A stretch of 64,000 bases of DNA from Polytrichum commune (lineage: Eukaryota; Streptophyta; Polytrichopsida; Polytrichales; Polytrichaceae), in NCBI GenBank assembly GCA_950295325.1, contig OX485804.1, positions 66,748,033-66,812,032 on the forward strand, given 5' to 3'. Shown here one piece after another: positions 1 through 64,000 of this stretch (position 1 is the first letter of the stretch; every line of letters starts with the position of its first letter). The position numbers and the translations under genes were made by a program. A model generated the notes under the pieces. That model was not told the origin of the DNA and made no database searches. It was given only the letters and a program-made list of their open reading frames with translations.

Positions 1-268
1 AATCACCTTGGGCTACCGCACACTCTACTGTCCAATTTTTGACCTTGATCCACTTCTCGGTTTCATCTATATCTGCTTTTATTTGATAGGAAAATCTAAG
101 GACAAATATCTCATTTTCATCTTTTTCTACGATAACTGTCCAGTTATCTACAATGTCTTCGCGTGGCTTGTAATGGTCGTTGTGGCTTATGTCTTTGATG
201 GCTTTTGGAAGCGGAGGATGGACAAGCTCTGCGAATATATCAATAGCTGGTCTTTTTGTAGATTCCAT
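1..268 (-). CDS. ParB/methyltransferase-like protein of element B, exon 1 (partial, runs off window)
   Basis: Reading the minus strand from an ATG at 268-266 gives 89 open codons that run off the left edge of the window. The ATG is directly preceded by a splice acceptor (TTTGCAG), just as in the homologous exon at 13803. The protein begins MESTKRP and continues with a pattern of D-x-Y-x-P, then V-x-x-W-x-V and K, that lines up with the start of the element A protein (MAPKKRP, DDSYVP, LAWSVQVVK). I therefore infer that this is exon 1 of the equivalent gene in lineage B. Its first intron (269-2889) carries lineage B palindromes and a solo LTR. Similarity is modest and judged by eye. The rest of the gene lies outside the window. 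Confidence 0.6.
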   Translation of the reverse strand, partial: MESTKRPAIDIFAELVHPPLPKAIKDISHNDHYKPREDIVDNWTVIVEKDENEIFVLRFSYQIKADIDETEKWIKVKNWTVECAVAQGD

Positions 269-315
269 CTGCAAATGTGAAATATATAAATCAATATTAT
301 GGTCAAGGGATGCAG

Positions 316-1288
316 TGTCGCAACCCTTGCTAACCCCCTTAGCAATCTTGCCAATTTTCAATTCTAGCAAAGGTTACGAGCGCTAACCATTCGCATTCCG
401 CCATGCTAATGGTTAGCTCCTCCTACCCCGGACCTTATAGTTCATAGGAGGGAACCAACCCTCCTACTTTGCTTTAGGGACTCACCCCTTAATCGGTAAC
501 CCATTCCTAGATGTGGACTTCCATCCATGGAAGTCCAATCCCATGTTGATCATCGCGTTGCCGGAGCAACACTACAACAACCCGAACCATACTAGGCAAC
601 TATGGCCTCACATTGGGCCAATGCCCATGGAGGCCGTGCCGTTCGGCCTCGGGTGGGTGAGGCCACACCACCTCACCCATATAAGCCTCTAGGACTTCAC
701 GCGGGGCCCCTACCCCACCGTCAACCAACCTCTTGTCTCTCTACCAAGAGTTGGGGCCAAGTGGACATTTTCCTTTAGCTGCTGGGCCTAGAACCCCCCC
801 AGCAGCTTCAGACCATCATAACTTCCTTGTATGATGTCTGATCATAACAACCAACCACTCTATCCTCATCTACGCTTCACGTAGATGCCGATGGACTCCT
901 CACTTGCTCCATTTGAGCAAGTCTTGAGGAAGTTATGCCTGTTTGAACCTTGGCAGTCCCGGGAATCACTCCCAGGCACTGCTGTACCAGGGCGCTGTCC
1001 TGGGACAGCGCCCCACTCAAATGGCCATAACTCCTAGCTCACACCTCCGATTGAGGTGTTCTTGAGCTTTCTAGAATCACCACGCCATGAGCTACGCATA
1101 ACTCATGGCCTTACCCTTGTGCCTCCTAATCTTCGTGGGTGGGAGGCGTTCCCAACGCCCGGGGCCCTCACCCACACTAGGATCACTTGGGCCCTCTCAC
1201 CAACGGCGCCACAAGTCCCGGGTGTCACTCCGGGGTCCCCCTTGTGCCCATGGTGTTTCGGGCACTCCTCATGGACAGGTGCGCGACA
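316..1288 (-). mobile_element. Solo LTR of the Ty3/gypsy family (973 bp), TSD TGCAG
   Basis: On the plus strand the segment starts TGTCGCAACCC and ends GGTGCGCGACA, the reverse complement of the LTRs of the full element at 39354-46560. It is flanked on both sides by TGCAG (311-315 and 1289-1293), a 5-bp target duplication. No internal retrotransposon sequence adjoins it, so it is a solo LTR left by LTR-LTR recombination. It lies in the inferred first intron of the lineage B ParB-like gene. Small ORFs within it occur in every LTR copy on both strands and are not genes. Confidence 0.93.
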
Positions 1289-1437
1289 TGCAGAGCCTAT
1301 CTTACGAACGCGCGGTCGTAAATTTATGCGTTCATTCTCATATAGAATGTTTCTACACATGTATTATGTTACAGTATATGTCCGTAAACTTGAGATATCT
1401 TATTAAAAGGAATCTCATACATGATATATGTGCAGAG

Positions 1438-2093
1438 TTTACGGACGCGCGTCCGTAAACTCATGCGGATATATCATCCAAAAGTTTTTAGTTCTATATT
1501 TTGGAATATAATAGGTTTTTATTCTTAGGTAGCCCTTATTTACGGACGTAGGTCCGTAAATTTTTGGAAAATATGTTTGTTTTTGTTGTGTAGACTTGTA
1601 TATTTTGTAGAATTTATTTTGAAAACCCATGGCATGTATTATGTTATAAGATTCTCATGTTTTCTATGCTTAGTTTACGGACGTGCGTCCGTAAACTCTG
1701 CAAATGTGTCATGTATTAGATTTCAAGTATATCTCAAGATTTTTGTATATCTCAAGTTTATTAATAGTTATTTTGAAATATCTCTAGAATTTGCGATGCT
1801 TATTCCCAGGGTTCCATGAAGTTTACGGACGCGCGTCCGTAAACTCGCGTCCGTAAACTTCAGGCATTACTGTGATTTTAATTACTTTGCACAATTATTG
1901 TTAATGTGTTCACACAATTTGTGATGCTTATTCCCAGGGATCCCTGAAGTTTACGGACGCGCGTCCGTAAACTTCAGACCATTTTTTAATTACTGTGAAT
2001 TTAATTACTTCGCACAATTATTGTTAATGTTTTCACACAATTTGCGATGCTTATTCCCAGGGTTCCCTGAAGTTTACGGACGCGCGTCCGTAA
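1438..2093. repeat. Lineage B palindrome cluster (left half of element B)
   Basis: Six near-perfect palindromes made of TTTACGGACG, two variable bases and CGTCCGTAAA lie at about 1438, 1539, 1674, 1821, 1950 and 2072. A half-site follows 1842. The last three sit in a longer direct repeat that includes TTATTCCCAGGG just upstream. Arms are strongly conserved; the central bases vary (CG, TA, TG). The cluster falls in the inferred first intron of the minus-strand ParB-like gene, the position occupied by the other palindrome in element A. Confidence 0.9.
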
Positions 2094-2889
2094 ACTTCAG
2101 ACCATTTTTTAATTACTGTATATTTAAGTACTTTGTACAATTATTGTTAATGTGTTGTTGGATATTGTTCCGAAATTTTCGGAAGAGCTTTTTCTGTGCA
2201 TTACATTCATGTGCAATGTTCATCTTATCTTGGAATGCAACATGGATTTGCACTCCATATTAGAATGTATGAGGTGTTGCATTGCAATAGCAGATTCTAC
2301 ACTCCAAACTAAGAAGACTGTATCATTTCAGAATTGCAATGTTGTAGGAAACACTTACCTTTGTACAATGTTTGCTCCTAAACCACAACTGCAGCTAGGA
2401 GAGACTGCAAATTAACAATAAAATTGAAGTTAGAAACCTCTGCAAATGCAATGTGCACATTCAAGAATCAACTAACCTTCGTTTTGCTCCTAAAATGCAT
2501 CAAACCCACAAAAAAACCCTACTACAAAGATTGAACTGGATTCAACATTGACATCAGATTTAAGTGAACAAAGCAAAACTTCTTAGAACTTGGACAAAGT
2601 GAATTGAAGTGAAGTGAAGACAATTACAATATGAAGGGAAGAGCAATCTGAAACAAGTAAAACTACTCCAACCCTAAAACCCTTCCAACTGAAACTACTC
2701 CAATTATGTCCTAATGAGACTGCAAGCAAAAAACTACTCAATTTCTTCACATACATTATCTTAGAAACCCTAAACCAGCTACAATCTTACAATCTTACAA
2801 TCCCCCTTTTGTGCATCAAAACATACACTGAAATCACCTAATAAGCACCTGGAACAGCACATCTTGGAGTGAAGGAAAGAAAAAAGCAC
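2094..2889. other. Intronic spacer, no gene seen
   Basis: AT-rich sequence between the palindrome cluster and the candidate 5' leader. I see no convincing ORF. It is probably the upstream part of the first intron of the minus-strand gene in element B. Confidence 0.4.
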
Positions 2890-3420
2890 CTGTCTAGAGC
2901 TCCTGGCGCTCTTATGCAACTAAGACACAAAGCAACAAATCAAGAGCAAGAAGGAGAAAGAGGAGAAACAACAAGTAAGAGGAGAAGGATGAGAAACAAC
3001 AAGTAGAAGGAGGAGGAGAATGAGGAGAAACAGCAAGTAGAAGGAGATTGAGGAGGAGAATGAAGGAGAAGGAGATTGAGGATGAGAATGAAGGAGAAGG
3101 AGAATGAGGAGGTGGAGAAGGAGGAGAAGGAGGACCAGCAAGGGCGAGCAGCAAGGGCGAGGAGCAAAGGCGAGGAGCAAGGGCGAGCAACAAAGGAATG
3201 CAGGAGGAGGAAAGGAGCGAAAGGAGGAAAGGGTGAAAGGGTGAAAGCAAAAAGGGCAAGGGCGAATGCACGAAACCCTAAACCCAAAACGTTGCATCCA
3301 CTCCCTCCCAAACGCCCCTACCTAGACGTCCCATCACCCCGCGCCCAAAGGCCACGCGTTCCCCTTACGTGGCATATGTCTATTGGTCTATATTAGAGTG
3401 GTAGAGTCCACCCTCGATAA
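2890..3420 (-). promoter_or_regulatory. Putative promoter and pyrimidine-rich 5' leader of the element B ParB-like gene
   Basis: On the minus strand 3110-2940 is a long CT-rich tract (GAGAAGGAGAATGAGG repeats on plus), matching in character and relative position the CT-rich leader of element A at 11957-12240. A candidate donor (ACAG then GTGCTT) ends the leader at 2890, and the next acceptor would be at 270-269, before the ATG. The GC-rich block 3290-3370 may be core promoter. The overlapping 119-125-aa ORFs here are low-complexity and unlikely to be proteins. Confidence 0.45.
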
Positions 3421-4408
3421 ATGTCACACTTCCACATGTTAACTCATAATTGTATTTGTTAACAAATTCGTACTCCTCTCATATTGCTAACTAGAATGTT
3501 AACTTTGTTAAATGTTAAGAATAATTTATTCCCCTCTTTGTTAATTTGCCACTTATAAATGTTAACCTACGAACTACATCCAATATTGTGAGATGACATC
3601 CATTACATTGAGTCACAACCTTCCAAAGTGGCAAAAGCCACCAAATTTGTGATCAAATTATTAATATGGGTTATATTGTGATTGATACACATATTTTATG
3701 TTTGATAATTTTGCAAAACTCTCCCTTCATAATTGTAATGAATGAAATTTGTTAAGCATTCAAAAAGCTCCCTTTATAATTGTTACAATGTCAACTCACA
3801 ATAAATGTTAGGAACATTGTATTCTAGAGCCTAACATTTATAGAGGATGGATTGTATGTTGTTTGAGTCCAAGAACGTATACCAAAAACAATTGCTGACC
3901 AAAAATAAAGGAATCTCAATGCTCAATGTATAATAACCATCTAGGCCCAATAGTAAACATAATTCTGAAGTATAGGTTGAGGTTGAGTAACTCAAGTGTA
4001 AGATTTTCTTTGTGGACTTGTTGTAATATGAAGGTAAGCGGGCTTTAAATTACTAGTACACTAACTATTATAAGTAGTATTGCTTAATATTTAGAATTAT
4101 GGATTGCTATATTAACTATTCATTGTATATTAATATGTCATTGGCATCAATTAAATAACATCAATAATAAAAAGATAAAGCCTTTTGTAACTCCAAACAA
4201 TGAGTGAAACTAAATTATACCATTTCTAGTGTAGCAAGTATGGAGGGGACTTTATATTTTAAGAATAGTAATAATATTGAATATAAAGGATGTCTTCTTG
4301 ATTAAGTTAAGTATAATTTTTTTTTCACAAAGGTGGGATTCAAATGCAATTGGGACAATTGCATTACCCATTGGCCACAAATTCTCATGAAACGTTGCCC
4401 CTACACCC
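3421..4408. other. Left part of element B spacer, no gene seen
   Basis: AT-rich non-coding sequence with scattered GTTAAC-containing repeats near 3438-3560. Element A inserts at 4408; the spacer resumes at 21195, after the duplicated ACCC. Confidence 0.45.
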
Positions 4409-4436
4409 AACACTATATTCGTTAAATTGAGACTTT
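4409..4436 (+). repeat. Element A left terminal inverted repeat
   Basis: Starts AACACTATATTCGTTAAATT and continues GAGACTTT. It is the exact reverse complement of 21167-21194. An inverted repeat immediately inside (GAGACT...AGTCTC, 4430-4447) may form a hairpin; a similar hairpin is present at the transposase-side end of element B. Confidence 0.88.
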
Positions 4437-4940
4437 CTCTAGTCTCAAATTAATATATGGATCAAAGAACTTGAAGAGGCCCGAAACTATATTGTCAACA
4501 ATCTCAATTATATTATATGTTCTAATATCCCAAATCTATGATGTGCGGACATAAGCACATATGGTAGAGCACTCGACACCAACTTCATCAACAAAAACAC
4601 ATTGGGTAGAGCACTTCAAACAAGTTTCACCCAAAAATATGTATAAAATGATTTCTATTATTAGCATGTTCAATAGAATATAGACATTGCAACATACAAA
4701 GTGCATGTAATAAATGCATGTTTCTTCATTCGAGAATATAGTCCCAAACATAATAATAAGATGAACTTCAATTGCAGCTTGAAATATAGTAAATGGATAT
4801 TCATCCAACTCCAAACAATATAGTATTCGTAAGTTCTACCCAAACTCTGCCCCAATTTTGAAGAGCACACATATGTGTAATTCATATTGCTATAATTACG
4901 TATTAAACTATAATCATGCTAACACAATCCTACCAACTTC

Positions 4941-7900
4941 TCATTCAACGTGGGTTGCTTCTTCTGCAATCCGAGCAAGGTTGTCTTTTGCAAAAGTTAT
5001 GTACTTTTGAGGGATGGACACTGATCCACTATGGTGTTTCCGTGGTTTCCATGCTATGAATATGGAATCTGTATCTACCCAAGATGGACCGTGCTCAGAA
5101 TCCACCTTCCACCGAAAGTTAGGGTTTGTATCCCAGCCTGTATAATGCCGAATCACATCTTCATTCCTTGCTGTCGGTCGATAGTACTCCACTTGTATTT
5201 GTCGAAAATGAGGGCTGGAAGTTACAAAATTGGGATTGGACAAAGCTCTTGCCACCCACACTGGCTTCGCATATGTCTCGTCTCCAGGACGCAAAATGAG
5301 CATATAACCTTCATGACAATCCACTGCAATGCGGAAAGATGGTGGGGGACGACTACTAGCAGGCCCCACGTAATGGTCGTCCACATCAAACTCCTCTCGA
5401 ACCTCTCCATTTCCCAAAAGACTAGGCTCTGAAGCTTGTACATCGACTCGTGTTTGTGGCCAAAATCCATGCCTCAAAGTATGAGGGCTATCTTGGTGGA
5501 GGTCTGCCAAGGCGGCACGAACACGTGTCCAATAATGTATCCAACTCCCATAACGATGCCAACATGATCCGCCAACATCCGCTATTTTCAAACTCTCCCA
5601 ATATTGTATGAAGCCTGATATACCTTTCAAAATATCCTCCAAATTCGTCATGGCTATTGGCTTACAAGGCCTAGGCTCCCCATCCGGTAACATGGTCTTT
5701 CCATCCGCATCCACGCGCCACACAAGAAGACCCTCCGGCGGGCTCCAGTCTTGTGACGTGCACAACAACTTGTATTGCATGGCCGGGACACCATCGTCAC
5801 GCATATAGAAGCGGAATTGTTGTGCCTTCGTATGCCCGATCAATCGGTGAGCTCCACTTCGAATATAAGGTTCTATAAATGCCTTGAAGTCTGGCACCTC
5901 CTCAATCATATGGGGGATGACGGGAACGTTCTCCAAATCCATGCACGACTTCATCAATAATGGAATTGTAGGAAAATCCTCCTCCCGCAACTTCATGCTC
6001 CACCGCCCAAAAGATGCATCAATATCATCGTGCGTGTGGCCTACCAATAGGAAGGACACAAAAACCTCCTTGAAAATGCCTTTCGCAACCAACAACGACC
6101 AATATGCAAATACATATCTGCTTTTATTGTCCTTGGCACAATTGTCCAATTGGACACGCAAAGTTGGAGGCAACTTCTTGGCAATCACGGGTTCATTGGG
6201 TGGCTCGGGCAACGAATGCAAGCATACATTTTTTCCATCCAACACCGCTTCATATAAAGGTGTTGAACCCGTGTTCTCAAATAACAATCCTGAAGAATAG
6301 GCTGGTGGTTTCTCTAAATCACGTAAAAGCCTTGCAAATGATCCTATCGTGTGGTTTGAATCCGCTGGATACAAATCAAGAGCATAATGAGCAAATTTGA
6401 CATCACCGTGTCCATGTGCAATCATTCCTGCAATGCCAACCCAACGTGATTAGCATCTATGTATGAATAAACCATTATGAAGGAATCCATGTTCTCCAGT
6501 ACATCACGGAATAAAATACAACAACATTTAGGGTATGTCATGACATTGTTTCGAAGTTCACCTGTAACCGATACAGGCAACTTGAAAAACCCATCCGTGG
6601 CCTTGATTCGTTTTGCAAAACATGGGGAGGCTGTTTTGGCATGGTCCATTTTGTCATGGATGACCGTAAGAACCTCCAAGGGCCTGGAGATGGACAAAGC
6701 TCTATTTGTATAGTAATCATTACGGTGTGCCTCTTGCATGTTTACGTGCTTGAAATAGTTCAATTGATGCGCTGCATATGACTCGGTGCCCATCGTGTGT
6801 GCATCCCGGAGGCGCTTCAACTTCTCGCAATTAGAGCACCTGGAAAATTTGTCCCCTCGTCTTTTTGTAATGTATTCGCTAAAGTTTTGTTTCTTGATTG
6901 CACTCAATTTTGACAATGAAATTGGCTCCAACCCAATCTTCTCGCCAACTGCATTAACGTCCAACAATATGTCTTTCCATTTTGTGCCTGTGGGAAGAAC
7001 TTTCTCCACAACCTTTTCACCGGTTGTGAGTGTGCGTGTTTTGTGCGGCATTGCATCGGCAAGAGGGACAATGATGGTTGCTAGAGTGGCCGTTGCTTGC
7101 CTTGTTGCTTCCCTAGGCTTCTTTAAACCCACGTTACCATGGTGACGGGACCGGCGGCCTTCCTTGGCATAAGCAGCTTGTCTATAAAAGTCCGATTTCG
7201 ACACACCGTGAATGGTGTACCATGCCTTACAACACACGTCTATGCTTTCAATGGTGATGACCTTGCGACCCGTCCCATTCACATGTATCGCCCTATGGAC
7301 ATCAAGTTTTCTTGTGGATCTTAGACGGAAATCTCCAAGCCACATTTCTTCGCGGATGACCTTCAATTTATCCCTTGGAAACAATTGGCAACAACGATGT
7401 ACACAACAATCCTTTGTGGCAACTTCTCTAATGGACTCCTCCCCGAGCAACCTTTGACGTTTACAATCAGTTGCAGACGGAGCAGGACGTGCCAATGTAT
7501 CGTACTTTCTTTGACCCTTGCGCGGCCGCATGTTTGATTGCACCTCCTTTTCGATTTGCATGTGTCGTTGCTCATGTTCACGCAAGCTAACTCCATCAAT
7601 TGTGACATTCCTCAATGGCCACCTGCGGAGGGAGAACCTATGAGTGGGATCCACCTCGGAATGAACGACCGACTCCAATATGACAACCCCAACGTCCTCA
7701 GTGCCAAGCGGGTTTTCATCAATGCAATCTTGCGGATGGGTGTTACGGCAAATCCCCTCCGCCACAACAACTCCACCATCGTTAAGAAGTATCACCTCCA
7801 AATTCACCCACGAAGCCCTTGAAAGTCCCGTACATTCAACAATGGGACACTGCGGTACGGAAGACGAAGGTAAATCCAAATGATCTTCATCCGCACTGTC

Positions 7901-8005
7901 AGCCATAGTAGCCTCCCCGACAATGTCTAGGTCATCATCAGATGCAGATGGCCAAGTGGCCATGTCATCAGATGACCAATCCCCTATTTCACTAAACCCA
8001 TCCAT
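4941..8005 (-). CDS. Element A transposase-like protein (DUF7869-like), two exons, apparently intact
   Basis: Exon 1 runs 8005-6562 and exon 2 6427-4941 on the minus strand. They are joined by a 134-bp intron (donor ACAG/GTGAAC, acceptor TTGCAG) in phase 1, giving 976 residues. I start at the ATG at 8005 because the homologue at 24563 starts at the same point and an acceptor-like AG lies just upstream. The N-terminal part has an acidic region, a cluster CCxxRCCQLFPRDK and a possible zinc site CSNCEK. The C-terminal part has HDKMDHAKT, LDNCAKDNK and VGHTHDDIDASF, spaced like the acidic residues of an RNase H-fold transposase and resembling the DUF7869 family. The reading frame is open throughout, so this copy may be functional. 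It is transcribed divergently from the ParB-like gene across the palindrome array. The transposase role is inferred from motifs, position beside the terminus and presence in element B. Confidence 0.75.
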
Positions 8006-8212
8006 TCTGCCTACACACATGAACATTGAACATTGTCTTAAAATCACAAAAATTATAGGTTCAAATCGAAGAACAAAAAAACCATCATATATAAACAAAA
8101 TTGCAAATACTCAGTGCTCATACAAGTTCATATGACTGCTATGCCATTGGGCTTGTAAAGGTTTCGGAAGGCCAGTGGCCACACCGGCACCCAGATCCCA
8201 ACCACACTTAGA

Positions 8213-9570
8213 GGCTGGGTTTGGGTCGAGCGACCCAAACCTTTTGGGAGGATGGGTTCAGGCTCAATACAGAGAGCACCCACACTTAGGCGCTGGATTT
8301 GGGTCGAGCGACCCAAACCTTCTGGCAGGATGGGTTTAGGCTCACTACAGACAGCATCCACACTTAGGGGCTGGGTTTGGGTCGAGCGACCCAAACCTTT
8401 TGGCAGAATGGGTTTTGGGTCACGACAGGGAGCACCCACACTTAGAGGGCTGGGTTTGGGTCGAGCGACCCAAACCTTTTTGCAGGATGGGTTCAGGCTC
8501 ACAACAGTGAGCACCCACAGTGTAGGGCTAGGTTTGGGTCGATCGACCCAAACCATGAGGCAGGATGGGTTCAGGCTCACAACAGTGAGCACCCACAGTG
8601 TAGGGCTAGGTTTGGGTCGATCGACCCAAACCATGAGGCAGGATGGGTTCAGGCTCACAACAATGAGCACCCACACTGTAGGGCTGGGTTTGGGTCCATC
8701 GACCCAAACCTTGAGGCAGGATGGGTTCAGGCTCACAACAATGAGCACCCACACTGTAGGGCTGGGTTTGGGTCCATCGACCCAAACCTTGAGGCAGGAT
8801 GGGTTCAGGCTCACAACAAAGAGCACCCACACTGTAAGGCTGGGTTTGGGTCGACCGACCCAAATCATGAGGCAGGATGGGTTCAGGCTCACAACAGTGA
8901 GCACCCACACTGTAGGGCTGGGTTTGGGTCCATCGACCCAAACCTTGAGGCAGGATGGGTTCAGGCTCACAACAAAGAGCACCCACACTGTAAGGCTGGG
9001 TTTGGGTCGATCGACCCAAATCATGAGGCAGGATGGGTTCAGGCTCACAACAGTGAGCACCCACACTGTAGGGCTGGGTTTGGGTCGATCGACCCAAACC
9101 ATGAGGCAGGATGGGTTCAGGCTCACAACAGTGAGCACCCACACTGTAGGGCTGGGTTTGGGTCGATCGACCCAAACCATGAGGCAGGATGGGTTCAGGC
9201 TCACAACAGTGAGCACCCACACTGTAGGGCTGGGTTTGGGTCGATCGACCCAAACCATGAGGCAGGATGGGTTCAGGCTCACAACAGAGAGCACCCACAC
9301 TGTAAGGCTGGGTTTGGGTCGACCGACCCAAACCATGAGGCAGGATGGGTTCAAGTTCACAACAGTGAGCACCCACACTGTAGGGCTGGGTTTGGGTCGA
9401 TCGACCCAAACCATGAGGCAGGATGGGTTCAGGCTCACAACAGAGAGCACCCACACTGTAGGGCTGGGTTTGGGTCGATCGACCCAAACCTTGAGGCAGG
9501 ATGGGTTCTGGCTCAATACAGAGAGCACCCACACTGTAAGGCTGGGTTTGGGTCGACCGACCCAAACAAT
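8213..9570. repeat. Tandem array, about 18 copies of a 78-bp unit centred on the lineage A palindrome
   Basis: Each unit contains TTTGGGTCGNNCGACCCAAA plus conserved flanks (GAGGCAGGATGGGTTCAGGC and GAGCACCCACACTGTAGGGC). The leftmost units are more divergent. The 9-bp arms barely change while the two central bases vary (AT, AG, AC, CC and others). The unit length is 26 codons, so several frames on both strands stay open over 300-470 codons; these are by-products of the repeat. The array lies just upstream of the transposase gene, between the two divergent transcription units, and is a strong candidate binding or regulatory region. Confidence 0.95.
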
Positions 9571-11700
9571 TCCGCAAAATCCGCCTATTTATTCGGGTGA
9601 TGCTCTATTAATCTATTTATAACCTATTTGGGACAACTGAACTCATAGATGCTTGTTGTAATTAGCTGCTCATGAATGGAAGCGTATACAAACCGTGTAT
9701 TACAGCTCCAACTTAGAGAGCTTGCAGCAATCTCAGGATTGGGACATGAAAGAAAGAACCAGCATTTGGGGGGGTTGGGCTCTTTATACTACCCGCCTCC
9801 GCTTTGGGCATCCTCTTTGGATGCCTTTCCCACCTGGTCTCCTTTGGATGTTAATTCAAACCTTCTGACTCAATTTCCCGCTTCTTGTCAATAATAGAGA
9901 ATGTATATTTAGCTTGGCTCTTCGTTGCCCCAACCACCAAATGAATAATTCAACATATATTTAAAGTTGTTACCACCCTAACTTGGTCAACACTATTCTT
10001 CAACTCTTTCATAATTAGTTTTATACATGAATACACCACCACCTTCCCTATTGCCATCTCCTTTCTCCTTTTATCATTGTTGTATATTTTTCTCACATCC
10101 TTACTAATACTAAATCCCTATATGTAACTTCCATATATCACCATAGTGGATATTTAGTGTTTGAGTTTACATTTAATGTTACTTACTCTCATAGGGTTAG
10201 TAATGGGAAGTGTATGCGTTCGTTTTAAGTGTATCAAACACTAACTATCATATAACTAAAAAGGATATAAAGATTTTGATACACTACATATGAACGCATA
10301 CACTGAATACCAATAACCCTATGACAATATGTAAGATTATATCTATTAAGGGGTTTTACTCTACTTGTAGTCAAACATTATGGTATATTTCAAACAATAT
10401 ATTGACAAAAGATGTGCATGTATTATAAAACTTCATATACTAAAAGTCACTAAATATAATAGTTAATGCTATTATTTAGACTCTCACATGAGGACTTATA
10501 TTTTGAAAACAAATAATTAATGCCATGACAAACTTGAATAATTTGGCCAACTTTCAATTTCTGCTAATTAAAAGAACATATGTTGTGTTGTAATGTGTGC
10601 ACCCAATATTGCTTCATCCTCAAGACTCCAAGTGTGACAATAACCTAGTACCTATGTGGAAGTCATTAATGGAACCCTAAACCACAAATGACATTTGGCA
10701 CGTTCAATCTTCCAAGGATGTTTGAACCTATCGTGAAGTCCCTTGAACTCTACCAATGTGTGTGAGCAAAACATGCAAAGTTCAAAAGGTATGTCCTCAT
10801 ATCATTCACAACATGAAATCTACTTTAAATTAATATATAATATTTCACTATTCCAAATAACATGTTAACATGAACAACATCCTATCCATTATAATCTAGT
10901 TCTTATGCTCTTCTTACCAGGTGACAAGGTTATAGGTTAATATTGTATCACCTACTTGTGAGCACAATATCGTTTATTTCCTTTAGTGCGTTCATTCGTG
11001 AAAAACCACACATCCATCTTTCACGTTTGTGAATTAGGATGTTGTGATGACAATATACATTTGTATTGGAAACTACAAGCACCAAGGCCCATGTCATTTG
11101 ACCTATGTGCCATCCAGTTATGGTTTGTGTTGTTTAAGGTTTAGGGTTTAGGGTTTAGGGTTTAGGGTTTAGGGTTCAGGCATCATCAAACATCAAACTG
11201 AATGTTTAAATGACTTCATATGATATGTGAACTCCATGGGGTTGCAGTAGATACATTTGTAATCATTTGTTTCTCCCATGTACTTCAAATGTGAACTTCT
11301 AAGTACATATATTAATGTTCACTCTAATGCTACTTGTTAGGGTATCCATTATAGACTAGAGCATTGTCCTCTACCAACAACCATCATATAAATTACAATA
11401 CATAATCCTAAACTGTTAACCATGTGAATGGTTACCATATTTATATTATTGCACCGTGTAATTGCCTTTGTGGATTGCAATATAATTATGACTTACTCCT
11501 CTTAGACTTTGTAACACTCTCATATGATTCCATAAATTACATTATTCATACACCAAAACGATAATGGCTACATTCAACGATGTTATCAATTCCAACGGGT
11601 GATCATTCAATTGAACACCATTAAAATATGAGTTGGTGATGGTGTTAATTTTGTGGAATACCTTAGTCCACGTAGGTTTTTGAGTGGTATTGAATTGCCG
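9571..11700. other. Element A central spacer, no gene seen
   Basis: AT-rich sequence with no convincing ORF or similarity to a known gene. It separates the palindrome array from the promoter of the rightward gene. A local inverted arrangement of ATAGGGTTAGTAATGGGAAGTGTATG near 10190 and its approximate reverse complement near 10290 is visible. Confidence 0.5.
11138..11178 (+). repeat. Interstitial telomere-like repeat (TTTAGGG)5
   Basis: Five near-perfect tandem TTTAGGG units, the common land-plant telomere repeat. The tract sits in the spacer of element A; short tracts also lie in the spacer of element B (22089 and 22350). This is an internal site, not a chromosome end. Confidence 0.9.
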
Positions 11701-12558
11701 CTAATGAATAGCGGGTTAGAAGGCCGGGGCCGGGCGGCCAAGAGAGGCGCCGGCCCTCCTATGTCCCGCACCTAGGGGCAAGGACAACCAGGAAGGCAAT
11801 CTCCCTAGGGTGGCAGGTGTCAACACCACAAGCCTCGCGGGCAACCACCTAAACCAAGGAGGTGTCGACACCTGGCAAGGTGTTGGCCCGCGGGGCTTCT
11901 GAGCCGTTGATGGGCCCGGCGCAATCTAATGGCCCGGATTCGAGGGTTTAGGGTGACCCCTTCCGCTCTCTCCTTCTCTCCCCTCCTCTTTTTTCTTTCT
12001 CTCTTTTTCTTCCTCTCTTCCTCCGCGCCAAGCGCCGCTCTTGGAAACGCCGCCGCCGCTTTCCATAGCGCCGCGCCAAGCGCTTCCTCTCGCACCTTTT
12101 GCTTTTGTCTTGGTCGCGCCGCTTCCCTTCATTCTTCTTTCTCCTTCATTCCTCTCCTCCTCTCTGATGCTTCTCCTCCTCTTCTCTCATTCTATTCCTC
12201 TTGTTATTGTCTTCTTCTTCTTATTCTCTCTTCTTGGTCCAGAGTGTTAGCTTTGAGTGAGTTCGGAGCGGTTTATTGTGTTGAACTCCTTACTTGTTTT
12301 GTAAAATTCATGCATGGAGTGATTTTAGGTTGAGTAGAAGTGAGCACGGTCGAGTGTGATAGAAAGGTAGAGGTCTTTCAAATTAGGCCTGAGTTTGCAA
12401 GAATCAGGGGGTTTGTGAGAAAGTTTTAGGGTGCTTGAGAGATTCATTGTGTTTCTGAGATCTTTGTGAGAGTTGTTCTTTAGTGCCACAATAGAGTTTC
12501 TGAGTCTGGTTGTAAGAAGCAGATTGTGAGAGCAGCTTTCAAGAGTTTGAAAGACAAG
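11700..12558 (+). promoter_or_regulatory. Promoter and 5' leader exon of the element A ParB/methyltransferase-like gene
   Basis: A GC-rich block (11710-11960) with a GGCCGG...CCGGCC-type inverted repeat is followed by a CT-rich leader (11957-12240). The leader ends at a near-consensus donor, AAG/GTAAGC, at 12558/12559. The next acceptor is at 13801-13802, abutting the start codon, so a 1.2-kb intron in the 5' UTR is inferred. No upstream ATG gives a long frame. The transcription start is not determinable by eye. Confidence 0.6.
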
Positions 12559-13802
12559 GTAAGCAATTTGCATCAGTGCACACAATTTGCATCATTCCCT
12601 TTAGGTTCCTGTTACATATACAATGCATAAGCATTGTATATGTTGCCCAAGCATTAAACATGCATCTGGAAACACAGTAGTTTGGGGAGACGACCCAAAC
12701 TCATATTAAAATATAATAAATATTTGAATTGCAGCCTAAAATGAACTAAATGTTTGGGTCGTTCGACCCAAACATTGCAGCCTCTTGTTTGGGTCGAGCG
12801 ACCCAAACATTGGAGCCTCATTATGTTTGGGTCGCTCGACCCAAACATTACAGGGAGAAGAACTAAACCACATTGTAAAATATAAAAGAACTTTAAAAAT
12901 TAAGTAAATGTTTGGGTCGTTCGACCCAAACATTGCAGACTGAAATGACTGGGTTGAGGTACCTAAATTTGCAGCCTAACATGTTTGGGTCGCTCGACCC
13001 AAACATTACAGGGAGAAGAACTAAACCACATTGTAAAATATAAAAGAACTTCAAAAATTAAGTAAATGTTTGGGTCGTTCGACCCAAACATTGCAGACTG
13101 AAATGACTGGGTTGAGGTACCTAAATTTGCAGCCTAACATGTTTGGGTCGCTCGACCCAAACATTACAGGGAGAAGAACTAAACCACATTGTAAAATATA
13201 AAAGAACTTTGAAAATTAAGTGAATGTTTGGGTCGTTCGACCCAAACATTGCAGTCTGAAATGATTGGGTTGAGCTACCTAAATTTGCAACCTAACATGT
13301 TTCGGTCGGTCGACCCAAACATTACAGGGAGAAGAACTAAAGCACATTGTAAAATAAAAAAGAAATTTGAAAATTAAGTAATTGTTTGGGTCGTTCGACC
13401 CAAACATTGCAGTCTGAAATGAATGGGTTGAGCTACCTAAATTTGCAGCCTAACATATTTGGGTCGCTCGACCCAAACATTACAGGGAGAAGAACTAAAC
13501 CACATTGTAAAATATAAAAGAACTTCGAAAATTAAGTAATTGTTTGGGTCGTTCGACCCAAACATTGCAGTCTGAAATGAATGTGTTGAGATACCTAAAT
13601 TTGCAGCCTCATCATGTTTGGGTCGCTCGACCCAAACATTACAGGGTGACCACCTAAACCACACTTTAAAATCTAAAAGATCTTTTAAAACGACTTTGAA
13701 AATTAAGTAAATGTTTGGGTCAATCCTCCAAATGTTAAATGCACATTGCAATACTTTGGGTCGATCGACCGAAACTCACAGTTTCGATTTCTTGGATTGC
13801 AG
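12559..13802 (+). repeat. Leader intron packed with about 15 lineage A palindromes
   Basis: The palindrome TTTGGGTCGNNCGACCCAAA recurs from about 12751 to 13775, mostly as pairs in a higher-order unit of about 158 bp (one palindrome followed by ATTACAGGGAGAAGAACTAA, the next by ATTGCAGNCTGAAATGA). Central bases include TT, AG, CT, GG and AT. A few copies are damaged (12679, 13711, 13755). The intron ends TTGCAG immediately before the ATG at 13803. Confidence 0.88.
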
Positions 13803-16800
13803 ATGGCCCCTAAAAAGAGACCAGGTGAAAGGTGGTTCATGCTCGCGCCAGACCACCTTTGGCAGGAGTATGAAACTCCACAGGACGATTCTTACGTCCC
13901 AAAAGATGGCGTCGTTCTGGCATGGTCCGTTCAGGTGGTGAAGGCATCCATGTTCAAGCTGCTATTCGTGGTGAAGGTGGGGACCCACGAGCAGCACACC
14001 TGGGCAACGCTGACGGGATGGGAGGTTGCGTCCGTCCAGTCTCTCGGGGACTACGTAGACGTCATACTGGAGAACTCCGCCGTGCAGAACGTCCACATGT
14101 TCATGCACCAGTTCTCCGAGCCCTTCGACCCCCTGTACGCCAAGGAGACTTGCGTCGACCCTGAAACCATAAAACCGGAGGCCATATTCATAGATGGTAG
14201 TGTAACGAACACGAAGGTTGCGAGCAGGTTCACGAAGTTAAAACAGGCTATCACGGTTCTCAACAAGGCGCTGCAAAGAACACCCAAGACGCAGCAGCCT
14301 GTGAGGCGGAAGGCAACGACGGAAGAAGGCACAGGGTCCTCAAGACCACAAACTGTGAGGAAACCGCGGGCGGTCCCTGCAGACTCGAGACGGACGAGCA
14401 CTACAACAACGCCGGCTGACAGCGAGACGCCAACGCCATCAGGAAGCCGTCAGACGACCCCTTCCAAGAGGGGAAGAGAGTCATCGGGGATGACTGACGA
14501 GCCTGTTTCCCCGGAGCTCCGGATGCCGAAGCCTGGCCAAGAGGTGGATGCAGGCGAAATACAAAAAATAAACAACAACTTCGAGACAAAATGCCTGCAT
14601 TGCTTCTTCATGGGCAGGGACTTCAAATTCGAGGTCAACATTGCGCAGTGCCACCTTGCGCCACCAGAGAAGTGCGTCCGAGCCAAGGAGGACGCCTACG
14701 TCGACTGGATGGTCGCTCAAATCTTGGGCGGGCAGTTCAAGGACGACAGGCAGACAATTGTTGTCATGTCACAAGGGCTGAAAAGAATGCCGACGCCTGA
14801 GATGTGGCCGGCAATCTCTAAAGGAGACTTCTGGCTGATTGACGGGCAGCACAGTGTGGAGGCCTCGAAAAAAATCCAGCTGATGACCGAGTGGGACGAC
14901 CCGAACAACCAGAAGGAGAAGCTAAAAGTTTGGAAGGCTTTGGTGGTTTGGTCGGACAACGAGACGGTCCTCAGCAACATCTCCAGATTCTTCAACATGG
15001 GGAACAAAAAGAGGGCCTATCAGGCATCGTGGATCAGAAACATCATGGCCTCGAGGGAGGTGTGGGAGTTTTATGGAAGGCCTCCCAAGGAAAGGGAGAA
15101 TGCTAAAGACAAGAACCCCAAATGGGAGGTGAGTATGTTCTACATTGTTTTGTTGTCATCGCCAAACTCCTACATTGTTTTGTTGTCATCGCCAGGTTGA
15201 TAGTTTGGGTCGGTCGACCCAAACTCTGAAATTATTTTGATATTTTCCCCAGGTTCATAGTTTGGGTCGGTCGACCCAAACTCTGAAATTGTTAAGATGT
15301 TTTCGCCAGGTTCATAGTTTGGGTCGTTCGACCCAAACTGCTATTGCATTTGTTTTTCCATTATGTGTTGTCTAACATGTGCTAATGTCTTCCTGTGCAG
15401 GACTTCAAATATCAAATGATCAATAAATTCTCCTCGATCGATAATGCTAGCCACAAGCAGAAAAAGTATAACGAGCTGAGAGGAGAAATCTATTTGATCA
15501 CAGCGTCCGATTCCGTATGGGCAAGATGGAAGAGTGTTTTTGAAAAACACGAGACGGGTGACCTCATGGACCCCGACACCGGCATGCTCTTCAACCAGAC
15601 TGGGCGTTTCAAGCAAATGAAGCCTCTGGTGAGGGAGTTCTTCAGAGCGCTTCAAGGTCTCTCCGAGACAGAGATGGGAAAAGCGGCGTCCCACATCCTA
15701 CACGTGGAGACGACAGCGAAGAGATGCTGGGTCCACCCTAAGATCGTCTTCACCAAACCCAAGATCTTCGTCCCTTCATGCTACACAATGAAGGAATGGA
15801 CGGAGAACAGGAAGAAGAAGACGACCATCGTCCAGGAGCTGCACAAGCTTGTGCCAGAGAAGAAGCTCATCGTGGACGGAGAGGTCGACGAGGCGCACTG
15901 GAGGGCCTTCAAAGCCGAATATAAGTTTACCAGTGCGTCCATGGCGGCACTCATGAGGGAGGCGGGAGACGACTTCCTCAGATCCAAGCTCGTGAAGGGG
16001 GGGAGGAACCGGGCGCTTCCCGAACACTCAGTGTGGGCCTTCTCCAACTTCATAAAGGAGAAGAAGATCGTCAGTTTCGAAGGCGATGCGCAATTCAACA
16101 TGGTCACTGTCGAACCTCTCAGGATCCAGGGTTGGCCGGGTTCTGAGTCAAGGAAGGCGATCAGGACTAGAGCCGGGGACCGCTTCCCCTTCGGAATGAT
16201 AGACTTCAGGAACGTCCCTGGAGCCTCATTCGAGGGGACTATGAGCACCCCTTTTTACGATCCTTTCTTGTCGAAGTTCGTGAACTACGCCAGCCCCAAA
16301 TTCAGGGAGGTCGACGTCTGGCTCTGGATTGTCGAGGACAGAAGGGCAGAGCAGGTTTACGAGATCGTGCGCAAATTGCAGCCGGAGTATGCCGTCTCGA
16401 AATCTCACTACGTTGCTGCACCGGCGGAGGGGGCGTACAACACGCTGAAAGACAAGAAGACGAAGATCGTCAACGTGCTGTGTTTGTACTTCGTGTACAA
16501 AGCTGAGCTGCTTAAGGTGCCAAACCATCCCATAGCCAGGATGGAAAAGCTCTTCCAAGTCCAAGAAGGGTTGGGTACCAGCAGGAGCTTATATGACGAG
16601 GCGAAGTACGCCAACTACCCAGCGGATGAGCTGCGCATGGAGTTCTACCTGCGGGTGATGAGGACCCTCACGAAGAGAGGGGACTGCATCTTCAACGTTT
16701 TCGGGGGGTCCAAACCGATTTTTGCAGCCATGGTAAGCAGAAAACCCAGAAGTCCCTATACGTTCGGTTTGGGTCGAACGACCCAAACTAGGGGCATGCA

Positions 16801-17355
16801 CAGTTTGGGTCGAGCGACCCAAACTAGGGCCATGCATAGTTTGGGTCGAGCGACCCAAACTAACTATTCTTATTTTGTTTTGGAAGTCATTTTCCATTAT
16901 ATGTTCATTTGGTGTTACTAATAGTATTGATTTTGATTGTGCAGATGTCTGGGTTGAACATCTACTCCTATGTGGAGGATGCCGATGTTCAATTCTACAG
17001 GACCCAAAAGGCGCTGGCCAAGAGAATGGACATCCTCGACTGGATACCCGGATCCTACGTCGAAGAGATCGTCGAGGGGGGCGAGAATCCTTTGGATATT
17101 GCGAGGCGAATCAACCCGGGTGAATTCGCCATGCGGGCCCCCGTTCAATTGCCAGAGCCGCTCATCGGGTTGCATCCGGGCAATCCGTCTATGGGAGCAG
17201 GTGGCGAGGTTGGGGAGGAGGGGGAGGAAGACGAGGAGGAGGCGGAGGAGGAAGCAGAGAAAGTGGAGGGGGAGGTGGAGGAAGGGGCAACAAGATTCAC
17301 TCAAGAATCCGAGGCCCCTCAGCGGAAGAAGGCCATGCGGGCTGCCACGCCGTAG
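13803..17355 (+). CDS. ParB/DGQHR-like plus beta-class DNA methyltransferase-like protein (element A)
   Basis: Three exons join in phase 0: 13803-15128, 15401-16732 and 16945-17355 (TAG), giving 1022 residues. All junctions are GT-AG (GAG/GTGAGT, ATG/GTAAGC). Residues about 285-420 resemble a ParB/Srx or DGQHR domain, with WLIDGQHSVEAS centred on D347. In the last half, PADELRMEFYLRVM is followed by GDCIFNVFGGSKPIFAAM (870-886) and, across the intron, GLNIYSYVED (889-898). This matches the spacing of the KP...RLI, GD.VLDPF.GSGTT and G.E.D elements of beta-class (N6/N4) methylases, whose motif I lies C-terminal. The expected upstream DPPY-type motif is not canonical (EVDVWLW near 745), so catalysis is doubtful. 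A serine/threonine-rich basic linker lies at about 160-260. The N-terminus resembles the exon at 268-1. Both introns contain lineage A palindromes. Domain calls are inference from motifs. Confidence 0.7.
15129..15400 (+). repeat. Intron with three lineage A palindromes
   Basis: Perfect-arm palindromes TTTGGGTCGNNCGACCCAAA start at about 15204, 15258 and 15317, in 54-60-bp repeats beginning CAGGTTCATAG. The flanking splice sites are GAG/GTGAGT and TTCCTGTGCAG. Confidence 0.92.
16733..16944 (+). repeat. Intron with three lineage A palindromes
   Basis: Three palindromes start near 16768, 16804 and 16840, about 36 bp apart, with central AA, AG and AG. Donor is ATG/GTAAGC and acceptor TTGTGCAG. 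Element C keeps two palindromes in the same intron (39046-39107). Confidence 0.92.
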
Positions 17356-18423
17356 AGCAGGCTGGTGCCCGCGTTGACGGTGGACGACGCCAAGGATATG
17401 TACTCGAGGGACGCGACGGCCACCTTCAGGGAGCGTAGAAGGATGAAGGGGAAGAAGCTGTACGGGGACTATGCGGTGGAGGAGACGATCGCAATAAGCT
17501 CCAAGGACGAGGACGACATGGAATTCGCCAAGAAGCTGAGGTCTGATCCTGCCTCCCCCAGAGCGTTCGCCGGGAATGTGAGGGTGAAACCGGAGGTCCT
17601 CACCGTGGAGGAGGCGAACGCAAAAATGCTCCGAGACGAGGAGCAGCGTGTGCGACTGCAGAGGGCTGCCGCCAAGGAACCCTCTGTCCGCAACGAAGTC
17701 GCGGAGTTGAGGGCTCTCCTGTTGGAGCAGGAGCGGCAAAGGGCGATGTCCCAAACTCCGTCCCAAGCGGACCTCATCACGCAAGTGATCCAGGGCATGC
17801 TGGCGCAGGGATTGGTGATGGCTCCCCCGAGTTCATTCCCTCACTTGCCCGCAGGCTTCCCTCCACAGGATATCCGCCCGTGGCCGGCGTTGGAGCATTC
17901 CTTCAGCTTCGCGGATTTGCTGCAGCCGCACGCCCGTCCTTACGCGCCTGTGCAGCAGGTGGATGATCCAAACCTTTGGCGCGTCCCCGGAGCGTCCAGC
18001 TCGTTGGCACCCCCGCCGCTCCGGCCTCCCATCCTCTTGCCCCCACACCACCAGCGGGACGACCCCCACATGTTTGGGTCGTCCGACCCAAACAGTGCCG
18101 ACGTTGCAGCGTCGCAGAGCGACCCTCGCCAAGCAGCAGGGTTTGGGTCGGCCGACCCAAACCCCGTCCCCCATCAGACCCCGGTCGACGAGCCTATGCT
18201 AGATGTTGAAGGCCCGCAAGGGCCTGGTGATACCTCTACTCCTAACCCAGTCGATGAACCAATGCATGATGCGCATGCGGAGGTTGGGTTGGGACAAAGG
18301 CCTGACAGTCAGCCTTTGCAGGAGCAGGTTGCGGCTGACGGCGTCGTCGGAGGCGGCGGTGACAGAGGTGGGGCAGCGCACGCGATGCCGGCATCAACGT
18401 CGTCAAGGCACGACCAAGGCGAG
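17356..18423 (+). CDS. In-frame continuation beyond a single TAG: coiled-coil and proline-rich region (element A)
   Basis: After the TAG at 17353-17355 the same frame stays open for 356 codons, with no ATG near the start, so it is unlikely to begin a separate protein. It contains a charged helical segment (VEEANAKMLRDEEQRVRL through LLEQERQRAM) likely to form a coiled coil, then a proline-rich region. At 18423 a donor (GAG/GTAATG) in phase 0 would splice to 18926. The same TAG and the same open frame are preserved in element C (TAG at 37584-37582). A short intron removing the TAG (for example a phase-0 GAG/GTTGGG donor at about 17208 to the CGTAG acceptor), stop-codon readthrough, or an old shared nonsense mutation are all possible. 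Confidence 0.55.
18073..18161 (+). repeat. Two lineage A palindromes inside the coding frame
   Basis: TTTGGGTCGTCCGACCCAAA (18073-18092) and TTTGGGTCGGCCGACCCAAA (18142-18161) are in the same reading frame and encode FGSSDPN and FGSADPN. The corresponding positions in element C are also retained (one with a changed arm, near 36843-36864). Confidence 0.93.
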
Positions 18424-18925
18424 GTAATGCACTGACCCCACTCAGTTTGGGTCGGTCGACCCAAACTTCCTGGGTCTTTGACTTCTTGCCTTGGTCGTGT
18501 CCCCTAGCTAGGACGAACTTAGGCCCCCCCCGGCACTCGCGCCCTTCGTCACCCCCAGCGACCATTCGTTCGTCCACCTACCCCCGGCTTTGCAACGAAG
18601 TCTTCATCACGGCGGCCCGTCTCTTCAAATTTTTCTAGATGTAGAAGTAGGCTAGTTTGAACGCATCGTTCAACGCGGCTCCCCCAATCAAGATGTACAT
18701 AGAGCATTGTATATAATATAATCACCATTTTTGACTCCTATATACTTGTATATTGTGTTTGAATGTATTTTGTATGCTCTTGTATCCCTTGTATCCCTTG
18801 TTGCACCCCCTCCAAAATGAATCAAATGCTTTTGTGTTTGCACCGAGAACGCTCGTTTCCTTAATGCTTCGTTTGGACATAGCATGACATAAGTCGCCCC
18901 CGTTTTCTCTCGCTCGTATCCGCAG
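18424..18925 (+). other. Inferred intron joining the coiled-coil exon to the HAD exon
   Basis: Donor GAG/GTAATG and acceptor TATCCGCAG are both conserved in element C. A lineage A palindrome lies at 18446-18465. The join is phase 0 to phase 0 and opens directly into GSEHSVAAP and the HAD domain. A TATA-like stretch (18708-18722) leaves open that the HAD domain is a separate transcript. Confidence 0.55.
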
Positions 18926-19738
18926 GGCTCGGAGCATAGCGTAGCGGCTCCCCGACGCTCTTCCCCAAGGAGCGGAGAGGGCAGCGCGGCGGCGCCCCCG
19001 GTTTTACCCGCCCCGCCCCCGCTGCCGAAGAAACGATTCCTGGTGTTAGACCTGAACGGGGTCCTCGTCCAATGCGTTCATTGCCCTAGGACCCCCACGG
19101 TGCCCTTTTGCAAGCCCGAGGACGCTAATTACGACGGGCCGCCCACGTTCATAAAGAGCAAACTAGTTCACCTCCGCCCGTGGCTTCGGACCTTCCTCCA
19201 GATCGCCCAACAACGATGGTGGGTGGTCGTGTGGAGCTCCATGAAGGCCGAGAACACCAATGCCGTCGTGGAGTTCATCTTCAAGGGCATCGAGCCCCCC
19301 TGCATGGTCCTAGCACAAGAAGCCTGTAGAATATTGTACACACCTGACGGCAAAGTCGTCAAAAAACCAAACAACCCCGCTTCCCCCCAATATCTCAAGG
19401 TCTTGAAGCCCATTTTTTGGGACCAACGTCCGTCCTTGATAGGCGTCCCCTACGACGTCCGCCCCACCTGCGAGAACACGCTCATGGTGGACGACAGCGC
19501 CGCAAAGAACATGTTGAACCCGACGGCCAACCTCATAGTTTGCCCTACATGGACGGTCGAGAAGGTCCGGGACTGATTTTTGTTAGACCTTAGTAAATAC
19601 CTCCAAGCGCTCTGGGGTAGCGGGCTACCTGTAAACAATTTTGTTAGGAACAATCCGATAGGCGAGAGATACTTGGATCCACGAGACCATTTGTACAGAG
19701 AGTTGTTCTCACACGCAAAATTCAACAAGCTCATTTGA
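18926..19738 (+). pseudogene. FCP1/NIF-like HAD phosphatase domain, element A, with premature TGA
   Basis: The exon encodes a proline-rich lead and then FLVLDLNGVLV, WWVVVWSSMKAEN and TLMVDDSAAKN. These correspond to motifs I, II and IV of the HAD-fold FCP1/SCP (NLI-interacting factor) phosphatases. Motif I has DLN in place of DxD, so the second catalytic aspartate is replaced and activity is uncertain. The frame is stopped by TGA at 19574-19576. Element C has CGA (Arg) there and continues 53 more codons to a shared stop equivalent to 19736-19738; the change is C to T at a CpG. The exon length is 813 bp in both copies. Confidence 0.75.
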
Positions 19739-19875
19739 GGCACTATGTGTGTTTGTATGTGTGTGTGTGTGCCCGCCCACTTTGTGTAATATATGCTTCA
19801 TATGTATCTTGATTTTCACGCGCTCTATCAAACCCTCCTCCCTTGGGTTTTGTTTTGTTTTAATTTTGGCTCCAG

Positions 19876-20645
19876 CGTTTGGATCCCTCGATTGACATCG
19901 TGAGCGAGTCAAACTTGGGGAGCTTCTTCTACGAGATTGTTTACGACGCAGCGTCAACCATTGACTACTCCAAGGAGCCTATTGACGCCGGCGTCGTCGA
20001 TAGCCCCCCACCCAAGCAAATCTTCCGGCGATCTGCGTCCCCGTCGCCGCTCAAGGGCATAAATCGCAAATGCGTCCGGACGTCCCCCTCTCGACCCGGC
20101 GGCCATATTACACCTCAACGGCGGCTGCGGATGGACGCTCGGCCAACGAAGAGTGGAACCCTTCCTATTCCTTTGCGGGACGCCTTGCCCCTCCTCGCCA
20201 ACTCCGACGGGAACGCCCCCGGTGACAAGGTGAACCCCCCCCCCCAACATGGTTAACCGCGCATTACAATCATCCCGCACTTAAAAAATGAATGTGTGAC
20301 ACGTTTGGGTCTTCCTCCCTTAACTAACACGTGTGTTCTTGCATTCACGCGTTGCAGGTTGCTCCCGCCCGTAAACCTATGCGGGATGATCCGTCCGTCG
20401 AGTTGGAGCGTTTCTACTCCATGACCAGAAATGCAAGACAGTCCACTTCATCGTATTCGAATTCTTCGGCGTATAATTCGGGCGGCCGACGGAATCCAAA
20501 ATGTGTTATTGTTGGCTGTCACCCCAAGAATGGCTATAGTCGCGGGGCGGAGATTTTCAGGAATGTTGAAGCAATGCGAGCAAAAGAAGCCGCAGCAAAA
20601 GAAAAAGAGGCAAAAGAAAAAGAGGCACTCTCCGAGGCTAGATAG
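19876..20645 (+). CDS. Small basic C-terminal ORF of element A, two exons, function unknown
   Basis: Exon a (19876-20229) follows an acceptor GGCTCCAG and ends GACAAG/GTGAAC. Exon b (20358-20645) follows GCGTTGCAG and ends in TAG. Both joins are phase 0, and element C has the same exon lengths. The peptide is rich in Ser, Pro, Arg and Lys, with SPSPLKG and, at the C-terminus, a lysine/glutamate/alanine helix (EAMRAKEAAAKEKEAKEKE). There is no ATG at the start, so an upstream exon must supply it; splicing from the donor at 18423, skipping the HAD exon, would be in phase. The intron contains one palindrome half-site (GTTTGGGTC at about 20303). I do not recognise the family. Confidence 0.55.
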
Positions 20646-20699
20646 GCCATAGTAGGCGTAGGGTTTTGGGCCATAGGCAAGAACATTTTGGGTCGCACT

Positions 20700-21166
20700 A
20701 TCCAATGGATGTTTAGGTGTTAGCATGCTATGCATTTTACATGCCATACTTTGTATGTTCTATTTGCAATAATATAAGTGTCATATGATTTCCCCTTCCA
20801 TATGGTCTAAGGTTTGGATTGCCCTACCTAAACCATCACAAATATGAGTTTGGAATATTTTGTATGCCATATTATATTGGTTAACATATTAACCCTTCAA
20901 TAAGATCTATGGTTTGGATTGCCCTACCTAAACCATATTCGTACAAGCTCTAATATTTTGTGTGCAATAATATGAATGTTTTAAGGTTTCCCCTTCAATT
21001 TGGTCTAAGGTTTGGGTTGCCCACCCTAAACCATCACAAATATGAGTTATATATGGGGTTTTTTGGTCTAAACACCCGCTTCAAAGTGTTCGCATCTTAC
21101 AACTTTCTCCAATATGTGTTCCATTTATCCTTGTTCTTATTTTTATGAATGTCTCAAAATGCCCAA
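20700..21166. repeat. Subterminal repeats at the right end of element A
   Basis: About three tandem units contain GGTTTGGATTGCCCTACC then TAAACC, itself an imperfect palindrome, near 20812, 20912 and 21010. They are separated by AATATTTTGTATGCxATA-type sequence. The same units occur inverted in element C (33893-34125). Subterminal repeats beside the inverted terminus are typical binding sites in CACTA-like elements. Confidence 0.75.
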
Positions 21167-21194
21167 AAAGTCTCAATTTAACGAATATAGTGTT
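21167..21194 (-). repeat. Element A right terminal inverted repeat
   Basis: Exact 28-bp reverse complement of the left terminus, ending CGAATATAGTGTT and followed by ACCC. The adjoining interior (AAATGCCCAAAAAG) is shared with the terminus of element C, so the ParB side and the transposase side of these elements have distinct subterminal sequences. Confidence 0.88.
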
Positions 21195-23568
21195 ACCCTT
21201 ATGAATCCCTCAATTATCGCAATAATTTGTGTAAGGGGATTTTCAACCCTACATTATACTATCAATAGCAACTTGAAAACTTTATTGAAGTTCGACACGT
21301 GGGATGCTTTGATGCGAATATCATTATAAATAATGATATTTAAATTATGCACATTTGAAACACAATTAACAAAACCAAACATCGAGATAATATGGGTTAA
21401 GATCAAATGCTTATAAAATCTTAAACAACGTTAGGGGTTAATTCAATCCCTCTGCACATAGGTCTAAGCTTGCATTAAAACAAAAGGCATGGGTAGGTGT
21501 TGAATTTACATCCCTCTTGTACATTAAACAACGTTCAGGATTCATCCAATCCTTCCAAACCTAGGCAAGAGCTTGTATTATCGCCTATAAGTAGTAGCAA
21601 ATTGTTGTTTATATTGGAGTTTTGTTTCCATGATGGTGACATGTATGGTTGTGTTAATGCTGTTCAAAACCTATCTTCAAAAGTAAAGGTTTAAAGCAAA
21701 TGGATAAATATGACTCAGAACATCACTTTGATGATCTTAAATGTTTTGAAGGCTTAATTGTTTTCATATTGTATCCCTTCATTTCATTATAAACTTGAGG
21801 TCACATCAAAGGATAACAAGTCCCGGCTAAATCTTGTACTTGCCTCTAAGGGGTATATTTTACCCAGCCAAATAAAGATTAAAAAAATGAAAGGTAAGGT
21901 TACGCATATAGGGTAATTAGGATTGCCATTGACAATTTGATAAATCTTTGTTCTATGTCACCTACTTTTTCACCACTTACTGTCTTGAAGTATAATTTGT
22001 GAACATAAATTTGCTTGACTTTTGAAATGTTTATGGTTTTATTTTAGATAATTTTGGGCCTTGACATGAGTGGGGAGTCGTTTATGGGGTTTAGGGTTTA
22101 GGGTTTAGGGTATCCCTCTTGTGTCACCGACTTAATATTGCTTGCCTTATTACTATTTGGATACCCTACCCTCCCTTTCTGTCCATTATATTTTATGGGT
22201 TAATAGTGTTACGTAGAACAACAATTGGTATAATTGTTTGCTTGTTTGTTTTGAATTACTTTCCATTTAAGCCTTGACATGTATCGGGAGTTGTTCAGTT
22301 AACCATGCTTGCACCCCTATATGTCCACATGCTTGTTTAGGGTTGGGTGGTTATAGGGTTTAGGGTTTAGGGTACCACGTACGAACGCATGTGAGTATCC
22401 CCCTTGCGTCACCAACTTAATATTGCTTGCCTTATTACTATGTGGATACCCTACCCTTCCTTTCTCTCCATTATGTTTTTTTGGGCTAATAATGTTACTT
22501 GGAGCAACAATTGGTATTGTTTGAGTATTAATTAATGTAGGTAATGTACATGAGGTACTAAAAAATGTTTTCCCTCACGTATAGTACATGAAGAAGGCTA
22601 GTATAATTAGTTTATTTTGAAGTAAATGTTGATGTACGGAAGGGGCCCCTAAGGTTTAGAGAGAAAATTGACAATATTGAATTGAATGCAACCCATGTTA
22701 CCTAGGACAATAGATGTGCTACTATCATGGCCTTACGGTAATCAAAGTTTGTGTATCAGATATCAATACAATTATGTATAGGTGTGTATAGTTGGGTACA
22801 TTAAACATGTTGGATGGTAAGGCGGTGGCCAATGTAATTATAATATTAAATGCAAGATGAGAGGAGATAGCATGATATTATGGTCAATACCATTACATTG
22901 TATGCAAAATAATAAAATAGTTGCTAATTTAATTTTGATTACATGTATTTTTATACTCCATGTACTATTGTTGTTGTGGTGGTTGATTTTTCACAAGATT
23001 CTATAATTTTTTGTCTACGTTTTTTAAAATGTACTCTTCATATTATGTACTCCAATCCTATAAACCACCCCTCAACAATGTTTATTGCTCATATAATATT
23101 AGCCAATTTACTTTGTTGTATACCACAAATACATAGATGCCTTTCTCTTTGTCATTATGTGGACTCATGGTCTATGCATGTTGTCCACATGAATACACAT
23201 TCCATTGTAAGGCTGGCACACGGAATGTAGTAATGCTAGGTTTGTATTTATAGGACATAGTTGGTGGCTGGTATCCTATGTTGGAAAACGGATCCAAGGG
23301 AAAGCGATCAGTACTTAAGGGGACACCCCCCACCGTCGGGACTCTTTTTGCATCTCAGCTGTGGGTTGCGCTCTTGTAGTGTGCTCCTGCTACAGATTTT
23401 GTACAGGTTAAGATCCTGTTATACTCTAAACCCCAAATCCTGAGCCCATTAGGGTAGACAATTTGTATTTGGGTTGCACTCTCCTTGTAGTGTGCTGATT
23501 TTTTTAAAATTTCGGACAGTTATCCTTTCTGGTGCAATGATCCTATTTTAACGCCGCAAATCACGGAG
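21195..23568. other. Right part of element B spacer; direct repeat with telomere-like units, no gene seen
   Basis: AT-rich. Two diverged copies of a segment of about 190 bp lie at about 22085-22275 and 22345-22525. Both contain TTTAGGG repeats followed by CTTAATATTGCTTGCCTTAT and ACAACAATTGGTAT. A smaller duplication (GGGTTGC...CTTGTAGTGTGCT) lies near 23367 and 23472. No ORF here looks real. Confidence 0.6.
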
Positions 23569-24418
23569 ATTTACGGACGCGCGTCCGTAAACCTTAAACA
23601 TATTGGTTCATTGAACCTTTATTTGTTTGAGCCAATACTCATGTACATGGATGTTTACGGACGCGCGTCCGTAAACCTGCATACCTTTGGTGCCATAGTT
23701 CTGTAGGTCACCTACACCACCTGTCGTGTAGAGTACCACAACGACAATATATTACCATGGAAGTTTACGGATGCGCGTCCGTAAACCGTAAACCCCTTGG
23801 CGCGTTGGACATTGTATTTAGGCTAGTAATGATGTCCACAGAGGTGTATTCCGTCGAGCACTGTCTTTATGCTAGAAATGAGGTCCACAGAGGTTTACGG
23901 ACGCGCGTCCGTAAACCTGTAAACCTTTGTTACCATAATGTTGACCATGTGCCATGTAGACTGAGACTGCACTGAGACTGTACGGTCAAGAAGGGTTGGG
24001 AGCTCGCATCCCTTAGCCTACATCACCCTATGTCATAGTAAAATATTTTGACATTGATTAAACATTTTAGGAAGCGCGTATGGCCGTGTTCAATCCTCCT
24101 CAAATTTCATGAGTCGTCAGGGTTGTGTACACATGGCCGTTTTTGGAGGACGTCTTGCTTCCTTGAACTTGTATCTAGGACTACATTGATGTTTGTCATA
24201 CGGATGTTTATGGACGCGCGTCCGTATACCTATGTTGTGGTTGAGCATGATACTGAACTCTGTGCACGAGCCGATTAACGGATGCGCGTCCATAAACCAG
24301 TGATGTTTTTGTTGCCTCCACCTTCCCGCTCCTATGAACACATAAATGTATCCGTATGCGCGTGTGCTTGCGCTGCTGATGTTGTTACATGGAGGTATAT
24401 GGACGCACGTTCGTATAC
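23569..24418. repeat. Lineage B palindrome cluster upstream of the element B transposase
   Basis: At least seven sites with arms TTTACGGACG / CGTCCGTAAA occur near 23570, 23653, 23763, 23893, 24207, 24275 and 24395; the last three are decayed (TTTATGGACG and similar). They lie where element A has its 78-bp array, immediately upstream of the transposase gene. Confidence 0.9.
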
Positions 24419-24562
24419 CAATGCTAGCTTTGTTTCCAAGCCATGAAAGCCACTAGTGTTCACATTGTGTTTCATTGACAATAATAAGCGTTAGGGCTAT
24501 CCATGACATTTATTGAATGGGATATTTTGACATACTCTTCATTTGGCTTTCTTGTAGTGGCC

Positions 24563-27500
24563 ATGGATTCCAACGTCGGTGATAGTGGGGTTGATTTTTC
24601 GTCGGAAGCGTCAAGCTATGCTAGCGAGTTTGAAGTTGTCGTGGAACAAGATACTACAATTGGTGTCGCCAATGTAGAGGATGAATTCCTCCCACCATGT
24701 GAGGGTTATTCGCGGGAGCAGTGGATTGATCTTGATGTCGTCCTCCTCAATGGATGTGGCGTCCCCGTGGCTGATGGTGTTTGTCGGAACTCGAATCCTA
24801 CGGATTGTATTGATGCAAATCCCCTTGGGGAAGAAGATGTGGGGGTGTGCATTTTGAATTCCTTACATCCGTTGGAAGTGCCTTCTGGTTGGAGATTCTC
24901 TCTTCGTCGATGGCCGTTGCGCAGTGTTCTTCATGATGGTGTCAGCTTGTGGAATCATTCCCGCCGTTTTGATCAAATGCAATCCGCTTTGTTCTCCACA
25001 ATGCGCCCTAGAATAGGTCGGCGTAAATATGATTCCGTTCGTTTACCTCGTGAACCCACGCAACGTCGTCGAGATCAAACATTGGGAGATGCATCTATTA
25101 GGTCCGTAGCAACAAAGGATTGTTGTGCAAAGAGATGTTGCCAACTATTTCCCCGTGACAAGATCAAATCTTTGAGACAAGAGATGTGGCTCGCGGACTT
25201 TCATATGCGATCTGCAAAGAAACTTGAAGTCCATCGCAACATGCACCTTGATGTCGAAGGTCGTAAGGTTGTGACCTTGGAAAATGTAGAGATATGTTGC
25301 AAGGCATAGTACATTATACATGCAGTTTCAAAGGCAGATTTTTATAGGTTCCGGAACTACTCGATGCAAGGACGCCGTTCTCGGTTCCATGGCAACTCTG
25401 GCACAAAGAAGCCTAGGGAGGCAACACTCCAAGCGGCTGCAACACTATCAACCATCATTATGCCATTGGCAGATGCGATGCCACACAAGACGCGGACTCT
25501 GCCGTCGGGGGAAAAGGTTGTTCAGATGGTTTTGCCTACAGGGACAAAATGGAAGAACATACTTATGGATGTTAATGAAGTTGGCGAAAATGCTGGATGT
25601 GGGCCGATTTCATTGTCAAAATTGAGTGTGATCAAGAATCAACAATTCGCAGAATATATTACGAAGAGACCTGGGGATAAGTTTGCCAGGTGTTCTGCTT
25701 GTGAGAAATATAAAGGCCTTCGAGATGCACATCCCATTGGGACTGAGTCCCACAACCGACATCAACTGAAATACATTGAGCATGTCAACAACCAGGAGGC
25801 ACACCGTCAAGACTACTACAAGAATCGCGCATTATCGATAATGAGGCCGAATGAGGTTTTGACAATCATTCATGACAAAATGGACCATGCAAAGACGGCG
25901 TGCCCTTGTTATGCGCGGAAAATAAAGGCTACAGATGGATATTTCAAGCTTCCAATATTTGTCACAGGTTTGTTGGTTTTCACATTTATTTTTTGCGCGC
26001 CCACATACTCATTGTTAAGATTTACGGATGTACGTCCGTAAGTGTACATTTTTTTGCTTGCTTGGGGAAATTTTTGAATTTCATTCATATATACGATTTG
26101 TGTGGCTAAATGCAGGTATGATCGCACATGGTCATGTGGACGTGAAATATGCACATTATGGCTTGGATTTCTATCATGGCGACGCCAATCATACCGTAGG
26201 GTCTTTTGCAAAACTTCTACGAGATCTTGAGAGTCCGCCCACATCATCCTCTCGTGCTCTTTTTGTTGGATGTGGAACACCACCGATTTATGAGGCTGTG
26301 CTAGAGGGGAAGGAGGTTTGCCTATCTTCACTGCAAGAACCGCCTGAACAACCCGTTCTTGCTAAACCTTTGCCTCCAACTCTACACGTGCAACTTGATA
26401 ATTGTGCCAAGGACAACAAATGTCGATACGTATTTTGTTTTTGGTCATTGCTCGTAGCCAAGGGCATTTTCAAAGAAGTGTTTGTGTCTTTTTTGATGGT
26501 TGGCCACACGCACGATGACATTGACGCTTCATTCGGACATTGGAGTATGAAGTTGCACGAGGATGATTTTCCCACAATTCCTCTTCTCATGAAATCGTAC
26601 ATGGATTTGGATAATGTGCCAGTCATCCCGCATTTGATTGAAGAAGTGCCCGATTTCAAATCGTTTATCAAACCATTCATTCTTAAAGGAGGTGACCGCT
26701 TAGTGGGCCATACCAAGGCTCAACAATTCCGATTCTATATGCGTGATGATGGTCTGCCGGCCATGCAATTCAAAGTTTTGTGTACCTCCCCGAATTGGGG
26801 CCCAGAGGAAGGGATACTCGTATGGCGCCAAAACGAAGATGGCAAATGTATGCTACCTGATGGGGAGCCGAAGCCTTGCAAACCCAACCCCATGAGGAAT
26901 GGACCAGAAATCATCAAAGGTATATATGGATTCATCGAGTACTGGAAAGATTTGTGCGAGGAAGACATCACAAGACGTGTTCGGGATACCCACGAACCAT
27001 TGATTGCGTATTGGGATCGCATCCACTCAGCGTTGCTAGCACCCGAAGACGATAGACCATCATGTTTGACACAAGGTTTTTGGCCACTAAGCCGAGTGAC
27101 AATCGTGGAATCTGAGGCCATGTTCTTCAACAATGGGGACGTCCGTGAAGAGTTCGCGGCGGACGACCATTATGTTGGCCCTGCTCGTAATCGCCCGGCT
27201 CCATCATTTCGTGTGGCTATTGATTGCTACGAAGGTTATATGGTCCTCGTACGTCCTGGAGATGAGGAACATCCTAAACCGATTTGGTTGGTGAAAGCAT
27301 TGTCATCACCAAATTTTGTTCCAACTAGCCCAAATTTTCGTCAAATTGAGGTGGAATATTGCCGTCCAAGCACCAAAGATCAAAATGTGCTCCGCACATA
27401 TTTAGGGTGGGACACGAAAAAAGGTTTCAAATGGACAATGGACTCAGCATACGAACCAATATGGATAAACACGGATACCATACTTTGTGCTTGGAAACCA

Positions 27501-27638
27501 CGCAAAGGTTCCAAAACTGAAACAATGACCATCTCCCAAAAACATATAGATTTTGCCAAAGACAACTTGGCACGTATTGCTGCTGCAGAAAACAATGTCG
27601 AGAATGGAAATGAAGCAGAAGATGAAGATGGTGAATGA
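24563..27638 (+). pseudogene. Element B transposase-like gene with one premature stop
   Basis: Exon 1 (24563-25967) and exon 2 (26116-27638) join in phase 1 (ACAG/GTTTGT, ATGCAG/GT) and give 975 codons collinear with the element A protein. They share CCAKRCCQLFPRDK, CSACEKYKG, HDKMDHAKTA, LDNCAKDNKCR and VGHTHDDIDASFGHW. The only break I see is TAG at 25307-25309 where element A has TGG (CCKAW), a single G-to-A change. The 148-bp intron contains a lineage B palindrome (about 26020-26041). The ATG at 24563 is chosen by homology. With one nonsense codon in an otherwise open frame, loss appears recent. Confidence 0.75.
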
Positions 27639-27775
27639 TATTGACGTAGGTTTGGACCAAAGATATTTGAATGTGTATTGGTTTTTCATAAAATATATGA
27701 CATTGGGGTCGAATACTATATTAGACACATTTTATAGCAATTTTATAGATTACAATTATATTGCATGGATGCATT

Positions 27776-28042
27776 GATTTACGGATGTGGAATCCAAATG
27801 TTTTTTATGTTTATGTTTTTACGGATGTGGACCCTAAACTATATAATTATATTGCATGGATGCGTTGATTTACGGATGTGGAATCCAAATGTTTTTTATG
27901 TTTGTGTTATTACGGATGTGGACCCTAAACTATATAATTATATTGCATGGATGCATTGATTTACGGATGTGGAATCCAAATGTTTTTTATGTCTGTGTTT
28001 TTACGGATGTGGACCCTAAACTATATAATTATATTGCAGATG
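27776..28042 (+). repeat. Three tandem 91-bp units with lineage B half-sites
   Basis: Three near-identical units each contain TTTACGGATGTGGAATCCAA and TTTTTACGGATGTGGACCCT, that is, two half-sites of the lineage B palindrome per unit. They lie between the transposase stop and the element B terminus. Confidence 0.85.
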
Positions 28043-28240
28043 CTAATTTGCAATTTCGTGTCATTGGAATATTGTGTTGGCATAGTTTTGATTATCAACT
28101 GAACAATTACTATATTTAGAAACATATATATTCATCACATATGGATCTTTAAAACATTATGTTGCCATTGTTCCCCATGTTCCCCATGTTCACAATATTC
28201 GCATCCGAAACTACGGGTCCAATTTATTTTGAGACTTTCC

Positions 28241-28268
28241 AAAGTCTCCAATTAACGAATATAGTGTT
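28241..28268 (-). repeat. Element B right terminal inverted repeat
   Basis: Ends ATTAACGAATATAGTGTT, matching the 28-bp terminus of elements A and C with two mismatches. A hairpin (GAGACTTT...AAAGTCTC) adjoins it, as at the left end of element A. The expected left end of element B lies beyond the window; TAAA follows this end and would be its predicted duplication. Confidence 0.78.
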
Positions 28269-28525
28269 TAAAATAAGAGGACCCTCATTACTACTTATTC
28301 AATATTTGAGAAAAATCTAAAATTAACAGCCACTTTAATGTCCTCAATTGAGAACGTGAAAGTCGTTGGAAATCTAAATAACTCTACACACAATCCTTTT
28401 GTTAAATCCTAGTGTCTACACATGCCAAGATGTAATTAAGGAAGACTTAACTACCTAGGTACACTTGGAGAATGTAAGCTTTCAATGGAATGAATATATT
28501 ACTTGGGAAACGATCCCTTTATATA

Positions 28526-29574
28526 CAGTCTAACCTTGATAATGTCACACCATCCGTTTCACCAAAAAGAGTGATATAAACAAGGTGTGACATATTTGAT
28601 AATGTCACATTTTGAAGATTTGTGCATAATGTGATATTATAAAAAAAAAAGGTAGAAAAAAAATAAAAAATTACAATGTAAAAAATAAAATAACAAATAC
28701 GAGACTTCAATGTTTTTGAATGTAAAATCTAATTCAAAATTGTGAATAACAACAAGAGCACATCATAATGTGTCATTGAGATCAGGTAAAGACCTCTCAT
28801 TAGAGACAAAGAAGCTTCTAATGTCACATTGTTTTGTTGATGTTAAATGTGCAACACCAATTCTAATGAGTTTGTCATGGATTTTTTCCATTCCTAACAA
28901 CTCAAGAGTGTTGAAAATCTGAGAACCTTGGCTAGCCATAAAATTCAAAACATCTTTAGCATATTTTTGTGAAATGAATCAGATGGGCGCCCAAATTAAT
29001 TAACCAATGATAAACAACCCTCTAACTTAATTTACAGATTTTGCTAAACAAAATTGGGGATCTCCCTCTACTTCCCAAATGTGAGTACCTTCCAGAAACC
29101 CCAATTCTAGCTCCGTGAAGCAAAATTCTTTGGTTTCTTCTTCTTCTTGTGCCCACATGCATGAACACCGTGAAAAGACACACATTTGAACACAAGTGAC
29201 GGAAGGTGGGGTGCATAGAGGCCGAGAAGTCTTGACAACGCCGTGAAAAGACAACACCTTTGAGTGCCGTGTATAGACAACACCGTTTAGGGTTGGTGCA
29301 CGATCAAGTTCCAGGAATAGCATTGCATTTATCATAGGGGCGGCGCATGACCCTTTCGGCTACTACAATCTGTCCATCCAACCATCACATACAATCCATC
29401 CATACTTGGTATTATCACATTTACACTACGGATTTTGGAAAAAAATAGTGACATTACCAAGGGTGATAGGGATAATAACGAGGGAGTTTTACACTTTGAA
29501 AATCGGTTTCAAACTTTTAGGTGACAATATCAAGGTGTTCTATTAACAAGGGTGACATTATCAAGGTTAGAATG
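28526..29574. mobile_element. Pogo-like (Tc1/mariner) non-autonomous element, about 1.05 kb, TA flanks
   Basis: The left end reads CAGTCTAACCTTGATAATGT then CAC; the right end is its near reverse complement (GTGACATTATCAAGGTTAGA then ATG). TA lies on both outer sides (28524-28525 and 29575-29576). CAGT-type ends with AACCT are typical of pogo/Lemi-like elements. Additional internal copies of GATAATGTCAC lie next to both ends. No transposase frame is visible. Confidence 0.72.
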
Positions 29575-29576
29575 TA

Positions 29577-30671
29577 GTACATTAAAGGATGTGACCTTAC
29601 AAGCCTTATTGGCTTATAAAGGGTCATGCTCCTTCTACTCAACCTTTGATACTCAAAGGGTTGATCCGTGTCAATAGACACGTACTTGTATTCTGTACAT
29701 GTATACTTAACTGTATATGTATACGTATTGTATTCTGTAGCCTGAATGGTACACTACATTTTTAAATTAGGGGTTAAGGTCTTAGATGTACAATGTTCAT
29801 TGATTTATTTCCACTTCTATGATGATGTAACTTGAGGTTAATAAAAATGGGTCGTACAACCCTTGAGATTTTGTGGGAAATGTAAAGCATAGCACCTTAC
29901 AGCCCACTTGCATACCGCAAACCTCTGACGTTTTGAACATCAGGATCCCCCACAAGTTAGGGAGCCACCTTTCTGTGCACTTCAACATCGGACAACCGAG
30001 AACGTTCAACAAATGATCACCGAGTTCTACACCTATCAAACCACAACTCTCAAGCACAATAAGATAAATAAAACCAAGTTACCTTCCTCGTCACAAAATC
30101 CTGGCTTGCAATTGGTCCCAACTTTAATGTTGGTCTCTCATTATCATGTGTGAGTCATAACTTTCTACCGGAATGCTTTACCGGAACGTTGGACGTTTCA
30201 AAACGTTCGACACGTCTCAAAAACTTTTCGCACTTGCACACGTGAGGCTACATTTTGAAACATCGAACATTTCAAAACGTCCGATATTCAGCGTGTGCGA
30301 TTGGGCTATGACTTGGCTTTCTTTGTTTGAAAAGGCTGTAAATGCATTACAGCCCCAAACCCTCGAAGTTTGGAGATGCGACCAAGTTGCTTGTCTCTAA
30401 AATTTCCACTCAAGTACATGGTTGGATGTGTGGATAAGCCCTACATCACACTCTACAACATGTGTAACCTCGGTTCGCAAGTTGGGTGTTCATAAGTTCG
30501 TGGTAGACTGTGATTGACCTTTTCAGCTGATTCACCATGAGATTGTATTGAACGGTTTGTTCAAACCTAGACGTTGACAATAGTCAGTTTTAACTAATGT
30601 TCTGAAGCTTCTCCTCATTCTTTGTATTTGCTGTTGATTCCGCTTTGTCATCAAGGTTGGAGAAAGCATCG
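29577..30671. other. Intergenic, no gene seen; short inverted GTTTCAAAACGT motifs
   Basis: Probably includes the promoter of the gene at 30672. Near 30185-30290 three partly palindromic motifs occur (GGACGTTTCAAAACGTTCG, TTTTGAAACATCGAACATTT, CAAAACGTCCGAT). An upstream non-coding exon is possible, because CATCAAG at about 30655 could be an acceptor. Confidence 0.35.
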
Positions 30672-33110
30672 ATGAATGAATCATTGAGGAGGCGTGATCG
30701 AAATGTTCGCTGGGACATCTTTGATACCATTGAGACTACAATACAAGCAGCCCTGAATGCCTGCGTGAATAAGCGCCAGTGCAATCGACTTGCAAAACGA
30801 TTTGAAGCAGTTCGCGAGTCCTTACGGTCTGGCCAGAACGAAGTTCTTGAGAACTTCACGCATTGGTGGAATATTGACACTCTGCTCAAAAGAGGAAAGG
30901 CTCTGATAATAAAATACGAAAATGTAGAAACCATTGTTGCCTCCGTTATGAAGTGGAGGTGCAATCGAGAGGCGTTCAAGGAGATTCACAAAGATATTGA
31001 TAATTTGAAATGGGAACTAGACTTAGAAACTTTCGATCTTGCTAACAAGGCTGGTTCCTTCGAACTAATTACAGGCGAGGAGAGGGAGAGGGTTCTAGAA
31101 ATGGATGCAGAGGAGGACAAGAAAATGATGTTGCAGGAACTGAAAGATTTACATATCAATGGATTGGATTTGACGACACTGGAGCTGGTTGTGGATGAGA
31201 AGCCCCAAGGTAAAGTTCACTGGCCAGGTTATCTCGTCATAGAACCATCCAAGATACAGATCATGACCAGAGAGCATCATCGACCTCATGAGTCAAGCAG
31301 CGATGCAGATGAACACCTTGAGGTTGTGTACAGAGGCAAGTGGCTCAATTGTGACTTTCATTTGAAGCAATTCAAATGCAGTGAATTGGACTGGAATATG
31401 GAGCAGATGAGGAAGGAGGTGGATTCACTCATCAAACTTCGACATCCCCATCTCATTCAGCTTGTTGGATTTGCACATGACGAGCATAACTGCTATGTGT
31501 TAATGGAGTTGATGGAAACAGGATCTTTGCGACACCTCCTCAATCGTCAAAACGATTCTTTGGCGCAGAATCTTCAAACAATCGACATTATTCACCAGAT
31601 TGCGAAGGGCGTGCTATTCCTGCACCAAAAAGGCTATGTACATGGCGAACTCAAGTGCTCCAATATCTTCATCAAAGAATCCGATGGAGTTTTCGACGTG
31701 AAGATTGCTAACTTTCATTGTTTCCGGCACCTGGGGAAGAAGTCAACAACAGAAAACACAGTGTCACATCAGCCTGCAGGGAGCGCACCAGAAGCCATAT
31801 CAGATTCTGAAATCGATAATGGGGAGCCTACCGATTTTCTGCTGCAGAAAGATGATGTATACAGTTTTGGGATGACTTGTTATGAAATTATGACAGGAAA
31901 TCTCCCTATTACAGATGTCTCTGGTCGCGAACTGGTGGAGAACATCAAAAGAGGTTTCAGACCAAAAGATCTGCCGAATGATGTGCGTAATACTTTGGTA
32001 GCGATCGTCGAAAATTGCTGGGATCCCATTCCTGCGAATCGGCCCGACTTCGATACAATTTGTCATTTCCTCGGCATGAAGGGGCAGGGATATAAACTTC
32101 AACTTTGGCAGTTGAAAGCATCGCCTGGTTTTTTATATGGTTGGATGATGCACAAAGAACCCGAGGTAATGCACAATCAAAAGCAGCGAAGGGTATCGAT
32201 CCATATCACCAATAAGTTGAACTTTCCTCAATATCTGAGGATCAACCCCATGGATCTGGAACCGGAGCGGAGCATTGGCAAGGGATCCGAAGTATTCAGG
32301 GTTCAGTGGCTTGGGTGCACGTTTGCAGCCAAGCAGCTCCCATCCACCACAAATATCCAATCTGTGCAGGAAAAATTACAAATTTTGATGGAGCTTAGAC
32401 ACCCCCACATTGTGCGATTAGTGGGATTTTCTCATAATGTGGAGTCGGACCGGTGTGCTATCTTGATGGAATGTATGGAAACGGATTTAAACAAACTGAT
32501 CGACAATCCAATCCAGCATGCAAAAGAGTACAATTTCATCGATAGTTATTACTCCCGCAGAGGCCTTTCCATCTTACATCAAGCTTTGAACATCATCGCC
32601 CAAATTTCGCTCGGGATGTCATACCTGCACTCCCATGGATTTGTACATGGAGACTTAAAGCCCTCTAAAGTGTTGGTGCAATACGGTGGGGACCGCATGC
32701 ACATCAAAATTGCACACTTCGGGTTGTCTCAGTACACTTCGGAGCCACCAAAAAGGGACGTTCATACATCCATTTGGCGGGCGCCAGAAGTCCTCGAAGG
32801 ATTGGAGGGGTTCACCAACACGGCTCAATCAGATGTGTATAGTTTCGGCGCGGTCTGCTGTGCGCTCTTGGACAGGAGGCGTACTTTCAAGGAAGGGATG
32901 GAGCACTTCGGGGTTGGAAGTCTTGATGAACGTAGCAATCTACAAGATGCAGTGCTGCATCTTAAAGTCATATATTGTAGAGAGCTAGCGGACCTGATCG
33001 AAAGATGTATAATTCCTAATCCCTTTGCGCGGCCCTCCTTCAGGTCAATAAGTGAAGAACTTCCCTCCATAATTGATAAATGTCTTCGTGAGGCTGATGA
33101 TATATTTTAA
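30672..33110 (+). CDS. MLKL-like helical N-terminus with two kinase-fold domains lacking DFG Asp
   Basis: A single open frame from ATG 30672 gives 812 residues; the frame is open slightly upstream but without another ATG. Residues about 1-135 are helical, with VNKRQCNRLAKRFEAV, a pattern like the four-helix N-terminus of MLKL and plant MCAfunc/HeLo-type proteins. Kinase domain 1 (about 210-460) has HGELKCSN (E326 instead of the catalytic Asp) and NFH instead of DFG. Kinase domain 2 (about 530-800) keeps a glycine-rich loop, the AxK lysine (K554) and HGDLKPSK (D661) but has HFG for DFG. Domain 1 is probably a pseudokinase, and domain 2 lacks the metal-binding aspartate. This looks like a host gene of the tandem-kinase type known from bryophytes and lycophytes. 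Function is not certain; signalling or cell-death scaffolding is inferred only. Confidence 0.78.
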   Translation: MNESLRRRDRNVRWDIFDTIETTIQAALNACVNKRQCNRLAKRFEAVRESLRSGQNEVLENFTHWWNIDTLLKRGKALIIKYENVETIVASVMKWRCNREAFKEIHKDIDNLKWELDLETFDLANKAGSFELITGEERERVLEMDAEEDKKMMLQELKDLHINGLDLTTLELVVDEKPQGKVHWPGYLVIEPSKIQIMTREHHRPHESSSDADEHLEVVYRGKWLNCDFHLKQFKCSELDWNMEQMRKEVDSLIKLRHPHLIQLVGFAHDEHNCYVLMELMETGSLRHLLNRQNDSLAQNLQTIDIIHQIAKGVLFLHQKGYVHGELKCSNIFIKESDGVFDVKIANFHCFRHLGKKSTTENTVSHQPAGSAPEAISDSEIDNGEPTDFLLQKDDVYSFGMTCYEIMTGNLPITDVSGRELVENIKRGFRPKDLPNDVRNTLVAIVENCWDPIPANRPDFDTICHFLGMKGQGYKLQLWQLKASPGFLYGWMMHKEPEVMHNQKQRRVSIHITNKLNFPQYLRINPMDLEPERSIGKGSEVFRVQWLGCTFAAKQLPSTTNIQSVQEKLQILMELRHPHIVRLVGFSHNVESDRCAILMECMETDLNKLIDNPIQHAKEYNFIDSYYSRRGLSILHQALNIIAQISLGMSYLHSHGFVHGDLKPSKVLVQYGGDRMHIKIAHFGLSQYTSEPPKRDVHTSIWRAPEVLEGLEGFTNTAQSDVYSFGAVCCALLDRRRTFKEGMEHFGVGSLDERSNLQDAVLHLKVIYCRELADLIERCIIPNPFARPSFRSISEELPSIIDKCLREADDIF

Positions 33111-33732
33111 CTAGGGAGTCGTTTCATTGAAGGAATATAGACAGAGACATAGACAGATACATACATAAACGTACACTATACATGTTCTATGATACAACCA
33201 ATTAATACAAGTTGGTTAGCAGATACAAATCAAGGCCGAAGCCACTTTTCTCATGATTTTCAGCGGCAGCATCTGCCCCCCACCGGCCGGGCTGGGGGGC
33301 CGGCCGGACGGAGTATCATTATCAAAGTGAAGTTTCTCATGCTCCTTGAGTGTTCATATAGGTTCCCTTATTCAAGTTCACTATTGAACTTTGAATGGCC
33401 TTCATATTTTTTTAGCATGCAATCCAATTTCTTTTAGATACATGGCTTTTTAGTATTTGTTTTTGGAGCCACACCTAACCATATACCACTCAACTATAGG
33501 GGTCCAAATAAGAATTTAAATAACTAAATAAGGGATGTCTACCTTAAACTTCTAACTAAGTTAATGGGTGCCCACTATTTATCAAGTTGTTTTCAATCGC
33601 AATGCAATTTAGATGCCAAGTTGTTGGTGGGAGGTGGTTGTATGGATGGCCTATAACGTAGAGTATGTCAGGTTAAAATCTAGCATTTGCAGTGGAATCT
33701 TTGGGCACCGCATGTACATGGAAGTAGCCATG
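33111..33732. other. Intergenic, no gene seen
   Basis: 3' flank of the kinase gene. A GC-rich inverted repeat (CCGGCCGGG...CCGGCCGG, about 33281-33309) stands out in AT-rich surroundings. CATG precedes the terminus of element C at 33733. Confidence 0.4.
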
Positions 33733-33760
33733 AACACTATATTCGTTAAATTGAGACTTT
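33733..33760 (+). repeat. Element C left terminal inverted repeat
   Basis: Begins AACACTATATTCGTTAAATT and continues GAGACTTT. It is identical to the terminus of element A and continues with TTTGGGCATTTTGAGACATT, the ParB-side interior. Confidence 0.9.
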
Positions 33761-34300
33761 TTGGGCATTTTGAGACATTCATAGAAATAAGAACAAGGAT
33801 AAATGGAACACATATTGGAGAAAGTTGTAAGATGCGAACACTTTGAAGCGGATGTTTAGACCAAGAACCCCATTAATAACTCATATGTGTCATGGTTTAG
33901 GGTGGGCAATCCAAACCTTAGACCAAATTAAAGGGGAAATCTTAAAACATTCATATTATTGCACACAAAATATGAGAGCTTGTATGAATATGGTTTAGGT
34001 AGGGCAATCCAAACCATAGATCATGTTGAAGGGGAAATATGTTGACCAATATAATATTGCATACAAAATATTCCAAACTCATATTTGTGATGGTTTAGGT
34101 AGGGCAATCCAAACCTTAGACCATATTCAAGGGGAAATCATGTGACACTTATATTATTGCAAATAAAACATACAAAGTATGGCATGTAAAATGCATAGCA
34201 TGCTAACACCACACATCCATTGGATAGTGCGGCCCAAAATCATCTTGCCTATGGCCCAAAACCCTACGCCTACTATGGCCTATCTAGCCTTGGAGACTGC

Positions 34301-35050
34301 CTATTTTTCTTTTGCATCTTTTTCTTTTGTTGCGGCTTCTTTTGCTCGCATTGCTTCAACATTCTTGAAAATCTCCGCCCCGCGACTATAGCCAAGCTTG
34401 AGGTGACCGCCATCCATAACACATTTTGGATTCCGTCGGCCGCCCGAAGTATACGACGAAGAATTCGAATACGATGAAGTGGATTGTCTAGCATTTCTGG
34501 TCATGGAGTAGAAACGCTCCAACTCGATGGACGCACTAGACCGCATAGGTTTACGGGCGGGAGCAACCTGCAACGTGTCAATGCAAGAACACATGTGTTA
34601 GTTTAGGGAGGAAGACCCAAACGTGTCACAGGTTCATTTTTTTAGTGCAAAATGATTGTAATGCGCGGTTAACCATGATTGGGGGGGGGGGTTCACCTTG
34701 TCACCGGGGGTGTTCCCGTCCGAGTTGGCGAGGAGGGGCAAGGCGTCCTGCAAAGGAATAGGAAGGGTGCCACTCTTCGTAGGCCGAGCGTCCATCCGCA
34801 GCCGCCGTTGAGGTGTAATACTCCCGCCGGGCCGAGAGGGGGACGCCCAGACGCATTTGCGATCTATGCCCTTGAGCGGCGACGGGGACGGAGATCGCCG
34901 GAAGATTTTCTTGGGTGGGGGGCTATCGACGACTCCGGCGTCAATAGGCTCCTTGGAGTAGTCAATGGTTGACGCGGCGTCGTAAACGGTCTCGTAGAAG
35001 AAGCTCCCCAAGTTTGAGTCGCTGACGATCTCAATAGAGGGCTCCAAATG
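34301..35050 (-). CDS. Small basic C-terminal ORF, element C copy
   Basis: Exons 35050-34697 and 34567-34301 on the minus strand match the element A ORF in length and splice sites (GACAAG/GTGAAC, GTTGCAG). Conserved stretches include PTKSGTLPIPL and ELERFYSMTRNARQS. A GAG-to-TAG change ends this copy a few residues earlier than in element A. The run of G at 34681-34690 lies just inside the intron. No ATG begins exon a. Confidence 0.55.
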
Positions 35051-35187
35051 CTGGCGCCAAAATGGAAACAAAACAAAACCCAAGGGAAGAGGGGGAGATA
35101 GAGCGCGTGAAAATGAAGATACATATGAAGCATATATTACACAAAGTGGGCGGGCACACACACACACATACAAACACACGTACTATT

Positions 35188-36000
35188 TCAAATGAGCGTG
35201 TTAAATTTCGCGTGAGAGAACAACTCTCTGTACAAATGGTCTCGTGGATCCAAGTATCTCTCGCCTATGGGATTATTCCTAACAAAATTGTTTACGGGTA
35301 GTCCGCTACCCCAGAGCGCCTGCAGGTATTTACTAAGGTCTAACAAAAATCGGTCCCGGACCTTCTCGACCGTCCACGTAGGGCAAACTATGAAGTTGGC
35401 CGTCGGGTTCAACATGTTCTTGGCGGCGCTGTCGTCCACCATGAGCGTGTTCTCGCGGGTGGGGTGGACGTCGTAGGGGACGCCTATCAAGGACGGTCGC
35501 TGGTCCCAAAAAATGGGCTTCAAGACCTTCAGATATTGGGGGGAAGCGGGGTTGTTTGGTTTTTTGACGACTTTGCCGTTCGGTGTGTACAATATTCTAC
35601 ATGCTTCCTGTGCTAGGACTAGGCAGGGGGGCTCGATGCCCTTGAAGATGAACTCCACGACGGCATTGGTGTTCTCGGCCTTCATGGAGCTCCACACGAC
35701 CACCCACCATTTTGTTTGGGCGATCTGCAGGAGGCGCTGGAGCCACGGCTGGAGGTGCACTAGCTTGCTCTTTATGAACGTGGGCGGACCGTCGTAATTC
35801 GCGTCCTCGGGCTTGCAAAAGGGCACCGTGGGGGCCCTAGGGAAATGAACGCACTGGACGAGGACCCCGTTCAAGTCTAACACCAAGAATCGTTTCTTTG
35901 GCAGCGGGGGCGGGGCGGGTAAAACCGGGGGGGGGGGCGTGTTGCCCTCTCTGCTCCTTGGAGAAGAGCGTCGGGGAGCCGCTACGCTATGCTCTGAGCC
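35188..36000 (-). CDS. FCP1/NIF-like HAD phosphatase domain exon, element C, frame intact
   Basis: The minus-strand exon starts after TATCTGCAG and stays open for 270 codons to TGA at 35190-35188. It carries LVLDLNGVLVQ, WWVVVWSSMKAEN and TLMVDDSAAKN as in element A. At the site of the element A nonsense codon this copy has CGA (VRDRFLLD), so it shows the original C-terminus, ending HAKFNTLI. Motif I again has Asn for the second Asp. A run of 11 G (plus strand, about 35927-35937) replaces an alanine-coding stretch but preserves the frame. The upstream gene is broken, so expression is doubtful. Confidence 0.7.
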   Translation of the reverse strand, partial: GSEHSVAAPRRSSPRSREGNTPPPPVLPAPPPLPKKRFLVLDLNGVLVQCVHFPRAPTVPFCKPEDANYDGPPTFIKSKLVHLQPWLQRLLQIAQTKWWVVVWSSMKAENTNAVVEFIFKGIEPPCLVLAQEACRILYTPNGKVVKKPNNPASPQYLKVLKPIFWDQRPSLIGVPYDVHPTRENTLMVDDSAAKNMLNPTANFIVCPTWTVEKVRDRFLLDLSKYLQALWGSGLPVNNFVRNNPIGERYLDPRDHLYRELFSHAKFNTLI

Positions 36001-36473
36001 CTGCAGATACGATCGAGAGACAACGGGGGGCGACTTATGTCATGCTATGCCCAAATGAAGCATTAAGGAAACGAGTGTTCTCGGTGCAAACACAAAACCA
36101 TTTGATTCATTTGTAGGGGGTGCAACAAGGGATACAAGAGAGGCAAGAGCATACAAGATACATTCAAACACAAGATACAAGTATATAGGAGTCAAAAATG
36201 GTGATTATATTATATACAATGCTCTATGTACATCTTGATTGGGGGGAGCCGCGTTGAACAATGCGTTCAAACTAGCCTAGATCTACATCTAACAAAATTT
36301 GAAGAGACGCGCCGCCGTGATGAAGACTTCGTCGCAAGCCGGGGGTAGGTGGACGAAACGGATGGTCGCTGGGGGGTGACGAAGGACGCGAGTGCCAGGG
36401 GGGGGTGACGGGCGCGTAAGTTCGTCCTAGCTAGGGGACACGACCAAGGCAAGAAGACAAAGACCCAGGGAGT

Positions 36474-36864
36474 TTGGGTCGAACGACCCAAACTGAGTGG
36501 GGCAGTGCATTACCTCGCCTTGGTCGTGCCTTGACGCCGTTGATGCCGGCAACGCGTGCGCTGCCCCACCTCTGTTACCGCCGCCTCCTCCGGCGACGTC
36601 AGCGGCAACCTGCTCCTGCAAAGGCTGACTATCAGGCCTTTGTCCCAACCCAACCTCCGCATGCGCATCATGCATTGGTTCATCGACTGGGTTAGGAGTA
36701 GAGGTATCACCAGGCCCTTGCGGGCCTTCAACATCTAGCATAGGCTCGTCAACTGGGGTCTGATCGGGGACGGGGTTTGGGTCGGCCGACCCAAACCCTG
36801 CTGCTTGGCGAGGGTCGCTTTGGGACGTTGCAACGTCGGCACTGTTTGGGTCAGACGACCCAAA
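36474..36864. repeat. Lineage A palindromes in element C (exon and intron)
   Basis: Palindromes lie at about 36474-36493 (central AA, in the HAD-side intron), 36777-36796 (GC, coding) and 36844-36863 (coding, one arm altered to GGGTCAG). The positions match those in element A. Confidence 0.88.
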
Positions 36865-37709
36865 CATGTGGGGGTCGTCCCGCTGGTGGTGTGGGGGCAA
36901 GAGGATGGGAGGCCGAAGCGGCGGGGGTGCCAACGAGCTGGAAGCTCCGGGGACGCGCCAAAGGTTGGGGTCGTCCACCTGCTGGACGGGCGCGTAAGGG
37001 CGGGCGTGCGGCTGCAGCATATGCCCGAAGCTGAAGGACTGCTGCGGCGCGGGCCGCGGGCCGATATTCGCGGGAGGGAATCCTGCGCACAAGTGAGGAA
37101 ATGAACTCGGGGGAGCCATCACCAATCCCTGCGCCAACATCCCCTGAATCACTTGCGTGATCAGGTCTGCTTGGGACGGAGGTTGGGCCATCGCCTTTTG
37201 CCGCTCCTGCTCCAACAGGAGAGCCCTCAACTCCGCGACTTCATTGCGAACCGAGGGTGCCTCTGCGGCAGCTCTCTCCAGTCGGACGCGCTGCTCCTCA
37301 TCTCTGAGCATTTTCACGTTGGCCTCCTCCACGGTGAGGACCTCGGGTTTCACCCTCACATTCCCGGCGAACGCTCTAGGGGAGGCAAGATCCGACCTCA
37401 GCCTCTTGGCGAGCTCCATGTCGTCCTCGTCCTCGGAGCTTATTGCAATCGTTTCCTCCACCGCATAGTCGCCGTACAGCTTCTTCCCCTTCAACCTTCG
37501 CCGCTCCCTGAAGGTGGCTGTCGCGTCCCTCGAATACATGTCTTTCGCATCGTCCACCGTCAGGGCAGGAACCAGCCTGCTCTACGGCGTGGCAGCCTGC
37601 ATGGCCTTCTTCCGTTGAGGGGCTTCGGATTCTTGAGTGAATCCTGTTGCCCCTTCCTCCACCTCCCCCTCCACTTTTTCTGCTTCCTCCTCCTCCTCCT
37701 CTTCCTCCC

Positions 37710-38681
37710 TGTCGCGCACCTCTCCATGAGGAGTGCCCGAAACACCATGGGCACAAGGGGGACCCCGGAGTGACACCCGGGACTTGTGGCGCCGTTGGTG
37801 AGAGGGCCCAAGTGATCCTAGTGTGGGTGAGGGCCCCGGGCGTTGGGAACGCCTCCCACCCACGGAGACTAGGAGGCACAAGGGTAAGGCCATGAGCTAT
37901 GCGTAGCTCATGGCGTGGTGATTCTAGAATGCTCAAGAACACCTCAATCGGAGGTGTGAGCTAGGAGTTATGGCCATTTGAGTGGGGCGCTGTCCCAGGA
38001 CAGCGCCCTGGTACAGCAGTGCCTGGGAGTGATTCCCGGGACTGCCAAGGTTCAAAGAGGCATAACGTCCTCATAACTTGCCCGAATGGGGTAAGTGAGG
38101 AGTCCATCGGCATCTACGTGAAGCGTAGATGAAGATGGAGTGGTCAAGTGTTAGCATCAGACATCATACAAGGAAGTTATGATGGTCTGAAGCTGTGGGG
38201 GCTTCTAGGCCCAGCGGCTAAGGGAAAATGTCCACTTGGCCCCAACTCTTGGTAGAGAGACAAGAGGTTGGTTGACGGTGGGGTAGGGGCCCCGCGTGAA
38301 GTCCTAGAGGCTTATATGGGTGAGGTGGTGTGGCCTCACCCACCCGAGGCCGAACGGCACGGCCTCCATGGGCATTGGCCCAATGTGAGGCCATAGTTGC
38401 CTAGTATGGTTCGGGTTGTTGTAGCGTTGCTCCGGCAATGCGATGATCAACATGAGATTGGATTTCCATGGATGGAAGTCCACATCTAAGAATTGGTTAC
38501 CGATGAAGGGGTGAGTCCCAAAATCAAAGTAGGAGGGTTGGTTCCCCTCCTATGAACTATATGGTCCGGGGTAAGAGGAGCTAACCATTAGCATGGCGGA
38601 ATGCGAAGGGTTAGCGCTCGTAACCTTTGCTAGAATTGAAAATTGGCAAGATTGTCTGGGGGGCTAGCAAGGGTTGCGACA
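37710..38681 (+). mobile_element. Solo LTR (972 bp), TSD CTCCC, in exon 3 of element C
   Basis: Starts TGTCGCGCACC and ends GGGTTGCGACA in the orientation of the full element. CTCCC flanks both sides (37705-37709 and 38682-38686). It interrupts the acidic tract of the methyltransferase-like gene. Confidence 0.94.
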
Positions 38682-39045
38682 CTCCCCCTCCTCCCCAACC
38701 TCGCCACCTGCTCCCATTGACGGATTGCCCGGATGCAACCCAATGAGCGGTTCTGGCAATTGAACGGGGGCCCGCATGGCGAATTCACCCGGGTTGATTT
38801 GCCTCGCCATATCCAATGGATTCTCGCCCCCCTCGACGATCTCTTCGACGTAGGATCCGGGTATCCAGTCGAGGATGTCCATTCTCTTTGCCAAAGCCTT
38901 CTGGGTCCTGTAGAATTGAACATCGGCATCCTCCACATAGGAGTAGATGTTCAACCCAGACATCTGCACAATCCAAATCAATAGTATTAGTATCACTCAA
39001 TGAAGAATAAGGAAAAATGACACCCAAAACAAAATAAGAATAGTT

Positions 39046-39107
39046 AGTTTGGGTCGAACGACCCAAACTGTGTATGCCCCTAGTTTGGGTCGCTCGACCC
39101 AAACCGT
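39046..39107. repeat. Two lineage A palindromes in the element C intron
   Basis: TTTGGGTCGAACGACCCAAA near 39048 and TTTGGGTCGCTCGACCCAAA near 39084, in the intron between exons 2 and 3. Element A has three at this position. Confidence 0.92.
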
Positions 39108-39294
39108 CCGTAATATAGGTCCTTCAAGATTTTTGCTTACCATGGCTGCGAAAACCGGTTTGGTGCCCCTGAATATGTTGAAGATGCAGTCCCCTCTCTT
39201 CGTGAGGCTCCTCATCATCCGCAGGTAGAACTCCATGCGCAGCTCATCCGCGGGGTAGTTGGCGTACTTCGCCTCATCATACAAACTCATGCAG

Positions 39295-39353
39295 GGATCG
39301 GAGCATAGCGTCGCGGCTCCCCACCGGTCCTCTCCGAGAAGTGTGGAGGACAG
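39295..39353 (+). pseudogene. Third-lineage HAD exon fragment, 5' piece (continues at 46566)
   Basis: After an acceptor-like ATGCAG the plus strand reads GSEHSVAAPHRSSPRS, matching the start of the HAD exon at 18926 (GSEHSVAAPRRSSPRS). It is cut by the retrotransposon at 39354, and the frame continues at 46566. It abuts, head to head, the minus-strand exon of element C at about 39290, marking a rearrangement junction. Confidence 0.75.
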
Positions 39354-40325
39354 TGTCGCGCACCTCTCCATGAGGAGTGCTCGAAACACCATGGGCACAA
39401 GGGGGACCCCGGAGTGACACCCGGGACTTGTGGCGCCGTTGGTGAGAGGGCCCAAGTGATCCTAGTGTGGGTGAGGGCCCCGGGCGTTGGGAACGCCTCC
39501 CACCCACGTAGACTAGGAGGCACAAGGGTAAGGCCATAAGCTATGCGTAGCTAATGGCGTGGTGATTCTAGAATGCTCAAGATCACCTCAATCGGAGGTG
39601 TGAGCTAGGAGTTATGGCCATTTGAGTGGGGCGCTGTCCCGGGACAGCGCCCTGGTACAGCAGTGCCTGGGAGTGATTCCCGGGACTGCCAAGGTTCAAA
39701 CAGGCATAACTATGTCAATACTTGCCTGTATGGGGCAAGTGAGGAGTCCATCGGCATTTACGTGAAGCGTAGATGAAGATGGAGTGGTTGGTTGTTAGCA
39801 GCAGACATCATACAAGGAAGTTATGATGGTCTGAAGCTGCTGGGGGATTCTAGGCCCAGCGGCTAAGGGAAAGTGTCCACTTGGCCCCAACTCTTGGTAG
39901 AGAGGCAAGAGGTTGGTTGACGGTGGGGTAGGGGCCCCGCGTAGAGTCCTAGAGGCTTATATGGGTGAGGTGGTGTGGCCTCACCCACCCGAGGCCGAAC
40001 GGCACGGCCTCCATGGGCATTGGCCCATTGTGAGGCCATAGTTGCCTAGTATGGTTCGGGTTGTTGTAGTGTTGCTCCGGCAACGCGATGATCAACATAG
40101 GATTGGACTTCCATGGATGGAAGTCCACATTGGGGAAATGGGTTACCGATTAAGGGGTGAGTCCCGAAAGCAAAGTAGGAGGGTTGGTTCCCTCCTATGA
40201 ACTATTGGTCCGGGGTAAGAGGAGCTATCCATTAGCATGGCGGAATGCGAAGGGTTAGCGCTCGTAACCTTTGCTAGAAACGAAAATTGGCAAGATTATT
40301 AAGGGACCTAGCAAGGGTTGCGACA
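39354..40325 (+). repeat. 5' LTR of the full-length element
   Basis: 972 bp, ends TTGCGACA. Contains the sequence CTTATATGGGTGAG, a possible TATA region, about 630 bp in. Short ORFs on both strands recur in all copies. Confidence 0.95.
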
Positions 40326-40327
40326 CG

Positions 40328-40340
40328 TGGTATCAGAGCA
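40328..40340 (+). other. Primer-binding site (initiator-Met tRNA)
   Basis: TGGTATCAGAGCA, two bases after the 5' LTR, is the standard plant iMet-tRNA primer complement. Confidence 0.93.
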
Positions 40341-40454
40341 GGGTTCCAATTTTTGAGCTAGCACTTTGAAGGAAGCATGGCTATCATATAAGCGGCTTAT
40401 GATGGTGACCCGGGGTTTCCAAAAGGTTGTGAGGCTCAAATTGGAACAAAGATC

Positions 40455-41100
40455 ATGTGTAAATGGAATTTGACCATATCATTGGGTCTAATGACAATGG
40501 TGGGCATGATGGTGGATTCGGTAAGGAAAATGGTGGAGTCCTTTGAAAGGGCTCCCGCACACCTCAAAAAGCATTTGGGGCCTAGAATACCGAATGCACC
40601 CAAAACCTTGGATAGCATTAATGTTGGATTGAAATTCCAATTCGAAATGCTTGGAAGGTATTGATGTTGGAATGAATTTGGTGGAAATGAGGCACCCGGG
40701 GCCTTTTAAGGCCTAAGTGCGCAATTCAAACGCACATATGAAGGATAACCCTAAAATGGACAAGCTTTGTAAGAAATTCATCATTTTAGGTGGGGTTTCA
40801 AAAGCGGGTGGGGAATACCAAGTTCAAATTTCCAAAAGTTTATTGAGGTTGTGGCGGGGATCATCAAAATCGCCACGAGGATTAAGGCCGATGACCCCAA
40901 TAAAAAAATTTGGCGGTGCCTTACAAAAATGGACGTTGAGGGGAGATAGGTACCACGCCAAATAATACTTGTGCCGCAGACCGAATGTAAGACGTTGGCA
41001 TTGTGGCCAAGGCTAGTAGCCTTAAGCCGAGGCCAAGTTCTTTTGTACCTTGAGGCTCAAATGAATGGGAGAAATGTCTCATGTGTTAACAAAGAGGCTA
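40455..41100 (+). pseudogene. Degenerate gag-region remnant
   Basis: Short open segments (40455-40664, 40717-40965) are separated by stops. No zinc knuckle is visible. The same segments occur in the nested copy at 63446-63722, so the region is family-specific. Assignment to gag rests on position only. Confidence 0.4.
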
Positions 41101-41141
41101 CCACTCCTTCTTGAGCCCAAAACTCACAAGGGAGTTGGGGC

Positions 41142-41453
41142 TTGCCGATTGATAGAGCGGGCAAGCCCACCAAGGTGCGGTTTGGAAAGGGCGAACCGCA
41201 TGAGATAAAGGAGGCCGCGATGCATGGAACTTTTCAATGTGGGACATTGGATCTTTGTCAAAATTTCGCACCATGTGAAATAGATGAAATGCATGTCGTT
41301 GTGAAGGCCGCCTTGTTTGAAACTCACATGATAGATGTGAGGTGCAAGCCGGTGTGCTTGCGGTGCATTATGATGTGTCATAATGGCAAAGAATTGAAGT
41401 TCAAATTGACAAGGACTCCTATGGTAGGAGGACCCAAGTTGAATTTGGTCTAA
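41142..41453 (+). pseudogene. Protease-region remnant
   Basis: An open stretch of 103 codons with CEIDEMHVVVKAALFETHMI and KELKFKLTRTPMVGGPKLNL. It resembles the second half of a retropepsin-like region preceding RT, but no DSGA motif is seen. A closely matching segment lies on the minus strand at 62253-62642. Confidence 0.45.
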
Positions 41454-41729
41454 ATGGACCAAATGAAAAATAGAATACATAATGGTCGTGGTTCAATTGG
41501 AGCAACTCCAAGGAATGTGTGGGGAGGCTAGGAAAGATGGGCCTCCCCCAAACCACATTGGTGGGATGTTGGTGAGATACAAGGATGTATTCACCAATGT
41601 GTTGCCCAAAAAGTCACCGCCAAGGAGTGAAAAATAACTTTGCTCAATGAGAGATTGAGTTCGTGAGGGATGTGGTGACAAAAGAAGTTGGTGGACGAAC
41701 ATGAAAAATGTCAAGGCAATCCAAGAGGA

Positions 41730-43050
41730 GAATTGGCCCTTGATTCAAGAAAAGGGCTTAGTTCATTTGTTGGCCTAGCCAACTACTACCACCACTTCAT
41801 TGGAGGTTTTTCTAAGGTTGCTAGGACCTTAGACAACTTGTTGAAAAAATGGGTATCCCAAGAGTGGGATGAGCCTTGTCACCAAGCCTTTGGGGAGCTC
41901 AAGAGCAAGTTCTCTTCACAAGATGTGGTTAAGTTTCCGGGTTTTCGTAAGCATTTTGAGGTGCACATGGAGGCGAAGGACTTTACCATTGGCGGATGTT
42001 GATCCAAGATGGATGACCATTGCTTATGGGAGCATTAACCTCCATGGTTGTCGAACCTTGTCCGGCTTGTGCAAGAAATAGTTATCCCAAGAGTGGGATG
42101 AGCCTTGCCACAAAGCCTTTGGGAAGCTTAAGACCAAGTTGTCTTCGCCGCCCATGCTCAAGTTCGTGGAGTTTGACAAAATTTTGAGGTGCATACGGGG
42201 GCGAGTGACTTTACCATTGGCGGATGTTGAGGCAAAATGGATGGTCATTGCATATAGAGCATGAAGTTCGATGGTTGTCCGACCTTGTCCAACTGGTGCA
42301 AGAAATGTCTATCCCAAGAGTGGGATGAGCCTTGCCACCAAGTCTTTGAGGAACTTAAGATCTAGTTCTCTTCGCCGCCCGTGCTCAAGTTCGCGGAATT
42401 TGACAAACCTTTTGAGGTGCATACGGGGGCGAGTGACTTTACCATTGGTGGATGTTGATGCAAGATGGATGGCCATTGTATATGGGAGCATGATGCTCGA
42501 TGGTTGTCCGACGTTGTGCGACTTGTGAAAGAAATGGCTATCCCAAGAGTGGAATGAGCCTTGTCACCAAGTCTTTGAGGAGCTTAAGAGAAAATTCTCT
42601 TCGCCACCCGTGCTCAAATTCGCGGAGTTTGACATACCTTTTGAGCTGCATACGGGGGCGAGTGATTTAACCATTGGCGGATGTTGATGCAAGATGGATG
42701 GCCATTACATATGAGAGCGTTAAGCTCGATGGTTATCCGACCTTATCCGACTTGTGGAAGAAATGGCTATCCCAAGAATGGGATGAGCCTTGCCACCAAG
42801 TCTTTGGGGAGCTTGAGAACAAGTTTTCTTCGCCGCCCGTGCTCAAGTTCGCGGAGCTTGACAAACCTTTTGAGGTGCATACGGGGGTGAATGACTTTGC
42901 CAATGGTGGATTATGTGTAAGATGGATGGCCATTGCATATGGGAGCATGAAGATCGATGGTTGTCAAAGAAGACAACCAACTCATGACAAAGAACTTCTT
43001 TGCCGTAGTGCATTGCTTGAAGATGTGGCGACACTATTTGGGGTCGCACA
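41730..43050 (+). repeat. RT/RNase H junction segment, tandemly amplified about five times (229-bp unit)
   Basis: The first unit reads SFVGLANYYHHFIGGFSKVA, W-E-CHQAFGELK and KHFEVHMEA, the typical end of RT and start of RNase H in Ty3/gypsy pol. The segment from ATCCCAAGAGTGGGATGAGC onwards then recurs near 41853, 42090, 42312, 42540 and 42769 in diverged copies with stops and frame changes. A DKELLC remnant (RNase H) follows at 42985. The upstream RT catalytic YxDD region is absent. Confidence 0.8.
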
Positions 43051-43355
43051 AATCAAAGGTCTACATGGACAATGTGTCGTAAAAGTATTTTGACATACAA
43101 GCGCAAGTGAGCGCCAAGTCATTGCGGAGGCATGATAGTTTGGCGCTTATGAAGGTGGATTTGATCCACAAACCGGACCGTGGAAATGTGGTGCCGGATG
43201 CGCAACGTAGACCGGAAGAGTTCCAAGCAATGAGAACCATCCAAACCTTGTGGCTAATGTGTGCCGGCAAAGGAAACTTGTGATGCAAGATACGGGAGGG
43301 GTAAATTAACTACCCCAAAGCACAAAAACTTTTAGGTGAGCTTCGCAAGAGCAAG

Positions 43356-44342
43356 GTGCTCAAAGAGGTTAAGTTGGCGGACGGATTGTTCAAGTGCAAG
43401 CAAAGTTGGGTGTATGTGCCACAAGGCAAGTTGAGGATATCGGTCTTGAAGGAGGAATGTGATAGTCCTATTGCCGGCCATAGAGGAGAAACAAAAAACC
43501 GCCATACAATGCTGTCTTGGGGGTACCATTGGCGGTGCATAAAGGAGGATATAGCCCACTTTGTGAAGGCTTGGATGAAGTGCCAAGTGAACCGAGCCTC
43601 TTACCAAAACCAAGGTGGTTTCTTGCAACCGTTGCCTATCCCGTGGGCGCCATGGCATGGTATGTGCATGGACTTGATCACAAGTTTGCCGGAGTCACAT
43701 GGGTATGATGCCATCTTGTTGATGGTAGAGCGGTTTGCTAAGTGGGCACACATGGTGCCGATTGTGGGAACCGCCACCGCGTTGGAGACCGCATAGCCTT
43801 TTCTCAAAGGATGGTTGAGGCACCACGGGTTGCCAAGAGTGATTGTGTGGGATCAAGATCCAAACTTCACAAGTGCATTTTTAATGCATTTCTCTAAGGA
43901 GGTCGGAATGAAACTAAGGTTTAGCACGACCTTGCATTCCCAAATGAATGGGAAATAAGAGCATGTGAATGGAGTCTTGAAGCAATACTTGAGGAACTTG
44001 GTGGGGGCGGACCAAGGAGATTTGGCGGACTATGTGGGTCGAGCGGAGTGTAATTGCAATGTAGCCACGCACTTGGCTACCAAGGGGTGGTCTTTGGTGG
44101 TGGCTTATGGAGTGGATGTGCTCCAACCTATTAACCTAGCTCTCGAGGGGGCACATTCAACACTAGAGTTCAACCAAGATGGTGAGGACTTGGCCAAGAA
44201 GCGTGAACAAGTCTTGGAGATGACCAAGTTGTTGGTGGAGAAAGCCCGAAGGTGCTACGGAGTGCAAGTCAATGCCGGAAGACGCGAAGTGGAGAATGAG
44301 GTGGGCCAAAAGGTGTTGTTGAATGTGAACAACTTCACTTAG
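43356..44342 (+). pseudogene. Integrase remnant
   Basis: 43356-43796 holds an H-x-x-x-H-like/CQVNRASYQ zinc region and the core start GMCMDLITSLPESHGYDAIL. After a stop, 43801-44342 continues with DQDPNFTSAF, QMNG and VNGVLKQYLRNLVGADQGDL, then the C-terminal LLVEKARRCYGVQVNAGRRE. Several in-frame stops make it non-functional. Confidence 0.8.
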
Positions 44343-44389
44343 CCGGAAAGCCTCCCTCCAAAAGTTCATGTCCAAAATTGGAGCTCCGT

Positions 44390-44775
44390 TTCCCATTGTG
44401 GAACAAGTGTTCAAGGACATATATAAATTGGAATTACCGCCCGAGATCAAAGTGCATCCCACATTTCATGTCTCATTACCAAAGTCATTTTAGGACGACA
44501 CCTTGTGGCCCGATCACAAACAAGTGATTAGGCCATGTCCCGACCTTGTGGAGGTCATTTGGAACATGAGGTAAGAGGGCATCCTCAAGTGTAGGAAGCC
44601 CAAGTGAAAAGGAAAAAAAAATGTACAAAGGAGTACTTGGTGAAATGGTGAGGATACCATGAGAAAGAAACCGCTTGGGTGGCGGCAAGACACATGGTGA
44701 ACACCAATGAATTGGTGAAGGACTTTGAAGAAACTAAGGCTAGACATTCCAATAAAATGAAGCGTAGGCATTGAT
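44390..44775 (+). pseudogene. Integrase tail and chromodomain remnant
   Basis: The frame contains KVHPTFHVSL, then after stops KEYLVKW, GYHEKETAWVAARHMVN and NELVKDFEE, a recognisable chromodomain end. This places the family in the chromoviruses. A purine tract (AGTGGGGGAGAGA, 44796) follows, and 770 bp of non-coding sequence precedes the 3' LTR. Confidence 0.7.
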
Positions 44776-45575
44776 GAGGACATCAATCTCCTTTAGTGGG
44801 GGAGAGACTCTAGTAGCAAACATAGCTTCGAGGTTAATTGCTCCACAACATGCACTTGTTCTTTGGCTTGAGGGAATAAAGTCCTAACTTTAGTGGTGCA
44901 AAGAGAAAAGTATGAGATGAGGTCCTAGTCTTGTACTTGTGCTTGGTTAATGGAAGAGGGGGAATAGACATGCCAAACTAGGTTGGGTAAGCCGAGTAAT
45001 TGGGGGCCATGGCTTGGAAGGGCCTTGGATAAAACCAAGAAACTTCTTAGTTGTGGGCTTGTCCGGGCGGGGACAAGGTGATGGCGCGTGCTCATAAAAG
45101 TGCTACCCGCGAGCTAACGAGAGTTGGCGCATGGGAGTCATGAACCCATGTCTCGAAAGAGCAAAGTGGGAACCGAGTCGGGCGGGACTTGGCATCACCC
45201 CCGTGCGATCGAGGCGTGGCTTAACAATGGAAAGCCATCTCGGAGTTGCAACCGAGACAACTTAGTGGAAGCGTTGAGGTCTCGCCTAGATGTGTCACGT
45301 TAGGCTAGTGGAGCCTAACGGGGGAGGCCCCAAAGGAGGGGCAACCCAAGTGAGTCCCAAAGTAGGTGGGTCTAGTGTAGGTTAAGTCCTTGGAGGAGAG
45401 ATCCAAGGTCGCTAACGGACCACCTAGGAACGACACCTTTGGGACTATGCCAAATTTGAAGATGCATTGTGGGGGTCGCGCCCTAAGGTAAACACAATGC
45501 CGCACCATAGAGGATGGCAACTTGAGAATTGGTGTGCCGACTACGAGTATAGTCGATGAGGGCATCGACTCCGTT

Positions 45576-45588
45576 TGGTGGGGGTGAG
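45576..45588 (+). other. Candidate polypurine tract
   Basis: The purine-rich run GGTGGGGGTGAG lies directly before the 3' LTR. It recurs in the same place in the nested copies (CTCACCCCCACC after 55176 and 57654). Confidence 0.65.
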
Positions 45589-46560
45589 TGTCGCGCACCT
45601 CTCCATGAGGAGTGCTCGAAACACCATGGGCACAAGGGGGACCCCGGAGTGACACCCGGGACTTGTGGCGCCGTTGGTGAGAGGGCCCAAGTGATCCTAG
45701 TGTGGGTGAGGGCCCCGGGCGTTGGGAACGCCTCCCACCCACGTAGACTAGGAGGCACAAGGGTAAGGCCATAAGCTATGCGTAGCTAATGGCGTGGTGA
45801 TTCTAGAATGCTCAAGATCACCTCAATCGGAGGTGTGAGCTAGGAGTTATGGCCATTTGAGTGGGGCGCTGTCCCGGGACAGCGCCCTGGTACAGCAGTG
45901 CCTGGGAGTGATTCCCGGGACTGCCAAGGTTCAAACAGGCATAACTATGTCAATACTTGCCTGTATGGGGCAAGTGAGGAGTCCATCGGCATTTACGTGA
46001 AGCGTAGATGAAGATGGAGTGGTTGGTTGTTAGCAGCAGACATCATACAAGGAAGTTATGATGGTCTGAAGCTGCTGGGGGATTCTAGGCCCAGCGGCTA
46101 AGGGAAAGTGTCCACTTGGCCCCAACTCTTGGTAGAGAGGCAAGAGGTTGGTTGACGGTGGGGTAGGGGCCCCGCGTAGAGTCCTAGAGGCTTATATGGG
46201 TGAGGTGGTGTGGCCTCACCCACCCGAGGCCGAACGGCACGGCCTCCATGGGCATTGGCCCATTGTGAGGCCATAGTTGCCTAGTATGGTTCGGGTTGTT
46301 GTAGTGTTGCTCCGGCAACGCGATGATCAACATAGGATTGGACTTCCATGGATGGAAGTCCACATTGGGGAAATGGGTTACCGATTAAGGGGTGAGTCCC
46401 GAAAGCAAAGTAGGAGGGTTGGTTCCCTCCTATGAACTATTGGTCCGGGGTAAGAGGAGCTATCCATTAGCATGGCGGAATGCGAAGGGTTAGCGCTCGT
46501 AACCTTTGCTAGAAACGAAAATTGGCAAGATTATTAAGGGACCTAGCAAGGGTTGCGACA
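45589..46560 (+). repeat. 3' LTR of the full-length element
   Basis: 972 bp; no difference from the 5' LTR was found on line-by-line comparison. Confidence 0.95.
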
Positions 46561-46565
46561 GACAG

Positions 46566-46649
46566 CGTGGTGGTCCCCCCGATTTTGCCCTCGCCACCTT
46601 CACCTCCCAAGACCCGGTTCCTGGTGCTAGACCTCAACGGGGTCCTTGC
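46566..46649 (+). pseudogene. Third-lineage HAD exon fragment, 3' piece
   Basis: Removing the retrotransposon and one GACAG restores a frame reading SVVVPPILPSPPSP, then FLVLDLNGVLA, collinear with the HAD exon of elements A and C. It diverges after motif I at about 46648. The nucleotide sequence differs clearly from A and C, so this is a separate lineage. Confidence 0.72.
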
Positions 46650-46700
46650 AGGGTTGTCTATCGCGACGTCATGACGGTGTCGTGCCGTCATGTCAGGTCG

Positions 46701-46728
46701 TGTCGTGACGGACCCCTCCGTCACGACA
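46701..46728. repeat. Third-lineage palindrome
   Basis: Perfect arms TGTCGTGACGGA and TCCGTCACGACA flank CCCC. A related inverted pair (CATGACGG...CCGTCATG) lies just upstream (46670-46692). It is adjacent to the third HAD fragment. Confidence 0.85.
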
Positions 46729-46921
46729 CAATAGGGTCCACGTAGGGTCAACATAGGGGGAATGGACTAGGGTGGGTAAAATACTTACCTTCTTGCCAAG
46801 GTGGCGTCCTATGTGGCAGAAAACGCCGACGTGGATGTGCATATTTCCCTTGCCAAGTAAACCATTTTGCCATTGTGTTTAGGGTTCTGTTAAAATCAAA
46901 GTAGAAAAATATGACTAAGGA

Positions 46922-47950
46922 GGGTGTGGGGCGGACGGTGGGGCGGACGGGAGAGGGGGGTGGTGCGGACGGCGGAGGGGGGTGGTGCGGACGGGGGAGG
47001 GGGGTGGTGCGGACGGACGGGGGGTGGAGCGGACGGGGGAGGGGGGAGGGGGGTGGTGCGGATGGGGGAGGGGGGTGGAGCGGACGGGGGTGGGGCGGAC
47101 GGAGGGGGGTGGAGCGGACGGGGGAGGGGGGTGGAGCGGACGGGGGAGGGGGTGGAGCGGACGGGGGTGGGGCGGACGGACGGGGGTGGAGCGGACGGGG
47201 GTGGGGCGGACGGACGGGGGTGGAGCGGACGACGGAGGGGGGTGGAGCGGACGACGGAGGGGGGCGGACGACGGAGGGGGGTGGAGCGGACGACGGAGGG
47301 GGGTGGGGCGGACGGAGGGGGGTGGAGCGGACGGGGGAGGGGGGTGGAGCGGACAGGGGTGGGGCGGAAGGGGGTTGGGAACGGGGGGGAGAACGCTGGA
47401 GCGGACGGGGGAACGCGGGGGCGGACGGGGGGAACGCGGAGGGCTCCGTCCGCCCCAAGTTCCCTCACGTCCACCCCACGTTCCCCCGCCGTGCGTTCAC
47501 GTTCCCACACGTTTCCTAACGTCCGCACCCGTTCCCTACCGCGTTCCCCCCAGTCCGCACCCGTTCCCTCCCGTCCGCACCCGTTCCCCCCCAGTCCGCA
47601 CCCGTTCCCTTCCCGTCCGCCCACGTTCCCTCCCGTCCGCCCCACGTTCCCTCCAGTCCGCCCCATGTTCCCTCCCGTCCGCGCTACGTTCCCCTCCCGT
47701 CCGCCAACGTTCCCTCCCGTCCGCCCCATGTTCCCTCCCGTCCGCCCCATGTTTCCTCCTGTCCGCGCTACGTTCCACTCCCGTCCGCCCGCGTTCCCCT
47801 CCAGTCCGCCCCACGTTCCCCTCCCGTCCGCCCCATGTTCCCGTACGTTCCCTCCCGTCCGCGCTCCGTTCCCTTCCGTCCGCCCGTGTTCCCCTACGTC
47901 CGCCCCCTCGTTCCCTCCGTCCGCCCCCGCGTTCCCACGTTCCCCATACG
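46922..47950. repeat. GC-rich minisatellite that switches from G-rich to C-rich at about 47445
   Basis: 46922-47440 is built of GGGGTGGAGCGGACGGGGG-type units; 47450-47950 of CGTTCCCTCCCGTCCGCCC-type units, which are roughly their reverse complement. The whole therefore forms an imperfect giant inverted repeat with many G4-capable runs. Long ORFs on both strands are by-products of the repeat. Similar G-rich units lie at 53824-54204. Confidence 0.85.
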
Positions 47951-48011
47951 TCCTTTTCGTGCCCCATGTCAAATCCGACCGGGATCCCATAATGATTGTG
48001 CTCCCCTTTGC

Positions 48012-48021
48012 CTATATAAAG
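48012..48021 (+). promoter_or_regulatory. TATA box of the kinase-like gene
   Basis: CTATATAAAG, about 234 bp upstream of the ATG at 48246 and directly after the C-rich minisatellite. A CT-rich leader (48030-48062) follows, where transcription probably starts. Confidence 0.7.
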
Positions 48022-48245
48022 CCGTGGGGTTTTAGTTCCCCTCACTTTCCTCTCCTCCCACCACAAAGGGACCCGAGACCTTGTTGCCGTCCCAAGGACA
48101 GCGGCACCGCGCGGGTCTCAGGGGGTTTGGGAGGGCAGGGCAAATTGTGGGGGAACCCTCGCAATTTTTTTTCCAGATTCACGCACTCATTTCTACATTC
48201 ACTCACTCTTTTTTACATTCAGTCACTCACGCGGTTTTTTTCACG

Positions 48246-50162
48246 ATGGAGGGGGAGGACATTGCTCCTTACCAAGACGAGGATACGAGGCTGCACCGTG
48301 CTTGGCTCCAAAGCACTCCACTTGCGCATACTGGAAAGGGTACGGGAAGCGAGGCCGGAAGTGGAAGCACTGCAGCACGTCCCCCACGTCCAGATCCTTT
48401 TCGGTTTGACGAAGAGTTCTTTGCAGTTGGCCATTCAGGAGGCAACCAAACACGTGGAAGCCGTGGAACACGTGGGAGTCGGGGAAACAGTGGACATAGA
48501 GGGAGAACAGGAAGGGGACCAAGCTCAGGCAGTTCCACCGATATAAATGCAGCCACTCATGGAGAGTCCGTGCCACCACGATCTCCGACACGGCGGACAT
48601 CAAGACCGGAGAGCCCTGCACGTGATGTACCTCAGGGTTCGGAGCATGGTGAAAGACGGGGACAAAAACGCCCAACAATTTCGGAAGGGACGGAGGAGGG
48701 GTCCGGGGTTTCAGGTTCGCAATCGAGGAAAAGGAAAAATAGAGGCAAACGCGACCCGCGGATCGATGAGGCTCGAAACCATTGTAGGGTCGTGCTGTTG
48801 GAGTGGTTTAGAAATAACAGCATGGTTTATTTGGAAAAAAAATACCTCAATGATGGTACAAAGGGGTTGGATTTGGTGAGGAACGATTTGATTCTTATTC
48901 TCACGGAAGCCACGGCTGGAGCGGAGTTTGAAGATGCTAGGGGCATGAGCGATTGGGGCACCTGGATTGAACAACAAGCCGTGGAAGCAATCTACAATCC
49001 AACAATGGCATATGATGCTGTGCATCCTAGCGAGGGAAGTAGTAGTGGCAGGAAGTCCGAGCTGTACATGAAGCTAGAGAATTGGAAAAGAGGCGTAATA
49101 GCAGCAAAAGGAACATCCGCCCGCAACCTTCCCATTTTTATTGACAGGCAGATGGCAGACAACATTGCCACTCAGGGCCGGCAGGGTGTCATATGGTTGC
49201 CTAGGAATGCGGAGATCAAAGCCTTGGATAAGGAAATCTTCCAAGGGACCTTCGGAGTGGTGCGGAGAGTCGCAATTCATGGAGCATCATTCATCCCTAG
49301 CTGGATAGAGTGGGCTGGGAAGACCATGAAGGCCACGAATAGTTTGGAGAATCGAAAGGAACGTTCAGTTGAAGCATTGGCGTGTCCAGTAGATCATCCT
49401 GGGGTAATCAAGCTACAATACCTCAATATGAAAACATACGAATCCTATTCGATGTGGTGGAATGGAGGCTCCTTGAAAAACATGAGGATCTATGACTTCA
49501 GCGTTCCGGAAACCCACGAGCGCACAATCCTTCACATGCCTGGGGCAGACTTTGAAGCACGGAAACGGTTGGTTGTATATCGAAGGCATCGAGCTTATTT
49601 GGCATGGGCTCTAATGTGCATTGTGGATGTAGTGCACAAGCATGACGTGTTGCACAATGACCTTAATCCCAACAATGTCATGCTGCATTTCCCACAAGAC
49701 CGTGAGAACACGGTTTACATTGGTGTGTGTGATTGGGGCATGGCATCCTGGGGAGGTGAAGACGCACCCTCCAACTATGGAAAAGATTCAGTGGATGAGA
49801 TGAACAAGCACAAAGCAAAATACAACTGTGCTGGTCCAGAATTATTCCATGTACGAGGGCAGCGTGGAACATCCACCTCTCCGGTGATGATGGCTCGGAA
49901 ACATAGGCACACGTTTCTATCGGAGTCCTTCTCAGTGGGTGCTTTGGCAAAGAAGATTTATGCCAGGGATGCGACTTCCCCCTTGTTTCAGCTAAACAGT
50001 GATCCAAATGGCTTGAATATGCGGTTTGAGTTAGCATTGGATTCATTGACGAAGACCAATCCAGCGGAAAGGTCAACCATCACACACGTAGTGAACATTT
50101 TGAAGTCCCCTCCATACAACATGGTTAACCCGACAATGTGCTTCCGTGACACTGCAAAATAG
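48246..50162 (+). CDS. Single-exon protein kinase-like protein with a long basic N-terminus
   Basis: 638 residues from ATG 48246; the frame is open further upstream but this is the first ATG after the TATA box. Residues 1-170 are disordered, rich in Gly, Arg and Ser, with a nuclear-localisation-like SRKRKNRGKRD. A conserved middle region follows (about 170-320). The kinase-like fold has a glycine loop QGTFGVVRRV (333-), catalytic loop LHNDLNPNN (D472, N477) and DWG (496-498) in place of DFG. Both catalytic aspartates are kept, but HRD is HND and the VAIK lysine is uncertain (GKTMKA). The TATA box upstream and AATAAA downstream suggest a transcribed gene. Whether it is a host gene or cargo of an element using the flanking GC-rich repeat is unknown. 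Confidence 0.72.
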   Translation: MEGEDIAPYQDEDTRLHRAWLQSTPLAHTGKGTGSEAGSGSTAARPPRPDPFRFDEEFFAVGHSGGNQTRGSRGTRGSRGNSGHRGRTGRGPSSGSSTDINAATHGESVPPRSPTRRTSRPESPARDVPQGSEHGERRGQKRPTISEGTEEGSGVSGSQSRKRKNRGKRDPRIDEARNHCRVVLLEWFRNNSMVYLEKKYLNDGTKGLDLVRNDLILILTEATAGAEFEDARGMSDWGTWIEQQAVEAIYNPTMAYDAVHPSEGSSSGRKSELYMKLENWKRGVIAAKGTSARNLPIFIDRQMADNIATQGRQGVIWLPRNAEIKALDKEIFQGTFGVVRRVAIHGASFIPSWIEWAGKTMKATNSLENRKERSVEALACPVDHPGVIKLQYLNMKTYESYSMWWNGGSLKNMRIYDFSVPETHERTILHMPGADFEARKRLVVYRRHRAYLAWALMCIVDVVHKHDVLHNDLNPNNVMLHFPQDRENTVYIGVCDWGMASWGGEDAPSNYGKDSVDEMNKHKAKYNCAGPELFHVRGQRGTSTSPVMMARKHRHTFLSESFSVGALAKKIYARDATSPLFQLNSDPNGLNMRFELALDSLTKTNPAERSTITHVVNILKSPPYNMVNPTMCFRDTAK

Positions 50163-50225
50163 ATTTTTTTTGTTTTTTTTGCAACAATTTTGAATCATAC
50201 CAATTTTGTAACCGTTGGAGATGTA

Positions 50226-50231
50226 AATAAA
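50226..50231 (+). terminator. Polyadenylation signal of the kinase-like gene
   Basis: AATAAA, 64 bases after the stop codon, followed by a T-rich stretch. Confidence 0.55.
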
Positions 50232-50239
50232 GCCATCAT

Positions 50240-51210
50240 TTTTTCATACAAAACTTGTATATTGTATGAGGTTTATGGATCTTAGTGCAATGTTCATACT
50301 ACTCCATGAGGCCTTTGCTCCATAATCGAGAAGAAATCTATGGGAGGCTAACCAAGGTTCTCGCCTCTCGTGAGGCCACATCCTTCTTTCACATCGTTGT
50401 TATCACATCCATGTGCTAAGTTCAAGTTAACTATAGTTGTTTGTGATATGTCTTGAAAAAATGCAGTTACCTATATTTATTCTAATTTTGGTATGCCACA
50501 AAATGTAGTAAACTATAGTTATATCGGTTGTACACGTGATCCAAAACATCTCTAAATGTTATCTTTCTTCTACTCCCCACATATTGCACACTATAAATGT
50601 TAAACGTGTTAACAGTTAACAAAATAGTACTCCCTTCTTTGTAAATCTGACTCTATAAACGTTAACGGATGAAATACAACCATAATATGGATGATAAAAA
50701 CTACACATCCAGTTACATTGATTCATATTCACTCGTGATTTGTAAACTTGATATTGAATAAAGTTTTGATTGGGTGTGCAATTTTATGAATGGTATTCTC
50801 TCACAAGGAATCTTCACAATTGCTTATATTTATATTTATATAATTTACAATCATTTTTTTTTGGAAGTTTGGACATATTCTTGGCCGTCCAAGTGAAGAG
50901 GCCGTGCGATTAAGTGGCCCAACTTTGTTGATAGTCCAAAGAAATGAACTGAAAATAGCCAAGAAAATATAGTAAGGGTAGCCTTAGTTGGGCATAGTGT
51001 GAAGCCTCCAAAGGCCAAGTGCAAAGTCCAAACCTTTGGCCATGAACTCCCACGGCCTCTCGGCTTGGATGGCCAAAGTGTGAAGCCTCCAAAGGCCAAT
51101 CCCAAAGTCCAAACTCAAAGGAGCATGCCACTTTATTCCTTGCTCAAAATAACCCCTCCAATCTAACGGCCAAGATCTTGTCAATGATTGATTATTTTAA
51201 TGAAAAAAAA
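50240..51210. other. Intergenic, no gene seen; short duplication
   Basis: AT-rich to 50870. From 50880 a segment GTGTGAAGCCTCCAAAGGCC occurs twice (50998 and 51078). GGCCTCTCGG-type words here resemble the fourth-lineage palindrome arms. Confidence 0.45.
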
Positions 51211-51375
51211 GTTCGGCCTCTCGACGGAAGTTTGGGTTGAGCATTTTGCTATACCCAATCTTTGCTCGAGAGGCCGAACTCTTGGCGCCATAACTTCCTA
51301 AAAGTGTTGCCACCTAGGCTCTTTTGGAGGCCACGTCCTTTGAACTTCGGCCTCTAGTGTGAAGGCCGAGAGGAC
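51211..51375. repeat. Fourth-lineage palindromic sites
   Basis: GTTCGGCCTCTCGA (51211-51224) is repeated inverted as TCGAGAGGCCGAAC (51266-51279). A second, closer pair, TTCGGCCTCT...AGGCCGAGAGG, spans about 51345-51372. A half-site CGGCCTCTCGGC lies at 51054. Confidence 0.75.
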
Positions 51376-51569
51376 GGACTTTGGGCATTTCAGCATTTTC
51401 ATTGGTCCAAATGTTGAACCTCTTAAAGTTTGGCCATATTGTGAACCGGCCCTTATATTTGCAATACATGTCTTATTCTTTTTTTGGCACAAATTGAAAA
51501 TACAACCAACCCAGCCGAAACAGCGCAGCCTAAGTGGAAATCTAGAAATAATGCTCATTTGAGGCCTAT

Positions 51570-51800
51570 CCTTCCAAGTAGGGACTAAGTTGCTACGGGT
51601 CACAATAAGACCTTTGACCCCCCAAATCAAATCAAATTTGTTAAGAATGTCATGGTAGGCCACGTCCGGGGCTTTTTCCAAGTCCCTAAGCATCTGTTTC
51701 CATTCAATCCTCCCATACTCTGATTTGTAATACATGTCATAAAAGCTAATGCAATTATTGTTTTGAAGTCTACCATCAAATGATATGTAAGATCGTATGT
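51570..51800 (-). pseudogene. Possible fourth-lineage fragment of the ParB/methyltransferase-like exon 2
   Basis: The minus frame reads MLRDLEKAPDVAYHD then GVKGLIVTRSNLVPTWK. It aligns loosely with the start of exon 2 of element A (MINKFSSIDNASHK, GEIYLITASDSVWARWK): conserved G, LI and WK, with a two-residue gap. A palindrome of its own kind lies next to it, as expected for this family. Similarity is low and could be chance. Confidence 0.35.
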
Positions 51801-51849
51801 TCACTTGTGGTTGGTTCTTTTTATGTACCAGTTTAAGCCAATACTAAAA

Positions 51850-52480
51850 TAAAATAAACCTTATTCTATAAAATCTAATGACACTACCATACAAGTTAGT
51901 AGAGATGTTGTATATTTTTTAAAATTATTCTATATATTTACATAACTACAACTTATAATTTTGTGAAGAATAATACATAATACAACAAAGTTCAAATCAA
52001 TACCTCTTTTGTGCACTCACATATACTCATACGGATTTAGTATAGTGCACCCCCCCCCAAATGATCACTAATGTGGGCCACATTAAATTTAAGCCCACAC
52101 CAAATCCCTAGTTTAATATCAATGTGGGCCATATTAATTTGCTTTTCTAGAATGTTCTAATTTGTGTAAGGTGTTGGTAAGATATCTTTATGAAGTCTAT
52201 AGGAACTCGGGGGATGCACTCTACATTATGTTTGAGAATCACGTGCGTTCATGACCCCTTCTAAAAATCCCAATGTATACCATAAGTTATATGTCTAAGT
52301 AGAGATTGTGCCAACTTGAAGTAGTCCTCGCGATTTGCGAACGTTTAACTTTCGTTGTAGGCATCGTAAAAAAAAGCGGGTGGGTTCGTTGGAAAGCTGG
52401 GAACCTAAACCCTCAAACCATGTATGGAAACACTTCTACATGAGTGAGAGAACAAAACAACGGCACATATGTGGTAGCAA
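51850..52480. other. Intergenic, no gene seen
   Basis: AT-rich, with a small direct repeat of AATGTGGGCCA(C/T)ATTAA (about 52070 and 52120). Confidence 0.45.
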
Positions 52481-52494
52481 TTTGGAATGACGTA

Positions 52495-52775
52495 GGGTTT
52501 AGGGTTTATGAACCACAAAGGTTGAAGCACAAATATGTGAATTGTCGAATGAAAGGGCAAGGGGATGCGTGTGGGTTGTGAAACCATACGAACCACTAAG
52601 GTTGAAGCTCAAATATGTGAATTGTTGAATGAAGATGGCATTCGGATGCCTAATATGCGTTGTGAACCCATATGGACCACAAAGGTTGAAGCACAAATAT
52701 GTACTTTGTTGAATTAATATGACATTCAAATGCGTGTGGGTTGTGAAACTATACGAACCACTAAGGTTGAAGACT
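52495..52775 (+). repeat. Tandem repeat of about 83 bp, three and a half copies
   Basis: Units contain GAACCACAAAGGTTGAAGCA, CAAATATGTGAATTGTTGAA and GGGTTGTGAAAC. The array ends about 30 bp before the start codon at 52802 and may be its promoter region. Confidence 0.8.
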
Positions 52776-52801
52776 CATACATATAACGAGGGTAGAATAT
52801 C

Positions 52802-53362
52802 ATGGATAGGATGGGAGAGAAGAGAGACATGTTTGAGGGTCTAGGATGTGATGAGGAGATAGAAAATTTAGGTGAACCCGATATTCCATTCAATCCATCA
52901 ACCGAGCGTGAGAGAGATGAGAGATGTGCTAGGGATCGATTTCGTGATGAGTATGTCATGACTGCCTTCTCACAATCTACACAAGCTTGGAGGATGAGGG
53001 CGGAGGAGGACCAACGACGATATGCGGACAACTTTGAGATCGATGCGGTGGAGAATGACAACACACAATGCGTGGGTGGAGATCTAAATGATCTGATTGA
53101 TTTGTGTGCGGATATTTTGGAGAAGCCCGGGGATGTGGATGTGGAGGAGACTTCAATTGACATTGAAGATGTCAAGGTAGCGGAAGAATCTTCAAGGACT
53201 TTGCCTTTTCGTAAGAAGAGGAGAGGATTATCGCCTCATCGGCTACCATTGAAGGAACGGATGAAAGACCGAACGATTAGCTATGTTGATTTACTTCGAC
53301 CGAATCCTCTCCCAAAAATGGACCCTCGACGAAAGCCACAAGCATCTACGAGGTTGCCATGA
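52802..53362 (+). CDS. Unrecognised acidic/basic protein of 186 residues
   Basis: ATG at 52802 to TGA at 53362. The N-terminal two thirds are acidic with many charged residues (STERERDERCARDRFRDEY, DLNDLIDLCADILEKPGDVD); the C-terminus is basic (FRKKRRGLSPHRLP). No membrane segment, signal peptide or known motif is visible. An AATAAA lies at 53459, about 100 bases downstream, supporting a real transcript. It lies between an 83-bp tandem repeat and a GC-rich minisatellite, so it might belong to another element. Confidence 0.5.
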   Translation: MDRMGEKRDMFEGLGCDEEIENLGEPDIPFNPSTERERDERCARDRFRDEYVMTAFSQSTQAWRMRAEEDQRRYADNFEIDAVENDNTQCVGGDLNDLIDLCADILEKPGDVDVEETSIDIEDVKVAEESSRTLPFRKKRRGLSPHRLPLKERMKDRTISYVDLLRPNPLPKMDPRRKPQASTRLP

Positions 53363-53364
53363 CG

Positions 53365-53823
53365 GAAGTCAAGTTGACGGAATGAAGTGGAATATTAAAT
53401 CGTGCATGGTTTGTTCATGTATGTGATTTATAAAGGGCATTTGTACCGTCGTCGCAATAATAAAGTCATTACTTGTACATCGTTGTCTCCATAGGGGTGA
53501 TAATTTGTTGGTCATCATACTACATTGGTTACTTTGTTGCTTGAGGGATCCTTCATTAGTTTTGTGTGGATAAGTACACCGGTAATGATATTTAGTGTCA
53601 CATATATTATTTGCAAAGGGCCTAAGTTAGATGGGGTGCGGATGGAGGGACGCGGGAATGTGCAGTAGAAATATTATTGCATATTCATGTAGAGGACTTC
53701 ATTACCTATCCATGGATACCAAGAAATCATTTTTTGGACTTCATATGAATTTTTGAGAGCCAAAAAACCGAGACTATGTCCAAACTTCCAAAAAAAGTTA
53801 AAAAGTGCAGATTCAAAGGAACT
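53365..53823. other. 3' flank of the 186-aa gene, no gene seen
   Basis: Contains the AATAAA at 53459-53464 and otherwise unremarkable AT-rich sequence up to the minisatellite. Confidence 0.4.
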
Positions 53824-54204
53824 CGGGAGCGGACGTATGGGAACGCTAGAGCGGACGCAGGGGAACTCTAAAGCGGACGTAGGGGAACATGGGGCGGACT
53901 TATAGGAACGTTGGAGCGGACGTAAGGGAACATGGAGCGGACGGGGGGGAGCGGAAGGGGGGGGGGCGGGTTGGAGCGGACGAGGGGAACGCGGGAGCGG
54001 ACTGAGGGGAGCGGACGTAGGGAACGAGGGAGCGGACTGAGGGGAGCGGACGTAGGGAACGAGGGGGCGGACGTTTGGGAACGGGTGCGGACGGGGGCGG
54101 GAACGGGTGCGGACTGGGGGGAACGGGTGCGGACTGGGGGGAACGCGGGGGGCGGACGTAGGGGACGTTTGGGAACGGATGCGGACGTTTGGGAACGGGG
54201 GCGG
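53824..54204 (+). repeat. G-rich minisatellite related to 46922-47950
   Basis: Units such as GGGAACGGGTGCGGACGGGG and GGGAGCGGACTGAGGGGAGC in one orientation. It is cut at 54205 by the LTR of a minus-strand retrotransposon; GGCGG at the junction is the predicted target duplication. Confidence 0.85.
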
Positions 54205-55176
54205 TGTCGCAACCCTTGCTAACCCCCTTAGCAATCTTGCCAATTTTCAATTCTAGCAAAGGTTACGAGCGCTAACCATTCGCATTCCGCCATGCTAATG
54301 GTTAGCTCCTCCTACCCCGGACCTTATAGTTCATAGGAGGGAACCAACCCTCCTACTTTGCTTTAGGGACTCACCCCTTAATCGGTAACCCATTTCCCCA
54401 ATGTGGACTTCCATCCATGGAAGTCCAATCCCATGTTGATCATCGTGTTGCCGGAGCAACACTACAACAACCCGAACCATACTAGGCAACTATGGCCTCA
54501 CATTGGGCCAATGCCCATGGAGGCCGTGCCGTTCGGCCTCGGGTGGGTGAGGCCACACCACCTCACCCATATAAGCCTCTAGGACTTCACGCGGGGCCCC
54601 TACCCCACCGTCAACCAACCTCTTGTCTCTCTACCAAGAGTTGGGGCCAAGTGGACATTTTCCCTTAGCCGCTGGGCCTAGAAGCCCCCACAGCTTCAGA
54701 CCATCATAACTTCCTTGTATGATGTCTGATGCTAACACTTGACCACTCCATCTTCATCTACGCTTCACGTAGATGCCGATGGACTCCTCACTTACCCCAT
54801 TCGGGCAAGTTATGAGGACGTTATGCCTCTTTGAACCTTGGCAGTCCCGGGAATCACTCCCAGGCACTGCTGTACCAGGGCGCTGTCCTGGGACAGCGCC
54901 CCACTCAAATGGCCATAACTCCTAGCTCACACCTCCGATTGAGGTGTTCTTGAGCATTCTAGAATCACCACGCCATGAGCTACGCATAGCTCATGGCCTT
55001 ACCCTTGTGCCTCCTAGTCTCCGTGGGTGGGAGGCGTTCCCAACGCCCGGGGCCCTCACCCACACTAGGATCACTTGGGCCCTCTCACCAACGGCGCCAC
55101 AAGTCCCGGGTGTCACTCCGGGGTCCCCCTTGTGCCCATGGTGTTTCGGGCACTCCTCATGGAGAGGTGCGCGACA
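54205..55176 (-). repeat. 3' LTR of copy 2
   Basis: 972 bp, plus-strand sequence starts TGTCGCAACCC and ends GCGCGACA; the polypurine complement CTCACCCCCACC follows. Confidence 0.93.
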
Positions 55177-56678
55177 CTCACCCCCACCAAACGGAGTCGA
55201 TGCCCTCATCGACTATACTCGTAGTCGGCACACCAATTCTCAAGTTGCCATCCTCTATGGTGCGGCATTGTGTTTACCTTAGGGCGCGACCCCCACAATG
55301 CATCTTCAAGTTTGGCATAGTCCCAAAGGTGTCGTTCCTAGGTGGTCCGTTAGCGACCTTGGATCTCTCCTCCAAGGACCTAACCTATACTAGACCCACC
55401 TACTTTGGGACTCACTTGGGTTGCCCCTCCTTTGGGGCCTCCCCCGTTAGGCTCCACTAGCCTAACATGACACATCTAGGCGAGACCTCAACGCTTCCAC
55501 TAAGTTGTCTCGGTTGCAACTCCGAGATGGCTTTCCATTGTTAAGCCACGCCTCGATCGCACGGGGGTGATGCCAAGTCCCGCCCGACTCGGTTCCCACT
55601 TTGCTCTTTCGAGACATGGGTTCATGACTCCCATGCGCCAACTTTTGTTAGCTCGCGGGTTGCACTTTTATGAGCACGCGCCATCACCTTGTCCCCGCCC
55701 GGACAAGCCCACAACTAAGAAGTTTCTTGGTTTTATCCAAGGCCCCTCCAAGCCATGGCCCCCAATTACTCGGCTTACCCAACCTAGTTTGGCATGTCTA
55801 TTCCCCCTCTTCCATTAACCAAGCACAAGTACAAGACTAGGACCTCATCTCATACTTTTCTCTTTGCACCACTAAAGTTTGGACTTTATTCCCTCAAGCC
55901 AAAGAACAAGTTCATGTTGTGGAGCAATTAGCCTCGAAGCTAAGTGTGCTACTAGCGTCTCTCCCCCACTAAAGGAGATTGATGTCCTCATCAATGCCTA
56001 CGCTTCATTTTATTGGAATCCTTAGCCTTAGTTTCTTCAAAGTGCTTTACCAATTCCTTGGCGTTCATCATGTCTCTTGCCGCTATCCAAACGGCTTCTT
56101 TCTCATGGTATCCTCACCATTTCACCAAGTACTCCTTTGTACATTTTCTTTCCTTTTCATTTGGGCTTCTTACACTTGAGGATGCCCTCCTACCTCATGT
56201 TCCAAATGATGTCCACAAGGTCGGGAGGTGGCCTAATCACTTGCTTGTGATCGGGCCACAAGGTGTCGTCCTTAAATGGCTTTAGGAATGAGACATGAAA
56301 TATGGGATGCACTTTGATCTCGGGCGGTAATTCCAACTTATATATGTCCTTGAACACTTGTTCCACAATGGGAAACGAAGCTCCAATTTTGGACATGAAC
56401 TTTGGAGTGAGGCCTTTCGGGTAAGTGAAGTTGTTCACATTCAATAACACCTTTTGGCCCACCTCATACTCCACTTTGCGTCTTCCGGCATTGACTTGCA
56501 CTTTGTAGCACCTTCGGGCTTTCTCCACCAACAACTTGGTCATCTCCAAGACTTGTTTTTTGCTCCTTGGCCAAGTCCTCACCATCTTGGTTGAACTCTA
56601 GTGTTGAATGTGCCCCCTCGAGAGCTAGGTTAATAGGGTGGAGCGCATCCACTCCATAAGCCACCACCAAAGACCACC
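54205..56678 (-). mobile_element. Retrotransposon copy 2, 3' part (3' LTR plus interior), interrupted by copy 3
   Basis: The 3' LTR is 54205-55176. The interior 55177-56678 contains the 3' non-coding region, chromodomain remnant and integrase tail in minus orientation (LLVEKARRCYKVQVNAGRR, HPIFHVSFLKPF). It stops abruptly at AGACCACC inside integrase, where copy 3 begins. The remainder is expected beyond the right edge of the window. Confidence 0.88.
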
Positions 56679-57654
56679 TGTCGCAACCCTTGCTAGCCCC
56701 CCCTTGACCATCTTGCCAATTTTCAATTCTAGCAAAGGTTACGAGCGCTAACCATTCGCATTCCGCCATGCTAATGGTTAGCTCCTCCTACCCCGGACCT
56801 TATAGTTCATAGGAGGGAACCAACCCTCCTACTTTGCTTTCGGGACTCACCCCTTAATCGGTAACTCATTTCTTGGATGTGGACTTCCATCCATGGAAGT
56901 CCAATCCTATGTTGATCATCGCGTTGCCGGAGCAACACTACAACAACCCGAACCATACTAGGCAACTATGGCCTCACAATGGGCCAAAGCCCATGGAGGC
57001 CGTGCCGTTCGGCCTCGGGTGGGTGAGGCCACACCACCTCACCCATATAAGCCTCTAGGACTCTACACGGAGCCCCTACCCCACCGCCAACCAACCTCTT
57101 GTCTCTCTACCAAGAGTTGGGGCCAAGTGGACATTTTCCCTTAGCTGCTGGGCCTAGAACCCCCCCAGCAGCTTCAGACCATCATAACTTCCTTGTATGA
57201 TGTCTGATCATAACAACCAACCACTCCATCCTCATCTACGCTTCACGTAGATGCCGATGGACTCCTCGCTTGCCCCATTCGGGCAAGTCTTGAGGAAGTT
57301 ATGCCTGTTTGAACCTTGGCAGTCCCGGGAATCACTCCCAGGCACTGCTGTACCAGGGCGCTGTCCCGGGACAGCACCCCACTCAAATGGCCATAACTCC
57401 TAGCTCACACCTCCGATTGAGGTGATCTTGAGCATTCTAGAATCACCACGCCATGAGCTACGCATAGCTCATGGCCTCACCCTCATGCCTCCTAGTCTTT
57501 GTGGGTGGGAGGCGTTCCCAACGCCCGGGGCCCTCACCCACACTAGGATCACTTGGGCCCTCTCACCAACGGCGCCACAAGTCCCGGGTGTCACTCCGGG
57601 GTCCCCCTTGTGCCCATGGTGTTTCGGCCACTCCTCATGGAGAGGTGCGCGACA
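56679..57654 (-). repeat. 3' LTR of copy 3
   Basis: 976 bp, with the same termini as the other LTRs and several differences from the full-length copy. Confidence 0.92.
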
Positions 57655-58324
57655 CTCACCCCCACCAAACGGAGTCGATGCCCTCATCGACTATACTCGT
57701 AGTCGGCACACCAATTCTCAAGTTGCCATCCTCTATGGTGCGGCATTGTGTTTACCTTAGGGCGCGACCCCCACAATGCATCTTCAAATTTGGCATGGTC
57801 CCAAAGGTGTCGTTCCTAGGTGGTCCGTTAGCGACCTTGGATCTCTCATCCAAGGACCTAACCTATACTAGACCCACCTACTTTGGGACTCACTTGGGTT
57901 GCCCCTCCTTTGGGGCCTCCCCCGTTAGGCTCCACTAGCCTAACGTGACACATCTAGGCGAGACCTCAACGCTTCCACTAAGTTGTCTCGGTTGCAACTC
58001 CAAGATGGCTTTCCATTGTTAAGCCACGCCTCGATCGCACGGGGGTGATGCCAAGTCCCGCCCGACTCAGTTCCCACTTTGCTCTTTCGAGACATGGGTT
58101 CATGACTCCCATGCGCCAACTCTCATTAGCTCGTGGGTAGCACTTTTATGAGCACGCGCCATCACCTTGTCCCCGCCCGGACAAGCCCACAACTAAGAAG
58201 TTTCTTGGTTTTATCCAAGGCCCCTCCAAGCCATGGCCCCAATTACTCGGCTTACCCAACCTAGTTTGGCATGTCTATTCCCCCTCTTCCATTAACCAAG
58301 CACAAGTACAAGACTAGGACCTCA

Positions 58325-59316
58325 TGTCGCGCACCTCTCCATGAGGAGTGCCCAAAACACCATGGGCACAAGGGGGACCCCGGAGTGACACCCGGGACTT
58401 GTGGCGCCGTTGGTGAGAGGGCCCAAGTGATCCTAGTGTGGGTGAGGGCCCCGGGCGTTGGGAACGCCTCCCACCCACGAAGACTAGGAGGCACAAGGGT
58501 AAGGCCATGAGCTATGCGTAGCTCATGGCGTGGTGATTCTAGAATGCTCAAGAACACCTCAATCGGAGGTGTGAGCTAGGAGTTATGGCCATTTGAGTGG
58601 GGCGCTGTCCCGGGACAGCGCCCTGCTACAGCAGTGCCTGGGAGGGATTCCCGGGACTGCCAAGGTTCAAACAGGCATAACTTCCCCAAGACTTGCTCGA
58701 ATGGAGCAAGTGAGGAGTCCATCGGCATCTACGTGAAGCGTAGATGAGGATGGAGCGGTTGGTTGTTATGATCAGACATCATACAAGGAAGTTATGATGG
58801 TCTGAAGCTGCTGGGGGGTTCTAGGCCCAGCAGCTAAAGGAAATTGTCCACTTGGCCCCAACTCTTGGTAGGGAGACAAGAGGTTGGTTGACGGTGGGGT
58901 AGGGGCCCCGCGTAGGGTCCTAGAGGCTTATATGGGTGAGGTGGTGTGGCCTCACCCACCCGAGGCCGAACGGCACGGCCTCCATTGGCATTGGCCTAAT
59001 GTGAGGCCATAGTTGCCTAGTATGGTTCGGGTTGTTGTAGTGTTGCTCCGGCAACGCGATGATCAACATAAGATTGGACTTCCATGGATGGAAGTCCACA
59101 TCTAAGGATTGGTTACCGATTAAAGGGGTTGGTTAGCGATTAAGGGGTGAGTCCCGAAAGCAAAGTAGGAGGGTTGGTTCCCTCCTATGAACTATTGGTC
59201 CGGGGTAAGAGGAGCTATCCATTAGCATGGCGGAATGCGAATGGTTAGCGCTCGTAACCTTTGGTAGAAATGAAAATTGGCAAGATTGTCAAGGGGGGCT
59301 AGCAAGGGTTGCGACA
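58325..59316 (+). mobile_element. Solo LTR (992 bp) inside copy 3, TSD CCTCA
   Basis: CCTCA flanks both sides (58320-58324 and 59317-59321). It is about 20 bp longer than its relatives owing to a local duplication (GGTTACCGATTAAAGGGG then GGTTAGCGATTAAGGGG, near 59112-59146). Confidence 0.93.
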
Positions 59317-59459
59317 CCTCATCTCATACTTTTCTCTTTGCACCACTAAAGTTTGGACTTTATTCCCTCAAGCCAAAGAACAAGTGCATGTTGTGGCATA
59401 ATTAACCTCGAAGCTAAGTGTGCTACTAGCGTCTCTCCCCCACTAAAGGAGATTGATGT

Positions 59460-60880
59460 CCTCATCAATGCCTACGCTTCATTTTATTGGAATCCTTAGC
59501 CTTAGTTTCTTCAAAGTGCTTCACCTATTCATTGGTGTTCACCATGTCTCTTGCCGCCACCCAAGCGGTTTCTTTTTCATGGTATCCTCACCATTTCACC
59601 AAGTACTCTTTTGTACATTTTTTTCATTTTCACTTGGGCTTCCTACACTTGAAGGTGCCCTCCTACCTCATGTTCCAAATGACCTCCACAAGGTCGGGAG
59701 GTGGCCTAATCACTTGCTTGTGATCGGGCCACAAGGTGTCGTCCTAAAATGACTTTCGTAATGAGACATGAAATGTCGGATGCACTTTGATCTCCGGCGG
59801 TAATTCCAACTTATACATGTCCTTGAACACTTGTTCCACAATGGAAAACGAAGCTCCAATTTTGGACATGAACTTTTGAAGTAAGGCCTTTGGGCAAGGT
59901 GAAGTTGTCCACATTCAACAACACCTTATTGGCCCACCTCATACTCCACTTCGCGTCTTCCGGCATTGATTTGCACTCCGTAGCACCTTCGGGCTTTCTC
60001 CACCAACAACTTGGTCATCTCCAAGACTTGTTTACCATCCTTGGCCAAGTCCTCACCATCTTGGTTGAACTCTAGTGTTGAATGTGCCCCCTCGAGAGCT
60101 AGGTTAATAGGTTGGAGCGCATCCACTCCATAAGCCACCACGAAAGACCACCCCTTGGTAGCCAAGTGCGTGGCTACATTGCAATTACACTCCGCTCGAC
60201 CCACATAGTCCGCCCAATCTCCTTGGTCCGCCCCCACCAAGTTCCTCAAGTATTGCTTCAAGACTCCATTCACATGCTCCGCTTTCCCATTCATTTGGGA
60301 ATGCAAGGCCGTGCTAAACCTTAGTTTCATTCCGACCTCCTTAGAGAAATGCATTGAAAATGCACTTGTGAACTTTGGATCTTGATCCCACACAATCACT
60401 CTTGGCAACCCGTGGTGCCTCAACCATCCTTTGAGAAAAGGCTATGCGGTCTCCAACGCGGTGGCGGTTCCCACAATCGGCACCATGTGTGCCAACTTGG
60501 CAAACCGCTCTACCATCAACAAGATGGCATCATACCCATGTGACTCCGGCAAACTTGTGATCAAGTCCATGCACATACTATGCCATGGCGCCGACGGGAT
60601 AGGCAACGGTTGCAAGAAACCGCCTTGCTTTTGGTAAGAGGCTCGGTTCTCTTGGCACTTTATTCACGCCTTCACAAAGTGGGTTATATCCTCCTTTATG
60701 CACCGCCAATGGTACCTCCATGACACCATTCTATGGCGGTTTTTTCTTTCTCCTCTATGGCCGGCAATAGGACTATCACATTTTTCCTTCAAAACCGATA
60801 GCCTCAACTTGCCTTGAGGCACATACACCCGACTTTGCTTACACTTGAACAATCCGTCCACCAACTTAGCCTCTTTGAGC
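59460..60880 (-). pseudogene. Chromodomain and integrase remnants of copy 3
   Basis: In minus orientation, 59926-60423 is open for 165 codons (DQDPKFTSAF, LHSQMNGKAEHVNGVL, LRNLVGADQGDWADYVG), the better preserved integrase of the two copies. 60664-60882 carries the zinc-region start (GLFKCKQSRVYVPQGKLR). Chromodomain pieces lie at 59460-59640. Stops separate the pieces. Confidence 0.75.
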
Positions 60881-61144
60881 ACCTTGCTCTTGCGAAGCTC
60901 ACCTAAAAGCTTTTGTGCCTCGGGGTAGTTAATTTACCCCTCCCGTATCTTGCATCACAAGTTTCCTTCGCCGGCACACATTAGCCACAAGGTTTGGATG
61001 GTTCTCATTGCTTGGAACTCATCCGGTCTACTTAGCGCATCCGGCACCACATTTCCATGGTCCGGTTTGTGGACCAAATCCACCTTCATAAGCGCCAAAC
61101 TATCATGCCAACGCAATGACTTGGCGCTCACTTGCGCTTGTATG

Positions 61145-61930
61145 TCAAAATACTTTTAGGACACATTGTCCTTGTAGACCTTTACTTTGTACGACCCCAA
61201 CTAGTGTCGCCACATCTTCAAGTAATGCACTACCGCAAAGAAGTTCTTTGTCATGAGTTGGTTGTCTTCTTTGACAACCATCGAGCTTCATGCTCGCATA
61301 TGCAATGGCCATCCATCTTACACATAATCCATCATTGGCAAAGTTACTCGCCCCCGTATGCACCTCAAAAGGTTTGTCAAACTCCATGAACTTGAACACG
61401 GGCGGTGAAGAGGACTTGCTCTTAAGCCCCCTAAAGACTTGGTGACAAGGCTAGTCCCACTCTTGGGATAGCCATTTGTTTCACAAGTCGGACAAGGTCT
61501 TACAACCATCGAGCTTCATGTTCCCATATGCAATGGCCATTTTTTTTTTACATCCACATCCGCCAAATAAAATCTCTCGCCCCCGTATGCACCTCAAAAG
61601 GTATGTCAAACTCCGCGAACTTGAGCACGGGCGGCAAAGAGAACTTCGTCTTAAGCTCCTCAATGGCTTGGTGGCACGGCTCATCCCACTCTTGGGATAG
61701 CCATTTCTTGCACAAGCCGGACAAGGTTCGACAACCATGGAGCTTAATGCTCTCATAAGCAATGGTCATCCATCTTGGATCAATATCCGCCAATGATAAA
61801 GTCCTTCGTCTCCATGTGCACCTCAAAATGCTTATGAAAACCCGGAAACTTAACCACATCTTGTGAAGGGAACTTGCTCTTGAGCTTCCCAAGGGCTTGG
61901 TGACAAGGCTCATCCCACTCTTGGAATAGC
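61145..61930 (-). repeat. RT/RNase H segment with about three 228-bp tandem copies (copy 3)
   Basis: CCACTCTTGGGATAGCCATT recurs near 61457, 61684 and 61912 (the last with GGAATAG). These are the same units that are repeated about five times in the full-length element. Confidence 0.78.
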
Positions 61931-62252
61931 CATTTCCTCAATAAGTCGAGTAAGGCCCTAGCAACCTTAAAACAAATCTAGAATGAAGTGGTGGTAGTAG
62001 TTGGCTAGGCCAACCAATGACCTAAGCTCTCTTTTTTGAGTCAAGGACCAATTCTCCTCTTGGATTGCCTTGAAATTCTTCATGTTTGTCCACCAACTTC
62101 CTTTGTCACCACATGCCTCAAGAACTCAATTTCTTCTTGAGCAAAGTTGCAATTCACTTCTTGGCGGTAACATTTTGAGCAACACATTGGTGAATACATC
62201 CTTGTATCTCACCAACATCCCACAAGTATGGTTTGGGGGAGGCCCATCTTTC

Positions 62253-62642
62253 CTAGCCTCCCCATGAGTTCCTTGGAGTTGCTTCAATTGAACCACGACC
62301 ATTATGTTTACCATATTTCATTTGGTCCATTAATACCAAATCCAACTTGGGTCCTCCTACCATAGGAGTCCTTGTCAATTTGAACTTCAATTCTTTGCCA
62401 TTATGACACATCATAATGCACCGCAAGCACACCGGCTTGCACCTCACATCTATCATGTGAGTTTCAAAGAAGGCGGCCTTCACAATGACATGCATTTCAT
62501 CTATTTCACATGGTGTGAAATTTTGACAAAATTCCAATGTCCCACATTGAAAGGTTACATGCATCGCGGCCTCCTTTGTCTCATGTGGTTCGCCCTTTCC
62601 AAACCGCACCTTGGTGGGCTTCACCACTCTACCAATCGGCAA
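62253..62642 (-). pseudogene. Protease-region remnant of copy 3
   Basis: 129 open codons matching 41142-41453 (CEIDEMHVIVKAAFFETHMI, LKFKLTRTPMVGGPKLDLVL). Confidence 0.45.
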
Positions 62643-62789
62643 ACCCCAACTCCCTTGTGAGCTTTGGGGTCATGAAAGAATGCCTTAACTCTTTGTCAAC
62701 CCATGAGACAAACCTCCCATTCATTTGAGCCTCAAGGTACAAAATACTTGGCCTCGGCTTAAGGCTACTAGCCTTGGCCACAAAGCCAT

Positions 62790-63090
62790 CGTCCAACATT
62801 TGGTCCTCGGCAACTTGGCTTGGCTTGGTCCGCAAAGCCAACTTTAAACATTTCGTCCGCGGGACAAATTGGTTTGGTGCCACAAAACCAATTTCTAATA
62901 ATTTGTCCGCAAAACAAACATGTTTTGCCTTGGTAGCACAAAGCCACCTCCCCACACTCCGTCCGCGGCACGAACATGAATTGCCTTGGTAGGACAAACC
63001 CACCTCCCAACATTCCATCCGCGGCACAAGTATGATTTGCTTTAGAAGCATAAAGCCACCTTTCAACATTCCGTCCGCGGCACCAATATG
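62790..63090 (-). repeat. Tandem repeat of about 64 bp in the gag-protease interval of copy 3
   Basis: About five units containing TCCGCGGCACxAxxATG and TTGCCTTGGTAGxACAAAxC. The full-length copy has only one recognisable unit at the equivalent place (about 40970). Confidence 0.75.
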
Positions 63091-63445
63091 TTTTGCCTAA
63101 GTAAAATGGACCAAACAATTTGCACTCATTTCTTTGGGACCTACTTTGGCTAAAGCCACTTGGGGTGATGCGCCGCCGAACTTCTCTTTGGGACCATCGG
63201 CTTCAATGCTCTTGCAAACTTGATGGTCCCCACCATGTCCTCAAGAAGCCTTGGGGACTTAAACAAGGCATCCACCACCCGCTTTTAAAACCCCACCTAA
63301 AAGGATGCATTTCTTAGAAAGCTCGTCCGTTTTAGGTGTATCCTTCATTTGTGAGTTTGAATAGCGCACATAGGCCTTAAGAGGCCCCGGGTGCCTCATT
63401 AGCACCAAATTCATTCCAACATCAATACCTTCCAAGCATTTCGAA

Positions 63446-63722
63446 TTGGAATTTCAATCCAACATTAATGCCCTCCAAGGTTTTGGGTGCTTTCGGTATT
63501 CTAGGCCCCAAATGTTTTTTGAGGTTTGCGGGAGCCCTTTTCAAAGCACTCCTCCATTTTCCTTACCAAATCCACCCTCATGCCCACCATTGTCATTTGA
63601 ACCAATGGTATGGTCAAATTCCACTTGCACATGATCCTTGTTCCAATTTGAGCCTCACAACCTTTTGGAAACCCCGGGCTCACCATCATAACCCGCATTT
63701 TTGATACCCATGTTTCCCTCAA
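63446..63722 (-). pseudogene. Gag-region remnant of copy 3
   Basis: Matches 40400-40664 of the full-length copy in inverted orientation (MCKWNLTIPLVQMTMVGM...). It has no recognisable domain, and gag is inferred from position between the primer site and protease. Confidence 0.4.
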
Positions 63723-63747
63723 AGTGCGAGCTCAAAACTTGGAACCC

Positions 63748-63760
63748 TGCTCTGATACCA
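63748..63760 (-). other. Primer-binding site of copy 3
   Basis: TGCTCTGATACCA on plus, the complement of the iMet primer site, two bases from the 5' LTR. Confidence 0.9.
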
Positions 63761-63762
63761 AG

Positions 63763-64000
63763 TGTCGCAACCCTTGCTAGGTCCCTTAATAATCTTGCGC
63801 ATTTTCGTTTCTAGCAAAGGTTATGAGCGCTAACCATTCGCATTCCGCCATGCTAATGGTTAGCTCCTCCTACCCCGGACCTTATAGTTCATAGGAGGGA
63901 ACCAACCCTCCTACTTTGCTTTCGGGACTCACCCCTTAATCGGTAACTCATTTCTTGGATGTGGACTTCCATCCATGGAAGTCCAATCCTATGTTGATCA
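63763..64000 (-). repeat. 5' LTR of copy 3 (truncated by window end)
   Basis: Begins TGTCGCAACCCTTGCTAGG; only the first 238 bp are inside the window. Confidence 0.92.

Follow-up and report, generated by a model that had tools for sequence, protein, structure and literature searches.

Our results show that a DNA transposon, element A, carries 41 copies of a palindrome with nearly invariant arms and a variable centre. We consider it reasonably probable, in good part by analogy, that these palindromes are family-specific sites for a dimeric protein encoded by the element itself, most likely the product of its second gene (ORF2), with a VANC-like anti-silencing function.

The window (the whole 64 kb of DNA that was analysed, to which all coordinates refer) holds element A at 4409-21194 (16,786 bp) with both of its ends, 28-bp perfect inverted repeats at 4409-4436 (forward strand, beginning AACACTATATTCG...) and 21167-21194 (reverse strand). 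The 4-bp target duplication of this single insertion, ACCC, lies at 4405-4408 and 21195-21198. Membership of A among CACTA elements was rejected by eye, since the ends read AACACTA..., the neighbours of the inner CACTA mismatch and the ACCC copies match. The end of A recurs at 33733 in a truncated second copy, element C (33733-39292, reverse strand), which holds five palindromes (36472-39104) and a solo LTR (37710-38682). Element A is itself nested inside a related element, B, whose right part (21195-28268, forward strand) ends in a terminal repeat at 28241-28268 and whose left part (1-4408, reverse strand), interrupted by a solo LTR (312-1288), runs off the window.

Two divergently oriented genes make up the layout of A. 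The transposase gene (4944-8005, reverse strand; 976 aa, one inferred intron at 6428-6561) matched only PF25273 (DUF7869) in the Pfam scan, and the literature search returned no mention of DUF7869 by name. ORF2 (13803-17355, forward strand; exons 13803-15128, 15401-16732 and 16945-17355, with splice sites inferred from the sequence, copy C and relatives) encodes 1022 aa up to an in-frame stop, and is followed by downstream exons (17356-20646, forward strand) encoding a NIF (FCP1-like) phosphatase-like domain, PF03031, with a second in-frame stop in A at 19574-19576. The stop within ORF2 is common to A and C, which weighs against our reading: a full-length protein would have to be supplied by copies elsewhere, unless the shorter product is enough.

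The preliminary description had reported about 40 copies of a 20-bp palindrome in one element. The number agrees with our count of 41 (8219-18466) and the symmetry is confirmed, but the fixed unit is 22 bp long, GTTTGGGTCG-NN-CGACCCAAAC, and is exact in 32 of the 41 copies. As had also been noted, the arms are close to invariant (10 of 820 arm bases differ) around a varied centre, for which nine dinucleotides were found (AT 12, AG 7, TT 7, CT 5, GT 4, AC 3, and AA, TC and GC once each). When the 20-mer TTTGGGTCGNNCGACCCAAA was searched with up to 3 mismatches, the 64 kb gave 47 matches against 0.04 expected from dinucleotide shuffles: 36 exact and 5 with one mismatch at 8220-18465, one with 3 mismatches at 20687, also inside A, and 4 exact and 1 with one mismatch in copy C (36473-39103). 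The parts of the window that lie outside A and C, 41.7 kb in all, gave no match, in line with a motif that belongs to the element rather than to the DNA around it. In contig collections, from which the host's own records were possibly excluded, the motif search returned none in viral contigs and a single stretch in genome contigs, in a record titled Rikenella.

The placement of the sites is strongly biased. Eighteen palindromes, in 78-bp units, form a promoter array 214-1562 bp upstream of the transposase ATG (8219-9567), and 14, mostly in 158-bp units, occupy an inferred intron directly before the ORF2 ATG (12752-13775). Three more lie in ORF2 intron 1 (15203-15338), three in intron 2 (16767-16860) and one in the inferred intron preceding the NIF phosphatase-like exon (18445-18466); the remaining two are exonic and code for FGSxDPN (18072-18162). 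Hence 39 of 41 sites are non-coding though 8517 of the 16786 bases of A are coding (P 2e-10, assuming independent sites). The earlier assignment of the sites to a divergent promoter, all introns and one exon holds in part: the exon stands, and the promoter does on the transposase side, but the other 14 sites of that region are intronic, and sites with 0-2 mismatches occur in only 4 of the 7 inferred introns of the two genes. The transposase intron and the last two ORF2 introns have no such site; a remnant with 5 mismatches is found at 20303 in one of the latter. CpGs fall inside the sites in 33 of 35 cases in the promoter array and in 30 of 34 in the 5' intron. Close to its right end, element A has 98-bp repeats that hold three degenerate 22-mers with 4 mismatches each (20812-21031), and degenerate copies with 4-5 mismatches are present in the repeats near the right end of both A and C; they leave room for a role of the transposase, and we count them against our own proposal.

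Conservation is concentrated in the arms. When one site was drawn at random from each of ten contexts (500 draws), identity was 0.973 in the arms, 0.258 in the flanks and 0.289 in the centre, and nine intact sites chosen by hand gave 1.000, 0.263 and 0.264, respectively. Divergence of the arms as fast as the flanks, which the preliminary description had named as refuting its reading, is therefore not what is seen (0.97 vs 0.26). Within the 78-bp array, excluding the last of the 18 promoter units, non-consensus cells amount to 6/340 in arms, 6/34 in the centre and 84/952 in flanks (column permutation P 0.0007). Of three array tests, one, on 5 rows, gave no significant effect for the arms (P 0.146). 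Tandem copying makes arrays uniform and thereby inflates conservation measured within them. Between A and C, the five shared sites (the A site at 16767 is absent from C) differ at 1/100 arm positions, 3/10 centre positions and 296/4273 of the remaining positions (P 0.006 and 0.028).

The palindrome also persists in relatives of ORF2. Three proteins (P0001-P0003), 70-72% identical to ORF2, are translations running through introns and contain 9 peptides coded by the palindrome (8 in introns), where shuffles predict 0.0005; among 61 transposase relatives no A-type peptide was found. A fourth relative, P0065 (69% identical), added by a second protein search with an ORF2 profile, shows no A-type peptide in the visible part of its intron, so that three of four relatives at about 70% identity retain the coded A-type palindrome. 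With GTTT and CG fixed, the real set yields 10 palindrome-compatible peptides (9 A-type, 1 in P0065), as against 10 in 150 whole-set shuffles combined; 3000 shuffles restricted to the P0065 tail yielded 0. Without the CG condition there are 13, compared with 0-2 in five shuffles, and three of the additional peptides, located in exons, are probably due to chance. The viral contig collection provided no confirmed relative of ORF2.

Element B offers a further comparison. Its terminal repeat agrees with that of A at 26 of 28 bases, its layout is the same, and its DUF7869 transposase (24563-27638, forward strand, with an in-frame stop) is 64-66% identical to that of A, yet its palindrome is GTTTACGGAC-N4-GTCCGTAAAC. 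Six B-type copies, of which five match the scanned 24-mer exactly and one has 3 mismatches to it, lie in what is probably an intron ahead of the B ORF2 ATG (1437-2095), and seven upstream of the B transposase (23569-24418; four with 0-1 mismatch, three with 2-4). One more, with 4 mismatches, falls within that gene's inferred intron (26020-26043). Centre identity among B sites is 0.768, less free than in A, in a comparison that dropped two of ten sites as tandem copies and excluded those with more than 3 mismatches. The exon at 2-268 is probably the first coding exon of B ORF2, as judged by its place, start and end alone: the hhalign match is weak (probability 12%, P 0.0025, 83 columns) and tblastn did not recover it. 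If so, the first ~83 residues of ORF2 are only 28% identical between A and B, which speaks for a reader that changes along with its palindrome. B-type peptide patterns in two transposase relatives, P0019 and P0020 (2 vs 0.176 expected), are suggestive only, and a strict scan of 65 proteins for the B-type palindrome gave none.

The preliminary description had proposed as ligand either the transposase or a ParB-like protein; the former is made less likely here, and for the ParB likeness of ORF2 our searches gave no support. Binding by the DUF7869 transposase, with the sites acting as internal enhancers or regulatory sites like the subterminal repeats of other DNA transposons, would agree with the 18 sites at the transposase gene, with the degenerate copies close to the right ends of A and C and with the repeats near the ends of B that carry half-sites. 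We nevertheless regard it as unlikely, because A and B are nearly alike in ends and transposase and differ in their palindromes; besides, the terminal repeat of A has no palindrome, nothing better than 7 mismatches is found between its left end and the transposase stop, and 39 sites are confined to the promoter array, introns or 5' intron. Recruitment by the element of a host DNA-binding protein, either a transcription factor or an insulator, to its promoter and introns appears somewhat less probable still. The position of the sites would suit it, as would their symmetry, dimeric plant factors being fitted to palindromic sites; on the other hand, the fixed part of the site, two arms of 10 bp, is long for a host factor, matches in the window are confined to A and C, and the sister element uses another motif at equivalent places.

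A parS-like system, in which a ParB-type clamp would load on the palindromes and spread for segregation or copy maintenance, seems to us very improbable, and the likeness to parS is an analogy only. In this regard, the ParB label rests on a DGQHS motif of ORF2, read by eye between a strand and a helix on a low-confidence model, and searches of Pfam, NCBIfam, PHROGs and PDB sequences, together with tblastn to plasmids and phages, returned only weak, unrelated matches. Profile and sequence scans of ORF2 revealed no recognised DNA-binding domain, which counts against our own proposal as well. Two AlphaFold models were of low confidence (mean pLDDT 31.5 and 47.3), so poor that the fold search with the second, with 78 matches at E <=10 and none at 0.001, carries no weight either way. 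The available portion of PMC12477816 lends this reading some support, as it describes an Ectocarpus Sola1 element in which the transposase gene and a ParB-like accessory gene are divergently oriented. Against it, no ParA was detected among the frames scanned, and it is not evident why a transposon integrated into a plant genome should need to segregate. The parS site, moreover, is 16 bp long, compared with 22 bp here. Scarcely credible, finally, is the notion that the palindromes are no binding sites at all but the outcome of tandem-repeat drift, or RNA hairpins in transcripts. Sites do occur in tandem arrays, and a transcript could fold into a hairpin of 9-bp stem and 4-base loop, but ten contexts hold near-identical arms amid unrelated flanks, and three relatives about 70% identical have kept the sites. 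Hairpins were rejected since each of the 10 arm changes found in the 41 sites of A affects one side only, with no compensating change; an Rfam scan gave no match at gathering scores. Insertion of tiny mobile palindromes was also rejected, no target duplications being visible by eye around the sites. The earlier claim of a selected, two-fold symmetric site, as opposed to simple tandem drift, is thus borne out by the arm constraint across contexts, the A-C comparison and the relatives.

The closest parallel to an element-encoded reader is found in VANDAL transposons. According to the available text of PMC5735166, VANC motifs lie in introns and intergenic regions as tandem arrays that differ between families, and a faster-diverging second gene adjoins the more conserved transposase. 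Short motifs arrayed in tandem in introns and upstream regions, specific to each family, are likewise what we observe, with dense arrays in the non-coding regions of A (39/41 sites) and a different motif in the related family B; so is a second gene that appears to diverge faster than the transposase beside it. Differences are also evident: VANC motifs are 8-9 bp long and non-palindromic, as opposed to a 22-bp palindrome, and VANC carries DUF1985/DUF287, for which neither the ORF2 exons nor P0001-P0003 gave a Pfam match. VANDALs, moreover, are MULEs, whereas A has a DUF7869 transposase and a 4-bp duplication; in the part of PMC10741241 available, Mutator-type target duplications are given as 7-12 bp and those of Sola elements as 4 bp. 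The ACCC of A (one insertion), with its 28-bp terminal inverted repeats, resembles the latter. Ectocarpus Sola-1, a giant DNA transposon, has an accessory gene that runs on the other strand from its transposase, combines ParB-like and DNA methyltransferase parts and has been suggested to bind and modify its own element; green and red algae are reported to have proteins of this kind, and no binding sites are described (PMC12477816, available portion). ORF2 is similarly oriented but differs in that no methyltransferase Pfam match was found in its exons, it leads into a NIF phosphatase-like domain, and its ParB homology is not confirmed. Bacterial ParB-parS shares many palindromic sites and a presumed dimer with our case, and differs from a eukaryotic transposon whose ORF2 has no detectable ParB homology and in which no ParA is seen. 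TnpA of Spm/En, an element-encoded protein that binds repeated sites and counters methylation, resembles our proposal in these respects; the elements concerned, however, are of the CACTA type and make a 3-bp duplication, and the TnpA sites lie subterminally, as opposed to promoter and intron sites with a 4-bp duplication here.

Taken together, these findings allow us to propose a model in which selection would keep the palindromes as binding sites for a symmetric, probably dimeric, protein encoded by the transposon family. The reader, most likely the N-terminal part of ORF2, would load onto its numerous sites, both those in the promoter of the transposase gene and those in introns of the gene encoding it, marking the DNA of the family as its own. 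By analogy with VANC and VANDAL, it may keep the non-coding regions open by countering methylation and silencing, or activate transcription directly. Related families would avoid cross-talk as palindrome arms and reader change together.

More tentatively, and with less confidence than in the model itself, we suggest that a self-recognition code arose independently, by convergence, in DNA transposons of land plants, in which an accessory protein without the domains of VANC (perhaps ParB/DGQHR-like and continuing into a phosphatase-like domain) would read a 22-24 bp palindrome with the common frame GTTT ... AAAC, and families would split by rewriting the mid-arm together with the reader. There may be three such codes: GTTTGGGTCG in A, C and P0001-P0003, GTTTACGGAC in B and possibly GTTTCGGGCG in P0065, the last derived solely from the intron-encoded peptide with a pattern picked after that peptide was seen. 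If so, sequence-specific self-protection of transposons, detailed for Arabidopsis VANC, would have evolved a second time in a different element type and with a protein without VANC domains. The nested pair A and B, with near-identical ends and different palindromes, makes co-evolution of reader and site testable by swaps, and a reader of a fixed 22-bp palindrome in chromatin could become a tool for targeted methylation changes in plants.

Element A, a DNA transposon at 4409-21194, ends in perfect 28-bp inverted repeats that are flanked by a 4-bp duplication, ACCC. Its minus strand encodes a 976-aa transposase (PF25273, DUF7869), with a relative in Physcomitrium patens at 46% identity. ORF2, the divergent second gene, starts at 13803 on the plus strand, with exons inferred from the sequence at 13803-15128, 15401-16732 and 16945-17355; further inferred plus-strand exons extend to ~20646, with a NIF phosphatase-like domain (PF03031) encoded among them. 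At 17353-17355 ORF2 meets an in-frame stop, which is common to A and to C, a second, truncated copy of A; the ORF2 relative P0003 is open at this position.

The preliminary description counted about 40 palindromes in element A, in close agreement with the 41 matches to the 20-mer (36 exact, 5 with one mismatch) found in the stretch that it named. Allowing up to three mismatches, the 64-kb window holds 47 matches against 0.04 expected, including one weak match at 20687 and five in C. Exact 22-mers account for 32 of the 41 sites, and 10 of 820 arm bases deviate. The reported location in promoter, introns and one exon can now be specified: 18 sites are on the upstream side of the transposase gene, 14 occupy the inferred intron preceding the ORF2 ATG, three are in each of ORF2 introns 1 and 2, one is in the intron preceding the NIF exon, and two share an exon. 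Coding sites are thus 2 of 41, whereas coding sequence makes up about half of element A (8517/16786 bases); the corresponding P of 2e-10 is too small, given the non-independence of sites in the same array. Almost all CpGs of the two arrays fall inside sites (33/35 and 30/34).

Flanks of different sub-arrays are unrelated to each other. Drawing one random site per context over ten contexts, 500 times, gave a mean arm identity of 0.973 (lowest 0.960), against 0.258 for flanks and 0.289 for the centre, bearing out the earlier view of near-invariant arms around a free dinucleotide; nine hand-chosen intact sites gave 1.000, 0.263 and 0.264, respectively. In the 78-bp array (17 of its 18 units, as the final one lacks a right flank), variable cells were 6/340 in arms, 84/952 in flanks and 6/34 in the centre (P 0.0007). 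One class of the 158-bp array gave 2/120 in arms versus 39/444 in flanks (P 0.0085), and the other 0/100 versus 12/380, which is not significant (P 0.146); copies in an array are not independent of each other. Between A and C, the few shared sites (five) differ at 1/100 arm bases and 3/10 central bases, compared with 296/4273 elsewhere; the site at 16767 is without counterpart in C. Arms thus change less than flanks across contexts, within the 78-bp array and between copies. The two-fold symmetry and free centre would fit a dimer contacting one half-site per arm.

Degenerate 22-mers (GTTTGGATTG-CC-CTACCTAAAC type, 4-5 mismatches) occur in repeats near the right ends of A (20812-21031) and C (33895-34114), where A and C differ at 1/60 arm bases versus 22/426 around them. 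Another palindrome, now decayed (GATTGGGTTG-AG-CTACCTAAAT type, 5-7 mismatches), is present in units of the 158-bp array at 12947-13442, in the 5' intron; several of its changes are C-to-T or G-to-A.

A appears to sit inserted between the two genes of a sister element, B, because to its right another DUF7869 transposase begins at 24563 and a putative minus-strand ORF2 exon (2-268), aligning with ORF2 from the first residue, lies to its left. This exon match was missed by tblastn and is weak (28% identity across 83 columns; hhalign P 0.0025, probability only 12%). The B end repeat (28241-28268) shares 26 of 28 bases with A, and the transposases are 64-66% identical over two aligned parts, the first 57 A residues being unaligned. 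B carries another palindrome, GTTTACGGAC-N4-GTCCGTAAAC, in equivalent positions: ahead of the transposase, in the probable intron that precedes ORF2 and, once and with four mismatches, in the transposase intron. Across eight B contexts, agreement is 0.954 in arms, 0.321 in flanks and 0.768 at the four central bases; the centre is thus less free in B than in A. Near the B right end, three 91-bp repeats (27754-28038) contain, by eye, mixed sites, in which one half resembles the B arm (TTTACGGATG) and the other the degenerate A sites (GTTTAGGGTC); these may be relics of motif turnover.

Of the four ORF2 relatives identified, P0001-P0003 (70-72% identity) are gene predictions reading through introns, and contain nine peptides encoded by the A palindrome (frames VWVxRPK, LGRxTQ and FGSxDPN) against 0.0005 from shuffles; eight fall in introns matching A introns and one in an exon, and by eye the intron flanks do not align with A. 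Site number changes, since P0002 has one site in ORF2 intron 1 and A and P0001 three each. The part seen of P0065 (69% identity) has no A-type peptide and, at the protein level, one peptide compatible with another palindrome of the same frame. None of 61 transposase relatives carries a peptide encoded by the A palindrome.

A ParB-like protein or the transposase had been put forward as ligand. No method used assigned ParB to ORF2, and the structure models were poor; the transposase is disfavored because it and the ends are kept between A and B, yet the palindromes differ. That the ORF2 N-terminus differs along with the palindrome points to ORF2, or at least to a protein other than the transposase, as the reader. 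Catalysis by its NIF/FCP1-like domain (18926-19737) is doubtful, because the first motif reads DLNGV instead of the usual DxDx(T/V); it may be a pseudo-enzyme.

The window as a whole is plant-like in character, containing spliced genes, LTR elements and runs of TTTAGGG. Related LTR retrotransposons (39354-46560, 54204-59317) have ~975 bp LTRs containing 24-bp palindromes (GGGCGCTGTCC..., TGGACTTCCAT...), and a 229-bp tandem repeat lies at 41836-42965 in this region. Between B and C, 30606-33107 is a long intronless frame, kinase-like by eye, and the G-rich or C-rich frames on both strands at 46905-48011 and 53677-54246 are probably low-complexity repeats.

In the accessible portions of the literature, a 21.5-kb Sola1 element has a divergent gene for a ParB-like plus methyltransferase protein, suggested to bind and modify its own transposon (PMC12477816); Sola elements make 4-bp duplications and are present in Physcomitrella (PMC10741241), and fungal transposons encode TET/JBP dioxygenases (PMC12730594). 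Among the matches listed, as far as their text was accessible, none describes palindrome arrays of the A kind; most subscription papers lay outside the search. According to the accessible text, the targets of VANC, the Arabidopsis VANDAL anti-silencing protein, form arrays in promoters and introns and vary from one related family to another (PMC5735166, PMC10398659), and the A and B palindromes match them in this placement and in varying by family. By this analogy, we propose that an ORF2-family protein would recognize its own element through the palindromes, with anti-silencing or activation as the proposed outcome.
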